This document shows positions 1 through 64,000 of a DNA stretch of 64,000 bases, in pieces; the first letter of the stretch is position 1, and each line of letters begins with the position of its first letter. Origin of the DNA: Crossiella equi (lineage in GTDB: Bacteria; Actinomycetota; Actinomycetes; Mycobacteriales; Pseudonocardiaceae); contig NZ_JAGIOO010000001.1 in NCBI RefSeq assembly GCF_017876755.1, positions 8,665,786 to 8,729,785 on the forward strand, given 5' to 3'. The position numbers were made by a program, and so were the translations under genes. Under the pieces are notes generated by a model, which worked only from the letters and a program-made list of their open reading frames with translations, was not told the origin of the DNA and did not search any database.

Positions 1-2
1 TG

Positions 3-3000
3 CGCGGTGAGCTGTGCGTGGCCGGGGTCAACCTGGCCCGCGGCTACCACGGGCGCGGCGACCTGACCGCCGAGCGGTTCGTGCCCAACCCCTACCCGCT
101 GGTCCCCGGCGAGCGCCTATACCGCACCGGCGACCTGGCCCGCTGGCGCGCCGACGGTGTGCTGGAGTACCTGGGCCGGGTGGACCGCCAGGTGAAACTG
201 CGCGGCATCCGCATCGAGCCCAGCGAGGTCGAGGTCGCGCTGTGCGAGCACCCGGCGGTCACCGCCGCGGCCGTGGACGTCTACGGCGAACGCCTCGTCG
301 CGCATGTCACCGCCACCGAGCCGGTCGACTTCCGCGCGCACCTGGCCCACCGCCTGCCCGAGGGCATGATCCCGTCGGTGTTCCGCGTCCTGGCCGCCAT
401 GCCGGTCACCGCCAGCGGCAAGATCGACCGGACCGCGCTGCCCGGCCTGGACGGCCTCGAGGCCGCCGAGCAGGTTGCCCCGCGCACACCCGCAGAGGTC
501 ACCGTGGCCGGGCTGTTCACCGAGCTGCTCGGCGTGCCCGCCGGGGCCACCGACGACTTCTTCGTCCTCGGCGGCCACTCGCTGCTGGCCACCCGCCTGG
601 TGTTCCGGCTGCGCACCGCGTTCGGCGTGCAGGTCCCGGTGGCCGAGGTGTTCACCCGCCGCACGGTCGAGGCCCTGGCCGAGTACGTGTCCACAGTGGA
701 CGCCGTCGACGGTGACCCGGTCGTCCCGGTGGACCGGGGCCGCCTGCTCGCCTCCTCCGCCCAGCGCCGCATGTGGTTCCTGGACCAGCTCGAACCCGGC
801 AGCGCCGAGTACCTGGTGCCGCTGGTGCTGCGGCTGCGCGGCCCGCTGGACGTGGACGCGCTCACCGCCGCCCTGGACGGGGTGGTGGCCCGGCACGAGA
901 TCCTGCGCACCCGCTACGAGGCCCCCGAGGGCGACCCGGTCCCGGTCATCGACCCCGCGGCGGGCCTGGCCATCCGGCCCGTCGACCTGACCGGCCGCCC
1001 GGACGAGGCCCAGGCCCTGGTGCACGCCGAGACCGCCCGGCCGTTCGACCTGGCCCGCGAGCACCCGTTCCGCGCCCTGCTGGTCCGCCTCGACCGCGAC
1101 GAGCACCTGCTCGTGCTGACCGCGCACCACATCGCGGTGGACGCCTGGTCGGTCGACGTGCTCACCCGCGAGCTGGGCCAGCTCTACACCGGCCAGCAGC
1201 TCGCCACCCCGGCCGTGCAGTACGCCGACTACGCCGCCTGGCAGGACCGCGCCGAACCCGGGCCGCACCTGGCCTACTGGCGCCAGCGCCTGGCCGGGCT
1301 GCCGCAGCTCGAACTGCCCACCGACCGCCCGCGCCCGGCCGTCCGCGACGCCGAGGGCGACCTGCTCTCCCTGGAGGTCCCGGCCGCGACCACGGCCGCG
1401 GTGGACGCCCTGGCCCGCACCCACGGTGCCACGCCGTTCATGGTGCTGCTGGCCGCCTTCCAGGTCCTGCTCGCCCGCTACACCGGCCAGGAGGACGTCG
1501 CGGTCGGCACCCCGGTCGCCGGGCGCACCCGCGCGGAGACCGAGGACATGCTCGGCGCCTTCCTCAACACCGTCGTACTGCGCGCCAGCACCGAGGTGCC
1601 CAGCTTCCGCGCGCTGCTGGAGCAGGTGCGCGGGCACGTGGTGGACGCCTTCGCCCACCAGGACCTGCCGTTCGAGCGCCTGGTCGACGAGCTCCAGCCC
1701 GGCCGCGACCTGGCCCGCAACCCGCTGTTCCAGGTGATGTTCGAGCTCCAGCAGGCCCAGCGCAGCCCGCTCACCCTGCCCGGTCTCACCGTCGAGCGGG
1801 TGCCCGCGCCGTGGCGCACGGCCAAGTTCGACCTCACGCTGTCCCTGGGCCGCCGCGCCGACGGCAGCCTCACCGGGCTCATCGAGTACGCCACCGCGCT
1901 GTTCGACCAGAGCACGGTGCGCCGCTTCGCCGGGCACTACCTCCGGCTGCTGCACAGCGCGGTGACCACCCCGGAGGCCCCGCTGGACCACCTGGTCCTG
2001 CTCACCGAGGCCGAGCACGGACAGCTGGTCACCGAGTGGAACCCGCCCGGCCCGCCGGAGACGCCCGCGTGCGTGCCGCAGCTGTTCGAGCAGCGCGTGC
2101 GCCTGCACCCGGACGCCGAGGCCGTCACCTTCGGCGAGGTCTCCTACAGCTACGCCGAGCTGAACCGCCGCGCCAACCGGCTCGCCCACCACCTGCGCAC
2201 CCGGGGCGTCGGCCCGGAGACCGTGGTCGCGGTGTGCCTGCAACGCGGCCTGGACGTGGTGGTGGCCCTGCTCGCGGTGCTCAAGGCGGGCGGCGCGTAC
2301 GTGCCGATCGACCCCGACCACCCGGCCGAGCGCCTGGCCTTCATGCTGGCGGACGCCACCTCGCACCTGGTGCTCGGCACCGGCGACGTCACGCGGCTGG
2401 CCGCGAGCGGCAAACCCGTGCTGCGCCTGGACACCCTGGACCTGTCCGGCTACCCGGACACCGACCCGGCACCGCTCGCGGGCCCGGCGCACCTGGCGTA
2501 CATGATCTTCACCTCGGGCTCGACCGGCCGCCCCAAGGGCGTGCTGGTCGAACACGGCTCCTACGCCCACCACTGCGGTGTGATCGCCCAGGAGTACGAC
2601 ATCCTGCCCGGCGACCGCGTGGTGCTGCTGTCCGCGCTGACCTTCGACGTGGCCATGGACCAGATCGCGGCCACGCTGCTCGTCGGCGCGACCGTGGTGG
2701 TGGCCGACCCGCTGTTCTGGAGCCCGGCCGAGCTGCCCGAGCGCGTGCACGAACACGGCATCACGATCATGGAGATCACCCCCGCCTACTACCGCGAGGT
2801 GGTGCGCGCGCTGCTGCCCGGCGACCAGCGCCTGGCCGGGCTGCGGCTGATGAACGTGGGCAGCGACGTGGTCACCGTGGACGATGCCCGCAAGTGGGCG
2901 GCCACCGGCCTGCCGGGGCGGTTCCTGTGCAACTACGGGCCGACCGAGGCGACCGTGACCTGCCTGCTGCACCCCATCCGCGACCTGCCCGAGGCCCGTG

Positions 3001-3896
3001 GCGAGGCGGCGCTGCCCATCGGGCGGCCGGTGCCGGGGACCAGGGCCTACATCGTCGACAAGCACGGCAACCCGGTGCCGGTCGGCGTCCCCGGTGAGCT
3101 GCTGCTGGGCGGCGTGCGGCTGGCCCGCGGCTACCACGCGCGGCCGGAGCTGACCGCGGAGAAGTTCGTGCCGGACCCGTTCAGCGGCGAACCGGGCGCG
3201 CGCCTGTACCGCACCGGCGACCTGGTCCGGTACCTGCCGGACGGTGCGGTGGAGTTCCTGGGCCGCATCGACCAGCAGGTCAAGCTGCGCGGGTTCCGCA
3301 TCGAGCTCGGCGAGATCGAGGCCGTGCTCGCCCAGCACCCCGGGGTGCGCGCGGCGGTCGTGGTGGCCCGGGACGTGCAGCCCGGTGACCGCAGGCTGGT
3401 GGCCTACCTCGTCCCGCAGTCCGGCCAGCCGGACGTCGCCGAGCTGCGCGCGTTCGCGGGGGAGCGGCTGCCCGAGTACATGGTGCCCTCGCTGTGGGCG
3501 TTCCTGGACGCACTCCCGTTGACGCCGAGCAAGAAGGTCGACCGCAAGGCGCTGCCCGCGCCGGAGATCGACCGCCCCGACCTCGCCGTGCCCTACCTCG
3601 CGCCCCGCAACCCGACCGAGGAGCTCATCGCCGGGATCTGGGGCGAGGTGCTGGGCATCGACCAGGTCGGCGTCGAGGACGACGTCTTCGCCCTCGGCGC
3701 GCACTCCCTGCTCGCCACCCGGGTGCTGGCCCGGCTGAACGCGGTCTTCGGCATCGAGCTGCCACTGCGCAGGCTGTTCGAGGCCACGACCGTCGCGACC
3801 CTCGCGGACGTGGTGACCGAGGCCGTGGAGGCCGCGATCGCCGAGCTGTCCGACGACGAGGTCGCCGCCCTGCTGGCCGCCCCCGACCACCCGTGA
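3..3896 (+). CDS. Nonribosomal peptide synthetase, 5' end cut by window edge (A-T-C-A-T)
   Basis: The reading frame is already open at base 3, inside an adenylation domain (the A8 motif GEL..AGVNLARGY), so the N-terminus lies outside the window. Order: end of A1, T1 (GGHSLLA near 572-590), C (HHIAVDA at 1126-1146), A2 (FTSGSTGRPKG near 2510), T2 (GAHSLLA near 3700), stop at 3896. There is no thioesterase, so the chain must pass to another protein, probably the NRPS at 25337. The C motif ends in Ala instead of the usual Gly (HHxxxDG). Aligning A2 on GrsA gives the pocket code D-V-D-E-N-G-N-V-T-K. Asp at position 239 and Glu at 278 suggest a basic side chain such as Dab or Orn; this is inference. 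Genes for a Dab-type aminotransferase and a carbamoyltransferase follow in the same direction. Confidence 0.95.
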   Translation, partial: RGELCVAGVNLARGYHGRGDLTAERFVPNPYPLVPGERLYRTGDLARWRADGVLEYLGRVDRQVKLRGIRIEPSEVEVALCEHPAVTAAAVDVYGERLVAHVTATEPVDFRAHLAHRLPEGMIPSVFRVLAAMPVTASGKIDRTALPGLDGLEAAEQVAPRTPAEVTVAGLFTELLGVPAGATDDFFVLGGHSLLATRLVFRLRTAFGVQVPVAEVFTRRTVEALAEYVSTVDAVDGDPVVPVDRGRLLASSAQRRMWFLDQLEPGSAEYLVPLVLRLRGPLDVDALTAALDGVVARHEILRTRYEAPEGDPVPVIDPAAGLAIRPVDLTGRPDEAQALVHAETARPFDLAREHPFRALLVRLDRDEHLLVLTAHHIAVDAWSVDVLTRELGQLYTGQQLATPAVQYADYAAWQDRAEPGPHLAYWRQRLAGLPQLELPTDRPRPAVRDAEGDLLSLEVPAATTAAVDALARTHGATPFMVLLAAFQVLLARYTGQEDVAVGTPVAGRTRAETEDMLGAFLNTVVLRASTEVPSFRALLEQVRGHVVDAFAHQDLPFERLVDELQPGRDLARNPLFQVMFELQQAQRSPLTLPGLTVERVPAPWRTAKFDLTLSLGRRADGSLTGLIEYATALFDQSTVRRFAGHYLRLLHSAVTTPEAPLDHLVLLTEAEHGQLVTEWNPPGPPETPACVPQLFEQRVRLHPDAEAVTFGEVSYSYAELNRRANRLAHHLRTRGVGPETVVAVCLQRGLDVVVALLAVLKAGGAYVPIDPDHPAERLAFMLADATSHLVLGTGDVTRLAASGKPVLRLDTLDLSGYPDTDPAPLAGPAHLAYMIFTSGSTGRPKGVLVEHGSYAHHCGVIAQEYDILPGDRVVLLSALTFDVAMDQIAATLLVGATVVVADPLFWSPAELPERVHEHGITIMEITPAYYREVVRALLPGDQRLAGLRLMNVGSDVVTVDDARKWAATGLPGRFLCNYGPTEATVTCLLHPIRDLPEARGEAALPIGRPVPGTRAYIVDKHGNPVPVGVPGELLLGGVRLARGYHARPELTAEKFVPDPFSGEPGARLYRTGDLVRYLPDGAVEFLGRIDQQVKLRGFRIELGEIEAVLAQHPGVRAAVVVARDVQPGDRRLVAYLVPQSGQPDVAELRAFAGERLPEYMVPSLWAFLDALPLTPSKKVDRKALPAPEIDRPDLAVPYLAPRNPTEELIAGIWGEVLGIDQVGVEDDVFALGAHSLLATRVLARLNAVFGIELPLRRLFEATTVATLADVVTEAVEAAIAELSDDEVAALLAAPDHP

Positions 3897-3916
3897 CCAT
3901 CCGAGAGGACCCTTCG

Positions 3917-5209
3917 ATGACCGTCACCGCGCACCGTCCCGGCGGCCACACCAGCGCCACCGACTTCTCCGTCTTCCAGGACCTGGAGTCGGAGGTGCGG
4001 AGCTACTGCCGCAAGTTCCCCGTCGTCTTCCACCGCGCCAAGGGCGCCGAGCTCTACGCCGAGGACGGCCGCGTCTACACCGACTTCTTCTGCGGCGCGG
4101 GCACGCTGAACTACGGGCACAACAACGACTTCATCAAGCGCCGCCTCGCCGACTACCTGCTGTCCGACGGTGTGGTGCACGCGCTGGACATGTACACCAC
4201 GGCCAAGCGCGAGTTCCTGCGCACCTTCGGCGAGGTGGTGCTGCGGCCGCGCGGGCTGGACTACAAGGTGCAGTTCTGCGGACCGACCGGCACCGACTCG
4301 GTCGAGGCCGCGCTCAAGGTCGCCCGCCGCGCCACCGGGCGCACCGGGCTGGTCGCGTTCACCGGCGCCTACCACGGCATGTCCCGGGGCTCGCTGGCCG
4401 TCACCGGCTCGCGCCGCGCCCGCCGCGCCGGTGGCCTGACCCCCGCGGACGTGACGTTCGTGCCGTTCGAGGACGGGCCGCAGGGTCCGTTCGACTCGAT
4501 CGCCTACCTGGAGCGGCTGCTCGCCGACCCGTCCTCCGGCTTCGAGATCCCGGCCGCGGTGATCGTGGAGCCGATGCAGATGGAGGGCGGGCTGTACCCG
4601 GCCTCGGCTGCCTGGCTGCGCTCGCTGCGCGCGCTGACCGAGCGCCACGGCATCCTGCTCATCTTCGACGAGATCCAGGCGGGCTGCGGGCGGACCGGCC
4701 GGTTCTTCTGCTTCGAGCACGCCGGGGTCACCCCGGACATCGTCACCGTGTCCAAGTCCATCGGCGGCTACGGCCTGCCGCTCTCGCTGGCGCTGTTCAA
4801 GCGGGAGCTGGACGTCTGGGAGCCCGGCGAGCACACCGGCACCTTCCGCGGCAACCAGCTCGCCTTCGTCGCGGCCACCGCCGCCCTGGAGCTGTGGCAG
4901 CAGACCAAGTTCCACACCGACCTCGCGGTGGCCAGCCGCCGCCTGGACCGCTTCCGCACCGAGGTCGAGCTGCTGGACCCGGAGGTGAGCACCCGCGGCC
5001 TGGGCATGGCCGTCGGCATCGACCTGGGGCGCGCGGGCGGGTTCGAGCGCGCCGACCGCATCCAGCGGTACGCCTTCGAGCACGGCCTGATCGTGGAGCT
5101 GTGCGGGCGGCACGACGAGGTGATCAAGATCCTGCCGCCGCTGACCATCGACATGGTCCGCCTGGAGCGGGGCCTGGACGTGCTCCGCGACGCCATCCGC
5201 ACGGCCTGA
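3917..5209 (+). CDS. Class III PLP aminotransferase, diaminobutyrate--2-oxoglutarate type (EctB-like)
   Basis: 430 aa, ATG preceded by GAGAGGA, 20 bases after the NRPS stop. The protein follows the EctB/PvdH pattern: FDEIQAGCGRTG, the PLP lysine in TVSKSIGGYG (K280), and PGEHTGTFRGNQLAF. This family transfers an amino group to aspartate 4-semialdehyde, giving L-2,4-diaminobutyrate. No ectA or ectC neighbour is present, so the enzyme probably feeds the peptide and not ectoine synthesis. The free ACT protein at 33573, of the aspartokinase regulatory type, fits a locally tuned aspartate-family supply. A different omega-amino acid substrate cannot be excluded. Confidence 0.88.
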   Translation: MTVTAHRPGGHTSATDFSVFQDLESEVRSYCRKFPVVFHRAKGAELYAEDGRVYTDFFCGAGTLNYGHNNDFIKRRLADYLLSDGVVHALDMYTTAKREFLRTFGEVVLRPRGLDYKVQFCGPTGTDSVEAALKVARRATGRTGLVAFTGAYHGMSRGSLAVTGSRRARRAGGLTPADVTFVPFEDGPQGPFDSIAYLERLLADPSSGFEIPAAVIVEPMQMEGGLYPASAAWLRSLRALTERHGILLIFDEIQAGCGRTGRFFCFEHAGVTPDIVTVSKSIGGYGLPLSLALFKRELDVWEPGEHTGTFRGNQLAFVAATAALELWQQTKFHTDLAVASRRLDRFRTEVELLDPEVSTRGLGMAVGIDLGRAGGFERADRIQRYAFEHGLIVELCGRHDEVIKILPPLTIDMVRLERGLDVLRDAIRTA

Positions 5210-5219
5210 GGAGGCTCCG

Positions 5220-6140
5220 ATGCCACACCTGATCTCCATCGACGACCTGACCGACGAGGACCTGCACTGGCTCGTGCGGCGCGGCGCCGCCTACGCCGCC
5301 GGGGAGCTGGAGGGCGAGAAGCCGTTGCGGGACCTCGTGGTCGGGGTGCTGTTCCGCAAGACCTCCACCCGCACCCGCACGGCCTTCTCCGCCGGTGCCC
5401 TGCGGCTGGGCGCACAGCTCATCACCTACGGGCCCGGTGACCTCCAGGAGAACACCGGGGAGTCCACAGAGGACACCGGCGCGGTGCTCTCGCGCATGCT
5501 GGACGTGCTGGTGGCCCGCACCGCCGCGCCCGAGCGCGAGCTGCGCGCGTACGGGGCGCAGGACCGGATGGCCGTGGTCAACGCGATGACCACCGAGGAG
5601 CACCCCACCCAGGCGCTCACCGACCTCACCACCCTGCTCGGCCACTTCGGCTCCCTGGACGGGCTGCGCGTGCTGTACGTGGGCGAGGGCAACAACACCG
5701 CGACCGCGCTGACCCTGGCGCTGCCGCGCTGCCCGGGCACCGAGCTGCACCTGCGCACCCCCGCCGGGTACGGCGTGCCGGAGTCGTTCGTGGAACGCGG
5801 TGGGATCAGCGCCAAGCGCACCGGCTCGGTGCTCACCCAGGCGCACGACCTCGACGACCTGCCCGAGGTCGACGTCGTCTACACCACGCGCTGGCAGACC
5901 ACCGGTACCAGCAAGCCGGACCCGGACTGGCGGGCGGTGTTCGACCCGTTCCAGGTCAACGCCGCCCTGATGGCCCGCTGCCCGGGCGCGGTATTCCTGC
6001 ACGACCTGCCCGCCCACCGCGGCGAGGAGGTCACCGCCGAGGTGCTCGACGGCCCGGCCAGCCTGGCGTTCACGCAGGCGGAGAACAAGTACCACAGCGC
6101 CCGCGCCGTCCTGGAGCTCTGCTCCGGCCGCCGCGCCTGA
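5220..6140 (+). CDS. Ornithine/aspartate carbamoyltransferase-like enzyme with altered substrate site
   Basis: 306 aa, ATG after GAGGAGG. The carbamoyl-phosphate site is intact: KTSTRTRT (residues 47-54) and HPTQ (128-131). The amino-acid side is changed. The ornithine-enzyme HCLP motif reads HDLP (261-264), so the conserved Cys is Asp, and the SMG loop is replaced by TTRWQTTG (R224, Q226), which looks more like the RxQ loop of aspartate carbamoyltransferases. The enzyme probably carbamoylates an amino acid other than ornithine. Because it directly follows the Dab-type aminotransferase, carbamoyl-Dab (a ureido amino acid) is a reasonable guess. A housekeeping arginine-pathway role is unlikely given the context and the residue changes. 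Confidence 0.82.
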   Translation: MPHLISIDDLTDEDLHWLVRRGAAYAAGELEGEKPLRDLVVGVLFRKTSTRTRTAFSAGALRLGAQLITYGPGDLQENTGESTEDTGAVLSRMLDVLVARTAAPERELRAYGAQDRMAVVNAMTTEEHPTQALTDLTTLLGHFGSLDGLRVLYVGEGNNTATALTLALPRCPGTELHLRTPAGYGVPESFVERGGISAKRTGSVLTQAHDLDDLPEVDVVYTTRWQTTGTSKPDPDWRAVFDPFQVNAALMARCPGAVFLHDLPAHRGEEVTAEVLDGPASLAFTQAENKYHSARAVLELCSGRRA

Positions 6141-6161
6141 GCCGGAGAGAGGTGTCCTCCC

Positions 6162-8447
6162 ATGTCCGTGATCCTGCCCACCGGTGACTGGCGGTTGTGG
6201 TCCCAGTTCTCCCTGCGCGGTCCGGGTTTCCCCGCCGACGGCGTGCTCGCGCTGGCGCCGGAGGGGCTGGCCGTGGCCGCGGACAAGTTCGGTCCGGAGG
6301 ACCAGCTCGGCGGCACCGACTGGACCGTCTTCCGCGAGGCCTTCGACGCGGCCTCGGTGGTGACCGCCCGGCACCTGCAGGGCATCGCCGCCCGCCCGGA
6401 CTTCCGCGCGGCGGTGGCCTGGCAGAACCGGACCGTGCTGCGCACCGGCATCGCGCCGTTCCTGAACTGGACGCCGACCGCCGAGGGCCGCAGCAGCATG
6501 CCGAGGCAGCGCGAGGAGCTGGTCGCGCACTACTGGCAGCGGTTCTGCGTCAAGAACGACACCATCGGCTTCTTCGGCCCGGTCGGCTGGGGCAGCTGGG
6601 ACCTGGACAGCCGCGGCCTCGCGGTGCGGCCCGGTTCGGGGCTGATCGAGCACTCGGCCGTGTACTTCTCCAGCTGGGCCATCGACACCCTGGCCAAGGT
6701 GATCGGCGAGGACCCGGCCCTGCGCCGGTGGACCGCGCCGCGCCGGGTGTCCTTCGTCCGGGTCGCCGACGACCTGGTGCACCTGCCCGGCCGCCCCCCG
6801 CAGCCGATCACCGCCGAGCAGCAGGCCGTGCTGGCCCGCTGCGACGGCACCCTCGCCCCGGTGGACCTCGCGGCCGAGGCCGGTCTGTCCGAAGTGGACC
6901 TGTTCGCGGTGCTGGACGACCTGGTCCGCCGCCGGTGGCTGGTGTGGCGGCTGGAGGTGCCGACCACCGCGCACCCCGAGGCGCACCTGCGGTCGACCCT
7001 GGAACGCGTGCGCGAGCCCGAGGTCCGCGAGCGCGCGCTGGCGAAGCTGGCGGTGCTGGAGCGGGCGAAGCAGCGCATCCACGAGGCTTACGGTGACGCG
7101 GACGCCCTGTCCGAGGCGATGGCCGCCCTGGAAACCGACTTCGCCGAGCTGACCGCGACCTCGGCGGTGCGGGCGAAGAACAGCCGCACGGCGCCCTGCC
7201 GTTCGCTGGTCTACTCCGACACCCGTCGCTCGGCGACCGCGACCCTGGGCTCGGCGGTGCTCGCCGAGCTGACCCCGCTGGGCCTGTGCCTGACCGCCGC
7301 GCGGTGGATGACGGGCAAGTTCGCCGCCGCCATGACCGGGCACATCCGCGCCGCCTACGAACGGGTGCTGGCCCGCCAGGGCCGGGTGGACCTGGGCGCG
7401 CTGTGGTTCGAGTGCCTGCCCGTGCCGCACCCGGCCTCCGAACGCGAGATCGACGCCATCCAGGCCGAGCTGCGCGAGAAGTGGTCACGGGTGCTGGACG
7501 TGCCCGAGGGTGCGCGCCGGGTGCGGCTGGACAGCGCGGACATCGCGGCGAAGGTGCGCGCGGAGTTCGAGCCGGTGGGGGAGAGCTGGAACATCGCCCG
7601 CTACGTCAGCCCGGACGTGCTGGTGCTGGCCGAGGACGCCGAGGCGGTGGAGCGCGGTGAGTTCGAGCTGGTGCTGGGCGAGCTGCACGTGGCCATGAAC
7701 ACCGTGGGCGCCTCGCTGTTCGCCTTGCAGCACCCGGACATGTCCACGCTGCTGGCCGAGACCACCACCGACTTCCCGGGCCCGCGCCTGATGCCGATGC
7801 TGCCCAAGGAGCAGCCGCCGCGCTGGTCCACGCGCAGCCGTCCGGCCCTGGTGCGCCCGGAGGACTATTTCGTGGGCATGGTCGACTACACCGCCGACCC
7901 GCACAACCCGCGTGCCCTGAACAGCGCGGACGTCACGGTGTCCGATGTGGACGGACGTCTGGTGGCGACCCTGCCGGACGGCGCGGAGTTCCCGCTGCTG
8001 GACGTCTTCGGCAACGCCCTGACCAACCGCGTGATGGACCGCTTCACCCTCCGTCCGCGGGGTGAGCACACGCCGCGGATCACGATCGACCGCATGGTGG
8101 TGGCCCGGGAGACCTGGCGGATCGGGGCGGCGGGCCTGGGCTTCACCGCGGAGAAGGACGAGGCGCGCCGGTTCGTGCGGGCCCGCCAGTGGCGGACCGC
8201 CCTGGACCTGCCGCGCTTCGTGTTCGTCACCTCGCCGACCGAGCCGCGCCCGTTCTACGTGGACTTCGACAGCCCGGTCTACGTGAACATCCTGACCAAG
8301 GCCGCCCGCCGCCTGGCCCGCACGCACCCCGAGGGCCGCCTGACGCTCAGCGAGATGCTGCCCGCCCCGGACCAGGCCTGGCTGACCGACGACCAGGGCC
8401 AGCGCTACACCTCGGAACTGCGCTTCGTGGCGGTGGACCAGGCATGA
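6162..8447 (+). CDS. LanB-like protein (lantibiotic dehydratase N-terminal family), copy 1
   Basis: 761 aa. The core NDTIGFFGPVGWG (about residue 132) and C-terminal FVTSPTEPRPFYVDF are typical of the lantibiotic dehydratase N-terminal (glutamylation) family. Members use aminoacyl-tRNA: LanB enzymes glutamylate Ser/Thr of a peptide, and the smaller PEARL enzymes add amino acids to a peptide end. At this length the separate elimination domain of full LanB proteins (about 1000 aa) is missing, and no elimination protein or precursor peptide was found nearby. The gene overlaps the free adenylation-domain gene by ATGA. A paralogue lies at 11085. The substrate is unknown; a carrier-protein-bound or free peptide is an attractive inference. 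Confidence 0.85.
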   Translation: MSVILPTGDWRLWSQFSLRGPGFPADGVLALAPEGLAVAADKFGPEDQLGGTDWTVFREAFDAASVVTARHLQGIAARPDFRAAVAWQNRTVLRTGIAPFLNWTPTAEGRSSMPRQREELVAHYWQRFCVKNDTIGFFGPVGWGSWDLDSRGLAVRPGSGLIEHSAVYFSSWAIDTLAKVIGEDPALRRWTAPRRVSFVRVADDLVHLPGRPPQPITAEQQAVLARCDGTLAPVDLAAEAGLSEVDLFAVLDDLVRRRWLVWRLEVPTTAHPEAHLRSTLERVREPEVRERALAKLAVLERAKQRIHEAYGDADALSEAMAALETDFAELTATSAVRAKNSRTAPCRSLVYSDTRRSATATLGSAVLAELTPLGLCLTAARWMTGKFAAAMTGHIRAAYERVLARQGRVDLGALWFECLPVPHPASEREIDAIQAELREKWSRVLDVPEGARRVRLDSADIAAKVRAEFEPVGESWNIARYVSPDVLVLAEDAEAVERGEFELVLGELHVAMNTVGASLFALQHPDMSTLLAETTTDFPGPRLMPMLPKEQPPRWSTRSRPALVRPEDYFVGMVDYTADPHNPRALNSADVTVSDVDGRLVATLPDGAEFPLLDVFGNALTNRVMDRFTLRPRGEHTPRITIDRMVVARETWRIGAAGLGFTAEKDEARRFVRARQWRTALDLPRFVFVTSPTEPRPFYVDFDSPVYVNILTKAARRLARTHPEGRLTLSEMLPAPDQAWLTDDQGQRYTSELRFVAVDQA

Positions 8448-9940
8448 TCACCACGATCCTGGCCCACCCCGCCAGCGCCCCGGCGATCCGCACCCCGGCC
8501 GCGGTGGTGACCTACGGCGAGCTGGCCACGCGCATCACGGTCCTGGCCCACCGCCTCGCCGCCCGGGGCCTGGGCCCGGAACGGGTCTGCGCCCTGGCTG
8601 TCCCGCGCGGTGTGGACGCGGTGGTGGCGATGGCGGCGGTCCTGCACACGGGCGCGGCCTTCCTCTCCCTGGACGTGGAGGCCCCACCGGCCCGCCTGTC
8701 CGCGATGGCCACGAGCGCGGAAGCGGAGTTCCTGCTCACCACAACCGGGGTGACCCTGGACCTGGCGTTGCCGCGCCTGGACCTGGACACCCCGGACCCG
8801 GCCTGGGCCCCGCTGCCCCCGGTCCGTCCGAACGCCCTGGCCTACGTGAGCCACACCTCGGGCTCGACGGGCACCCCGAACGCGGTCCAGATCGAACGCC
8901 GGAGCCTGGAGTCCTACCTGGACTTCCTGGTCGCCGACTACGGCCTGGGCCCGCACACGACCTGCCTCCAGCTGGCACCGCAGGGCTACGACGCCTCGAT
9001 CCGCGACACCCTGGCCCCCCTGGTGGCAGGCGGCCAGCTGGTCCTGGTCCCGCGCTCGGCCCTGCTGCGCCCGAAGGAGTTCGCCGAGGTCCTGACCACC
9101 CACGGCGTCAACACGATCCTGAGCACCACCCCGTCCTTCCTGACGGCGATGTCCGAAGTGGACCTGAGCCGGTTGTCCCTGGTGGTCTCCAGCGGCGAGT
9201 CCCTGCGCCCCTTCCTGGCCGCGGGTGGCCGCGGCCGGGTGGGCGGCACCCTGGTCAACCAGTACGGCCCGACCGAGTGCACGATGACCACAACCCGCTA
9301 CCGGGTACCGCACAACCCGGACCTGTCGGCGGACCGCATCGGCACCCCGATCGACGGCGCGGAGATCCACCTCCTGGACCCGCGGGGCGATGAAGTCCCG
9401 GACGGCACCCCAGGCGAGATCCACATCGGCGGCGTGGGCGTGGCAAGGGGCTACGCGAACAACCCGGAACTGACCGCAACGCGCTTCCACCCGACCACGA
9501 ACACCCGCCTCTACCGAACCGGCGACCAGGCCCGCCGCCTCCCCGACGGCACCCTGGAGTACCTCGGCCGCCTGGACCGCCAGGTCAAGATCCGGGGCTA
9601 CCGGGTCGACCCGGGCGAGGTCGAAGCGGCCCTGCTCCGCCACCCGGCGATCACGGGCGCGGTGGTCACGGCCCCGGTGGACGACCGGGGCCGGGTCCAC
9701 CTGGTCGCCCACATCACGGGCGGCGAGAACACCCCCGACCCGGCGCTGCGGGCCCACCTGGCGGAGTCCCTGCCGCCGCACCTCATGCCGCGCCGGTTCT
9801 CCCGGCTGGCGGAGCTGCCGCGCACGCCGACGGGCAAGGCCGACCGGAAGCTGTTGACCGGCGAGGCCGCCACCGCACCCCTCACGGCCGCCGTGCTGGG
9901 CAGTACCCCGCCCGCCGCCTCCCCGGAGCCCGTCCGATGA
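8444..9940 (+). CDS. Stand-alone NRPS adenylation domain
   Basis: 498 aa, ATG overlapping the LanB-like stop (ATGA). A single adenylation domain: YGPTECT, ARGY, YRTGDQARR and the A10 lysine in PTGKADRK are present, with no C or T domain attached. The A3 loop reads TSGSTGTPNAV, so the usual Lys-Gly after Pro is Asn-Ala (N146). Pocket positions aligned on GrsA read D-A-R-S-V-S-Q-M-T-K, which I do not recognise; Arg at 239 could pair with an acidic or carbonyl-bearing side chain. It probably loads the free carrier protein at 10848. The weakened A3 loop may slow catalysis. Confidence 0.88.
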   Translation: MITTILAHPASAPAIRTPAAVVTYGELATRITVLAHRLAARGLGPERVCALAVPRGVDAVVAMAAVLHTGAAFLSLDVEAPPARLSAMATSAEAEFLLTTTGVTLDLALPRLDLDTPDPAWAPLPPVRPNALAYVSHTSGSTGTPNAVQIERRSLESYLDFLVADYGLGPHTTCLQLAPQGYDASIRDTLAPLVAGGQLVLVPRSALLRPKEFAEVLTTHGVNTILSTTPSFLTAMSEVDLSRLSLVVSSGESLRPFLAAGGRGRVGGTLVNQYGPTECTMTTTRYRVPHNPDLSADRIGTPIDGAEIHLLDPRGDEVPDGTPGEIHIGGVGVARGYANNPELTATRFHPTTNTRLYRTGDQARRLPDGTLEYLGRLDRQVKIRGYRVDPGEVEAALLRHPAITGAVVTAPVDDRGRVHLVAHITGGENTPDPALRAHLAESLPPHLMPRRFSRLAELPRTPTGKADRKLLTGEAATAPLTAAVLGSTPPAASPEPVR

Positions 9941-10851
9941 CCATCCCCGCCCCGGCCCTCTCCCTGGGCCGCGAAGACGTCCTGCGGGCCGCCGAGCGGC
10001 TGACCGGCGAGGTTCGCTGGACCCCGCTCGTCCGGCTCACCCCCGGCCTCCTGGCCAAGCCCGAGCACCTCCAGCACAGCGGTTCCTTCAAGTTCCGCGG
10101 GGCCGTCAACGCCTTCCACGCCCTCCGGCCCTCGGCCGTGGTGTGCGGCTCGTCCGGCAACCACGGCATCGCCGTCGCCACCCTCGGGGCCCGCACCGGG
10201 GTGCCCGTCACCGTCGTCATGGCCGAGGACGCCAGCCCGCGCAAGGCCGATCTGATCCACGGCCTGGGGGCGGCGGTCGTGCGGGTGCCCGGTGGGGTGG
10301 CCGAGCGGGACCGGCAGGCCCGGAAGATCGCCCAGCGGTGCGGGGCGCTGCTGCTGCCCTCCTCCGACCACGAGCTGGTCGTGGCCGGGGCCGGGACCGT
10401 GGCCCTGGAGGTGCTGGCCGAGCAGCCCCGGGTGGAGACCCTGTTCGTTCCCGTCGGCGGGGGCGGGCTGCTCGCCGGGAGCTGTCTCGCCGCCCACGGC
10501 CAGGGGGTCCGGGTCGTGGGGGTCGAGCCCGCCGAGGCGCCCCGGTACGCCCGCTCGCTCGCGCTCGGGCGGCCCGTGCTCGTGCCGCCCTGCCTGACCA
10601 TCGCCGACGGGCTGCGCGGGCAGCGGCCCGGCGAGGTCATCCTGCCGATCGTGCGGCAGTGCGTCGACGACCTCGTCACGGTGACCGACGAGGAGGTCCT
10701 CGACGCCCTGGAACTCCTGCGCCACCACGGTATCCCCGCCGAACCCAGCGGGGCCGTCGCCCTGGCCGGTGCCCTGCGCACCGGATGGACCGGGCTCGCC
10801 ACCGCCGTCGTCAGCGGCGGCAACACCACTACCCGAAAGGCTGTCCGATGA
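9937..10851 (+). CDS. PLP fold-type II enzyme, serine/threonine dehydratase-like
   Basis: 304 aa, ATGA overlap with the adenylation gene. Fold-type II signatures are present: SGSFKFRGA with the PLP lysine (K52), SSGNHG, and the phosphate-binding loop GGGGLLAG. The nearest known families are threonine dehydratase and serine racemase; the C-terminal regulatory ACT domains of biosynthetic threonine deaminase are absent at this length. In this cluster it might make an unusual amino acid such as a D-, dehydro- or diamino acid for the adjacent A-PCP pair. The exact reaction cannot be read from sequence. Confidence 0.85.
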   Translation: MTIPAPALSLGREDVLRAAERLTGEVRWTPLVRLTPGLLAKPEHLQHSGSFKFRGAVNAFHALRPSAVVCGSSGNHGIAVATLGARTGVPVTVVMAEDASPRKADLIHGLGAAVVRVPGGVAERDRQARKIAQRCGALLLPSSDHELVVAGAGTVALEVLAEQPRVETLFVPVGGGGLLAGSCLAAHGQGVRVVGVEPAEAPRYARSLALGRPVLVPPCLTIADGLRGQRPGEVILPIVRQCVDDLVTVTDEEVLDALELLRHHGIPAEPSGAVALAGALRTGWTGLATAVVSGGNTTTRKAVR

Positions 10852-11081
10852 ACGACGTGACCGAGCTGATCGCCGGGATCTACCGCGAGACCCTCAACGA
10901 CGACGCCCTGCACACCGAGAGCGACTTCTTCGAGGCCGGGGGCGACTCGCTGGCCGCGTTCCAGATCACCGCCCGCATCCAGGAGGCCCTCGGGGTGGAG
11001 GTGCCCGTGGCCCTGGTGTTCGCCTACCCCAGCCCGGTGGACCTGGCGTCGGTGGTCGAGCTCGACACGGCCGGGGTGTGA
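10848..11081 (+). CDS. Free peptidyl carrier protein
   Basis: 77 aa, ATGA overlap with the preceding gene. It is a single PP-binding domain with FFEAGGDSLAAF; S34 is the phosphopantetheine attachment site. It sits between the free adenylation domain and the second LanB-like gene, so it is the likely carrier of the amino acid activated by the 8444 protein, and possibly the platform on which a LanB-like protein acts. No phosphopantetheinyl transferase is in the window. Confidence 0.93.
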   Translation: MNDVTELIAGIYRETLNDDALHTESDFFEAGGDSLAAFQITARIQEALGVEVPVALVFAYPSPVDLASVVELDTAGV

Positions 11082-11084
11082 GCC

Positions 11085-13316
11085 GTGGTGCACCTTGACG
11101 GTACCTGGCGCCTGTGGGAGCAGTTCGGCCTGCGCGGCCCGGGGTTCCCCGCCGGAGGGGTGCTCCGGCTCGCCCCCGACGGCCTCGCCGAGGCCGCGGA
11201 CAAGTTCGAGGAGTGCTCCGGCCCGGAGTGGGCGGAGTTCACCCGGCACTACGAGGAGGCGGCCGTCTCGGTCGCGCACGAGCTACAGGACATCGCCGCG
11301 CGCCCGGACTTCCGGGCCGCGGTGGCCTGGCAGAACCGGCCCGTGCTGGCCTCCGGCATCACCCCGTTCCTGAACTGGGCACCGACCGCCGCCGGGCGCA
11401 CCAGCATGCCCCGGCAGCGCGAGGAGCTGGTCGCGCACTACTGGCAGCGCTTCTGCGTCAAGAACGACACCATCGGCTTCTTCGGTCCCGTCGGCTGGGG
11501 CCGCTGGGACCTGCACGGCCCCGACCTGGCCGTGCGGCCAGGGGACCGCCTCATCGACGAGTCCACCGTCTACTTCGCCAGCTGGGCCCTGGACACCCTC
11601 GCCCGTACGCTCGCCCCCGGCCTGCGGCAGTGGATCGCCCCCCGCCGCGTGCCCTTCGTCCACTGTGGACCTGACGCGGTCACCGTGCCCGCCCGGCCGC
11701 CGCAGCCGGTCACGGCACAACAGCAGCGCCTCCTGGCCCTGTGCGACGGCACCCGCTCCGCCCGCGCGCTCACCGAGGTCGACCCGGAGGCCGAGACCGT
11801 CCTCGCCGAGCTGGAGAAGCGCCGCTGGATCACCTGGCGCCTGGACATCCCGGCGGGCGCCCACCCCGAGCGCTGGCTGCGCGACTGGCTGGGCACCGTC
11901 GACGACCCCGCCACCCGGGAGCACGCCGTCGCCGCCCTGGACCTGCTGGAACGCGGCCGTGACCGCGTGGCCGCCGCGCGGGACGCGGACGAGCTGGTCG
12001 CCGCCCTGACCGCGCTGGAACAGGACTTCACCGCCCTCACCGACACCGCGGCCGTCCGGGAGAAGTCCGCCTCGACGGCCCCGTGCCGCGCGGTGGTCTA
12101 CTCCGACTGCCGCCGCACCGCCCAGGCCACCACCGGCCCGGCGGTCCTGGCCGCCCTGGCACCACTGCCGCTGCTGCTGACCAGCGCCACCTGGCTGACC
12201 CAGGAGCTGGCCGCGCGGGTCCTGGCCAAGGCCGACGCGGTCTTCGACGAGCTCGGACCGGTCAACCTGGCCGAGTTCTGGTTCGCCTGCATGCCGATCC
12301 TGCACGGCCAGGCCGCCACCGACGCCGCCGAGCTGCAAACCGAGTTCCAGCGCCGCTGGCACGACATCCTCCAGCCCGACGGCGCCACCCGCGTGCACCG
12401 CACCACCGCCGCCCTGGCCGAACGCGTGGCCGAGGCCTTCGGCACCCCCACCCCGGGCTGGACGGCGGCGCGCTACCTCAGCCCGGACGTCCTCATCGCC
12501 GCCCCGGACGAGCAGGCGGTGGCCCGGGGTGACTTCAGCCTGGTCCTGGGTGAGCTGCACGTGGCCAGCAACACCCTGGGCGCCTCCCTGTTCGTGCACC
12601 AGCACCCGGACCAGTCGCAGCTCCTGGCGGCCACCAGCACCGACCACCCGGGCCCGCGCCTGCTCCCGGTACTGGCCAAGGAACACCGCTCCCGCCTGTC
12701 CGCACGCATCCGCCAGACCCTGGTGCGCCCGCAGGACCTCTACGTGGCGCTGGCCGACAACACCACCGACCCGCACCGCGACCGCACCGTGCCGAGCGCG
12801 GACATCCGGGTCCAGCGCCGGGACCACGGCCTGGTGGCGGTCCTGCCGGACGGCGCGGAGTTCCCGGTGGCCGACGTCTTCTCCCACGTGCTCACCACCC
12901 TGGCCATGGACCTGTTCCGCCCCTTCCCGGACGCCGCCCACACCCCGCGCGTGACCATCGACAAACTGGTCGTGGCCCGGGAGTCCTGGCGCTTCCGCGC
13001 GGCCGGCATCACGGCCGCCGAGGACAAGCAGGAAGCACGCCGTTTCGTACGGCTGCGCCAGTGGCGGGCCGCGCACGAGCTCCCGCGCTTCGCCTTCATC
13101 ACCTCGCCGACCGAACCCCGCCCGTTCTTCGTGGACTTCGACAGCCCGGTGTACCTCAACATCCTGGCCAAGGCGATCCGCAGGCTGGCCCGCAAGGACG
13201 AGCAGGGCGAGATCCAGGTGACCGAGATGCTGCCGACCCCCGAACACGCCTGGCTGACTGACCACGAAGGAGGCCGCTACACCTCGGAGCTGCGCTTCGT
13301 GGCGGTGCACGACTGA
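11085..13316 (+). CDS. LanB-like protein (lantibiotic dehydratase N-terminal family), copy 2
   Basis: 743 aa from GTG at 11085 (a second GTG follows at 11088), three bases after the carrier-protein stop. It is clearly paralogous to the 6162 protein along its length: both begin with WRLW.QF.LRGPGFPA, both have NDTIGFFGPVGWG (here about residue 127) and both end with YTSELRFVAV. It too lacks the elimination domain. Two diverged copies kept in one operon imply two substrates or two sequential tRNA-dependent steps; this is inference. The 3' end overlaps the opposite-strand LamG gene by 40 bases. It is the last gene of this NRPS block. Confidence 0.85.
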   Translation: MVHLDGTWRLWEQFGLRGPGFPAGGVLRLAPDGLAEAADKFEECSGPEWAEFTRHYEEAAVSVAHELQDIAARPDFRAAVAWQNRPVLASGITPFLNWAPTAAGRTSMPRQREELVAHYWQRFCVKNDTIGFFGPVGWGRWDLHGPDLAVRPGDRLIDESTVYFASWALDTLARTLAPGLRQWIAPRRVPFVHCGPDAVTVPARPPQPVTAQQQRLLALCDGTRSARALTEVDPEAETVLAELEKRRWITWRLDIPAGAHPERWLRDWLGTVDDPATREHAVAALDLLERGRDRVAAARDADELVAALTALEQDFTALTDTAAVREKSASTAPCRAVVYSDCRRTAQATTGPAVLAALAPLPLLLTSATWLTQELAARVLAKADAVFDELGPVNLAEFWFACMPILHGQAATDAAELQTEFQRRWHDILQPDGATRVHRTTAALAERVAEAFGTPTPGWTAARYLSPDVLIAAPDEQAVARGDFSLVLGELHVASNTLGASLFVHQHPDQSQLLAATSTDHPGPRLLPVLAKEHRSRLSARIRQTLVRPQDLYVALADNTTDPHRDRTVPSADIRVQRRDHGLVAVLPDGAEFPVADVFSHVLTTLAMDLFRPFPDAAHTPRVTIDKLVVARESWRFRAAGITAAEDKQEARRFVRLRQWRAAHELPRFAFITSPTEPRPFFVDFDSPVYLNILAKAIRRLARKDEQGEIQVTEMLPTPEHAWLTDHEGGRYTSELRFVAVHD

Positions 13317-14146
13317 CCCCGGGCGCACGAGGGCATGGCCGCGGTGTGCGCGGCCACCCGTGCGGCCGACAGCTCGTGCCCGTACACCGCGACCTTCCCC
13401 ACCGCCCCGGCGAACCAGGACCCGAAGTCCCGGGTCCCCACGCGCAGCGGTGCGGTGCCGTCCACCGGGGTGATCACCACGTCCCGGATCACCAGGTGGT
13501 CCTGGTCGCGCAGCACACCGTCCCGGTAGACCTTGGTGTAACCGTGCGGGTACTCGGGTGTGCGGACCCGGGCGTTGATCACCAGCACGTAGTGGATCCA
13601 CCGCCCGGCGGTGAGCGCGTCCTGGAAGTAGGAGCCCGCGCCCAGGCCGCCCGAGGGGTTGAAGGCGTAGCCGGAGACGCGGTTCGGGCGGTCCTCGGTG
13701 TTGGTCTTGGCGTACATCCGGGCCACGTACTCGTGCTGGCCCGGCGCGCCCTTGCCCAGCCAGTGCACGTAGCCCGAGCCCTCGGTGTTCGGGAACTCCA
13801 GCACGTCCGGCCGCAGCCAGGCCTCCAGGGTGAGCTCGCCGGTGGTGGCCGGGCTCAGGGACGGGTGGTCGGCGACCTCCAGGTAGCCGGTGGCGCCGTC
13901 GAAGTCCGCGGCCCGCTCGCCGTTGGGCAGTACCGCCGGTGCCCGGCCGCCCGCGTAGACGCCGGTGTGGCCGTGGCCGCTGAGGTCGGGCTCCCGCGAA
14001 CCGCCGTCCATCCGCCAGTAGGCGACGGGGGAGTCGGCGAGCACGGTCGCGTCGTAACCGCAGGCCCGGGGGTGGGCGGCGGCGGTGGGGGAGAGGCAGG
14101 CGGCCAGCAAGGCCACCGCGGGGAGAAGGGGGGAACGTCGCATCAT
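13277..14146 (-). CDS. Secreted LamG-type (concanavalin-like) lectin domain protein
   Basis: 289 aa; a second ATG lies at 14143. The N-terminus is a signal peptide (MRRS, a hydrophobic run ending LSPTAAAHP). The mature part is a LamG/concanavalin-like jellyroll: DSPVAYWRMD, DFDGATGYLEV, LTLEAWLRPD, KVYRDG and FAGAVGKVAVYGHELS. No catalytic motif is visible, so it may bind glycans or be a catalytic type I do not recognise. It begins 17 bases after the aldolase gene and is probably the last gene of that operon. Its last codons overlap the convergent LanB-like gene. Confidence 0.72.
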   Translation of the reverse strand: MMRRSPLLPAVALLAACLSPTAAAHPRACGYDATVLADSPVAYWRMDGGSREPDLSGHGHTGVYAGGRAPAVLPNGERAADFDGATGYLEVADHPSLSPATTGELTLEAWLRPDVLEFPNTEGSGYVHWLGKGAPGQHEYVARMYAKTNTEDRPNRVSGYAFNPSGGLGAGSYFQDALTAGRWIHYVLVINARVRTPEYPHGYTKVYRDGVLRDQDHLVIRDVVITPVDGTAPLRVGTRDFGSWFAGAVGKVAVYGHELSAARVAAHTAAMPSCARGQSCTATKRSSEV

Positions 14147-14163
14147 GTCACCTGTCCCGGTCG

Positions 14164-15195
14164 TCAGCTGAGCCAGTCGTCTCGGTGCGCCGCGACGAAG
14201 TCCTCGTCGAGCAGGGTGGGGAAGCGCCGCCGGACCTCGGCGATCAGGTCCGCCTGGCCGGGCGAGAGCCGTTCCGCCGGGGACAGGCAGGCCGCCGAGG
14301 TGAGCAGGCCCTGCTGGCGCAGCACCTCGTTCACCCCGGCCACGCACCCGGCGAAGCGGTGCGCGACGTCGAACACCGCCGCGTTCACCTCAACGAGGTC
14401 GCAGCCGGTTTCCAGCGTCCGGGTGCTCACCGAGCCCGCCCGGCACTCCCTCGCGGCCACCCGCCGGAGCGCCACGGCCGCCCGCGTCCCGACCGCCCAC
14501 TGCCCGAGCAGCCCGCCGGAGACCCGCAGCACCCGTTCGGCCCCGCCGACCACGGCCCGCCAGGGCGTCACCAGGTCGGCCACGATCGCGTCGTCGTTGC
14601 CGGTGAGCAGCGCGATCTCCGCCCACCGGTCGTGCTCGACCAGGGCCCGCGCGATGTCGTTGGTGCGGTACCGGTCGAACGGCGCGGCCTTCACCCCGGC
14701 CACCGAACCCAGGTCGAACAGCCGCCGCCAGTACGACCGGGGCAGCGCCCGCCCGCCGACGGCCTCCTGGAGCGCGAACCCGATGGTGGGCAGCACCTCG
14801 CCCACCGCGCGCGCCCGCTCCAGCAGTGCCTCGGGGCCGGGGTCGGCCATGCCGTACGGGCACAGCAGCACCGCGTGGTAGCCCGCCTCGGCGGCCTGCG
14901 AGGCCTCGCGCACCGCCTGGGCGGTGTCCCCGACGACCCCGGCGACCAGGAGGGCCTGCCCGGTCGCGAGTGCCGAGGCGAGCCCGAGCACGTGCGCGTA
15001 CCGCCCGGGATCGGTGTGCAGGTCGAACTGCGTGGTGTGCACCCCGACCGCGAGCCCGTCGGCCCCCGCCGCCAGGTAGTAGCGGGTGAGCGCGCGCTGC
15101 GCCCGTTCGTCGAGGGCGCCCCCGGCGGTGAGCGCGAGCGGGTGCGCGGGGATCGCCACCCCGGCGAGCAGCCGTGCCGAGACCGAGACCGTCAT
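14164..15195 (-). CDS. Dihydrodipicolinate synthase-family aldolase/lyase
   Basis: 343 aa. A DHDPS/N-acetylneuraminate lyase family TIM barrel: the N-terminal ALTAGGALDERAQ region, GADGLAVGVHTTQ, and the Schiff-base lysine in AGVKAAPFDRYR (K169). The start (ATG 15195) overlaps the stop of the upstream epimerase gene. With a sugar ABC transporter, two Gfo/Idh dehydrogenases and an epimerase nearby, it is more likely to cleave or form a keto-sugar acid than to serve lysine synthesis. The exact sugar is unknown. Confidence 0.82.
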   Translation of the reverse strand: MTVSVSARLLAGVAIPAHPLALTAGGALDERAQRALTRYYLAAGADGLAVGVHTTQFDLHTDPGRYAHVLGLASALATGQALLVAGVVGDTAQAVREASQAAEAGYHAVLLCPYGMADPGPEALLERARAVGEVLPTIGFALQEAVGGRALPRSYWRRLFDLGSVAGVKAAPFDRYRTNDIARALVEHDRWAEIALLTGNDDAIVADLVTPWRAVVGGAERVLRVSGGLLGQWAVGTRAAVALRRVAARECRAGSVSTRTLETGCDLVEVNAAVFDVAHRFAGCVAGVNEVLRQQGLLTSAACLSPAERLSPGQADLIAEVRRRFPTLLDEDFVAAHRDDWLS

Positions 15196-16238
15196 CAGTA
15201 CCGCCCCTGCCGCTGCTCGAACTTGGTCGCCTTGCCCAGCTGCCGACCGCCGCCGCCCACCCAGCGCGCGGTCCAGTCGACGAGCGTGCGCGCGGCCAGA
15301 CTCGGGTAGCCGAACCGGGCGAAGCACTCGCCCGAGTCGTTGAGCAGCGCGTCCGGGGCCTCCACGCCGGTGAACTCGACCTCCCGGCCCATGGCCTCGG
15401 CCAGCAGCAGGGCGATGCGGCGCACCGGGACCGTCTCGGGGCCGGTCGCGTTGAGCACGGGCGCCTCGGGGTGCGCCAGCCCGATGGCGCGCAGCGCCCA
15501 CGCGCTCACATCGCGCTGCCACACCACGTTCACCGCGGGCATCGTGACGTCGACCGGGTGCCCCTGCGCGATCCGGGCGGCGATGTCGGCGATGACGCCG
15601 TAGCGCAGCTCGCACGCGTAGTTCAGGCGGAACATCAGCGTCGGCGTGCCCCAGCGCTCGCCCGCGGCCGCGAACACCCGCTCGCGCGCCAGGCAGGACT
15701 GCGCGTACTCGCCGTGCGGGCGCGGCTCGTCCAGCTCCGTGCAGCCGCCGTGCGCCAGCGGGGTGAACGGGTAGACGTTGCCGCTGGAGTACACCACGGT
15801 CGGCACACCCCGGTAGCGGTCGGCGACCAGGGCGGGCACCGCCGCGTTGGTCCACCACATGCGGGGCTCGGCGCCGGTGGTCCCGAACTTCATCGCGGCC
15901 AGGAAGAACACCCCGGCCGCCTCCGGCAGCGACGCGTACGCGGCCGGATCGCCCAGCTCCGCACTGTGCGTGCGAACCCCTTGCCGTTCCAGGGACTCCC
16001 GCACCGCGGGCTCGGACCACCGGGACACCGCGTGCACGGTCGCGGCCGACCCGGCGGCGGCCAGCGCGCGCTGGGCCATCACCGCCATGGTCGGCCCGAT
16101 CTTGCCCCCGGCGCCGAGCAGCACCAGGTCACCGGAGACCGCCGCGAGGTCCTCGCCGACCCCGGGCAGCGGGGTGGACAGCAGGTCCTCCAACGCCTCC
16201 TCGCTGTCGGGCACGGCTGGGAAGGGAATGGTGCGCAT
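15195..16238 (-). CDS. NAD-dependent epimerase/dehydratase (SDR fold)
   Basis: 347 aa from ATG 16238, with GGAG upstream. It has an N-terminal Rossmann motif (GDLVLLGAGGKIGPTM), a YSSGNVY segment and later NATGPETV, as in extended SDR sugar epimerases. The usual YxxxK is not obvious: the Tyr in HGEYAQS is followed by CLAR, so activity or mechanism may differ. It is the first gene of an epimerase-aldolase-LamG operon and has a CAAACGTTTG operator 15 bases upstream of its start. Confidence 0.78.
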   Translation of the reverse strand: MRTIPFPAVPDSEEALEDLLSTPLPGVGEDLAAVSGDLVLLGAGGKIGPTMAVMAQRALAAAGSAATVHAVSRWSEPAVRESLERQGVRTHSAELGDPAAYASLPEAAGVFFLAAMKFGTTGAEPRMWWTNAAVPALVADRYRGVPTVVYSSGNVYPFTPLAHGGCTELDEPRPHGEYAQSCLARERVFAAAGERWGTPTLMFRLNYACELRYGVIADIAARIAQGHPVDVTMPAVNVVWQRDVSAWALRAIGLAHPEAPVLNATGPETVPVRRIALLLAEAMGREVEFTGVEAPDALLNDSGECFARFGYPSLAARTLVDWTARWVGGGGRQLGKATKFEQRQGRY

Positions 16239-16253
16239 GGCAGAACTCCGTTT

Positions 16254-16263
16254 CAAACGTTTG
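16254..16263. promoter_or_regulatory. LacI-family operator CAAACGTTTG (copy 1)
   Basis: A perfect 10-bp palindrome with the central CG typical of LacI-family operators, between the epimerase start (16238, - strand) and the end of the lacI-type gene. The same sequence recurs at 21519 and 23792, always at a promoter of this cassette, so all three are probably bound by the regulator encoded at 16306. Confidence 0.8.
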
Positions 16264-16305
16264 CACGGAAGACTGGGCGAACCCTTGGGTGGAGTGGTGG
16301 AGAGC

Positions 16306-17304
16306 TCAGGCCCGGGGCTTGCCGATGCTGGCGCGCCAGACGACCTCGGTGTCCACCCCGAGGTGGCCCAGGTCCGGTGCGCTGCCCGGTTCGGCCTCGG
16401 CGAGCAGCCGGTCGACGGCCAGCTGCGCCACGCGCACGCTGCCGCCCGAGATGGTGGTCAGCCCCGGCTGGACCAGACCCGCCATCACGTCGTCGTGCCC
16501 GGCCACGCTGACATCACGCGGGACCGAGAGCTTGAGCTGCCGGAAGCCCTCGATCAGCCCGGCGGCGAGCACGTCGTCGAAGGCCACCACCGCGGACGCG
16601 CCCTGGTCCACGACCGCGCGGGCGGCCGCCACGCCGTCCTCCAGCCGCGCCGCGGTCGGGGCGAGCTTGACGAACTCCGCCCCGCGCTTGCGCGCCTGGT
16701 CGGCGACCGCGCGGGCCCGCACCTTGTTGGCCCAGGACCCGGTCGGCCCCGGCAGGTAGGCGATCTTCGTGTGCCCGAGCCCGCACAGCCGGTCCACCAG
16801 CTCGGCCACCGAGGCCGCGGAGTCGGTGTACACGCAGGGGATGCCGTCCACCGGCCGGTTGACCAGCATGACCGGGATCATGTCCGCGATCTCCCGGATG
16901 TGCGAGACGCTCATCCGGGGCGCGCACAGCAGGATGCCGCGCGTCTGGCGGGCGAACTGCTCGCACACCTGGCGCTCGATGTCGGCCGCGTCGTCGGTGT
17001 CGGCGACGAACACCCCGAGCCCGCGCGCCCGCGACCGCTGCTGGGCGGCCTTGAGCAGCATCGTCATGTACGGGTTGCTGATGTCGGGCACCACCACGCC
17101 CAGGTACGGCGAGTCACCCGCCCGCAGCGCCCGCGCCACCGGGTTGGCGCTGTACCGCAGCCGCGCCGCGACCTCGCGCACGTTGCGCACGGTCTCCGGC
17201 GAGAGCAGCTCCGGGTTGGAGAACACCCGGGACACCGTGGAGATGGACACCCCGGCCTCGGCGGCCACGTCGGCGAGCTTGGTCTTGCGCGCGCGGCCGG
17301 TCAT
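16306..17304 (-). CDS. LacI-family transcriptional regulator of the sugar cassette
   Basis: 332 aa. N-terminal helix-turn-helix TKLADVAAEAGVSISTVSRV followed by the hinge region (ANPVARALR), then a periplasmic-binding-protein-like sensor domain (GVVVPDISNPYMTML, GHTKIAYLPGP, VAGHDDVMAG). ATG 17304 overlaps the stop of the upstream dehydrogenase gene (ATGA). It closes the transporter operon and is the obvious candidate to bind the three CAAACGTTTG sites, so it is probably autoregulated. The inducer is unknown, presumably the imported sugar or a derivative. Confidence 0.93.
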   Translation of the reverse strand: MTGRARKTKLADVAAEAGVSISTVSRVFSNPELLSPETVRNVREVAARLRYSANPVARALRAGDSPYLGVVVPDISNPYMTMLLKAAQQRSRARGLGVFVADTDDAADIERQVCEQFARQTRGILLCAPRMSVSHIREIADMIPVMLVNRPVDGIPCVYTDSAASVAELVDRLCGLGHTKIAYLPGPTGSWANKVRARAVADQARKRGAEFVKLAPTAARLEDGVAAARAVVDQGASAVVAFDDVLAAGLIEGFRQLKLSVPRDVSVAGHDDVMAGLVQPGLTTISGGSVRVAQLAVDRLLAEAEPGSAPDLGHLGVDTEVVWRASIGKPRA

Positions 17305-18458
17305 GCGAGGGCCAGTTCGGGGTGCACGAGGCCAGCGTACCCGTCGAGGAGCAGCGAGCGGGCCGAACCCGCCCACGCCGGGTCCACCTCGGACAGCAGC
17401 GCACCGCGGCGCGCACACGCGCTGACCAGCCTTCCCAGACCGTCGACCTGCACCACCGGCAGACCGTCCCGAGTGGACGGTCGAGGGGTGGCGGGCACCG
17501 GGCTCGGGGTGCGTGCCACCTGCACCGCCGCGTTGGCGGTGAGCACGAAGTCCCGGGCCGAGGCCAGCGAGAGCAGCGGGTCCGCCTCGCCCCGGGGGTC
17601 GGTGACCGCCCGGTGCAGCGCGGGCACCGGCTCGGGGGCGGGCAGTACCGGGACGTTGGCGAGAACCCGCCGCCCGCCGTCGGTGACGTGCAGCTCGCCC
17701 GCGGCCGTGCGCACCAGCACCGCCGGCGGTACCACCACATCCGTGGCCGTGGTGCCCACCGCGAGCACGGACAGCCCCCGGGCGCAGGTGACGCGCAGCG
17801 CGGAGGTGTCGTCCCCGCCGATCCGCCGCGCCTGGAAGCACTCCGCGGTCACCCGAGCCGGTGCCCAGGACGGCTGGACCCGCCGGGCGAACAGCAGCGC
17901 GGCCTGGACCACGTGCGCCAGCGGGTTGAACAGCGGCCCGTCCAGCACCGCCTGCCCGTCCAGGAACCACTCGCCCGCCCACCGGCCGCGGTGGTAGTAC
18001 CGCTCCGGCCGGGACAGCGCGCCGTAGGCCGCGATCCACTCGACCTCCGGGGCGCCCAGGGCCAGCCAGCCCCGGTGCAGCGCCTCCACCGTGGTGCGGG
18101 CCTGCTGGAAGCCGACCTCGACCCGCCGCGCGGGCAGCGCGGCCAGCTCGTCGAGGTCGCGCAGCAGCGTCACGGGCGGTTTCTCCAGGTACACCGACGA
18201 TCCGGCGCCGATCGCGGTGCGGGCCAGGTCGAAGTGCGTGTGCGGGGGCGTGGCGATCACGACCGAGTCCACCGGCCGCGCGGCCAGCGCCTCGGCCAGG
18301 CTCGGGTACCAGGGGCAGCCGGGTGCGAGCCGCCGCGCCTGTTCGGACGGGCTGGGGTCGACCAGGCCCACCAGCTCGACCCGGTCCCGCAGCGACAGCA
18401 GCTCGCGCAGGTGCCGCAGCCCGTACCCGCCCGCGCCTGCCAGAACGGTGGTGTTCAT
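17301..18458 (-). CDS. Gfo/Idh/MocA-family oxidoreductase
   Basis: 385 aa. N-terminal NAD(P) Rossmann segment VLAGAGGYGLRHLREL, then VVIATPPHTHFDLA and YLEKPP, the signature of the Gfo/Idh/MocA sugar dehydrogenase family, followed by the usual C-terminal substrate domain. The start overlaps the permease stop and the stop overlaps the lacI start, each by four bases. Likely role: oxidation of the imported sugar or of a derivative; the substrate cannot be read. Confidence 0.87.
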   Translation of the reverse strand: MNTTVLAGAGGYGLRHLRELLSLRDRVELVGLVDPSPSEQARRLAPGCPWYPSLAEALAARPVDSVVIATPPHTHFDLARTAIGAGSSVYLEKPPVTLLRDLDELAALPARRVEVGFQQARTTVEALHRGWLALGAPEVEWIAAYGALSRPERYYHRGRWAGEWFLDGQAVLDGPLFNPLAHVVQAALLFARRVQPSWAPARVTAECFQARRIGGDDTSALRVTCARGLSVLAVGTTATDVVVPPAVLVRTAAGELHVTDGGRRVLANVPVLPAPEPVPALHRAVTDPRGEADPLLSLASARDFVLTANAAVQVARTPSPVPATPRPSTRDGLPVVQVDGLGRLVSACARRGALLSEVDPAWAGSARSLLLDGYAGLVHPELALA

Positions 18459-19306
18459 CCTTTGAGCGCACCTCCCGCCAGTCCGGAGAACACGTGCCGC
18501 TGCAAGCACAGGTACACCAGCAGCGGGGGGACGATGACGACCAGCGCGGCCGCCGAGATGACGCGCTGGTCGGCGGAGAACGCGCCGGAGAGGTACTGCA
18601 CACCGACGTTCACCGGGTAGTTGTCCGGGCTGCTCAGGATCACCAGCGGCCAGATGAAGTGGTCCCAGGAGTCCAGGAAGCCCAGCACGGTGATCACCGC
18701 GAGCGAGCCGCGCACGTTCGGCAGCATGATCCGCAGGAACGTGCGCACCGGCCCGGCGCCGTCCAGCACCGCGGCCTCCTCCAGCTCGTCCGGGATGCCC
18801 CGGAACGCCTGGCGCATCACCAGGATCGAGGTGACCGCCACCGCCTGCGGCAGCACCACGCCGAGCAGCGTGTCCTGGAGCCCCAGCTCGCGGGTGACGA
18901 TGAGCGTGGACACCAGGATCACCTCGAACGGCAGCGCGGCGGTGGCCAGCAGCGCGGCCAGGTACAGGCCGCGGCCGCGGAAGGAGATGCGGGCCAGCGC
19001 GTACCCGGTGAGCGTGGCCAGCACGAGGTTCGTGGACACGCCCAGCACGGCGAGCACGGCCGAGTTCAGCAGGTAGCGCCCGAGCGGGATCTGGGTGAAC
19101 GCGGTGACGAAGTTGTCCAGCGTCGGGTCCGTCGGCACCAGGTTGCCGGGGAAGCCGGTGGTGGCCTCGTCCGGGCCCTTGAGCGCGGTGCCCAGCTGCC
19201 ACAGCAGCGGCCCGAGCACCACGGCCAGGGCCAGCAGCATCAGCGCCCAGCGCAGCACGGCCTCGCCGGGGGAGACCCGGGGCCGTTCGGTCACCGGCCT
19301 GCTCAC
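18455..19306 (-). CDS. Carbohydrate ABC transporter permease (MalG-type)
   Basis: 283 aa from GTG 19306, overlapping the upstream permease stop. Six predicted membrane segments and the ABC permease EAA loop (LEEAAVLDGAGPVRTFLRIMLP). Second permease of a CUT1-type sugar importer, partner of the 19303 protein. No ATPase gene is present in the cassette, as is common in actinomycetes, where a shared MsiK-like ATPase serves many sugar importers (established pattern; assumed here). Confidence 0.92.
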   Translation of the reverse strand: MSRPVTERPRVSPGEAVLRWALMLLALAVVLGPLLWQLGTALKGPDEATTGFPGNLVPTDPTLDNFVTAFTQIPLGRYLLNSAVLAVLGVSTNLVLATLTGYALARISFRGRGLYLAALLATAALPFEVILVSTLIVTRELGLQDTLLGVVLPQAVAVTSILVMRQAFRGIPDELEEAAVLDGAGPVRTFLRIMLPNVRGSLAVITVLGFLDSWDHFIWPLVILSSPDNYPVNVGVQYLSGAFSADQRVISAAALVVIVPPLLVYLCLQRHVFSGLAGGALKG

Positions 19307-20190
19307 GCGCGCCTCCTCTTGGCCAGGACCCCGGTGACCGCCGCGGCGGCCAGCACGAACACGAACAGCACCAGGCTGATCGCCGAGGCGTACCCGGCCT
19401 GCGTACCGGGGGAGACACCCCGCTCGAACAGGTAGAGCACGATCGTCTCGGTGGCATCACCCGGTCCGCCGCCGGTGAGCACGTACGGCTCGGTGAACAC
19501 GCGCAGCGCGCTGATCGCGGCGAGCACGCCCACCAGCACCGTGGTGCCCCGGATCTGCGGCAGGGTCACGCTCCAGGTGCGGCGCAGCCAGCCCGCGCCG
19601 TCGATGCGGGCCGCCTCGTCCAGGTCCTCGGAGACGTTCTGCAGCGCGGCCAGGGTGATCAGCGTGGCCAGCGCGCAGCCGCGCCAGACGGTGACCAGGG
19701 TGAGGCTGAGCAGCGCGAGGTCGGAGCTGGTCAGGAACGGCAGCGGGGCGGCGATGAGGTGCAGGCCGGTGAGCAGCTGGTTGGCCAGGCCGTCGGAGCG
19801 CAGCACGAACTGGAACAGCACCGCGACCGTGGCCAGCGGCATCACCATGGGGGAGAACAACAGCGCCCGCACCACACCCGACCCACGCAGCCTGGTGTTC
19901 ACCAGGATCGCCAGCGAGGTGGACAGCAGCACGATGACCGGCGCGGTGATCGCCAGGTACAGGAAGGTCCGCCCGACCGCTGCCCAGAACTCCTCGTCCC
20001 CGGCGAGCCGGGCGAAGTTGTCCAGGCCGGTGAAGTGCCCGCCGCCCACGGTGCTGGCGTTGGTGAAGGCCAGGACGAACGTGTTGACCAGCGGGGTGAA
20101 CAGGAACGTGCCCTGCACCAGCAGGACCGGCCCGACGAACAGCAGCGGGACGTACCACCGGTGCCGCCCCAGGGGCGTCCGGGCGCTCAC
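19303..20190 (-). CDS. Carbohydrate ABC transporter permease (MalF-type)
   Basis: 295 aa from GTG 20190, which overlaps the stop of the solute-binding-protein gene (GTGA). Several hydrophobic helices and the EAA loop (LDEAARIDGAGWLRRTWSVTLP) identify a binding-protein-dependent inner-membrane permease. It pairs with the next gene to form the sugar channel. The four-base overlaps on both sides imply translational coupling. Confidence 0.92.
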   Translation of the reverse strand: MSARTPLGRHRWYVPLLFVGPVLLVQGTFLFTPLVNTFVLAFTNASTVGGGHFTGLDNFARLAGDEEFWAAVGRTFLYLAITAPVIVLLSTSLAILVNTRLRGSGVVRALLFSPMVMPLATVAVLFQFVLRSDGLANQLLTGLHLIAAPLPFLTSSDLALLSLTLVTVWRGCALATLITLAALQNVSEDLDEAARIDGAGWLRRTWSVTLPQIRGTTVLVGVLAAISALRVFTEPYVLTGGGPGDATETIVLYLFERGVSPGTQAGYASAISLVLFVFVLAAAAVTGVLAKRRRA

Positions 20191-21479
20191 TGGCGCCCCG
20201 TGAGGATCGAGGTGAGCTTGTTCTCGGCGTTGGCGAGGGCCTGTTCGGCGGGAATCTCGCCCAGGATCGCCGGTTGCACGGCCGACCACAGCGCGGCGGC
20301 GAACTCCGCGTCAGCGGCCGGGGGCCGGGTGGTCGTGGTGCCGCTCTTGAGACTGGTGGCCGCGATCGACCGGGCGCGCGAGACCAGGTCGGTGCCCTGG
20401 GCGGTGAAGAACGGGTCGGCGAGCGAGGCCGTGGTGCTGGGGAAGGTGCTGGAGCCCTTGGCCAGGGCCAGCTGGTTGTCCGCCGAGGTGAGGAACTTCG
20501 CGAAGGCCACCGCGGTGGGCAGGTTCTTCGACGTGCGGGGTACCGCGATGCCGTGCGCGACCACCCAGGTGCCCCTGCCGGTGGCGCCCAGCGGGGTGCC
20601 GAGCGTGAGCCGGGCGTAGGTCGAGGGCGCGTTCTGCTGGATGATCCGCAACCGCGAGCCGCCGGTTTCCAGGTAGGCGGTCCGGCCCTCCTGGAAGGTC
20701 TCGATCTCGTTGCGCTGCTGGGCGGCCACCGCGTCCACCGGGATGCCGCCCGACTTCTGCAGGGCGGCCAGGGAGTCCACGAAGGACACCGCTTCGGGCG
20801 TGCGCACCACCGCCTTCGTGCCCGCCGCGTCGACCAGTGGGACGCCCAGGCTCAGCAGGTAGTTGGGGAATCCGTCCTGGGTCGGCTGGAACCCGGCCCG
20901 GCCCGTGGCTTTGGCGATCTTCGCCGAGGCCTCGACCAGCTCCGGGTAGGTCGTGGGATCGGGGGCCTCGGCCAGACCCGCCTCGGCCAGCAGGGCGGAG
21001 TTCTTCAGCAGCACCGGGGTGTTGAGGTACCAGGGCAGGGCCGCGGCCGAGGCGCCGCCGTAGGTGAGCGAACGCCAGGCGGAGTCCAGGAAACCGGCCC
21101 GGAGCTCGCGGGCGGCCGAGCTCATGTCGACCACGAGTCCCTTGCGCGCCAACGGGGCCAGCGTGCCGGTGTCCAGGTCGAGCACGTCCGGCAGCGAGCG
21201 GGCCACCGCGTCGGCGTTGGTCTTGCGCGCGGCCGAGCCGCTCGGGATGTCCTGCCAGGTGACCCTGGTACCGGGGTGCCGCCGCTCGAACTCGGCGATG
21301 ATCCCGCGCAGGTAGCCGTCGAAGGTGGGGGAGAGCTGGAGGGTCTGGAAGGTGATGGCCCCGGTGACCTGGCCCGAGGTGACCGCGCCGGTGGTCACGG
21401 CCGGATCACTGAGGCCGCAGCCCGCGGCGGTGAGGGCGAGGGCCGCGCACAGCAGCCGGATGGACGTTCTGCGAACCAT
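20187..21479 (-). CDS. Sugar ABC transporter solute-binding lipoprotein
   Basis: 430 aa from ATG 21479, preceded by GGAGG. Lipoprotein signal peptide with lipobox TAAGC, then a family 1 extracellular solute-binding fold (ITFQTLQLSPTFDGYLRGII, GTRVTWQDIPSG, near the C-terminus FAKFLTSADNQ). First gene of the operon binding protein-permease-permease-dehydrogenase-LacI. The promoter region shared with the divergent GH3 gene carries the second CAAACGTTTG operator. Confidence 0.92.
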   Translation of the reverse strand: MVRRTSIRLLCAALALTAAGCGLSDPAVTTGAVTSGQVTGAITFQTLQLSPTFDGYLRGIIAEFERRHPGTRVTWQDIPSGSAARKTNADAVARSLPDVLDLDTGTLAPLARKGLVVDMSSAARELRAGFLDSAWRSLTYGGASAAALPWYLNTPVLLKNSALLAEAGLAEAPDPTTYPELVEASAKIAKATGRAGFQPTQDGFPNYLLSLGVPLVDAAGTKAVVRTPEAVSFVDSLAALQKSGGIPVDAVAAQQRNEIETFQEGRTAYLETGGSRLRIIQQNAPSTYARLTLGTPLGATGRGTWVVAHGIAVPRTSKNLPTAVAFAKFLTSADNQLALAKGSSTFPSTTASLADPFFTAQGTDLVSRARSIAATSLKSGTTTTRPPAADAEFAAALWSAVQPAILGEIPAEQALANAENKLTSILTGRQ

Positions 21480-21518
21480 GGACCGTCCTCCGGGGTGGCT
21501 GGATGCTGGTCGGTCGTG

Positions 21519-21528
21519 CAAACGTTTG
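21519..21528. promoter_or_regulatory. LacI-family operator CAAACGTTTG (copy 2)
   Basis: A perfect palindrome in the 63-base gap between the divergent binding-protein gene (start 21479) and the GH3 gene (start 21543). One bound repressor could silence both transcripts. Confidence 0.8.
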
Positions 21529-21542
21529 ATAAGAAAGTAGGT

Positions 21543-23090
21543 ATGTCTCCCCGGAACAGTCAAGTGCCCTTCGCCCCGCCGTTGGACCCTGCCGCGCAGT
21601 CGTGGGTGGACGACCGGCTGGGCCTGCTCACGCCCCGGCAGAAGCTCGCCCAGTGCATTGTCGCCCTGCCCGGCCTGGACGGAAGCGGTTGTCCGGACCA
21701 GGACACGAGGGCCGCGCTGGCCGCCGGGCTGGGCGTGCTGCACGGCCTGGTCGGCACCTCGGTGTCCGGAGCTGGCCACTACCACGCCCGGGTCGCCGAG
21801 CTCGGTGCCGGGCTGGGCCTGCCGCCGCCGCTGGTCTCGGCCAACCTGGAGTCCGGCATCGGCTACACGCTCGGCGGGGGCGGCACCGACTTCCCGTACC
21901 CGCGCGGCATCGGCCACAGCGATGACCCCGAGCTGGCCGAACGCGTGGCGGCCGAGGCGGCGCGGGAGGCCCGGGCGGTCGGCTTCCACTGGACGTTCAG
22001 CCCGTGCGTGGACGTGCTGACCACCCCGGCGGACCCGATCCTGGGCGTGCGGGCGTTCGGGGTGGACGCGGTGCGCACGGGTGTGCTGGGCGCGGCTCAG
22101 GTCCGCGGCTACCAGGCGGGCGGCGTGCTGGCGACGGCGAAGCACTTCCCGGGGCACGGCGACAGCACGAAGGACACCCACGCGGAACTGTCCACACTGG
22201 ACCGCTCCGAACGGGAGCACGAGCTCCGCCACCTGCCCCCGTTCCGCGCGGCGGTGGCGGCGGGCGCGGCCTCGGTGATGGTGGCGCACGTGAGCCTGCC
22301 CGCCCTGGGCGTGCACGGCCCGGCGAGCCTGTCCCCGCTGGTGAACCGCCGGTGGCTGCGCACCGAGCTGGCCTACGACGGCCTGGTCGTCACCGACTCC
22401 CTGCGCATGGGCGCGATCGCGGCGCGCTGGACCCCGGCCGAGGCGGCGGTGGCGGCCCTGGCGGCGGGCGCGGACGTGGCCAACCTCAAGTGCCCGGCCG
22501 CCGAGGTCCCGGCGGTCCTGGACACCCTGGAGGAGGCCCTGTCGGCGGGCTGGCTGGACCGGGAGGAGCTGGACCGGTCGGTGACCCGCCTGCTGCGCGC
22601 CCGGACCTGGCTGGGGCTGCACCAGGAACCGGGCATCGACCTGGACCGCTGCCGCGAGCTGGACGAGGGCCGGACCTGGGCGGACCCGGCCCGGACGCGC
22701 ACGGTGAGCGCCGAGCCGGTCTCGGGTGTGGCGAACCCGGTGGTGGTGGGCGAGAGCGAGCTGGCCCGCCAGCTGGCCGCCCGCCTGGCCGCCCCGCACG
22801 TGGCCGCGCCGCCGGAGGCCCTGGAGCGGGTGGCCCACGAGCACCCGGGCGCCACGCTCGTGGCGGTGACCTGCCCGCTCCCGGTCGACGGCGGCCGGGA
22901 CTCGACGGCCTTCGCGGTGTCGGTGGAGGCGGCGAGGCGGGCCGGTCACCCGGTGCTGGCGGTGGTCAACTCCACGGCCGCCGCCCGGGACCTGCGCGTG
23001 GCCGCCCCGGCGGTGAGCGTGCCCGCGGTGGACGCCTTCGGCATCGTCTCCGGCGCGGCCGTCGCGGCGGTGGCCGAACTGCTGGCCTAA
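21543..23090 (+). CDS. GH3 family glycosidase, NagZ-type beta-N-acetylhexosaminidase
   Basis: 515 aa from ATG 21543 (ribosome-binding site weak; a GTG at 21517 is in frame but inside the operator). It carries the NagZ signature KHFPGHGDSTKDTH (K200, H201, and the Asp-His pair of GH3 hexosaminidases) and the nucleophile region VVTDSLRMGA (D285). No signal peptide, so it acts in the cytoplasm, probably removing GlcNAc-type sugars from imported oligosaccharides or muropeptide fragments. Longer than NagZ itself (about 340 aa), with an extra C-terminal Rossmann-like domain. It converges on the 23087 gene with a four-base overlap. Confidence 0.88.
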   Translation: MSPRNSQVPFAPPLDPAAQSWVDDRLGLLTPRQKLAQCIVALPGLDGSGCPDQDTRAALAAGLGVLHGLVGTSVSGAGHYHARVAELGAGLGLPPPLVSANLESGIGYTLGGGGTDFPYPRGIGHSDDPELAERVAAEAAREARAVGFHWTFSPCVDVLTTPADPILGVRAFGVDAVRTGVLGAAQVRGYQAGGVLATAKHFPGHGDSTKDTHAELSTLDRSEREHELRHLPPFRAAVAAGAASVMVAHVSLPALGVHGPASLSPLVNRRWLRTELAYDGLVVTDSLRMGAIAARWTPAEAAVAALAAGADVANLKCPAAEVPAVLDTLEEALSAGWLDREELDRSVTRLLRARTWLGLHQEPGIDLDRCRELDEGRTWADPARTRTVSAEPVSGVANPVVVGESELARQLAARLAAPHVAAPPEALERVAHEHPGATLVAVTCPLPVDGGRDSTAFAVSVEAARRAGHPVLAVVNSTAAARDLRVAAPAVSVPAVDAFGIVSGAAVAAVAELLA

Positions 23091-23791
23091 CCCAGGACGT
23101 GTTCGAGCAGCCGGACCGGCTCGACCAGTGCCTCCGGCTCGGCGGTCCCGAGGCCCTGCCGCACGCGGGTGAGGAACTCGGTGACCTGGTCCTCCAGGTA
23201 CCGGGCGGGCGGTTCCACGCGCCTGCTGGCGCCGTCGGCGGTGAGGGTGAAGTCGCCGTCGTCCCGGAACACGAGCTCCGCGACCAGGTCCGCGCCGACG
23301 AGCCGGTCGCCGTCGACGTGCAGGGGCGACCGGGCCAGCTCGCAGGCCAGCTCCACGTGGTGGATGCCGTAGAAGGCCCGGCCGCCGTAGGGGTTGTCGG
23401 CCGGGGCGGGCCCTTCGATGCGGACGGTCACCGGTCCGGGGGTCTCGCGCACCCACTCGGCGACCCGGCGCACGGCCGGTGCGTCGCGCAGCCCGGACCG
23501 GCAGGCGAGGACGAGGCCCCCGTCGACGGCGGCGCGCACCATCGCGCGGGCATCGGCCTCGGTGGTGGCCAGCGGCTTGTCGACCCAGACGGAGATCCCG
23601 CGCGCGAGCAGGGGCAGCGCCTGCGCGGCGTGCTCGCGGCCGTCGCGGGTGCAGAGCAGGACGGCGTCCACCGCGCCCACCTCCTCGACCCGGCCGACGT
23701 GCCGGACCCGGCACGGCACCTCCGGCCCGCCCAGGAGCTCCAGCAGGCGGGCGGGGCGGGAGCTGTCGAACCCGACGATCGCGACGGCCAT
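23087..23791 (-). CDS. Gfo/Idh-family oxidoreductase, second copy
   Basis: 234 aa from ATG 23791; an in-frame ATG at 23812 would add seven residues encoded by the operator itself. The N-terminal nucleotide-binding region is AVAIVGFDSSRPARLL, followed by DAVLLCTRDGREHA and WVDKPLATTEADARAM, the Gfo/Idh NAD-binding domain, then a short substrate domain (GIHHVELACELA). At 234 aa it is shorter than usual (330-390 aa). The operator directly abuts the start, leaving no room for a Shine-Dalgarno sequence, so the mRNA may be leaderless or the upstream ATG is used. Confidence 0.78.
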   Translation of the reverse strand: MAVAIVGFDSSRPARLLELLGGPEVPCRVRHVGRVEEVGAVDAVLLCTRDGREHAAQALPLLARGISVWVDKPLATTEADARAMVRAAVDGGLVLACRSGLRDAPAVRRVAEWVRETPGPVTVRIEGPAPADNPYGGRAFYGIHHVELACELARSPLHVDGDRLVGADLVAELVFRDDGDFTLTADGASRRVEPPARYLEDQVTEFLTRVRQGLGTAEPEALVEPVRLLEHVLG

Positions 23792-23801
23792 CAAACGTTT
23801 G
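23792..23801. promoter_or_regulatory. LacI-family operator CAAACGTTTG (copy 3)
   Basis: The third perfect copy, immediately 5' of ATG 23791 on the - strand. In this position bound repressor would block transcription start or early elongation of the second Gfo/Idh gene. Confidence 0.78.
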
Positions 23802-23900
23802 CACGAGTCCATGGCGACAGTGGTACCACGAACCGGGCGGCCGGGCTGGGCTCGGGGCGACGCGGCTGGCCGCTTCCGGCCGCAGGGCGGCACCGAGGCC

Positions 23901-23925
23901 GCGGCTGTCCACCGGGGACAGCCGC
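23901..23925 (-). terminator. Rho-independent-like hairpin downstream of the MFS gene
   Basis: Perfect 10-bp stem (arms 23901-23910 and 23916-23925) with a 5-base loop, 8 bases beyond the MFS stop codon. There is no U-tract, as is normal in GC-rich actinomycetes. Confidence 0.7.
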
Positions 23926-23933
23926 GGGACCGG

Positions 23934-25175
23934 TCAGGCCGCGGGCTCCGGCACCCGGCCGGCGGGACGGGCCTCCGCCAGGCTCGGCGCCGCGCGGATC
24001 GCCGGGCTGACCGTGGCCAGCACCGCCAGGACCAGCATCCAGGCCGACAGCACCCACACCGTGGGCCGCGCGCCGATCCACTCCAGGGCGAAGCCGCCCA
24101 GCAGGGAGCCCAGGGGGACCGCGCCGAAGGCGATCATGCCCGCCGCGCCCAGGACCCGGCCCTGGAGGTGGTCCGGGGTGATGGCGAGCTGGTAGGCGCT
24201 GGTGGCCACGTTCCAGACCGGGCCCACGAAGCACATCAGGGCGTACACCGCGCCCAGCACGTACGGGTTGGGCACCAACAGCATCAGCGGGACCAGCAGG
24301 CCCCAGGCCCAGTTCGCGCCGATCACCACCACGCGCATGGACAGCCGCCGCTCCAGCCACGGCGCCGCCAGCGAGCCCAGCACCCCGCCGACCGCCGCCA
24401 GGCCGAACATCACGCCCACCAGGCCCGGGGAGGCGCCGTAGTCGGCGGCGATCACGATGACGACCAGGAACAGCGCGCGGAAGAGGAAGTTGCTGCCCGC
24501 GACCAGGGCCGTGGTCATGCGCAGGAACGGCTGGCGCCACAGCCAGACGACACCCTCGGTCAGCCGCAGGCGCGTGCGCGGGCGCGCGGTCTGGAAGTCC
24601 GTGCGGATCAGCAGCAGCGAGACCAGCGACACCAGGTAGGTCAGCGCGTCGAACAGGAACGGCACCGCCCGGCCCAGGCCGAACAGCGCGCCGCCGAGGG
24701 GCTGGCCCAGCATGGCCGCGCCGCGTTCGCGGGCCTCGTTGCGGGACAGCGCCAGTGTCAGGTGGCTCGGGTGCACCACGTTCGGCACCGCGGCCGCTGC
24801 GGCGATCTTGAACGTCACGGTCAGCACGCCCTCGACGAAGCCGACCGCCAGGATGTGCGGCAGGGTCAGCGCGTCCACGGCCAGCGCGGTGGCCAGGGTG
24901 GCGATCGCCAGGGCCCGCAGCACGTCGCACCAGATCATCACGCGCTTGCGGTTGAGCCGGTCCACCAGCGCGCCCGCGGGCACCTGGCACAGCAGCTGCG
25001 GCAGCAGCGCGATGAACCCGCTCAGGCCCGCGTCCACCGCCGAACCGGTCAGCGCGAGCACCAGCAGCGGGTAGGCGACGCTGCTCGCGTTCGCGCCGAG
25101 GCTGGACACCGCCGAGCCCGACCACAGCAGCAGGAACTCCCGGTTGCGCCGCAGCGGCGGTACCTGTTCGGTCAT
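23934..25175 (-). CDS. MFS transporter, probable peptide exporter
   Basis: 413 aa from ATG 25175. Twelve hydrophobic segments are suggested; GALVDRLNRKRVMIWCD is the MFS loop between helices 2 and 3, and LGANASSVAYPLLVLALTGS the first helices. This is the pattern of actinobacterial drug-efflux MFS proteins (Tmr/EntS type). It is divergent from the second NRPS gene across a 161-base gap in which I recognise no operator. Its place at the start of the NRPS block suggests export of the peptide and self-protection. Confidence 0.9.
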   Translation of the reverse strand: MTEQVPPLRRNREFLLLWSGSAVSSLGANASSVAYPLLVLALTGSAVDAGLSGFIALLPQLLCQVPAGALVDRLNRKRVMIWCDVLRALAIATLATALAVDALTLPHILAVGFVEGVLTVTFKIAAAAAVPNVVHPSHLTLALSRNEARERGAAMLGQPLGGALFGLGRAVPFLFDALTYLVSLVSLLLIRTDFQTARPRTRLRLTEGVVWLWRQPFLRMTTALVAGSNFLFRALFLVVIVIAADYGASPGLVGVMFGLAAVGGVLGSLAAPWLERRLSMRVVVIGANWAWGLLVPLMLLVPNPYVLGAVYALMCFVGPVWNVATSAYQLAITPDHLQGRVLGAAGMIAFGAVPLGSLLGGFALEWIGARPTVWVLSAWMLVLAVLATVSPAIRAAPSLAEARPAGRVPEPAA

Positions 25176-25336
25176 GCGCCCGATGCTCCCGGCCCAGGTC
25201 AGCGCGCCACAGGGAAAGACCGGCAACCACGCGCGCAGTCCCCGCTGCCCACAGGAGTACCGGGCTGACCCTGCGCGCCGCACCCGCGCGAGCGGCAGGC
25301 TGTGCCCGGATCGCCCCAGGTGGAGGGACACGACTG

Positions 25337-32523
<7,187 letters not shown>

Positions 32524-32524
<1 letters not shown>

Positions 32525-33510
32525 TGTCAGTGGTGCTGGAGGTCGGCACGCCCCCGGGCGTCCTCACTCTGAACCGGGCGAACGCGCTGGCGGTCGAGGA
32601 GGTCGCGGCCACCCTGCTGGACGTCGCCGACGGCCAGGTCGACTCCCCGCTGTGGGCGGCCACCGCCCGCGAACGCGCGCTGGAGCTGCCGATCGCGCTG
32701 CGCCGGGCCCTGTCGGCCTACCGGCGGGACTCCGGCGTCACCGGGGCCTTCCTGATCCGGGGCCTGCCGGTGGACGAGTCGCTGGTGCCCGCCACGCCGC
32801 AGCGCAGCGGTTCGGTGCAGCGCGAGGCGACCATCCCGGCCGCGGTGCTGATGATGGTCACCCACCTGCTCGGCGACGTGATCGCCTTCCGCCCGGAGAA
32901 GTCCGGCGCGCTGGTGCACGACGTGGTGCCGGTGCCGGGCAGCGAGGAGTTCCAGGGCAACGAGGGCTCGGTGCTGCTGTCCTTCCACACCGAGAACGCC
33001 TTCCACGCCAACCGTCCGGACTTCGTGCTGCTCCAGTGCCTGCGCGCCGACCACGACCGCGAGGCCGGGCTGCGCACCGCGGGCATCCGCCAGGTGCTCG
33101 ACCTGCTGTCGGAGACCTCCCGCGAAGTGCTGTTCCGCCGCGAGTTCGTCACCGCGCCGCCGCCCTCCTTCGGGCTGCCCGCCGGGGAGACCGAGCCGCA
33201 CGCGGTGCTCAGCGGGGCGCCCGAGGACCCGAGCCTGCTGATCGACTTCGCCGCGACCACCCCGCTGACCGACGCCGCCCGGGCCGCCGCGCGGGAGCTC
33301 CAGCACCTGTTCGCCGAGCACGCGCTCACGCACTACCTGGTGCCGGGCGACCTGGCGATCGTGGACAACCACGTGACGGTGCACGGCCGCACCGGGTTCA
33401 CCCCGCGCTACGACGGCGCGGACCGGTGGTTGCAGCGCACGTTCGCGGCCAAGGACCTGCGCCGCTCGCGGCAGCACCGCATCGGCGACGGCCACGTCCT
33501 GTTCGGCTGA
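32524..33510 (+). CDS. Fe(II)/2-oxoglutarate oxygenase, AsnO/VioC-type amino acid hydroxylase
   Basis: 328 aa, overlapping the NRPS stop. The iron facial triad is visible: HTE (H155, E157) and the distal His in TVHGRTGF (H287), followed by the 2-oxoglutarate Arg in DRWLQRTF. Length and the segment around NAFHANRPDF match the AsnO/VioC/OrfP group, which beta-hydroxylates free L-Asn or L-Arg. Because the last NRPS module reads as Asn, L-Asn to 3-hydroxy-Asn is the best guess; the hydroxylated residue could then be activated by A2. Hydroxylation of a basic amino acid instead is possible. Confidence 0.88.
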
Positions 33511-33518
33511 GCGGGCCC

Positions 33519-33553
33519 GGCCGGGCGCGGTCCCTGGGGGTTCGCGCCCGGCC
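33519..33553 (+). terminator. GC-rich hairpin between oxygenase and ACT genes
   Basis: 11-bp perfect stem (33519-33529 with 33543-33553) and a 13-base loop, right after the oxygenase stop. It could end or attenuate the NRPS transcript before the ACT gene. Confidence 0.45.
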
Positions 33554-33572
33554 CCGGGCTGAGGGAGGAAAC

Positions 33573-34043
33573 ATGGAACGCGCGCTCGTGCACGGTGTTC
33601 GGACCTCTGCCCACCTCTTCGCCCTGGAGGTGACCGGTGCCCACCCCCTGGCCGACCTGGTGCGGGCCCTGCCCGGCCTGGACTCGCTGGCGGTCGACGG
33701 GCCCTCGGTGACGCTGGTCGTGCCCCGGGACTCGCTGCCGCTGGCGCTGACCCGGCTGCGCTCGTCCGGCCAGGTCCACCTGGCCGGACCCCTGACCGAG
33801 GTCGCGGTGCTCGGGGCCGGGCTGCGCTCCGACCCGGCGATGGTGTCCCTGTTCTGCGAGGCCGTGGCCCGGGCCGGTGCGCCGCTGCGCTTCCTGGGCC
33901 TGGAGGGCGCGGTGCTGTCGGTGCGCTGCCCGGACCACCTGGCCGTCGCGGTGACCCGGGCGGTGTGCGAGGTGTTCGAGGTTCAGGCCAGCGACCGGGC
34001 CATGAACAACGCTGTCTCCCCCTCGGACTCGGTCCCGGTGTAG
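33573..34043 (+). CDS. Free-standing ACT protein, aspartokinase regulatory-domain type
   Basis: 156 aa, ATG after GGGAGGAA. Two ACT-like halves: LVVPRDSLPLALTRL matches the first aspartokinase ACT domain and VAVLGAGLRSDPAMVSLFCEAV the second (compare VSVVGxGMRSxPGVAxxxFEAL in aspartokinases). The kinase domain is absent. It may act as a regulatory beta-type subunit or sensor altering aspartate kinase feedback, raising aspartate semialdehyde for the diaminobutyrate-type aminotransferase at 3917. The last 61 bases overlap the opposite-strand acetyltransferase gene. Confidence 0.7.
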   Translation: MERALVHGVRTSAHLFALEVTGAHPLADLVRALPGLDSLAVDGPSVTLVVPRDSLPLALTRLRSSGQVHLAGPLTEVAVLGAGLRSDPAMVSLFCEAVARAGAPLRFLGLEGAVLSVRCPDHLAVAVTRAVCEVFEVQASDRAMNNAVSPSDSVPV

Positions 34044-34498
34044 AGCGTGGTGTCCAGCCCGCAGAGGGTGAACCCCCAGCGCCGGTAGGCGTGCACGGCC
34101 GGGGCGTTGACCGAGCTGACCTCCAGCCAGCAGGTGCGGGCGCCGTGCGCGCGACCGTGGGCCAGGCCCCGCTCCAGCAGCGCCCGGCCCAGGCCCCGGC
34201 CCCGGTGCTCCGGTGCGATCGCGATGTTGGCGATCGTCAGCCGCCGGTTCCAGCTGTGCAGGTCCAGCTCGATACCGCCCACCACCCGCTCGGCCACCGC
34301 GACGATCGTGTGGTCGGCCTCCGCTGGCTCCTCGGCCGGGAAGACCTTGTGCAGCGGCGGTACCACCGGTCGTTCGCACAGCTCGAAGCCGTGTCCGGTG
34401 GCGTTGACCTCGAACACGGTGCCGGTGGTGAAGGAGTTGTCCAGTGTGGACAGTGCGGCGCGGTCGGCCGGGGTCGCGGTGCGGAAGGTGGGCGGCAT
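33983..34498 (-). CDS. GNAT acetyltransferase, streptothricin acetyltransferase-like
   Basis: 171 aa from ATG 34498. The pattern follows streptothricin N-acetyltransferase: NSFTTGTVFEV, ERPVVPPLHKVFP, the acetyl-CoA loop APEHRGRGLGRALL and NAPAVHAYRRWGFTLCGLD. That family acetylates the beta-lysine amine of streptothricin. Next to a peptide cluster that seems to use a basic diamino acid, a self-resistance role is plausible, but this is inference; chromosomal homologues also occur away from streptothricin clusters. It converges on and overlaps the ACT gene by 61 bases. Confidence 0.86.
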   Translation of the reverse strand: MPPTFRTATPADRAALSTLDNSFTTGTVFEVNATGHGFELCERPVVPPLHKVFPAEEPAEADHTIVAVAERVVGGIELDLHSWNRRLTIANIAIAPEHRGRGLGRALLERGLAHGRAHGARTCWLEVSSVNAPAVHAYRRWGFTLCGLDTTLYTGTESEGETALFMARSLA

Positions 34499-34652
34499 GG
34501 GCACAGTCTGCCGGGTCGCCGGGCTGGCCGACCTCCACCACCCGGCGCCGTCCACCTGGTGGGCCAGCTCCTGACCCAGCCGCTCCAGGCCGTGCCCGCC
34601 GGGTGCTACTCCGCGCGCCGCTGAGTCGCGCGCACCGGGAACGGCACCAGGT

Positions 34653-34793
34653 TCAGCAGCGGCCCCGGTGGATGGCCGCGGTGGTGCGCACGTTGCCGGG
34701 CAGGTTGTCGAACTCACCCCGGGACCGGGACTCCCGGATCTGGCGGTCGGCCCAGGACTCGAAGGGCATCGCCGGGGGTTCGCGGTCGGTCAT
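34653..34793 (-). pseudogene. DUF1992 (DnaJ-subfamily-C-28-like) N-terminal fragment
   Basis: 46 codons from ATG 34793, with a GGGAGG-type site upstream. FESWADRQIRESRSRGEFDNLPG is the opening of the DUF1992 family, split here into pieces: FESW, RQIRE, RGEFDNLPG. The conserved continuation after LPG (usually GKP) is replaced by unrelated residues and an early stop, so this looks like a decayed 5' remnant. Confidence 0.6.
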
Positions 34794-34894
34794 GGGGCCT
34801 CCCTCCCGTTGACCCCCACGGCACCGGGCCTCGATGATCACTTCATGCGCATGGTCTGCGTCGATCGGCATTCCCGGACAGCGGGCTTTCGAAC

Positions 34895-34926
34895 GGCCAG
34901 ACCAGGCAACCCCACGATTCGTGCGG
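34895..34926 (-). repeat. Inverted copy of the tandem repeat unit
   Basis: The reverse complement of this 32-base stretch matches the unit at 35171-35200 (plus two flanking bases) at 28 of 32 positions. It marks the left side of the intergenic repeat mosaic. Confidence 0.65.
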
Positions 34927-35052
34927 CCAACACGCCCGGCTGGTGGGCGAGACGGCGTAGCCGTGAGCCCGGGGTAACGCCCCCGGGGGTTTATGGGTTG
35001 CTCCGGGCTTACGGCTTCGCCGTTTCGCCCCTGGGCCGGGCGTGTTGGCCGT
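34923..35052. repeat. Long imperfect inverted repeat
   Basis: Outer arms 34924-34940 and 35035-35051 (CGGCCAACACGCCCGGC and its complement) are a perfect 17-bp match. Inner segments around 34945-34972 and 35009-35036 are also near-complementary, so about 130 bases could fold into one long hairpin. No gene is supported here. Confidence 0.7.
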
Positions 35053-35160
35053 GTGGGTACCTCGTGTTGGCCCTGCGTGGAGGCCGCCCCTGCGGCCTTC
35101 GGCCTGGGGGAACCGGCCGTCCTCTCCGTGCCAACACGAGGTACCCACACGGCCAACACG
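35041..35160. repeat. Perfect 31-bp inverted repeat with 58-base spacer
   Basis: Arms 35041-35071 and 35130-35160 are exact reverse complements (each contains GTGTGGGTACCTCGTGTTGG or its complement). The left arm shares its first 11 bases with the neighbouring inverted repeat. No terminal transposase or ORF with a coding signal accompanies it. Confidence 0.9.
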
Positions 35161-35170
35161 CCTAGTGAGG

Positions 35171-35259
35171 CCGCGCGAGTCGTGGGGTTTTCTGGTCTGG
35201 CCGTCCGAGTCGTGGGTTTCCTGGTCTGGCCGCGCGAGTCGTGGGGTTTTCTGGTCTGG
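35171..35259 (+). repeat. Three tandem 29-30 bp repeats
   Basis: Units 35171-35200, 35201-35229 and 35230-35259; first and third are identical and the middle differs at few positions. Each begins CCG[CT]... and ends TCTGGTCTGG or CCTGGTCTGG. More decayed copies seem to follow to about 35320. Confidence 0.85.
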
Positions 35260-35322
35260 TCGCACGAACCCTGAGGGCTATCGGGGCAGGCCGCGCGAAC
35301 CGTCAGGCTGGGAGGGCCGTCC

Positions 35323-35361
35323 GAGCCGTTCGTGGCCGAGGCCACGCCGTCCGGACGGCTC
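35323..35361 (-). terminator. Nested hairpin downstream of the GH6 gene
   Basis: Outer arms 35323-35329 and 35355-35361 (GAGCCGT/ACGGCTC) enclose an inner GTGGCC/GGCCAC stem; the hairpin lies about 20 bases past the GH6 stop. Confidence 0.45.
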
Positions 35362-35382
35362 AACACCCACGGCGAAAACTCT

Positions 35383-37474
<2,092 letters not shown>

Positions 37475-37535
37475 TTCGCCATGTTCGCACGGATCGCGGA
37501 ACGAAACTGTCCGCTATTGCCGCCAGACTGTGCCC

Positions 37536-38102
37536 ATGACCGACCAGCAGTGGAACACCCTGCTCCGCGACCAGGCCGACTGGCACTGGACCAACCAGCT
37601 GCGCCCGCGCCTGGCGGGCCTGACCGACGAGGAGTACCTCTGGGAGCCGGTGCCCGGGTGCTGGAACGTGCGTCCGCGCGGCACCGGCACCGCGCCCATC
37701 CAGGGCGGCTCCGGTGAGGTGACCATCGACTTCGCCTTCCCGGCCCCGGAGCCCGAGCCGTTCACCACCATCGCCTGGCGGCTGGGCCACGTGATCGTCG
37801 GGGTGCTCGCCATGCGCAACGCCTCGCACTTCGGCCGCGAGGCCACCGACTACAACACCTTCGCCTACGCCGCCACGGCCGAGGAGGCGCTGGCCCAGCT
37901 GGACGCCGAGTACGCGCTCTGGTCCGAGGGCGTGCGCTCGCTCGGCGAGGAGGGGCTGCTGAAACCGTGCGGCGAGGCCGAGGGCCCGTTCGCCGAGTAC
38001 CCGATGGCCGCGCTCGTGCTGCACATCAACCGCGAGCTCATCCACCACCTGGCCGAAGTGTCCCTGCTCCGCGACCTCCACCTGCACCGGAAGGCGAACT
38101 GA
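37536..38102 (+). CDS. DinB-family protein
   Basis: 188 aa from ATG 37536. Four-helix DinB/YfiT fold: WHWTNQLRPRLAGLTDEEYLWEP at the start, a helix with RLGHVI and the C-terminal INRELIHHLAEVSLLRDL, with His residues that usually hold a metal. Members are metal-dependent, often thiol-linked enzymes. Divergent from the WYL regulator and one base before the VOC gene. Confidence 0.85.
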   Translation: MTDQQWNTLLRDQADWHWTNQLRPRLAGLTDEEYLWEPVPGCWNVRPRGTGTAPIQGGSGEVTIDFAFPAPEPEPFTTIAWRLGHVIVGVLAMRNASHFGREATDYNTFAYAATAEEALAQLDAEYALWSEGVRSLGEEGLLKPCGEAEGPFAEYPMAALVLHINRELIHHLAEVSLLRDLHLHRKAN

Positions 38103-38103
38103 C

Positions 38104-38541
38104 ATGGCCCGCGACCTCCAGATCACCGTCGACTGCGCCGACCCGGCCGCCCTGTCCGAGTTCTGGGCCCAGGCCCTGGACTACCGGCTCCAGCCCCCGC
38201 CGCCGGGCTTCGACTCCTGGCCGCAGGCCCTGACCGCGTTCGGCGTCCCGCCCGAGGAACACAACGCCCGGTCGGCCGCCGTCGACCCCGAGGGCCGGGG
38301 CCCGCGCCTGTTCTTCCAGCGCGTCCCGGAGGGCAAACAGGCCAAGAACCGCCTGCACCTGGACATCCGCGCGGCCCCCGGCCTGGAGGGCGAGGAGCGG
38401 ATGAGCGTGCTGGAGGCGGAGGCGAAACGGCTGGTCGACCTCGGCGCCACCCGGGTCGAGCGGCACGACCCGGCCCCGCCCTTCGGCGGCGGGCACCTGA
38501 TCATGACCGACCCGGAGGGCAACGAGTTCTGCCTGGACTGA
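38104..38541 (+). CDS. VOC-superfamily (glyoxalase-like) protein
   Basis: 145 aa, ATG 38104, one base after the DinB-like stop, so probably cotranscribed. Glyoxalase-like fold: LQITVDCADPAALSEFWA, LHLDIRA and the terminal MTDPEGNEFCLD. These motifs belong to the glyoxalase/bleomycin-resistance/dioxygenase superfamily. Substrate unknown. Confidence 0.87.
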   Translation: MARDLQITVDCADPAALSEFWAQALDYRLQPPPPGFDSWPQALTAFGVPPEEHNARSAAVDPEGRGPRLFFQRVPEGKQAKNRLHLDIRAAPGLEGEERMSVLEAEAKRLVDLGATRVERHDPAPPFGGGHLIMTDPEGNEFCLD

Positions 38542-38545
38542 GGCC

Positions 38546-39592
38546 TCAGGCCGAGTCCCGCACCACCAGCTCCACGCCCAGCACCTGGCGCTTGGCCGGC
38601 ACCGCCTCACCCTCGATGAGCTGCTGCAACGTCTCCACCATCTGCCGCACCTGCCCCCGGGGGTCCTGGTGCACGGTGGTCAGCGCGGGTGTGGTGGCCT
38701 CGGCCACGCCCCGGTGGTTGTCGAAGCCGACCACGGCCACGTCCTCCGGGACCCGCCGACCGGCGCGGTGCAGCGCCCGCAGCACACCCGCGGCCATCGG
38801 GTCGTTGGCGGCGAAGACCGCGTCCAGGTTCGGGACCCGGGTGAGCAGCTGGCGCATCGCCGACTCGCCGCCCTCGATGGTGAAGTCGCCCTCGGCCGCC
38901 AGGCGGGCGGCGGCGCGCTCGTCCAGACCGAGGGCCTTGCGCCAGCCCGTCATGCGGTCCACCGCGGAGCGCTGGTCCTGCGGGCCCATCACGTGCGTGA
39001 TGCGCTCGCGGCCCAGCGCCCGCAGGTGCTCGACCGCCAGCCGCGCGCCGCCCTCGTTGTCGAAGTCCACCAGGTGCAGGCCCTTGGTGGAGCTGCCCGG
39101 GCGGCCGCCGCCGAAGACCATCGGCAGGCGCAGCAGGCTCAGGGCCGTGGGCAGCGGATCGCCCTTGTGCGAGGCGAAGACCAGGGCGCCGTCGACGTGG
39201 CCGCCCTCCAGGAAGCGCACCGTGCCCGGCACGTCCTCGCGGTTGTCCACCAGCATCATCAGCATCTGGCAGCCCACCGCGGACAGCTCCCGGAACGCCC
39301 CGCGCACCACCGCCGCGAAGTACGGGTCCTCCAGCACCACCCGCTCCGGCTCGGACAGCACCAGGGCCACCGCGTTGGTGCGGCGGGTGACCAGGGAGCG
39401 CGCCGCCTGGTTGGGGGAGTAGCCCAGCTCGCGCGCCGCGTCCAGCACCTTCTCCCGGGACCGCGCGCTGACGTAGGCCTCCTCGTTGAGCGCCCGGGAC
39501 GCCGTCGACCGGGAGACCCCGGCGTACGCCGCGACGTCCTCCAGCGTCGGCCGCGTGTCGCCTCGGCCCGTCACACCCACCACCCCGTCCAC
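38546..39592 (-). CDS. LacI-family transcriptional regulator
   Basis: 348 aa from GTG 39592; GTG 39574 (start VTGRGD) is a reasonable alternative six codons in. Helix-turn-helix TLEDVAAYAGVSRSTASRAL, hinge NQAARSL, then a sugar-binding-type sensor (VVGFDNHRGVAEATTPALTTV). No transport genes adjoin it. It could be the CebR-type regulator that reads the 36376 box, but the distance makes this only a possibility. Confidence 0.9.
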   Translation of the reverse strand: MDGVVGVTGRGDTRPTLEDVAAYAGVSRSTASRALNEEAYVSARSREKVLDAARELGYSPNQAARSLVTRRTNAVALVLSEPERVVLEDPYFAAVVRGAFRELSAVGCQMLMMLVDNREDVPGTVRFLEGGHVDGALVFASHKGDPLPTALSLLRLPMVFGGGRPGSSTKGLHLVDFDNEGGARLAVEHLRALGRERITHVMGPQDQRSAVDRMTGWRKALGLDERAAARLAAEGDFTIEGGESAMRQLLTRVPNLDAVFAANDPMAAGVLRALHRAGRRVPEDVAVVGFDNHRGVAEATTPALTTVHQDPRGQVRQMVETLQQLIEGEAVPAKRQVLGVELVVRDSA

Positions 39593-39642
39593 CCGCAGCT
39601 GAGGGTGATCAGCCTAGGGCGTGTCCGGGCTGGCGGGAACGA

Positions 39643-41773
<2,131 letters not shown>

Positions 41774-41788
41774 CCGTACCCCTTCGTC

Positions 41789-41817
41789 GTAACAGGTGTT
41801 ACAGTAACAGGCGTTAC
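41789..41817. promoter_or_regulatory. Tandem TetR-type operators
   Basis: Two near-palindromic 14-mers, GTAACAGGTGTTAC (41789-41802) and GTAACAGGCGTTAC (41804-41817), one base apart, in the 58-base gap between the divergent TetR and GNAT genes. Confidence 0.78.
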
Positions 41818-41831
41818 GAGAGGAGGATCCC

Positions 41832-42281
41832 TTGGAGGTCACCGAGGTCCCCTGGACCGATCCGGTGGGCGCCGCCCTGCGCGAGGCCCAGCGCGCCGAG
41901 CTGTTCTCCCGTTACGGCCCGGAGAACCCGGAACCGGGCCCGCACCCCACGGCCGAGGACGTGCACGCCTTCCTGCTCGCCCGCACCCCGGACGGGGCAC
42001 CGGTGGGCTGCGGCGCCCTGCGGATCCTGGCCCCGGGCACGGCCGAGCTGAAACGCATGTACGTCATCCCGCCGGCCCGGGGCACCGGCGTGGCCACCAC
42101 CCTGTTGCGCGCCTTGGAGTCCCGGGCCCGCGAGGCCGAGATCCGCACCCTGGTGCTGGAGGCCGGCACGGAGCAGCCGGAAGCCATCCGCTTCTACCGC
42201 CGCGAGGGCTACCGCGAGATCCCGCTGTTCGGCCCCTACGTCGACTCGCCGTTGTCCCGCTGCTTCCGCCTGGACCTCTAG
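41832..42281 (+). CDS. GNAT-family N-acetyltransferase
   Basis: 149 aa from TTG 41832, chosen because AGGAGG (41821-41826) sits five bases upstream. Acetyl-CoA fold signature: LKRMYVIPPARGTGVATTLLRALE, with the motif-A Q/RxxGxG/A reduced to RGTGVA, then FYRREGYREIP. Substrate unknown. The stop overlaps the convergent hydrolase gene by four bases. Confidence 0.87.
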   Translation: MEVTEVPWTDPVGAALREAQRAELFSRYGPENPEPGPHPTAEDVHAFLLARTPDGAPVGCGALRILAPGTAELKRMYVIPPARGTGVATTLLRALESRAREAEIRTLVLEAGTEQPEAIRFYRREGYREIPLFGPYVDSPLSRCFRLDL

Positions 42282-43876
42282 GCCGGGTCGAAGGGCCCGC
42301 GCTCGGCGGCGCAGACCGTGCCCTCGGGCGGCAGCGCCAGGGTGGTCAGGTAGCCGTCCACCCACCGGTCCACACACGCGTTCCTGCCGTCGTAGACCAC
42401 GCCGTGCCCGGCGATGTCCGCGGTGAGCAGGCGGCCCCGCCCGAGCAGCGCGCTGGTGGCGGCCGCGTCCTCGTACGGCGTCGCCGGGTCGCCGCGCCGG
42501 TTGCCCACGAGCAGCACCGGGTTGGCGGTCGGCTTGTTCCACGGCCCGGTGTACCGGTCGGGGTCGGTCACCGGCCAGCTCGAGCACACCAGCGAGCGGT
42601 AGACCCACGCGGAGGCGAACCCGGGGGCCTCGGCCTCGGCCGCACGCGCGTAGCGGCCGACCTCCCGGGGGTCGCGCGGGTTGTCCGAGTCGGCGCAGGC
42701 GACTGCGCTCCACCACGTGTTCCAGGCAATCGGCGGTTCCTCCTCGGCGTAGCGCGGCGCCGTCGCCTCGGGGATCCGCACCGGCACGGCCGCGGCGGCC
42801 GGGTCCTGGGCGGCCAGGTGCAGCCGCTGGAGGAACGGGGTCATGAACTCGGCGGCGTCCCAGCCGTAGAGCCCGCGCAGCATCCGGTCGACCAGCTCGC
42901 GGTAGGTGATCTCCTGCTTCCCACCCTGCGCGCCGGTGAGGGTGATCGGGCCCTGGCGCAGCCTGGCCAGCAGGTCGTCGTACTTGCGTTGCAGGCTCTG
43001 CTCGGTCGCGCCGGGCCCGCCGAACTCGCACTGGGCGTGGGCCGCGCACTCCCGCAGCAGGGTGCGCAGCGCGGCCTGGGCGCCGAGGTGGGAGCCGATC
43101 CGGTGGACGAAGGGTTCGCCGCCCTGCCCCGGCCGCTTGCCGGTGGTCCACTCCCTCGGGTCCAGCACGCCGTCCAGCACCACGGCCCGCACACGCCCCG
43201 GGTACAGGTTGGCGTAGACCTCGCCCAGGTGTGTGCCGTAGGAGGTGCCGAGGTAGGTCAGCTGCCGGTCGCCGACGGCGCGGCGCAGCAGGTCGAGGTC
43301 CCGGGCCACGTTGGCGGTGGACATGTGCCCCAGCAGCGGCCCGGCGTGCCGCGCGCAGCGCGCGGTGACCTCGCCGACCGACCGGATCGCCTCGGTCTCC
43401 TCGGCCTCGGTGACCGGGAAGGCCGGGCTCAGCTTCGCGTCGTCGGCCGGGTCTGCCGAACAGGTGACCGGACTGGAGCGGTTGGTACCGCGCGGGTCGA
43501 ACCCGACGATGTCGAACCGGTCGGCCACCGCCGGGGTCAGCCGCGGCGGCACCCGGCCGCTGCTGCCCGGCCCGCCGGGGTTGTTGAAGACCGTGCCGAT
43601 CCGGTTCGCCGGGTCCCTGGCTGGCCGCTTCATCAGCGCCAGCGAGATCTTCGGACCGCCCGGGTCCCGGTAGGACAGCGGCACCTGCGCGGTGGCGCAC
43701 CGCGCCCCGGGCGGCGACGGGCACGGCGTCCAGTCGAGCACGGGTGTGGCGGCGAGATCGGAGTCCGGCCCGTTCGGCGGCGCGGCCCCGGCCACGGGGA
43801 CCAGCCCCGCCGACACCGCCAAGGCCGCGGTGCCCAGCGCGACCCCGCGCCGCAGCCCCCTGCGTCGTGCTCCCAT
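42278..43876 (-). CDS. Secreted alpha/beta-hydrolase, tripeptidyl aminopeptidase-like (S33)
   Basis: 532 aa from ATG 43876 with AGGAG upstream. Signal peptide with twin Arg (GARRRGLRRGVALG, cleavage near VAGA). Catalytic pieces: NNPGGPGSSG oxyanion region, nucleophile in YLGTSYGT, Asp region NRRGDPATPYEDA and His in AGHG. This pattern matches the secreted tripeptidyl aminopeptidase/SlpD-type family of Streptomyces, which trims peptides from proteins or substrates outside the cell. Confidence 0.9.
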   Translation of the reverse strand: MGARRRGLRRGVALGTAALAVSAGLVPVAGAAPPNGPDSDLAATPVLDWTPCPSPPGARCATAQVPLSYRDPGGPKISLALMKRPARDPANRIGTVFNNPGGPGSSGRVPPRLTPAVADRFDIVGFDPRGTNRSSPVTCSADPADDAKLSPAFPVTEAEETEAIRSVGEVTARCARHAGPLLGHMSTANVARDLDLLRRAVGDRQLTYLGTSYGTHLGEVYANLYPGRVRAVVLDGVLDPREWTTGKRPGQGGEPFVHRIGSHLGAQAALRTLLRECAAHAQCEFGGPGATEQSLQRKYDDLLARLRQGPITLTGAQGGKQEITYRELVDRMLRGLYGWDAAEFMTPFLQRLHLAAQDPAAAAVPVRIPEATAPRYAEEEPPIAWNTWWSAVACADSDNPRDPREVGRYARAAEAEAPGFASAWVYRSLVCSSWPVTDPDRYTGPWNKPTANPVLLVGNRRGDPATPYEDAAATSALLGRGRLLTADIAGHGVVYDGRNACVDRWVDGYLTTLALPPEGTVCAAERGPFDPA

Positions 43877-44005
43877 GCGGAACTTCTCCTCGTGATCCGT
43901 CCGGACCATGATCGACCGGAACGGGGTCACGGTAGGAAAGGCCAGGATCCCGCCGGAACGGTCAGAAGGCCGAGGAGAACTGGCCGTTCGGCCGAGAACC
44001 CCAGC

Positions 44006-44443
44006 CTATTGGCGCATTTGTGCCAACGCCGCGCGCAGTCCGTGCGGGTCGTGGATGTTCTCCCAGTGCTCCACGACCCGGCCGTCCCGGAACCGCCACA
44101 CCCCGCAGAAGGCGTCGGCGTACTCCCGGCCGCCGAGCACCGCGCGCAGCGTGCCCAGCACGGTGCCGAACTGGTCGTTGGCCGTGATGCGCTGGACGTC
44201 CATCACCAGCGTGCCACCGGTGGCGGCCACCAGCTCGGTCTCCCACCGCACCACGGCGGCCGCGCCGCGCACCGGGCCCGCGTCGGGGTCGACGTCCCTG
44301 GTTGCCGGGTGCAGCACCGCGTCCTCGGCCAGGTGCTCGCCGATGAGGTCGAGGTTGGCGTAGATGGCGCGCAGGGTCTCGGCGTTGGGGTGGACGGCCG
44401 TCACGGCTACCTCGGTGGCGTCGCGGGGAACGGGGCGCGCCAT
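44006..44443 (-). CDS. SnoaL-like/NTF2-fold protein
   Basis: 145 aa from ATG 44443. An NTF2-fold pattern: AIYANLDLIGEHLAEDAVLHP at the start, RGAAAVVRWETEL, then VWRFRDGRVVEHWENIHDPHGL, as in SnoaL-like and nuclear-transport-factor-2-like domains. Function unknown; the catalytic residues of SnoaL cyclases are not clear here. Confidence 0.82.
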   Translation of the reverse strand: MARPVPRDATEVAVTAVHPNAETLRAIYANLDLIGEHLAEDAVLHPATRDVDPDAGPVRGAAAVVRWETELVAATGGTLVMDVQRITANDQFGTVLGTLRAVLGGREYADAFCGVWRFRDGRVVEHWENIHDPHGLRAALAQMRQ

Positions 44444-44479
44444 CGTAGCGACGCCTCCGGCCCCGGCGGCAGACCGGAA

Positions 44480-44517
44480 GCCGGAACCGGCCTGCCGCGC
44501 GGCAGGCCGGTTCCGGC
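44480..44517 (-). terminator. Perfect 38-bp palindrome after the chitinase gene
   Basis: Arms 44480-44498 and 44499-44517 are exact complements with no spacer, 13 bases past the chitinase stop: a strong GC-rich terminator hairpin. Confidence 0.85.
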
Positions 44518-44529
44518 GCGGGGCGCGGG

Positions 44530-45951
44530 TCAGGCGGGCAGGCGCCACACCTGGTTCGCGGTGGCCGCGCAGTCCCACAGCTGCAGGCGCGTGCCGTCCG
44601 CTGAGCTGTTGCCGGTGGCGTCCACGCACCGGCCGGACTGCGGGTTGCGCAGCGTGCCGTTGGCCTGGGCCTGCCAGACCTGGTTGGCACCGCCCGAGCA
44701 GTCCCACAGCTGGAGCGTGGTGCCGTTGGCCGTGCCGTTGCCGGTGGCGTCCAGGCACTTGCCCAGCGCCCGGAGGGTGTCGCCGGACACGGTCCAGGTC
44801 TGCGCCTCGGTGTTGTTGCAGCCGTAGATCTGCACCGCGGTGCCGTTGGCCGCGTTGGCCCCGGCGACGTCGACGCACTTGCCCGCGATCCCGGTGATCT
44901 GCCCGGTGCGGCCGGTGGGCGGCGGGGTGGTGCCGCCCGCCGCGTCGAAGATCGCGCTCACCAGTGAGGTGCCGTTGTTGGTGTCCTGGGACAGCTCCCA
45001 GTTCATCATGCCGCCCGCGTTGGCCACCGCCCACTGGGTCTTGCGCTTGATCGTGGGCACGCCGTTGTAGCACTGCTGGGCCCCGCTGGCCTGGATGCAG
45101 TCCTGGTTGGCGTTGTTGGGGTTCATCGCCACGATCTGGCTGTAGGTGAGGTAGTTGGGGCGGCTGTAGAACGGCACGCCGAAGACCGCCTTGGCCTTGG
45201 GCAGGCCTCGGCCCTTCCAGAAGTTGATCGAGTTGACCGACCAGTCGTAGTTGGCGTGCGGGCTGCCGCCGTCGTAGGCCATGATGTTGAGCCAGTCGAC
45301 GATGCCGAACACCTCGGGCTGCACGCCGCCCGCGGTGCCGCCCTCGGACACCACGGCCGCGGTGAGCAGCTTGCCCCGGTTGTGCAGCTCGGTGCCGAGC
45401 TGGCGCATCATCGCGGTGTAGTTGGTGGCGGACTGGCCGGGGTCCGGGTACTCCCAGTCCATGTCCACACCGTCCAGGCCGTACTGGCTGACCAGGCCGA
45501 CCAAGGCGTTGACGAAGGTGGTGCGGGACCCGGCGTTGCCCGCGAGCTGCTCGAAGGCGGAGTCGTTGCCGTCGTTCCAGCCGCCGACCGCGATCGAGAC
45601 CTTCACCCCGGCGGCGTGGGCCCGGGAGACCAGGTCGCGCAGCTTGTTCGGGTCGGGCACGGCCTGGAGGGTGCCGTTGCCGTTGGGCAGCACGAACGCG
45701 TAGTTGATGTGCGTCAGCTTGGTGTACTGGATGCTGCCCACGCTGCCCGACCACGACGGCATGTACCCGACGCTCTTGAAACCGGGCGGCAGCGCGGCCG
45801 CCGCGGTGGTCCCCAGTGGTGCGGCGGAGGCGGCCGGGGCGGTGGGCGAGGCCAGTCCGGCCAGCACACCGGTGGCCGCCGTGACGAGGGCGAGGGCCGC
45901 CACTCCGGACCTGGTCCGGAGCGTGCGCCAGCGTGATGCAAAGGATTGCAT
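44530..45951 (-). CDS. Secreted GH18 chitinase with C-terminal ricin-type lectin domain
   Basis: 473 aa from ATG 45951. A long signal peptide ends near PAASA. The GH18 catalytic domain carries KVSIAVGGW and the DxxDxDxE motif DGVDMDWEYP (Glu as acid), then a Gly/Pro linker (GGTTPPPTGRTG) and a beta-trefoil of three QxW-type repeats (AQTWTV, NQVWQA, NQVWRL) that binds carbohydrate. It degrades chitin outside the cell. The upstream region has chitinase-type direct-repeat boxes and a DasR-like site. Confidence 0.95.
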   Translation of the reverse strand: MQSFASRWRTLRTRSGVAALALVTAATGVLAGLASPTAPAASAAPLGTTAAAALPPGFKSVGYMPSWSGSVGSIQYTKLTHINYAFVLPNGNGTLQAVPDPNKLRDLVSRAHAAGVKVSIAVGGWNDGNDSAFEQLAGNAGSRTTFVNALVGLVSQYGLDGVDMDWEYPDPGQSATNYTAMMRQLGTELHNRGKLLTAAVVSEGGTAGGVQPEVFGIVDWLNIMAYDGGSPHANYDWSVNSINFWKGRGLPKAKAVFGVPFYSRPNYLTYSQIVAMNPNNANQDCIQASGAQQCYNGVPTIKRKTQWAVANAGGMMNWELSQDTNNGTSLVSAIFDAAGGTTPPPTGRTGQITGIAGKCVDVAGANAANGTAVQIYGCNNTEAQTWTVSGDTLRALGKCLDATGNGTANGTTLQLWDCSGGANQVWQAQANGTLRNPQSGRCVDATGNSSADGTRLQLWDCAATANQVWRLPA

Positions 45952-46237
45952 GAACGGTTCCCTTCAGGGTGTGGACCCGTTTTGTGCGGAGGCAGGGGAA
46001 AGCGGCACGTCAGGCCCGGGCGGCAGGGTGGTGCGCGGACCGGACGTGCGGGAGGAGATGTGCCTTTGAAGGAAAGGGCTCAGCGGGTCAACGGCGACGG
46101 TGCCCGACCGGCACCCGGCCCCCCAACGCCTGTCCTCGGCGCGAACGCGCCCGCCACTACAGGTGTCTGCATGACACATCCCTTCCGGCGGCGGGCTCGA
46201 GAGTACGCCAAGACTTGTATCAAGTCACGATGAAAGT

Positions 46238-46281
46238 GGGTCCAGGCCTCAAGAACCGCTTTCACCAGGTGGTCTGGACAA
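46238..46281 (-). promoter_or_regulatory. Chitinase promoter boxes (direct repeats / DasR-like site)
   Basis: GGGTCCAGGCCT (46238-46249) matches the Streptomyces chitinase 12-bp repeat TGGTCCAGACCT at 10 of 12 bases, and GGTGGTCTGGACAAGT (46268-46283) matches the DasR consensus at about 13 of 16. They lie 290-330 bases upstream of the chitinase start, farther than usual, within the otherwise gene-free 45952-46354 stretch, where I see no other clear feature. Confidence 0.45.
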
Positions 46282-46299
46282 GTCCGGTCGCATGTGGAC

Positions 46300-46342
46300 A
46301 GCGCGGCGCCCCCACCGGATCATCCGACGGGGGCGCCGCGCT
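46300..46342 (-). terminator. Hairpin downstream of the universal stress protein gene
   Basis: Perfect 14-bp stem (46300-46313 with 46329-46342) and 15-base loop, 12 bases past the stop. Confidence 0.72.
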
Positions 46343-46354
46343 GCCGTGTGCCCG

Positions 46355-46810
46355 CTACCGCACGTCCAGCTTCGCCGGGATCACCACCACGGGGCAGGTC
46401 GCCTTGCGCACGCAGTCCGCGCTCACCGAGCCCAGCACCGCCGAGTACACCCGGCCGTGCCCGTGGCTGCCGACCACCAACAGGTCCGCGCCCTTGGCCT
46501 CCTCGGTGAGCACGTCCCCGGCGTAACCCTGGCGCACCACCGTGCGCACCGGGTGCTCCTCGCCGCGCAGCACCTCGGCCACGGCCTCGTCCAGCCGCTC
46601 CTTGTTGACCTGGTGGTGGTCCACGTCGACGGGTTCGACCGTCTCCGCCATGCCCAGCGCGCCCATCGAGGACGGGATCGGGGTCGTGGGCTGCCACGCG
46701 ATCACGGCGGTCAGCTCGGCCTCCCGGCGGCGGGCTTCGGACAGGGCCCAGCCCAGGGCGTGGAGGCTTTCCGTCGAGCCGTCCACACCCACCACGATCG
46801 TGCCTGTCAT
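46355..46810 (-). CDS. Universal stress protein (UspA family)
   Basis: 151 aa from ATG 46810. A single USP domain: IVVGVDGSTESLHALGWAL at the start and the ATP-binding loop VVGSHGHGRVYSAVLGSVS near the end, matching the nucleotide-binding UspA subgroup. It is a cytosolic stress or dormancy protein; no partner gene is visible. Confidence 0.92.
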   Translation of the reverse strand: MTGTIVVGVDGSTESLHALGWALSEARRREAELTAVIAWQPTTPIPSSMGALGMAETVEPVDVDHHQVNKERLDEAVAEVLRGEEHPVRTVVRQGYAGDVLTEEAKGADLLVVGSHGHGRVYSAVLGSVSADCVRKATCPVVVIPAKLDVR

Positions 46811-46886
46811 CGTCAACCTCCCTGGGTTCGCGGTGACCAGGTCGTCAAGCATGCCGCGATCCGCCCGGTTCGGCTGGGTGAGTGGT

Positions 46887-47262
46887 TCAGACCGCCACGG
46901 TCACGCCGGTCAGGCGCTCGGACTCCGTCCACAGGCGGCGCTGCTGGTCCTCGTCGTGGGACTGCCTGCTGGAGCGCACCACCACCGGGTAGCCGCGCAG
47001 CTCCCGGAAGCCGCCCGGACCGTAGTACTGGCCGCCCACCGCGGTGGGGTCGGTGGCCGCGCGCAGCGTGGGCAGCGCGCCCTGGGCGGGCGGCTGGGCG
47101 ATGAGCGGGCCGAACAGCTTGGCCACGGTCTCGATGGGGGAGGGCAGGTTGCGCATCAGCTCGGTGGCCGTGATCCCCGGGTGCGCGGCGATCGAGGCGG
47201 TGCCGTGACCGGCCGCGGCCAGCCGGGTCTGGAGCTGGTAGGCGAACATCAGGTTCGCTGTC
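46887..47262 (-). pseudogene. SDR oxidoreductase, 5' part removed by prophage insertion
   Basis: The frame encodes the C-terminal half of a short-chain dehydrogenase (KTANLMFAYQLQTRL, AHPGITATEL, YYGPGGFRELRGYP) and ends normally at 46887. The homology stops at about KTAN; the Rossmann half and the catalytic Tyr would lie farther 5', but instead the sequence turns into unrelated DNA next to the phage integrase. The remaining half is expected at the other end of the prophage. Confidence 0.82.
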
Positions 47263-47275
47263 TTCGTTCTTACTG
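47240..47275. other. Probable attachment-site junction (attL or attR)
   Basis: SDR coding similarity ends here and the integrase gene begins 220 bases on. Large serine integrases use 2-bp cores, so the exact crossover cannot be fixed without the other junction. Confidence 0.5.
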
Positions 47276-47481
47276 TCCATAGCCGTGACCCCTCTACGCC
47301 TGGATCTCCGGACCCCGCAGGCAGGCACCCGTGTGCCCTGTGCTGCCCTTTGTAGGCATTCTCTTACCCCACGTGTTGTTTCGTTTTTCTCCGCGTCTTT
47401 GTCGGCCCCTTCGTCTAGGCTCGATTCAGCGAATATCGGACCACAGACGGAGGGTGCCATTTTGAGCACTGGGGGTAAGCG

Positions 47482-49251
47482 ATGACGAACGCGACTCTCG
47501 CAAGCCGTGTCCGCGACTTCATCACCGGCCGCAAGCTCCGAGTTGTCATCTATGCCCGCGTCTCACGTGACCGCAACGGACGAGAGATTTCCGTCAAGAG
47601 TCAGATCGTGATCGGCAAGAGGTGGGCCAAGCGCAACGGCGCTCAGATCGTGGCCATTCTCTGTGACAATGACATCTCCGGCCGTGGTCACTCCACGGAC
47701 GAACGCGTGGCGTACAAGGAAGCACTCCGGCTGATCGAGTCCGGGGTAGCCAACACCCTGTGGACCTGGGAGTCCGCGCGCGCTCAGCGGGACATGCCCG
47801 TGTTCATCATCCTGCGTGAGCTTCTGGAACTGGTCGGCGGCTTCTGGGCCTACGACGAACGCATTCTGGACATGTCCGACCCGGACGACCGAATGCAAGC
47901 CACCAGGGACGCGCTGCGCGCGGAGGAAGAGTCCATTCAGATCGGGAAGCGGTCACGGCGCGGCATCCTGACGCGCGCGCTAGATGGCTACTGGGCCGGA
48001 CCGATCTCCTTCGGCTACCGCTGCGAATACAACTCCCGAACCGGGGAGGTGCGCGGCCGGAAGAAGGACAAGGAGCTTGCAGCGGTCTTCGTGGAGATGG
48101 CCGAGCGCGCGCTTGCCTCCGAGTCCGAGTCCTCGATTGCGCGGGATCTCCGGAACCGTGGCATCCCGTGTGCGCGGGGTGACCGCTGGAATCAGTCCCA
48201 CATCAAGCGCATCCACTTCTACTACCAGGATGCGCGGCAGTGGGCTCAGTTCCTGGACACACTGAACGTGGACCAGGTCCATTCCGCCTACGCCGTGGCC
48301 AACGGGCTGCGCCGACGGGACCCGTACAAGTACCTGGCGCAGCAGATGAACCGCCAGCAGCGCGCGCACTGCTTCCCCGGGCAGTGGTGCTCCATCAAGG
48401 TGCGCTCAGTTCTCCTGAACCCATTTCCGGCCGGTCTGCGGGTGCACCAAGGCCAGGTGATCGGTAAGGGCCGTTGGCCCAAGCTGATCAGCAAGGAGAC
48501 GCACCTTGCCCTGGTGGCCAGGCTCCGCCGTCCGGGCAAGAGCGACAATCGGGACGGGGACCGGGTCAAGCACCTGCTGTCCGGCCGAATCATGGCCTGC
48601 GATGTGTGCGGCTCGGAAACGGACTGCGCGGTGCGCAGCGGCGCGGAGACCTACCGCTGTAAGAAGGGCTGCGTGCAGCGGCGCAAGCACATGGTGGAGC
48701 CCTTCGTGGTGGAAACGCTGTTGCAGCGTCTCGAAGCCCCCGACGCGGCGCAGTTCTTCGCCGTGGCCGATGACGGGCAGGTTCTGCCGAAGCTGCACCG
48801 CGCGGCGAAGAAGTGCCGGGACAAGCTGGACGCGGCCAGGCTTTCCGCTGCCTCGCCGGACGGGATCAGCATGGAGTCCCTGGCCGTGATGGAGCACAAG
48901 CTCAAGCCGGAGATCGCACGGCTTGAGGAGCAGATCATGAGGCTTGGGGCCGCGCCTCTGGTGGGCAAGGTGATGGGTCCGCAGGCGCGGGAGGTGTGGG
49001 AAACACTGACGCTTCCGCAGAAGCGGGAGATCATTGCCGCCACGCTGCGGCCGAAGCTGCGCAAGGGCAGGCCGGGACGGCAGACGTTCGACCCGAAGGG
49101 CGTCGTCCTGAAATGGATTAAGCCGGATGACAGCTTGCCCGACATCGACACGGTGCTAGGCGAAAAGGGTGCCTGCCTGGTCAAGGCCAAGCCGAAGCGG
49201 AAGAAGAAGGCGCGCGTGGTGAAGGAACCGGCCGAGCTGGTAGCGGCCTGA
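47482..49251 (+). CDS. Large serine recombinase, phage integrase
   Basis: 589 aa from ATG 47482, with GGGGGTAAG upstream. N-terminal resolvase domain with the catalytic serine in YARVSRDR (S28), then a recombinase domain, a zinc ribbon (CDVCGSE...CKKGC) and a long coiled C-terminal region (MEHKLKPEIARLEEQIMRL). Base composition at its start is less GC-rich than the chromosome. It would integrate the phage at the SDR gene. The 220 bases upstream hold its promoter and half of attP; I see no clear excision-factor gene. Confidence 0.95.
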   Translation: MTNATLASRVRDFITGRKLRVVIYARVSRDRNGREISVKSQIVIGKRWAKRNGAQIVAILCDNDISGRGHSTDERVAYKEALRLIESGVANTLWTWESARAQRDMPVFIILRELLELVGGFWAYDERILDMSDPDDRMQATRDALRAEEESIQIGKRSRRGILTRALDGYWAGPISFGYRCEYNSRTGEVRGRKKDKELAAVFVEMAERALASESESSIARDLRNRGIPCARGDRWNQSHIKRIHFYYQDARQWAQFLDTLNVDQVHSAYAVANGLRRRDPYKYLAQQMNRQQRAHCFPGQWCSIKVRSVLLNPFPAGLRVHQGQVIGKGRWPKLISKETHLALVARLRRPGKSDNRDGDRVKHLLSGRIMACDVCGSETDCAVRSGAETYRCKKGCVQRRKHMVEPFVVETLLQRLEAPDAAQFFAVADDGQVLPKLHRAAKKCRDKLDAARLSAASPDGISMESLAVMEHKLKPEIARLEEQIMRLGAAPLVGKVMGPQAREVWETLTLPQKREIIAATLRPKLRKGRPGRQTFDPKGVVLKWIKPDDSLPDIDTVLGEKGACLVKAKPKRKKKARVVKEPAELVAA

Positions 49252-49266
49252 CGCGCAGACGACGAA

Positions 49267-49303
49267 AGCGGCCCCGGGTCCCGTGAAGGGACCCGGGGCC
49301 GCT
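49267..49303. terminator. Strong bidirectional hairpin after the integrase
   Basis: 16-bp perfect stem (49267-49282 with 49288-49303) and a 5-base loop, between the integrase stop and the convergent lysis operon end; it can serve both. Confidence 0.85.
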
Positions 49304-49307
49304 GCTG

Positions 49308-49472
49308 TTACTGGGGCTGCTGCGCCTTCCTGAGCTTGCGCACGCCGGACTGAACGATGGGCATCAGGTAGGTGACCTGGCGCGGGGTGAACGGTGGCGC
49401 GTCGGCCACCACAGCCCGCGCAGCGGCCACCATCTCCGGCGTGGGCCGGTGGGGCTGCGTGCCGGGGCTCAC
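49308..49472 (-). CDS. Small phage protein, lysis operon end
   Basis: 54 aa from GTG 49472, whose GTGA overlaps the stop of the holin-like gene. Basic C-terminus (SGVRKLRKAQQPQ) and a possible helix (EMVAAARAVV). No family recognised. The overlap and its position between the holin and terminator argue that it is real. Confidence 0.6.
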   Translation of the reverse strand: MSPGTQPHRPTPEMVAAARAVVADAPPFTPRQVTYLMPIVQSGVRKLRKAQQPQ

Positions 49473-49735
49473 CAGGACGCATCCCGGGGGCCGGGGATGA
49501 GGGTGTGGCCGTCAGCGTCGCGCGGGTCGGCCAGCGGGGTCACCCGGGACTCGGTGGCCCACACGATGCCGAAGGCAGCCAGCGCGGCCACCACGGCGGA
49601 GATGGCCCCGGTGAGGGCACCTCCCTGGGCATCGGTGAGCAGGCCGGAACCGACCAGGCCGGAGATCAGCGCGGACAGGCCACCGATCCAGGACGCTGCG
49701 GTGCGCACCGGGCGCGGGCGTGCGGGGGTGGACAA
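49469..49735 (-). CDS. Putative holin
   Basis: 88 aa from TTG 49735, with AGGAG upstream. Two hydrophobic helices (WIGGLSALISGLVGSGLL and ISAVVAALAAFGIVWA) with a short turn and a charged C-terminal tail, next to the endolysin region: the pattern of a small phage holin. The family is not certain. Confidence 0.65.
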   Translation of the reverse strand: MSTPARPRPVRTAASWIGGLSALISGLVGSGLLTDAQGGALTGAISAVVAALAAFGIVWATESRVTPLADPRDADGHTLIPGPRDASW

Positions 49736-49768
49736 GGTGATGGTGCTCCTTCGTGGTGTGGGGGGTGG

Positions 49769-49794
49769 GCTGGCCCCGGGGGTGCGGGGCCAGC
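49769..49794 (-). terminator. Hairpin before the holin gene
   Basis: Nine-bp stem (49769-49777 with 49786-49794), 8-base loop, between the small membrane-protein gene and the holin; weak, may only fold the leader. Confidence 0.3.
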
Positions 49795-49811
49795 GGGTAG
49801 GGCGGGCCGGG

Positions 49812-50093
49812 TCAGTCCCGGTGTTCCAGCTCGGCCAGGCCGGTGCGGATCACGCGCTCGGCCTCGTCGACGTAGTCGCGGACGCGCCGCCCGAGGAGGA
49901 GGAAGACCGCGCCGACGAGCAGGGCCACGGCCCGCCCGGTCGAGCTCCGGCCTGCCTCCGGCCGGCCGGAGTCGACCGGGCGGGTTTCCCCGCCTTGGTG
50001 ACCGTTCCCGCGGTTGGCCTCATCGGGCGGGTGGGTGCGTGCCCGCGGGCACGGGCACCGGGGCGGGCCTGGTGTGGGGGTGGGGGCGGTCAT
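49812..50093 (-). CDS. Small phage membrane protein
   Basis: Up to 93 aa from ATG 50093. The first 50 residues are Pro/Arg-rich and overlap phage repeats, so the true start may be further in. One hydrophobic helix (AVALLVGAVFLLLG) is followed by a charged amphipathic tail (RDYVDEAERVIRTGLAELE). Position beside the endolysin suggests a lysis accessory such as a spanin-like or second holin, but I recognise no family. Confidence 0.55.
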   Translation of the reverse strand: MTAPTPTPGPPRCPCPRARTHPPDEANRGNGHQGGETRPVDSGRPEAGRSSTGRAVALLVGAVFLLLGRRVRDYVDEAERVIRTGLAELEHRD

Positions 50094-50096
50094 CGC

Positions 50097-50789
50097 TCAC
50101 CCACCCATCAGCTTGCGCCAGGTCAGCGGGCCGACGATGCCGTCAGCGGCCAGGCCCGCGCGCTGCTGCATGAACCGCACGCGCGCTTCGGTGGCCGGTC
50201 CGAAGTCGCCATCGGTGGCCAGCCGCGCCAGCTTCGGGTACCAGGCGTTCAGGATGCGCTGGACCTCGGCCACGGCGCTGCCCTTGCTGCCCCGGCGGAT
50301 GGTCGGACGCCCGCCCGGTGCCGGTCCCGGCCCGGGGCCGGGCCCGGGATCTCCGCCGGACAGGCCCCAGCCCTGGGTGGCGTCGTACCCGGCCTGGCCC
50401 AGGCTCACCGAGACGTGGGTGTGGCTGGTGTGCGGGTTGGTGCCGGTGTAGGTGCGCCAGGCCCACCCGGAGGACGGGGAGGCGATGCGGCGGGCGGAGA
50501 TGACGTAGGAGCCGTTGCCCAGTGCGGGGTGCCCGGAGCGGCCGAGCGCGCGCAGGTGTTCGGCGATGTGCAGGCCGATGCCGGTATCGCCACCGTGTCC
50601 GGCGTCGAAGTCGTAGGCCCGGACCACGCCGATGCCCTTGTCATCGCGGACCCATGGGTTGTGGTCGGACTTGCGGGAGGCGTGGGCCGCGTCCCCGATC
50701 CAGCCGTCAGACGCCTTGTCGCGTCCGGGCCAGCGGGCGTTGACCTCATCGCGCAGGACGGCCAGGGCACGGGCCAGGCGGTAGGCCAT
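50097..50789 (-). CDS. Endolysin: M15-type peptidase plus peptidoglycan-binding domain
   Basis: 230 aa from ATG 50789. The N-terminal part has SDHNPW, AYDFDAGH and HTSHTHVS, the Zn-binding pattern of D,D-/L-alanyl-D-glutamate-type M15 peptidases. A Gly/Pro linker then leads to a PG_binding_1 domain (RRGSKGSAVAEVQRIL, DGDFGPATEARVRFMQQ, DGIVGPLTW). It cleaves peptide cross-links in the host cell wall at lysis. The stop of the preceding small gene overlaps its start (TGATG). Confidence 0.9.
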   Translation of the reverse strand: MAYRLARALAVLRDEVNARWPGRDKASDGWIGDAAHASRKSDHNPWVRDDKGIGVVRAYDFDAGHGGDTGIGLHIAEHLRALGRSGHPALGNGSYVISARRIASPSSGWAWRTYTGTNPHTSHTHVSVSLGQAGYDATQGWGLSGGDPGPGPGPGPAPGGRPTIRRGSKGSAVAEVQRILNAWYPKLARLATDGDFGPATEARVRFMQQRAGLAADGIVGPLTWRKLMGG

Positions 50790-50911
50790 CAGGCGTGCAC
50801 CTCCTGGCCCATCAGCGCGCCCGGGTCCTCGTCCTCGTGTGCGGCGTGTGGGCTGACCTCCGTTTCGGGCGGGTGCTCGTCGTCGTAGTAGGTGTCTTCG
50901 TGTGCGGGCAC
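50789..50911 (-). CDS. Small acidic phage protein
   Basis: 40 aa from GTG 50911 with GAGAGG upstream; ends with TGATG overlapping the endolysin start, which supports it as a coupled gene. Very acidic (HEDTYYDDEHPPETE). No family recognised. Confidence 0.6.
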   Translation of the reverse strand: MPAHEDTYYDDEHPPETEVSPHAAHEDEDPGALMGQEVHA

Positions 50912-51005
50912 GGATTCCTCTCGTTGTGCCGCAGGGAGATGGGCCGCAGCAGGCGCGCGCGTGCACCTCCTCGGCCTGCGCGTGAGGTGGGCTGCGCCGT
51001 GGTGC

Positions 51006-53255
51006 TCAGGGAGCGGGTGGCGCGGCGCGCAGGGTGAAGGAGTCGGACAGTCCGTCCTGGACGGACAGGGTTCGGCGGATGCCGATCACGGATGCGCGGA
51101 TGGGTCCGCCGAGGCCGTCGGGGTCGGACAGGGCCACGACGTCGCCGAGCTGGACCCGGGGGTCACCGGGCATCGGGATATCGGCCAGCACGGGTGTGGG
51201 GTCGGCCAGGTCGGTCAGCAGCGAGTGCGCCACGGCGGCGGCGGAGTCCGGTTCCTGCCGGAAGACGTTGCCCTGCAACGACAAGGCCCGTCGTCCGTAG
51301 CGCTGGGCTGAGGCCGGGTTGTCCCACTGGTGTTCGGTGGCCCCTTCGTCGGTGATGACCATCCCGTTGATGCGCAGCGTGGGGCGGTCGCCGAGGGCGA
51401 ACCGGATGGTGAACGGGTGCGGGTTGTTGATGTCGAGCTGCACCGTGGATTCGTCCTCGAACTGGCGGACGCGGACGATGACGCCTTCGGCCCACTCGCC
51501 GGTCGCGGCGTTGGTGGCCACGAAGGAGTGCCGGGCGGCGTCGTCCCAGGCTTCCGGGGACAGCGCGTGCAGGTCGGCTTGAGCGACCCGGACCCGCTGC
51601 GCCATCTGCACGGTCGGGAAGAAGTTGCCCGTGATGGTGTCCAGCTGTTCCGGTGTACGGGGCTCCCACGCGGTCACCGCGCTGGTGACCTGCAAGCGCG
51701 GGGCGGTGCTGGCGGAGATGGCGTTGCGGACGCTGTCCAGGGACGTCGACACGGACAGGCCGGACAGGTCTACGGCCGCGTCCAGGGTGCGCACCGGGGC
51801 GGTGCTGGCGCGGCGGCGCGCGGTCTCGCGGTTGAGGAAGCGGAAGCGCCCGGCCTCGGTGAACTCCACCAGGCCGTACTCCGCGCCCACGGCGGTGCGG
51901 ATGACCTCCCAGGAGTCCCCGGCCACGATGTCGGGCAGGCCGTAGAACCAGCCCAAGCCGGTGTCCAGGTCGGCCTGTGGGGTGTGCGGGCTGCCCCAGT
52001 TGGCGGGGATCTGCGGGGCGTAGGTGATCTGCATGCACTGCACCGGAACCGGGGAGGCACCCAGGACCCGTCCGTACCGGCCGCCCGTGTAGGTGGACAG
52101 GTTGCCGATCGTGTGGACCACGGGGCTGTGCCGGGTGCCGTCGACGTGCCAGACGGCGGTGATGTCGTGGGCGTCGGCATCCCAGCGCACCCAGCAGCCC
52201 ACCGAGTGCCAGGCCGGGGCACCGGTCAGGCGCGGCCCGTCCAGGGTGAGGATCTTGTTGCCCTGGGTGTGGACGTCCAGAGCGAGGATTCCGTTGCGGC
52301 GCAACATGATGTCGAACGTGGTTCCCCACTGGTCCTGGTGGCCGCTGGTGCCCACTCCCAGCAGTAGGCCGTCTGAGTTGCGGGACAGGTCGTTGCTGGC
52401 CCCGGCGAGTAGGTGGAACTCGAACAGGTGCGCCGCTCCGTGGCCCGGGGAGAAAGGCCGCTCGCAGTAGCCGGAGTACTGGGCGAACATGCGGTTGGTG
52501 CCGTTGAGGGCCAGGCCGTAGCGCCCGGGGACGTACTCGGGGATGCCGGGTTCGTCGGGGTAGCCGGTGACGTCACCGGAGTAGCCCACGTCCGGCCAGG
52601 CTCCGCCGTGGCCGGTCACGGCCCACATGCAACCGCTGCGCGGCGGCGGGGAGAAGTAGATCCCGTTGCGCCGCAGCACGTAGTCCACGACCCATTGCGT
52701 GTTGGTGCGGTTGCGCCACGGCCAGATCCGCCGGTTGTAGAAGGCCGATCGGTGCTCAGCCCCCAAGGGCAGCGTGATCGGGTTGCGCAGCCGCTCGGCG
52801 GGGTCCAGGGCGTCCAGGGTCACCGTGCGCTCGGCGGAGCTGATGCCCAGTCCCCGGATGGTGCCGGTGAGCTGCGGCACCAGCCGGTGCCCGTCCCGGG
52901 TGGCGAAGCCGAGTTCGGCGCGCACCGGGGTGTCTTCCAGGGGGCGGCCGTACAGCGGGCTGTCCGGCCGGTACGGGGAGAGCAGGCGCGCGATGTCGCG
53001 GGGGTCTTGGGCGCGCTGGCCGCCGAGTTCGGCGGTCAGGCGGGCGGTGGTGTAGCCCTCGACCACCGCGCACTCCCGGGGCAGGTCCCCGGTCAGGGAG
53101 CGGTCCACGGTCACCGAGCTGACGACCTCGGTCAGCTCGGCGAGCGGGTGGGCGTAGCGGCCGTCCCGGTCCCAGTCCGCGCGCAGGCGTATCAGGGGGG
53201 TGCGCACCGCTGACTGCACAGCCGCGGCGAGGGCGGTATCGCCCGGCAACTGCAC
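51006..53255 (-). CDS. Phage tail tip / minor tail protein with lectin-like insert
   Basis: 749 aa from GTG 53255. The N-terminal part (LIRLRADWDRDGRY, LTGTIRGLGI) and C-terminal part (LGDRPTLRINGMVITD, LGDVVALSDPDGLGG) resemble tail-hub/baseplate domains. About residues 215-400 form a jellyroll-like LamG insert (LALNGTNRMF, HLFEFHLLAG, WHSVGCWVRWD). By position it follows the tape measure and the distal-tail-type protein, so it is likely part of the tip and may bind a cell-surface glycan (inference). Confidence 0.75.
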   Translation of the reverse strand: MQLPGDTALAAAVQSAVRTPLIRLRADWDRDGRYAHPLAELTEVVSSVTVDRSLTGDLPRECAVVEGYTTARLTAELGGQRAQDPRDIARLLSPYRPDSPLYGRPLEDTPVRAELGFATRDGHRLVPQLTGTIRGLGISSAERTVTLDALDPAERLRNPITLPLGAEHRSAFYNRRIWPWRNRTNTQWVVDYVLRRNGIYFSPPPRSGCMWAVTGHGGAWPDVGYSGDVTGYPDEPGIPEYVPGRYGLALNGTNRMFAQYSGYCERPFSPGHGAAHLFEFHLLAGASNDLSRNSDGLLLGVGTSGHQDQWGTTFDIMLRRNGILALDVHTQGNKILTLDGPRLTGAPAWHSVGCWVRWDADAHDITAVWHVDGTRHSPVVHTIGNLSTYTGGRYGRVLGASPVPVQCMQITYAPQIPANWGSPHTPQADLDTGLGWFYGLPDIVAGDSWEVIRTAVGAEYGLVEFTEAGRFRFLNRETARRRASTAPVRTLDAAVDLSGLSVSTSLDSVRNAISASTAPRLQVTSAVTAWEPRTPEQLDTITGNFFPTVQMAQRVRVAQADLHALSPEAWDDAARHSFVATNAATGEWAEGVIVRVRQFEDESTVQLDINNPHPFTIRFALGDRPTLRINGMVITDEGATEHQWDNPASAQRYGRRALSLQGNVFRQEPDSAAAVAHSLLTDLADPTPVLADIPMPGDPRVQLGDVVALSDPDGLGGPIRASVIGIRRTLSVQDGLSDSFTLRAAPPAP

Positions 53256-53258
53256 GGA

Positions 53259-54089
53259 TCACACCTCCCACAGGGTCACGGTGGTGCCGTAGCTGCCAGG
53301 CAGCGGGTAGGCGGTGGTGACCGACTCGACGGCGACCACGGCCGTGCCCCCGCCCGGGGTCCAGACGTCGGCGTCGGCGGGCCGGGCGGTCTCGATCTGC
53401 CACGCCTGGGTGCTCACCGCCCCGCCGGGTCCGCCCGGGGCCAGCAACAGGGCCAGGCGCACGCTTGCGGCGCCTGCGGGTGGCAGGGCGGTGACGGTGA
53501 CGCGGCGCATCGTCGGCCCCGGAGTGGTCGGGGCGCTCTCGGCCGCGCCGAGCTGCGCGCCGCTGGCCGAGTGCGCGGTGAGCACCAGGCGCACCGACAC
53601 CCCGGAGGAGACGTAGGCCGAGGCCGTCAGCGCCTCCCCCGGGAGTACCGGCACCTCGGTGTCCGCGCCGAGCTGCCCGCCCTGGGAGGTGGCATCCCAG
53701 CGCAGGCCACCGGCCAGCGGCACCGAGCTGGACAGCGGCACCCACCGCAGGGTGCCGCTGCTGGCGGTGAAGCCCTGCGGGGAGCGCGTGCCGGTGCCGG
53801 TCGCTGCGGCCTGCACCGGCAGGCGGTTGGGCCGCTGCGGGTCGATCAGCCACAGCGGCCCGTCCACCAGGCCCAGGTGCAGCGCGTCCAGGAACGCGGC
53901 CGTGTCCGCGTCCAGGTGTGGCCAGGACAGCACCCACGTGCGGCGCACGGCCACCCGGTCGATCGTGGGGCGGCCGGTCAGCGACCGGTGCACCGCGCCG
54001 TAGCGGGTGGCGCTGGCCTCCGGCGGCTTGTCCGGGGACGGGGAGGGCAGCTCACGCAGCGCTCCCAGGGGGCCGAGGTAGAACGGCAT
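53259..54089 (-). CDS. Distal tail-type protein
   Basis: 276 aa from ATG 54089. MPFYLGPLGALRELPSP and the early body resemble distal-tail (Dit)-like proteins in phages of Gram-positive hosts, followed by a beta-rich C-terminal domain (LTASAYVSSGVSVRLVLTA, VTVTALPPAGAASVRLAL) similar to a carbohydrate-binding jellyroll. It lies between the tape measure and the tip gene, as expected for Dit. Confidence 0.65.
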   Translation of the reverse strand: MPFYLGPLGALRELPSPSPDKPPEASATRYGAVHRSLTGRPTIDRVAVRRTWVLSWPHLDADTAAFLDALHLGLVDGPLWLIDPQRPNRLPVQAAATGTGTRSPQGFTASSGTLRWVPLSSSVPLAGGLRWDATSQGGQLGADTEVPVLPGEALTASAYVSSGVSVRLVLTAHSASGAQLGAAESAPTTPGPTMRRVTVTALPPAGAASVRLALLLAPGGPGGAVSTQAWQIETARPADADVWTPGGGTAVVAVESVTTAYPLPGSYGTTVTLWEV

Positions 54090-54093
54090 GGCT

Positions 54094-57000
54094 TCACCTC
54101 CTGGCGTTGCTGGTGTTGGTGGCGTTGACCAGGCGGGCCACGCCCGCGCCGTCGACCCGTAGGCGGGCCTGGTCCAGGGCGGCCAGGACTCCGGCGGTCA
54201 CGGCGGCCCGCATCAGCTCCGCGTCCACAGTGGAGGCCGTGGAGCCGGAGACGGTGCGGGTGCCGCGTACCTCGGGCAGGTCCACCGCGCCCTGGCGGGT
54301 GACCCGGCTGGCCATCTCGGTTGCCGCTGCGGCCGGGACGTCGGCGGTGTTCTCGATGCCCAGCGCCAGACCGGCACCGACCTGGGTACCGATCTCGGCG
54401 AACACCGTTGAGGGGGAACGGATTCCGAGCCATTGCATGACCTGGTTGATCAGGCCGGAGACCTTGGAGCGGAGCCAGTCCACGACCCAGTTCCAGGCGG
54501 CTTTGAGTCCGTTGATCAGGCCGTTGATGATGTCGCGTCCGGCCTGCACCAGCCAGGTTCCGGCACCCCCGAAGACGTTGAGGATGCGCTCTCCCAAGCC
54601 CACGACGAAGCTGATCACGCCATCGACCGCTGAGCGCACCACGCCGGAGATGGCCGTCCAGATGCCCCGCAGGATGGTCAGCAGCCCGTTCCAGGCCCGG
54701 TCCCAGTTGCCGGTGACCAGGCCGAGGACGGTCTCGATCACCCCGCGTACCACCTGCATCGCACCGCCGACGATGGCGGCCAGGGAGCCGAACACCGTTG
54801 TGGCAACAGCGATCAGGCCCTGTAGGGCGGGCACCACCAGGTTGACGATCAGCTCCACCAGGGGCGTGATCGCGGTGACCAGGGTGGCGAACAGCTGTGC
54901 GCCCTGAACGATCACCGGCATGAGGGAGGTCAGCAGGGTGATCAGCGGGGGCAGCAGCTCGGTCACGATCTGCAACACGATGGGCAGCAACGGAAGTAGC
55001 GCGTTGACCACGGCGAGGAACGCCTCGGCCAAGGGCGGGATGATCGGGACCAGGCCGCCGATCGCCTGCGCGAGTACCTGGCCCACCAGGGTGCCGACCT
55101 CGGTCAGGACCGGTGTCGCGGCGGCCAGGGCGGTGGTGATCACCTGGGCCAGCTGGGTGATCGCACCGACCAGCACCGGCAACACGGGCATGACCGCGTT
55201 GAGCGCGGCCAGCAACACCGTGCTGAACAGGGTGGACAGTGCCCCCAGGACGGGCATGACGGCGGCCAGCGCCTGCACCAGCGCGCCACCGACCTGCGCC
55301 ACGATCGGCACCAGGGCCGCCCCGAAGGCGGCCAGCGCCGGAGCGGACTCGCCGATGGCCTGCACCATCAGGCCGCCGAGCTGACTCAGCAGCGGGGCCA
55401 GAACCGCGGCCAGGGCGGCAATGACCGGGGCCAGCTGGGTGATCGCTGCGCCGAGCGCCCCGCCGAGCAGGCCGACGACCTCGCTCAGCGCGGGGGCCAG
55501 CGCCTGCACCACCGGAGCCAGGGCGGCCACGGCGGGCACCAGCATGGACACGAACGCCTGCGCCGCGACCGCCAGCAGCGGGGCCAGCGCGGCCAGCATC
55601 TGCCCCAGCGGGGCGATAGCCGGGGCCAGGGAGCGCAGCGCCTCCCCCAGCATGGGGCCGATCTGGGCCACGGCGGGGGCCAGGGAGGTCACCAACGCCT
55701 GACCGATGGCCTCCACAATCGGGCCGAGCCCAGCGGCAACCGTCGCCAGTCCACCGAAAATCTGTTGCAGCGCAGTAATTCCCTGCGCCGATTCCAGGAA
55801 CTCCGCTACCTGGCCGGTGATGCCGACCAGGACGGTCAGCATGTTCCCGCCGGAAGCCGACGCGGCGGAGAACACCGACGTGACGATGCTGAAGACGTTG
55901 CCCAGCAACGCGCCGAGCTGGCGCAGCACATCCAGCGCAGCCGAGATCCACCCGGCAAGCTGGCCGGATTCCCTTGCCGTGCTGATGAACTCGCTAAAGC
56001 TCTGCGCAGCGCCGATCGCGCCGGAGGTGAGCTGGGGCAGGAATGTGCTGCCTACGGCGGCCACGTCGGTGAAGGCAGACAGCAGCGGCGCTACCGCACC
56101 GGTCAGGTTGCCGATCGCGGTCCGGGCGTTGCCCAGGATCAGCGTGACATCAGCGGCCGTCTCCCACCGCTGCATGAACCCGGAGACCTGGCGCGCGCCC
56201 GTGTTCAGCTCGGCGGCCACGCCGGTCAGCTCGGTGCGCAGGATTGGCAGGTACTGCCCACCCAGGGCGCGCACGCTGGTGCCGAGTCCGGCGAACAGCT
56301 GATCCTGCACGTCGAGCTTGAGGCCGTCGAAGGCCGGGCGCATGCTGCGCACCGCGACGGCCGTTGCCGCCGCGTTCGGGGACAGCTTGCCCAGCGCCTC
56401 GGCGAACTCGGCCGGGCTGCTGGCGCTGAGAGCGTCGGAGAAGCCCGACAAGCCAAGGCGGAGGGTGGTTACCGCTGCGGCGGCGGCCAGGGCCGCAGCG
56501 GGCATCACCAGCAGTGCGCCGGAGGCGGTGGCCGCCGCGCCACCGAGCGCGCCGAGTGCGCCTGCGGCCTGGGTCAGGGCGGCGGCCATGACCGCGCCGC
56601 GCAGGGTGGCCGCGCCCACGGCGGCCGTCATCGCGGTGAACTGGGCCGTGGCCCTATTGCTGCTGTCGCCGAGGGCGGACAGGCCGCGCACCGCTGTGCC
56701 CACCGAGTTGTCCAGTGCTACCCGGAGGTCGATCTCGCGGGAGGACATCCGGCGGATGAGCGCGGCGAAGGCGGCTTCGGCGGGCTGGGATGCCAGCTCG
56801 GCCAGGATGCGCAGGGCGGGCAGGCCACCTGAGCGGGTGGCCTCCCGCACCTGCTGGTAGAACGCCGTGGTGTTCAGCTCGGCCGTGATGCCCAGCGCGG
56901 GCGCGGCCCGCTCGCCTTCCCGGACTCCGTCCCGGACCACCTGGGAGATTCCCCGCAGGGACGGGAGAAGCGTCAGGTAGGCATGCCCGACATCAGCCAC
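54094..57000 (-). CDS. Tape measure protein
   Basis: 968 aa from GTG 57000. Long, hydrophobic and repetitive (many alternating Ala/Leu/Val helices such as LAPALSEVVGLLGGALG), with the N-terminal MADVGHAYLTLLPSLRG typical of actinophage tape measures and a soluble C-terminal region containing QAGRDIINGLINGLKAAWN. It sets tail length. Follows the tail-assembly chaperones. Confidence 0.94.
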   Translation of the reverse strand: MADVGHAYLTLLPSLRGISQVVRDGVREGERAAPALGITAELNTTAFYQQVREATRSGGLPALRILAELASQPAEAAFAALIRRMSSREIDLRVALDNSVGTAVRGLSALGDSSNRATAQFTAMTAAVGAATLRGAVMAAALTQAAGALGALGGAAATASGALLVMPAAALAAAAAVTTLRLGLSGFSDALSASSPAEFAEALGKLSPNAAATAVAVRSMRPAFDGLKLDVQDQLFAGLGTSVRALGGQYLPILRTELTGVAAELNTGARQVSGFMQRWETAADVTLILGNARTAIGNLTGAVAPLLSAFTDVAAVGSTFLPQLTSGAIGAAQSFSEFISTARESGQLAGWISAALDVLRQLGALLGNVFSIVTSVFSAASASGGNMLTVLVGITGQVAEFLESAQGITALQQIFGGLATVAAGLGPIVEAIGQALVTSLAPAVAQIGPMLGEALRSLAPAIAPLGQMLAALAPLLAVAAQAFVSMLVPAVAALAPVVQALAPALSEVVGLLGGALGAAITQLAPVIAALAAVLAPLLSQLGGLMVQAIGESAPALAAFGAALVPIVAQVGGALVQALAAVMPVLGALSTLFSTVLLAALNAVMPVLPVLVGAITQLAQVITTALAAATPVLTEVGTLVGQVLAQAIGGLVPIIPPLAEAFLAVVNALLPLLPIVLQIVTELLPPLITLLTSLMPVIVQGAQLFATLVTAITPLVELIVNLVVPALQGLIAVATTVFGSLAAIVGGAMQVVRGVIETVLGLVTGNWDRAWNGLLTILRGIWTAISGVVRSAVDGVISFVVGLGERILNVFGGAGTWLVQAGRDIINGLINGLKAAWNWVVDWLRSKVSGLINQVMQWLGIRSPSTVFAEIGTQVGAGLALGIENTADVPAAAATEMASRVTRQGAVDLPEVRGTRTVSGSTASTVDAELMRAAVTAGVLAALDQARLRVDGAGVARLVNATNTSNARR

Positions 57001-57003
57001 GGA

Positions 57004-57686
57004 TCACGCTCCCCTCATCATGAGCGCGATCTCTCGCAGGGAGCGGGTTTCCGGGTCACCTCCCCTCGTCGGGGAAGGGTTTTCGTTGGTGCCGCTGGGA
57101 ATCAGCGGCGGGGCTAGCTGGTCCTCGGTGAGCTGCTGGCCGAGCATCCCGGCCAGCAGCGCCCACACCGTGGTGAGCCTGCGCTCCACGGCCAGCAGCA
57201 GGGCGTGTGTGCGGGTCCAGTCGGCATCCGGGTTCACCGTGCGCCACACGGCCGCATCCTCGGGCAGGTGCGTGATGAGCACGCAGACCCGGCGCAGGCT
57301 CAGCTGTCCCCGGTAGAGGTCGAGCAGGTCCACCCCGTAGTGCCGCAGTAGGTCGGCTTCCAGGGCTTCGGCGGTCGCGCGCTTGCCGAGAAGTTGCGCG
57401 ACCGTCAGCGGTTTCCCCGGCCCAGCGCTCCGACCACGGCGGCGGAGAACTCCTCGGCGTCGGCGACGGTCCCGGCGACGGTGCGCCACTGCGCGTACTG
57501 CTCGGTGCCCAGGATGATCCGCAGGGCGGCCATGGGCTTCCCGGCTTCCTCGGCCTCGATCGCTTCCAGGGGGAAGGCTTCGGCCAGCGGGAGCGTGAAG
57601 GTCAGGCCGCGCCAGTCCACGGTGGGGCTGGCGGGGGTGGTGGTGGTCTTCTTCTTGGTGGCCTCGGTGCGCTGGCGTGCGCTCAT
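57004..57686 (-). CDS. Tail assembly chaperone G-T fusion made by -1 frameshift
   Basis: Long product: frame 0 from ATG 57686 to the slippery site at 57411-57417, then frame -1 to the stop at 57004. The downstream frame begins GKPLTVAQLLGKR and ends RSLREIALMMRG; it has no start of its own near the site. Position directly before the tape measure is where such chaperone pairs lie in siphoviruses. Confidence 0.8.
57405..57686 (-). CDS. Tail assembly chaperone (short frame, G-type)
   Basis: 93 aa from ATG 57686, ATGA overlap with the major tail protein stop. It starts MSARQRTEATKKK and ends at TGA (57405-57407) six bases after the GGGAAAC site. A G-type chaperone by position and context. Confidence 0.8.
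   Translation of the reverse strand: MSARQRTEATKKKTTTTPASPTVDWRGLTFTLPLAEAFPLEAIEAEEAGKPMAALRIILGTEQYAQWRTVAGTVADAEEFSAAVVGALGRGNR
57411..57417 (-). promoter_or_regulatory. Programmed -1 frameshift site GGGAAAC
   Basis: On the - strand G GGA AAC sits in the X XXY YYZ register of the short chaperone frame; slipping back one base gives GGG AAA CCG and reads into the downstream frame. Confidence 0.85.
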
Positions 57687-58327
57687 GCCTGGGGCTCCTT
57701 GTCGTTGGCGGCCAGTGCGGCGAAGCCGCCTGGCGGGGTGGTGGCGGCCAGTACGGCGGGGTCGTTGGTGAGCCAGACGGCGAGCACGGTGGAGCCGCCG
57801 GGCGGTGCGAGCGCGGAGAAGGTCAAGCCCCACCGCGCCTCTTGGGTGCGGGACCACTGGGCCTCTTCGGTCTCGGTGACCTCGGCCCGGGGCAGGTACA
57901 GCCGGTGGGAGTAGACCTCGGTGTCTGACACCTGGTCGGTCCAGTCCACGCACACCGCGCGGGCATCCCCACGCGGGATGGTGGACAGCTCGGCCCGGTA
58001 CTTCTTGCTGCCCGCAGCGGTTTCCGCGAAGGTCAGGCCAGAGAAGTAGACCCCCAACACGGCGGCCTTGGACTCCTGCAACGTGCTCTTAACCGTCAAC
58101 TCGTGGGACTTCAAGATGTAGCGGGCGGGCGTCAAGGTCTGCCAGTGCTCCGTGGCCTCCCGCTCGATCTTGCGGCTGAGCGTCACGCCATCGGAGGTGG
58201 ACAGCCCGAGGCCGGTCCACGCGGCTGGTAGTGCGCTGGTGGCGTCGGCAGGCTCCGGTGTGCCCGGTGCGGCTACGTGCAGCTCTCCGGTACCGGGCAC
58301 GCGGACGTGCGCAGAGTTGAGGGACAA
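57683..58327 (-). CDS. Major tail tube protein
   Basis: 214 aa from TTG 58327, chosen for the GGAGG nine bases upstream. LHVAAPGTPEP, LGLSTSDGVTLSRKIE and ALAPPGGSTVLAVW follow the layout of actinophage major tail proteins. Located between the connector genes and the tail chaperones, the expected place. Confidence 0.8.
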   Translation of the reverse strand: MSLNSAHVRVPGTGELHVAAPGTPEPADATSALPAAWTGLGLSTSDGVTLSRKIEREATEHWQTLTPARYILKSHELTVKSTLQESKAAVLGVYFSGLTFAETAAGSKKYRAELSTIPRGDARAVCVDWTDQVSDTEVYSHRLYLPRAEVTETEEAQWSRTQEARWGLTFSALAPPGGSTVLAVWLTNDPAVLAATTPPGGFAALAANDKEPQA

Positions 58328-58382
58328 GGGGATGGGCCTCCGTGAGGGTGTGGTCGGGGCTGGTGGGGGCCGCCCGGTGCGG

Positions 58383-58466
58383 GTGCCCGCGGGCACAGCT
58401 GGTCGGGCGGGCGATGGCGCCCGGGTGGGTCCGGCCGGCCGGAGGCAGGCCGAACCCACCCGGGCG
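58383..58466 (-). promoter_or_regulatory. Palindrome and hairpin before the tail operon
   Basis: GTGCCCGCGGGCAC (58383-58396) is followed by a 13-bp stem (58418-58430 with 58454-58466) in the 165-base gap upstream of the major tail gene. The palindrome and a 21-base segment recur at 50039 and 49949. It may be a terminator and promoter region between head and tail genes. Confidence 0.5.
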
Positions 58467-58492
58467 GGGTGAGTGCGTGCCCGTGGTGACGG

Positions 58493-58897
58493 TCAGCGGG
58501 GCGGGGTGCGCACCACCAGCACCGCCCGTGCGGTGGCCAGCGGCGCACCGGTGTAGGGGTCGGTGCCGGGGATCGGGCCGGTGGCGGGCTCGGCCGCGAT
58601 CAACGCCCCGGAGGCGGTGCCCGGGTCGCACAGCCGCCCCAGCGCCTCGGCGACCAGGCGCACGGCCTGGTGCTCGGTGTGGTGCCAGGCGCTCAGGCGC
58701 ACCGTGCCGCGCTGGATCGCGGGCCACTGCCAGGTGTGGGCATCCACCGCGACCAGCAGCCAGGGCAGGCGCTCCGGCCCGCCGTCCGGGCCTCTGCCCA
58801 GCTCGGTGGAGACCGGCAGGCCGTCGCCGAGCTGGCGGCGCAGCAGCCGGGCGGCCAGCTCGGCGACATCCAGGGGCACGGGCACGGGCCTGCTCAC
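58493..58897 (-). CDS. Tail terminator / head-tail joining protein
   Basis: 134 aa from GTG 58897, which overlaps the upstream stop (GTGA). A short alpha/beta protein with LAARLLRRQL, LPWLLVAVDAHTWQWP and TARAVLVVRTPP; the size and position just before the major tail gene suit a tail terminator. Family match is by position more than motif. Confidence 0.55.
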   Translation of the reverse strand: MSRPVPVPLDVAELAARLLRRQLGDGLPVSTELGRGPDGGPERLPWLLVAVDAHTWQWPAIQRGTVRLSAWHHTEHQAVRLVAEALGRLCDPGTASGALIAAEPATGPIPGTDPYTGAPLATARAVLVVRTPPR

Positions 58898-59202
58898 CCG
58901 TCCCCCTCCTCTCCGAGGCCGTGCACGTCCAGCCCGCACGCCGTGGCCGAGCGGGACAGCAGCCCGTGCCGGGCCTCCATGCCGATGCCTGCCGGGTGGC
59001 GGATGGCCACCGAGACCCGCGCCCGGTCGGTGCTGGTCTCAGCCACCACGTCCACGGGAACCGGTGCGCCGCTGCGGACCCGCCGTCCTTGCGCGCGGGC
59101 GGCCTGGACCACGGCGGCGGCGGCCTGGTCCAGGACTGCCTGAACCTGCGGGCTGGTCAGCAGCTCGGCCAGACCCTGGGAGTCGCGGTGGAACTCGGCC
59201 AT
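58894..59202 (-). CDS. HK97 gp10-like head-tail protein
   Basis: 102 aa from ATG 59202. QAAAAVVQAARAQGRRVRSG and VSVAIRHPAGIGMEARHGLL match the gp10-like minor tail/connector pattern (helix followed by an Ig-like RHPAG strand). Overlaps both neighbours by four bases. Confidence 0.7.
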   Translation of the reverse strand: MAEFHRDSQGLAELLTSPQVQAVLDQAAAAVVQAARAQGRRVRSGAPVPVDVVAETSTDRARVSVAIRHPAGIGMEARHGLLSRSATACGLDVHGLGEEGDG

Positions 59203-59507
59203 CAGCCCTCCACGTGCCGTAGGGCGGTCTCGTAGTGGGTGTGGCCCTGCCGGGGTGACCACCGCTGCGGGGTGCCCTGGACCTGGTAGGTCCGGCCCTC
59301 GAACACGATCCGTTCGCGGGCGTGCACGGGGTCGCGGGTGAACAGCCACCAGGCCGCGCTGACGGGGTGCCGCCCGACCTCGGCCGCGTCGGTGGACTCG
59401 CGGGGTTGGAGCAGTCCGCGCAGCGCACGGCGGGGCGCGTCCGGCCCGTAGTCCAGGGCCGGGGTCGGGTTGCCGTAGGCGTCGGGGATCTCCCTGGGGG
59501 TGATCAC
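59202..59507 (-). CDS. Head closure (head-tail adaptor) protein
   Basis: 101 aa from GTG 59507. MITPREIPDAYGNPTPALDYG begins a short SPP1 gp16-type adaptor: GLLQPRESTDAAEVGRHPVSA, FTRDPVHARERIVFEGRTYQV. Lies between the gp6-like and gp10-like proteins, the usual order. Confidence 0.72.
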   Translation of the reverse strand: MITPREIPDAYGNPTPALDYGPDAPRRALRGLLQPRESTDAAEVGRHPVSAAWWLFTRDPVHARERIVFEGRTYQVQGTPQRWSPRQGHTHYETALRHVEG

Positions 59508-59514
59508 GGTCAGC

Positions 59515-59994
59515 TCATGGGGCAGATGCAGGCGGCACCTCCCACGGGAACGGTTCTCCGGGCTGGCCGTTGCGGTAGAGCACGGGCAGCCGGTACGGGG
59601 GGTCGGTGTGCTCCCCGGCTCCGTAGGGGGTGCGGGTGGAGCGCAGGCCGCTGCGGCGGGACAGGCGGCGCAGGATCGCGCGGTCATCACCGGTGAGGTA
59701 GACGCCGTTGGTCCCGGCCTCGCCGTAGCGGTAGGTGTACTGCCCGGCCGTCTCCGAGGAGAACCCGTCCGGGTTGCGCACCGCGCGGGCGGCGGCCTGG
59801 CAGACCACGGTCACCACGACCTCGGGCACGGTGGGCACCAGCAGGCCGGGCGGGACCTCGGCCCGCACCAGGGCCGAGGCATCCGCCAGCGCCGCGAGTG
59901 CGCGCTTCTCCTCCGGGGTCCCGGCCAGCGGGCGCTGCATGCGCTCGCTCAGCTCGGCCAGGCTCGCCAGCGGGGGCAGGGCCGCAGCGGTCAC
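59515..59994 (-). CDS. Phage gp6-like head-tail connector
   Basis: 159 aa from GTG 59994, overlapping the coat protein stop (GTGA). Helical N-terminal half (LADASALVRAE, VVTVVCQAAARAVRNPDGF) and the C-terminal LTGDDRAILRRLSRRSG that resemble adaptor proteins attached to the portal. Confidence 0.72.
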   Translation of the reverse strand: MTAAALPPLASLAELSERMQRPLAGTPEEKRALAALADASALVRAEVPPGLLVPTVPEVVVTVVCQAAARAVRNPDGFSSETAGQYTYRYGEAGTNGVYLTGDDRAILRRLSRRSGLRSTRTPYGAGEHTDPPYRLPVLYRNGQPGEPFPWEVPPASAP

Positions 59995-60890
59995 GGCGTG
60001 GCGCTGACGGTCAGCCGCACCGCCCGCTTGACCGTGTTGTCCTCCTCCTTGGTGGTGGAGGCCCCGGCCAGGGTGCTGACCACGGAACGGTCCTGCTGGA
60101 AACCGGGGTCGTAGTCGCGGATCAGGCGCAGGCTGATTCCGTTGTAGGTCATGGACTCTCCGAAGGTCGCGCCTTCGGGAACGCTGAGAGCCCTTGTCAC
60201 CAAAGGAAAAGCAGAGCTGTGGTAGGCCACGGCAGAGCCATCGGCCAGGTACGCCGAGGGCAGCACGTTGAACCCGTGCAGGCGGCCGATGACCGCTTCG
60301 CGCAGGGCGGTGGACCAGGTGGAGTCGGCCGTGTTGACCAGCTTCTTGGACAGGTGGTCCAGGATGAGCACTTCCACGTCCGGGCTCACAGCCAGGAACC
60401 GCCCGTCGAAGGGCACGCCGTTCTGGGTCAGGACCTTGCGGGCGTTGAGGATGGCCAGGTTGATGTCACTGCCGTCCGGCTTGATGGTCACCGTGGAGGC
60501 AAGGGCGTTCATCTGCGCCGCAACCATGGTCTCCACCTCCTCGGCCACGGACTTGGCCTGAGGCATGGACACCGTGGTGGTGAAGTCGCGCAGCTTGAGC
60601 GTCAGCTCTTCGTCGGTGAGCGCGACGCCCTTGTACAGGTAGTCGGTCAGCTTGACGTCCACCGCGTGTTCGGTGATGTCGTCAATGACGATGGGCGCTC
60701 CGGCGGCGCGGTTGAACCGGCGGGCGCGGCCGACCAGTACGCCCGTGCGGACGGTGACCGTGTCGCCGATCTTCCCGGCGAAATCGCGTTCGGCGTCGCG
60801 CCAGGTGGTACCGGCCAGAACCGCCTGGCGCTCCAGGGCGGCCAGGCTGGCGGCGGCGATCTGCCGAGGGGTCAGGATCGTGTTGGGCAT
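59991..60890 (-). CDS. Major capsid protein (P22 coat-like family)
   Basis: 299 aa. MPNTILTPRQIAAASLAALE, IGDTVTVRTG and HAVDVKLTDYLYKGVALTDEE are typical of the P22-type coat family in actinophages, with AYLADGSAVAYHSSAFPL later. It forms the icosahedral shell; the scaffold gene lies directly upstream. Confidence 0.85.
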   Translation of the reverse strand: MPNTILTPRQIAAASLAALERQAVLAGTTWRDAERDFAGKIGDTVTVRTGVLVGRARRFNRAAGAPIVIDDITEHAVDVKLTDYLYKGVALTDEELTLKLRDFTTTVSMPQAKSVAEEVETMVAAQMNALASTVTIKPDGSDINLAILNARKVLTQNGVPFDGRFLAVSPDVEVLILDHLSKKLVNTADSTWSTALREAVIGRLHGFNVLPSAYLADGSAVAYHSSAFPLVTRALSVPEGATFGESMTYNGISLRLIRDYDPGFQQDRSVVSTLAGASTTKEEDNTVKRAVRLTVSATP

Positions 60891-60937
60891 CGGGTCGGGT
60901 TCGTCTCCTTCGGAGGGTGGTCAGGGGCAGGGCGGGG

Positions 60938-61438
60938 TCAGGAGCCCCACACCAGGCGGGCGATGGCCTCGGGGGTGTCCTCCACCGGCACCGAGCTGCC
61001 CACCGGGGAGGCCGGGCGCAACGCCTCGACCGGCCGCAGCGGAGCTGGGGACGTCGGGGTGGCGGGGGCCTGGGTGGCGGCCAGCGCGGTCACGGCGGCC
61101 AGGACGGCGGAGGCGTCCTCAGCGAGGGCCTGTTCGGTGTCGCCGCGCAGGCGCTCGGCCAGCACGTCCGGCAGGCCGACCGAGCGAGCCGCGACGAGCT
61201 GGTGCAGCCGGTGCTGTGCTGTCTGGGCCTCGGCGGCGGCCTCCTCGTATCGGCTGGTCAGAGCCGTGACCTGGTTCTGCAGCTCGGTCAGGTCCCCGCC
61301 CGGGGCCGCTGACGCCGGCGTCGGGGTCCCGGGCGGGGTTGTTCCCGCGGACGGGGCGGTGGCCTCGGTGGAGCTCGGCGGGGACGGGGGCGGTGGCGTG
61401 GGCGCCGGGCTGGTCTCGGGCGGGCTGGTCTCGGACAC
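60938..61438 (-). CDS. Capsid scaffold protein
   Basis: 166 aa from GTG 61438, with GGAGG upstream. Pro/Ser/Thr-rich N-terminus, then a coiled-coil helix (LQNQVTALTSRYEEAAAEAQ) and helical tail. The position between MuF-like and coat genes is typical of a scaffold. Confidence 0.75.
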   Translation of the reverse strand: MSETSPPETSPAPTPPPPSPPSSTEATAPSAGTTPPGTPTPASAAPGGDLTELQNQVTALTSRYEEAAAEAQTAQHRLHQLVAARSVGLPDVLAERLRGDTEQALAEDASAVLAAVTALAATQAPATPTSPAPLRPVEALRPASPVGSSVPVEDTPEAIARLVWGS

Positions 61439-61472
61439 GCGGGCCTCCAGGGGCAGGCGGGTGGGGTGGTGG

Positions 61473-61511
61473 CCCCGGGGTGCCGCGCACTCAGGCAGCG
61501 GCACCCCGGGG
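61473..61511 (-). terminator. Hairpin between the MuF-like and scaffold genes
   Basis: 14-bp perfect stem (61473-61486 with 61498-61511), 11-base loop. Likely a partial terminator or mRNA-processing structure. Confidence 0.5.
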
Positions 61512-61587
61512 AGGAGAGGCCGTCCCGGCCTCGGGCAGGAACCAGCTCGGTGTGGTTGGTCTGGTCTGCCGGGGCCGGGACGGTGGG

Positions 61588-62364
61588 TCAGGTGGCGCGC
61601 TGGGCTTCGTAGGCCGCACGGAAGGCCGCGCGTGCCTTCTTGGCAGGCAGCCCTTCGGCGTGGTCCTTGTAGAGCTGGGCGAAGCGGCGGGATGCGGCGG
61701 GCAGGGCGGGGCTCATGGTGTACACGGGTTCGGCCTCGCACCCGCAGTCGTCGTGGTAGCCGTCCTCCGGGTTGCCCTTGCGGGACAAGGCCGAGGACTT
61801 GGACAGGTAGACCGCGCCGCGTGCGGCCATGAGCGCGCAGAAGGCGCACGGCGAGCCGTCGGTGACGCGCATGTAGCCCAGCGCGCGCGGGTCGCTGCGC
61901 AGGTACGCCGCGATGGCGGCGCGTCCGGCCGCGCGGGCGTGGCGCACCGAGGCAGCTGCCACGGTCGGGGCGGCTCGGTCGGCGGCCTGGCGCGGGTCCA
62001 GGCCGCGCCGGGTCAGGCGCTTGACCCGGGCCGGGCCGGTGACGAGCAGGCTCACCTGAAGCGCCCGACGCCAGGCCGGGGAGTCGGCGAGGCTGGGCAG
62101 GGACCAGCCGTCCGTGCCGATCTCAGCGGCCCGGAACCGCTGGAAGTACCGGCCTCCGAGCTGCTGGGAGGTCACGCGGTGGCGGGCCACCAGGTCGATG
62201 ACCCGGCCTGCCCAGGTGCGGGAGGTGGCGTCCAGGCGCAGCGGGTCCAGGCTTTCCCAGACCGAGAGGACGTCCCGGATCACCAGCGCTCCCAACGAAC
62301 TCTGATCACGGCGGTACTGCTGGGTCAGCCGGGCTGCTTCCGATGCCGTTGCCACTGAACGCAT
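61588..62364 (-). CDS. MuF-like minor capsid protein
   Basis: 258 aa from ATG 62364. The N-terminal half is helical; the C-terminal CAFCALMAARGAVYLS and HDDCGCEAEPVY with paired Cys are typical of the MuF-like protein that follows the portal in actinophages. It overlaps the portal gene by 59 bases. Confidence 0.8.
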   Translation of the reverse strand: MRSVATASEAARLTQQYRRDQSSLGALVIRDVLSVWESLDPLRLDATSRTWAGRVIDLVARHRVTSQQLGGRYFQRFRAAEIGTDGWSLPSLADSPAWRRALQVSLLVTGPARVKRLTRRGLDPRQAADRAAPTVAAASVRHARAAGRAAIAAYLRSDPRALGYMRVTDGSPCAFCALMAARGAVYLSKSSALSRKGNPEDGYHDDCGCEAEPVYTMSPALPAASRRFAQLYKDHAEGLPAKKARAAFRAAYEAQRAT

Positions 62365-63688
62365 TCCCTCCCTCCGCCGGGCCTTCGGTGTGGCGGGTCA
62401 GGGTCTCGGCCAGCAGCGCGTGACCGTCCAGGCTGGCGGGCATCTGCGACCACCGCGCGATGTCGGTTTCGGTGACCCCGGGCAGGCGCTCCCACGCGGC
62501 GCGGGGCGGGACCTCCATGAGGGAGACCGCCTTGCCCCAGGCGTCCATGACCGCAGCCAGCGACCGGGTTTGCGTGTCTCGCCAACGGATCTCACCGGAC
62601 AGATCCGACCAGCCGTCCAGGTCTTGATCTGCCAGGGCGGCCAGGCGGTGCACCTGCTTCCAGGACTCGCCGTAGCTGGTGCGGCGTTCCCCCGCGCGGC
62701 GCTGCAACCCGGCCTCGGCCGCGTCCAGTGCATCGGCGGCGAGGTTGGCCAGGCCCCCGTGCAGGGAGTGCGGAGGGGTCTGGGTGAGCGCGCTCATGTG
62801 CCGCAGGATCTGTTCCAGGGCATCGATGTAGCCGCGCAGCTCGGTGGAGTCGAAGCTCCCGAAACGCGTGTCCGGGCTGTCGGAGTGCAGCAGCCGGTCC
62901 GGCCCGATCGCGGGTTCGTCGTCCTCGTCCAGCTCCAAGCCGGATGCCCAGCGCTGTCGGTGCGCGCCGTGCTCGGCGCTCTGCATCAACAGAAAGGCGT
63001 GGTAGTTGAACCTGTCCTGCATGGGAATCACCGGCTCGACCACGCCCGGGGAGTCCTCGTCCAAGTCGTCTTCGTCCAGGAACCGCACCACCGGGCACAC
63101 GCCCATGCCGTGGTTCTGGTGGGACAGGTAGGTCAGGCCAGTGCTGTCCTCGGCCAGGTCGTAGACGGCCTGATCATCCAGCAGCCGCAGCATGGTCCGG
63201 GGTCCCTGAGGGGTCCAGGACACCGAGCGGGCCAGCGCGTAGACCGGCCACTCATCGCCCGGGTCGGCGTAGACGGCGGTCAGCCTGCGCGGGGAGTAGC
63301 CCCGGATCACCGGCGAGGGCCGCCCCGGCAGGACCATGACGAAGCTGTTCCCGTACTTCAGGGCGGCCCTGTGCACGGCGGCCTGGTGGCGCTCCATGCC
63401 CGCCCCGCGCCAGCGCGCCAGCGCGGCCGTGACCACCTCCTCGGGGGCCTGCGAGCGGTAGCCGGTCACCACCAGGTTCTGCGACAGGATCTGCACCAGC
63501 AGGCGGCAGAAGTTCGTGCGGCTGCGGCGCAGGGTCCACAGGTAGGCCGCACGCGCGTGCCGGGGCGCGAACGGAAGATCATGGTCCCCGGTGACGTAGC
63601 GGTGCACCCGGATGTTGCGTTCCTGATCGGGCCACCGCTCCATGACCCGTGCGGCCACATCCACCGCGTCCCGCTGGCTCAACGGCAC
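62306..63688 (-). CDS. Portal protein (SPP1 gp6-like)
   Basis: 460 aa from GTG 63688. LRRSRTNFCRLLVQILSQNLVV, YGNSFVMVLPG, VIPMQDRFNYHAFLLMQSAE and TQTPPHSL match the SPP1-type portal family that forms the DNA-entry ring. First complete head gene after the terminase. Confidence 0.9.
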   Translation of the reverse strand: MPLSQRDAVDVAARVMERWPDQERNIRVHRYVTGDHDLPFAPRHARAAYLWTLRRSRTNFCRLLVQILSQNLVVTGYRSQAPEEVVTAALARWRGAGMERHQAAVHRAALKYGNSFVMVLPGRPSPVIRGYSPRRLTAVYADPGDEWPVYALARSVSWTPQGPRTMLRLLDDQAVYDLAEDSTGLTYLSHQNHGMGVCPVVRFLDEDDLDEDSPGVVEPVIPMQDRFNYHAFLLMQSAEHGAHRQRWASGLELDEDDEPAIGPDRLLHSDSPDTRFGSFDSTELRGYIDALEQILRHMSALTQTPPHSLHGGLANLAADALDAAEAGLQRRAGERRTSYGESWKQVHRLAALADQDLDGWSDLSGEIRWRDTQTRSLAAVMDAWGKAVSLMEVPPRAAWERLPGVTETDIARWSQMPASLDGHALLAETLTRHTEGPAEGGNAFSGNGIGSSPADPAVPP

Positions 63689-63716
63689 GGGACCACCTCC
63701 CGTATCCGTTGCTGTG

Positions 63717-64000
63717 TCAGTGGAAGACGCGGAGCTTGCCGCGCTTGCGCCGCTTGCGCTTGGCCCACTCCGGGGAGGCCAGCACCAGGCGGCGGACGTG
63801 CCGCGCGCCGATCAGGCACACGGCAAGGTCGATCTTATCGGGGGACTCAGCGGACTCCTTGCCGATGAGCAGCCCGTGCCGTCCCGGCCTGCGGCGTGCG
63901 TTGAGCATGTGCCGGGTCAGGCGCTCATCACCGTTGTGGGTCAAGGACTTCTCGCGGACATCGGTCAGCAGGCGCTTGACCGCAGGCGCGAACTCCGCGC
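63717..64000 (-). CDS. Terminase large subunit, 3' part only
   Basis: The frame is open to the window edge; only the last 94 codons are seen. TRHMLNARRR, GKESAESPDKIDLAVCLIGA and the basic tail (RKRRKRGKLRVFH) are the C-terminal end of a terminase nuclease domain, including the KIDLAV motif. The ATPase part lies outside the window. Confidence 0.8.
   Translation of the reverse strand, partial: AEFAPAVKRLLTDVREKSLTHNGDERLTRHMLNARRRPGRHGLLIGKESAESPDKIDLAVCLIGARHVRRLVLASPEWAKRKRRKRGKLRVFH

Follow-up and report, generated by a model that had tools for sequence, protein, structure and literature searches.

Glutamylation-only LanB proteins such as TbtB (thiopeptides) and GodF (goadsporin) have a precursor peptide alongside them and leave elimination to a separate protein. 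Neither companion was found at the Crossiella equi locus analyzed here, in which two LanB-like proteins, LanB1 and LanB2, are encoded within a nonribosomal peptide synthetase (NRPS) cluster; the stretch of the 9.44 Mb genome that we analyzed spans 64,000 nucleotides (contig NZ_JAGIOO010000001.1, positions 8,665,786 to 8,729,785) and is referred to as the window. The PEARLs TglB, BhaB7 and AmmB have ATP-grasp-like and tRNA-CCA residues at motifs that match those of LanB1 and LanB2, but extend a ribosomal scaffold peptide, and no gene for such a peptide is encoded in this operon (PMC11962472, PMC12945691). SnaE, from the threopeptin NRPS-PKS cluster described in 2024, is the only NRPS-linked LanB-like enzyme with a known reaction in the literature that we found. 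SnaE adds Thr to the free carboxylate of a ureido dipeptide; the reaction is proposed to require ATP and Thr-tRNA, and peptide-bond formation was shown by gene omission (PMC11212132). Its authors counted about two thousand NRPS-linked LanB-like clusters and mention LanB-like fusions to thioesterase (TE) and T domains. Compared by description rather than by sequence, SnaE resembles LanB1 and LanB2 in being LanB-like, free-standing and encoded in an NRPS cluster without a precursor peptide, but it is single and it acts after a ureido chain reversal, and its published gene list shows neither a dedicated free A domain nor a PLP enzyme or a free PCP. The corresponding C-domain motif, EHHxxHDG, was absent from the four C domains of our cluster whose own motif could be located (all three of NRPS3 and one of the two of NRPS4).

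Two further systems share parts of this arrangement. The livipeptin system of Streptomyces lividans likewise joins a tRNA-dependent enzyme with an A-PCP unit (a C-minus NRPS), but its enzyme is an L/F-transferase homolog and not a LanB (PMC10548850). The rotihibin cluster of Streptomyces scabies has in common with ours a Dab transaminase, an Asn oxygenase, an MbtH protein and NRPS modules for Thr and OH-Asn, but differs in its fatty-acid starter and reductase domain, and the word "lantibiotic" is absent from its text (PMC8552735). No description of a paired LanB cassette was found in the open PMC literature. Thus, the class of NRPS-linked LanB-like ligases is already known from SnaE; the pairing of the LanBs, their dedicated A/PLP/PCP set and the conserved code of the free A domain, DARS[VAC]SQMTK, seem undescribed.

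The operon and its cluster

The window begins with the C-terminal part of NRPS3 (1..3896, plus strand; Pfam and gene calls). The start of NRPS3 lies 5.4 kb upstream of the window, and the whole protein (3101 aa) comprises three C, three A and three T domains, the first of which is a C domain; its A-domain codes are DLTKVGEVG, DAWQFATID and DVDENGNVT. All genes from NRPS3 through LanB2 are on the plus strand. NRPS3 is followed by an EctB-type diaminobutyrate transaminase for L-Dab supply (3917..5209; TIGR02407, 563.5 bits against a cut-off of 552.2) and a protein of the ornithine/aspartate-carbamoyltransferase family (5220..6140; PF02729 and PF00185, below the NCBIfam OTC cut-offs). Next are LanB1 (6162..8447; 761 aa), a free-standing A domain of 498 aa (8444..9940; PF00501 and PF13193, code DARSVSQMTK), which we took from the ATG at 8444 and not from the longer ORF starting at 8189, a PALP-type, fold-type-II PLP enzyme (9937..10851; PF00291), a stand-alone PCP of 77 aa with the motif FFEAGGDSL (10848..11081; PF00550) and LanB2 (11085..13316; 743 aa from its GTG start, 742 aa from the next GTG). 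Successive genes overlap by four bases at 8444/8447 (ATGA-type), 9937/9940 and 10848/10851, or are separated by 20 (3896/3917), 10 (5209/5220), 21 (6140/6162) and 3 bases (11081/11085), which leaves no space between them for a separate precursor gene. A preliminary description, based on the letters of the window and its open reading frames, had reported an overlapping operon of two LanB paralogs lacking an elimination domain around an A domain, a PLP enzyme and a PCP; Pfam and the gene calls agree.

Homologs of MbtH, SbnA and SbnB are encoded divergently from NRPS3, outside the window. The SbnA and SbnB homologs exceed the NCBIfam cut-offs for 2,3-diaminopropionate synthesis and EctB exceeds its own, so that supply of Dap and Dab is probably part of the cluster. 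On the other side of the operon, the arrangement in four genomes of the same genus assigns NRPS4 to the cluster (25337..32524, plus strand; two C, two A, two T and one TE domain); its codes DFWNVGMVH and DLTKIGEVG we take to be Thr-like and Asn-like, respectively. NRPS4 is flanked by an MFS transporter (23934..25175, minus strand) and an Fe(II)/2-oxoglutarate beta-hydroxylase of the VioC/GntD/clavaminate synthase kind (32524..33510, plus strand; PF02668, NCBIfam matches below cut-off). The sugar ABC transporter, LacI regulator, GH3 and oxidoreductase genes between LanB2 and the transporter (13277-23791) were considered as cluster members and rejected, because the four same-genus genomes lack them at this place and the MFS gene there directly follows LanB2.

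LanB1 and LanB2 as candidate ligases

LanB1 and LanB2 are paralogs with 58% identity. The only Pfam match in either was PF04738 (Lant_dehydr_N; E 1.8e-53 for LanB1 and 7.4e-38 for LanB2), and the elimination domain PF14028 was absent from both; homology to the LanB glutamylation domain combined with the lack of an elimination domain is the pattern of the PEARLs, and location in an NRPS cluster is that of the SnaE kind. Neither protein matched an NCBIfam model or, by phmmer, any PDB sequence at E 1, and a profile built from 24 relatives matched TbtB among the PDB sequences at 4.8e-14. The preliminary description had suggested structure prediction against NisB. The predicted structure of LanB1, the one model compared (by VIA-align and not by an independent search), showed the fold of the glutamylation domains of TbtB, GodF, MibB and NisB. 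LanB1 also retains an RRE-like domain (a winged helix at about residues 187-264), and the RRE fold elsewhere binds leader peptides.

The motifs that make up the ATP site in PEARL ligases are kept in both paralogs as D485, E507-x-H509 and E752-x-R754, where equivalence to the PEARL residues (D/E, E-x-H and a C-terminal E-x-R) is by motif and spacing. They also carry the tRNA-CCA residues Y124 and R127, as do the full LanBs of the same genome. From these motifs we read LanB1 and LanB2 as predicted ATP- and aminoacyl-tRNA-dependent amide ligases and not as dehydratases. How far position 485 separates cassette LanBs from full LanBs depends on the alignment, since one alignment has D there for a single full LanB out of three and another for none of four; a similar contrast at E752-x-R754 was rejected because the alignments disagree there. 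At position 696 of LanB1 and its LanB2 equivalent, Arg is present in all covered cassette LanBs (58 and 62 rows), whereas all 24 of the other NRPS-linked LanBs have Lys, at a position that may tentatively correspond to K763 of BhaB7. In a phylogenetic tree the LanB1 and LanB2 sequences formed two clades (support 0.996 and 0.656), so their duplication seems old.

The family name and the fold would also suit a true dehydratase route, in which Ser or Thr on the PCP is glutamylated by the LanBs and then loses Glu through a further enzyme, leaving a dehydroamino acid. A whole-genome scan identified six PF14028 matches, including one in each of four full LanBs located elsewhere. The nearest of these full LanBs is about 137 kb from LanB2, and no elimination domain was found within about 137 kb of the cassette. 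Both paralogs furthermore retain ATP-site motifs that are needless for glutamylation, and we regard this route as very improbable.

Conservation of the cassette and the LanM module

Relatives of LanB1 were identified at E 1e-10 in 28 of 150 related genomes, and a second sample was drawn by a scan of genome contigs (best 80 of 90 matches, 64 loci). With both samples combined, the order free A domain, PLP enzyme, PCP and LanB2 was found directly 3' of LanB1 in 43 of 64 rows as called, and in about 50 once missed and reversed calls were corrected. Four of the 21 remaining rows (L083, L096, L103 and L105) have no called PCP, and six-frame reading recovered one in each; L044 is read backwards, L090 and L107 have an extra small call, seven rows are cut (L091, L101, L108, L119, L122, L134 and L138) and seven differ (two rows of L084, and L047, L086, L120, L123 and L135). 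The order occurs in Streptomyces, Actinokineospora, Saccharothrix, Salinispora and others, and a relative in Crossiella sp. S99.2 (L075) has a LanB1 79% identical to ours. Because the five genes recur together across many genera, the cassette is not a chance grouping. It accompanies at least two NRPS types, one with EctB and the carbamoyltransferase and one with the codes DADNIGAVT/DAEEVGTIS.

The code of the free A domain was DARS[V/A/C]SQMTK in 60 of 64 rows (V in 32, A in 25 and C in 3, repeat copies included), the exceptions being a row that is cut, a single DARSLSHMTK and two rows from one decayed locus. We know of no substrate code that matches it. The code has Arg at position 239 and the substrate is perhaps a residue with a side-chain carboxylate, an idea that draws on what we take to be aminoadipate codes. 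The PLP enzyme is of the same type as serine/threonine dehydratases and hydroxyaspartate ammonia-lyases; it scores below all of the listed NCBIfam cut-offs and retains Lys52 of its GSFK motif. Conservation of the A domain and PCP between the two ligases would also fit an amine donor in the form of aminoacyl-S-PCP in place of aminoacyl-tRNA, with the A domain and PCP making a tRNA substitute, and this would account for a dedicated A domain. Against it, Y124 and R127 are retained as in the full LanBs, and we consider such a donor improbable.

Departures from the usual layout bear on the role of the PCP. L047 and the Amycolatopsis loci L084, L086 and L120 encode LanB1, the PLP enzyme and LanB2 without the A domain and PCP, and L123 has a single LanB without the A-PLP-PCP trio; the PCP is therefore not always adjacent, which argues against its use as a platform. 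The four loci that lack the A domain and PCP between the LanBs would instead suit late tailoring of the SnaE kind, in which the ligases lengthen the NRPS product at its free carboxylates once the TE has released it, or extend a residue whose carboxylate is out of reach of the assembly line, with the A domain, PLP enzyme and PCP serving another step. That reading has the precedent of SnaE, a TE in NRPS4 and relatives in which TE-LanB fusions put a LanB beside release (L058 and L059). We nevertheless judge it unlikely, as the trio lies between two LanBs in most rows, the four C domains show no ureido motif, and a large Streptomyces group has the cassette but no large NRPS within the flanking sequence retrieved.

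Other variants were also observed. The single LanBs at L122 and L123 both belong to the LanB2 clade. At L052/L135 (one genome), the LanB1 relative has lost D485, E507 and H509 (D485R, E507A) and lies beside a shortened A domain with a different code; this is probably a decayed cassette. More distant LanBs lie near free A domains or PCPs at L055, L065, L071 and, in the source genome, L072 (G000:C1:291001-311000), where a second, distant LanB (33% identity; 8582-12801) has an AAA_33 kinase-like gene and a free A domain as neighbours. LanB fusions to thioesterase or C-A-T modules were identified at L058:9957-13037, L059:10279-13503, L056:8338-13926 and L067:9793-15594.

The claim of the preliminary description that no precursor is visible held for the operon, and neither a precursor peptide nor LanC was detected among the neighbour genes scanned with Pfam, but it fared less well in relatives, where LanM and a small peptide gene are often near the cassette. 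All 36 cassette genomes that were tested in addition to the source genome have LanM (four are of the same genus; the other 32 were picked out of the 64 loci, and several of these 32 were known beforehand to hold LanM), and in 24 it lies within 30 kb of the cassette, mostly with a small peptide gene adjoining; in many cassette genomes an AAA/LuxR regulator is also present beside them. Among 199 genomes of one genus, that of Streptomyces griseofuscus (L097), LanM occurred in 12 of 12 genomes with a close LanB1 (at least 50% identity) compared with 43 of 187 others (Fisher P = 7.6e-8; P = 3.8e-6 without three genomes known beforehand), and in 2 of 8 having only a distant LanB1. These associations, together with the RRE-like domain of LanB1, count against our preferred explanation and favor ligases that act on the small peptide of the LanM module. 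On the other side, the module is 2.6 Mb from the cassette in the source genome and on other contigs or far off in the four same-genus relatives, and the trio of LanM, peptide and large AAA/LuxR regulator (LAL) occurs without the cassette at 15 of 20 other LanM loci (from 19 genomes, mostly the highest-scoring LanM matches where a close LanB1 is lacking). LanM had first been adopted as a cluster member, a view weakened by this frequency of the trio without the cassette. Given also the LuxR-type ATPase regulator, a signalling role fits equally; putative signalling control of the cluster is more likely than a ligase substrate, and a peptide substrate of this kind seems quite improbable.

In the source genome the LanM module is at L141 (G000:C1:6056001-6076000; 5663-11901), and the regulators adjoining it have relatives in two paired small LuxR proteins encoded 25 kb upstream of the window. 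The module is widespread and also present at L142-L166, L168-L170, L172, L175-L177, L179, L181 and 15 of L182-L201; the small peptide was not called at L162 and L196. The C-termini of its peptides are Thr-rich and often free of Cys, and the module looks like a lanthipeptide-type signalling system. A literature search found no paper on LanM together with LAL-type regulators.

A proposed carrier-bound route to amide bonds

The explanation we prefer starts from what the sequences and the LanB1 model establish, namely the genes, their conservation, the fold and the ATP and tRNA motifs of both paralogs. LanB1, LanB2, the free A domain, the PLP enzyme and the PCP would form, with the MbtH protein, a conserved cassette that builds a PCP-bound acyl unit for NRPS3. 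The A domain would load one particular amino acid, provided or modified by the PLP enzyme, onto the free PCP, which would take the place of the scaffold peptide used by ordinary PEARLs. LanB1 and LanB2 would each use ATP to phosphorylate a free carboxylate and then join it to the amine of an aminoacyl-tRNA. Each ligase would in this way attach a single amino acid from tRNA to the unit on the PCP, at its free carboxylate or carboxylates, possibly that of a side chain. NRPS3 begins with a C domain, and this domain would then receive the completed acyl unit as a putative starter. We assign this explanation as a whole a probability of roughly 0.45, a little short of even odds. In more general form, we tentatively suggest that a carrier protein here replaces the ribosomal scaffold: an A domain would prime the PCP, and two tRNA-dependent ligases would build an amide-linked unit without a condensation domain, to be used by different NRPSs or alone.

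Aminoacyl-tRNA chemistry on an NRPS-derived substrate, as proposed in the preliminary description, is consistent with the PEARL motifs and with the SnaE precedent, while the PCP as its platform is something we infer. The hybrid of tRNA-dependent and NRPS assembly proposed there fits the same evidence but is not new in kind, as SnaE has already been characterized experimentally. The cassette is a small, testable system of five soluble proteins and tRNA. If the substrate is indeed PCP-bound, thioester and aminoacyl-tRNA chemistry would join on one carrier, and the cassette would represent a route to amide bonds beyond condensation domains.
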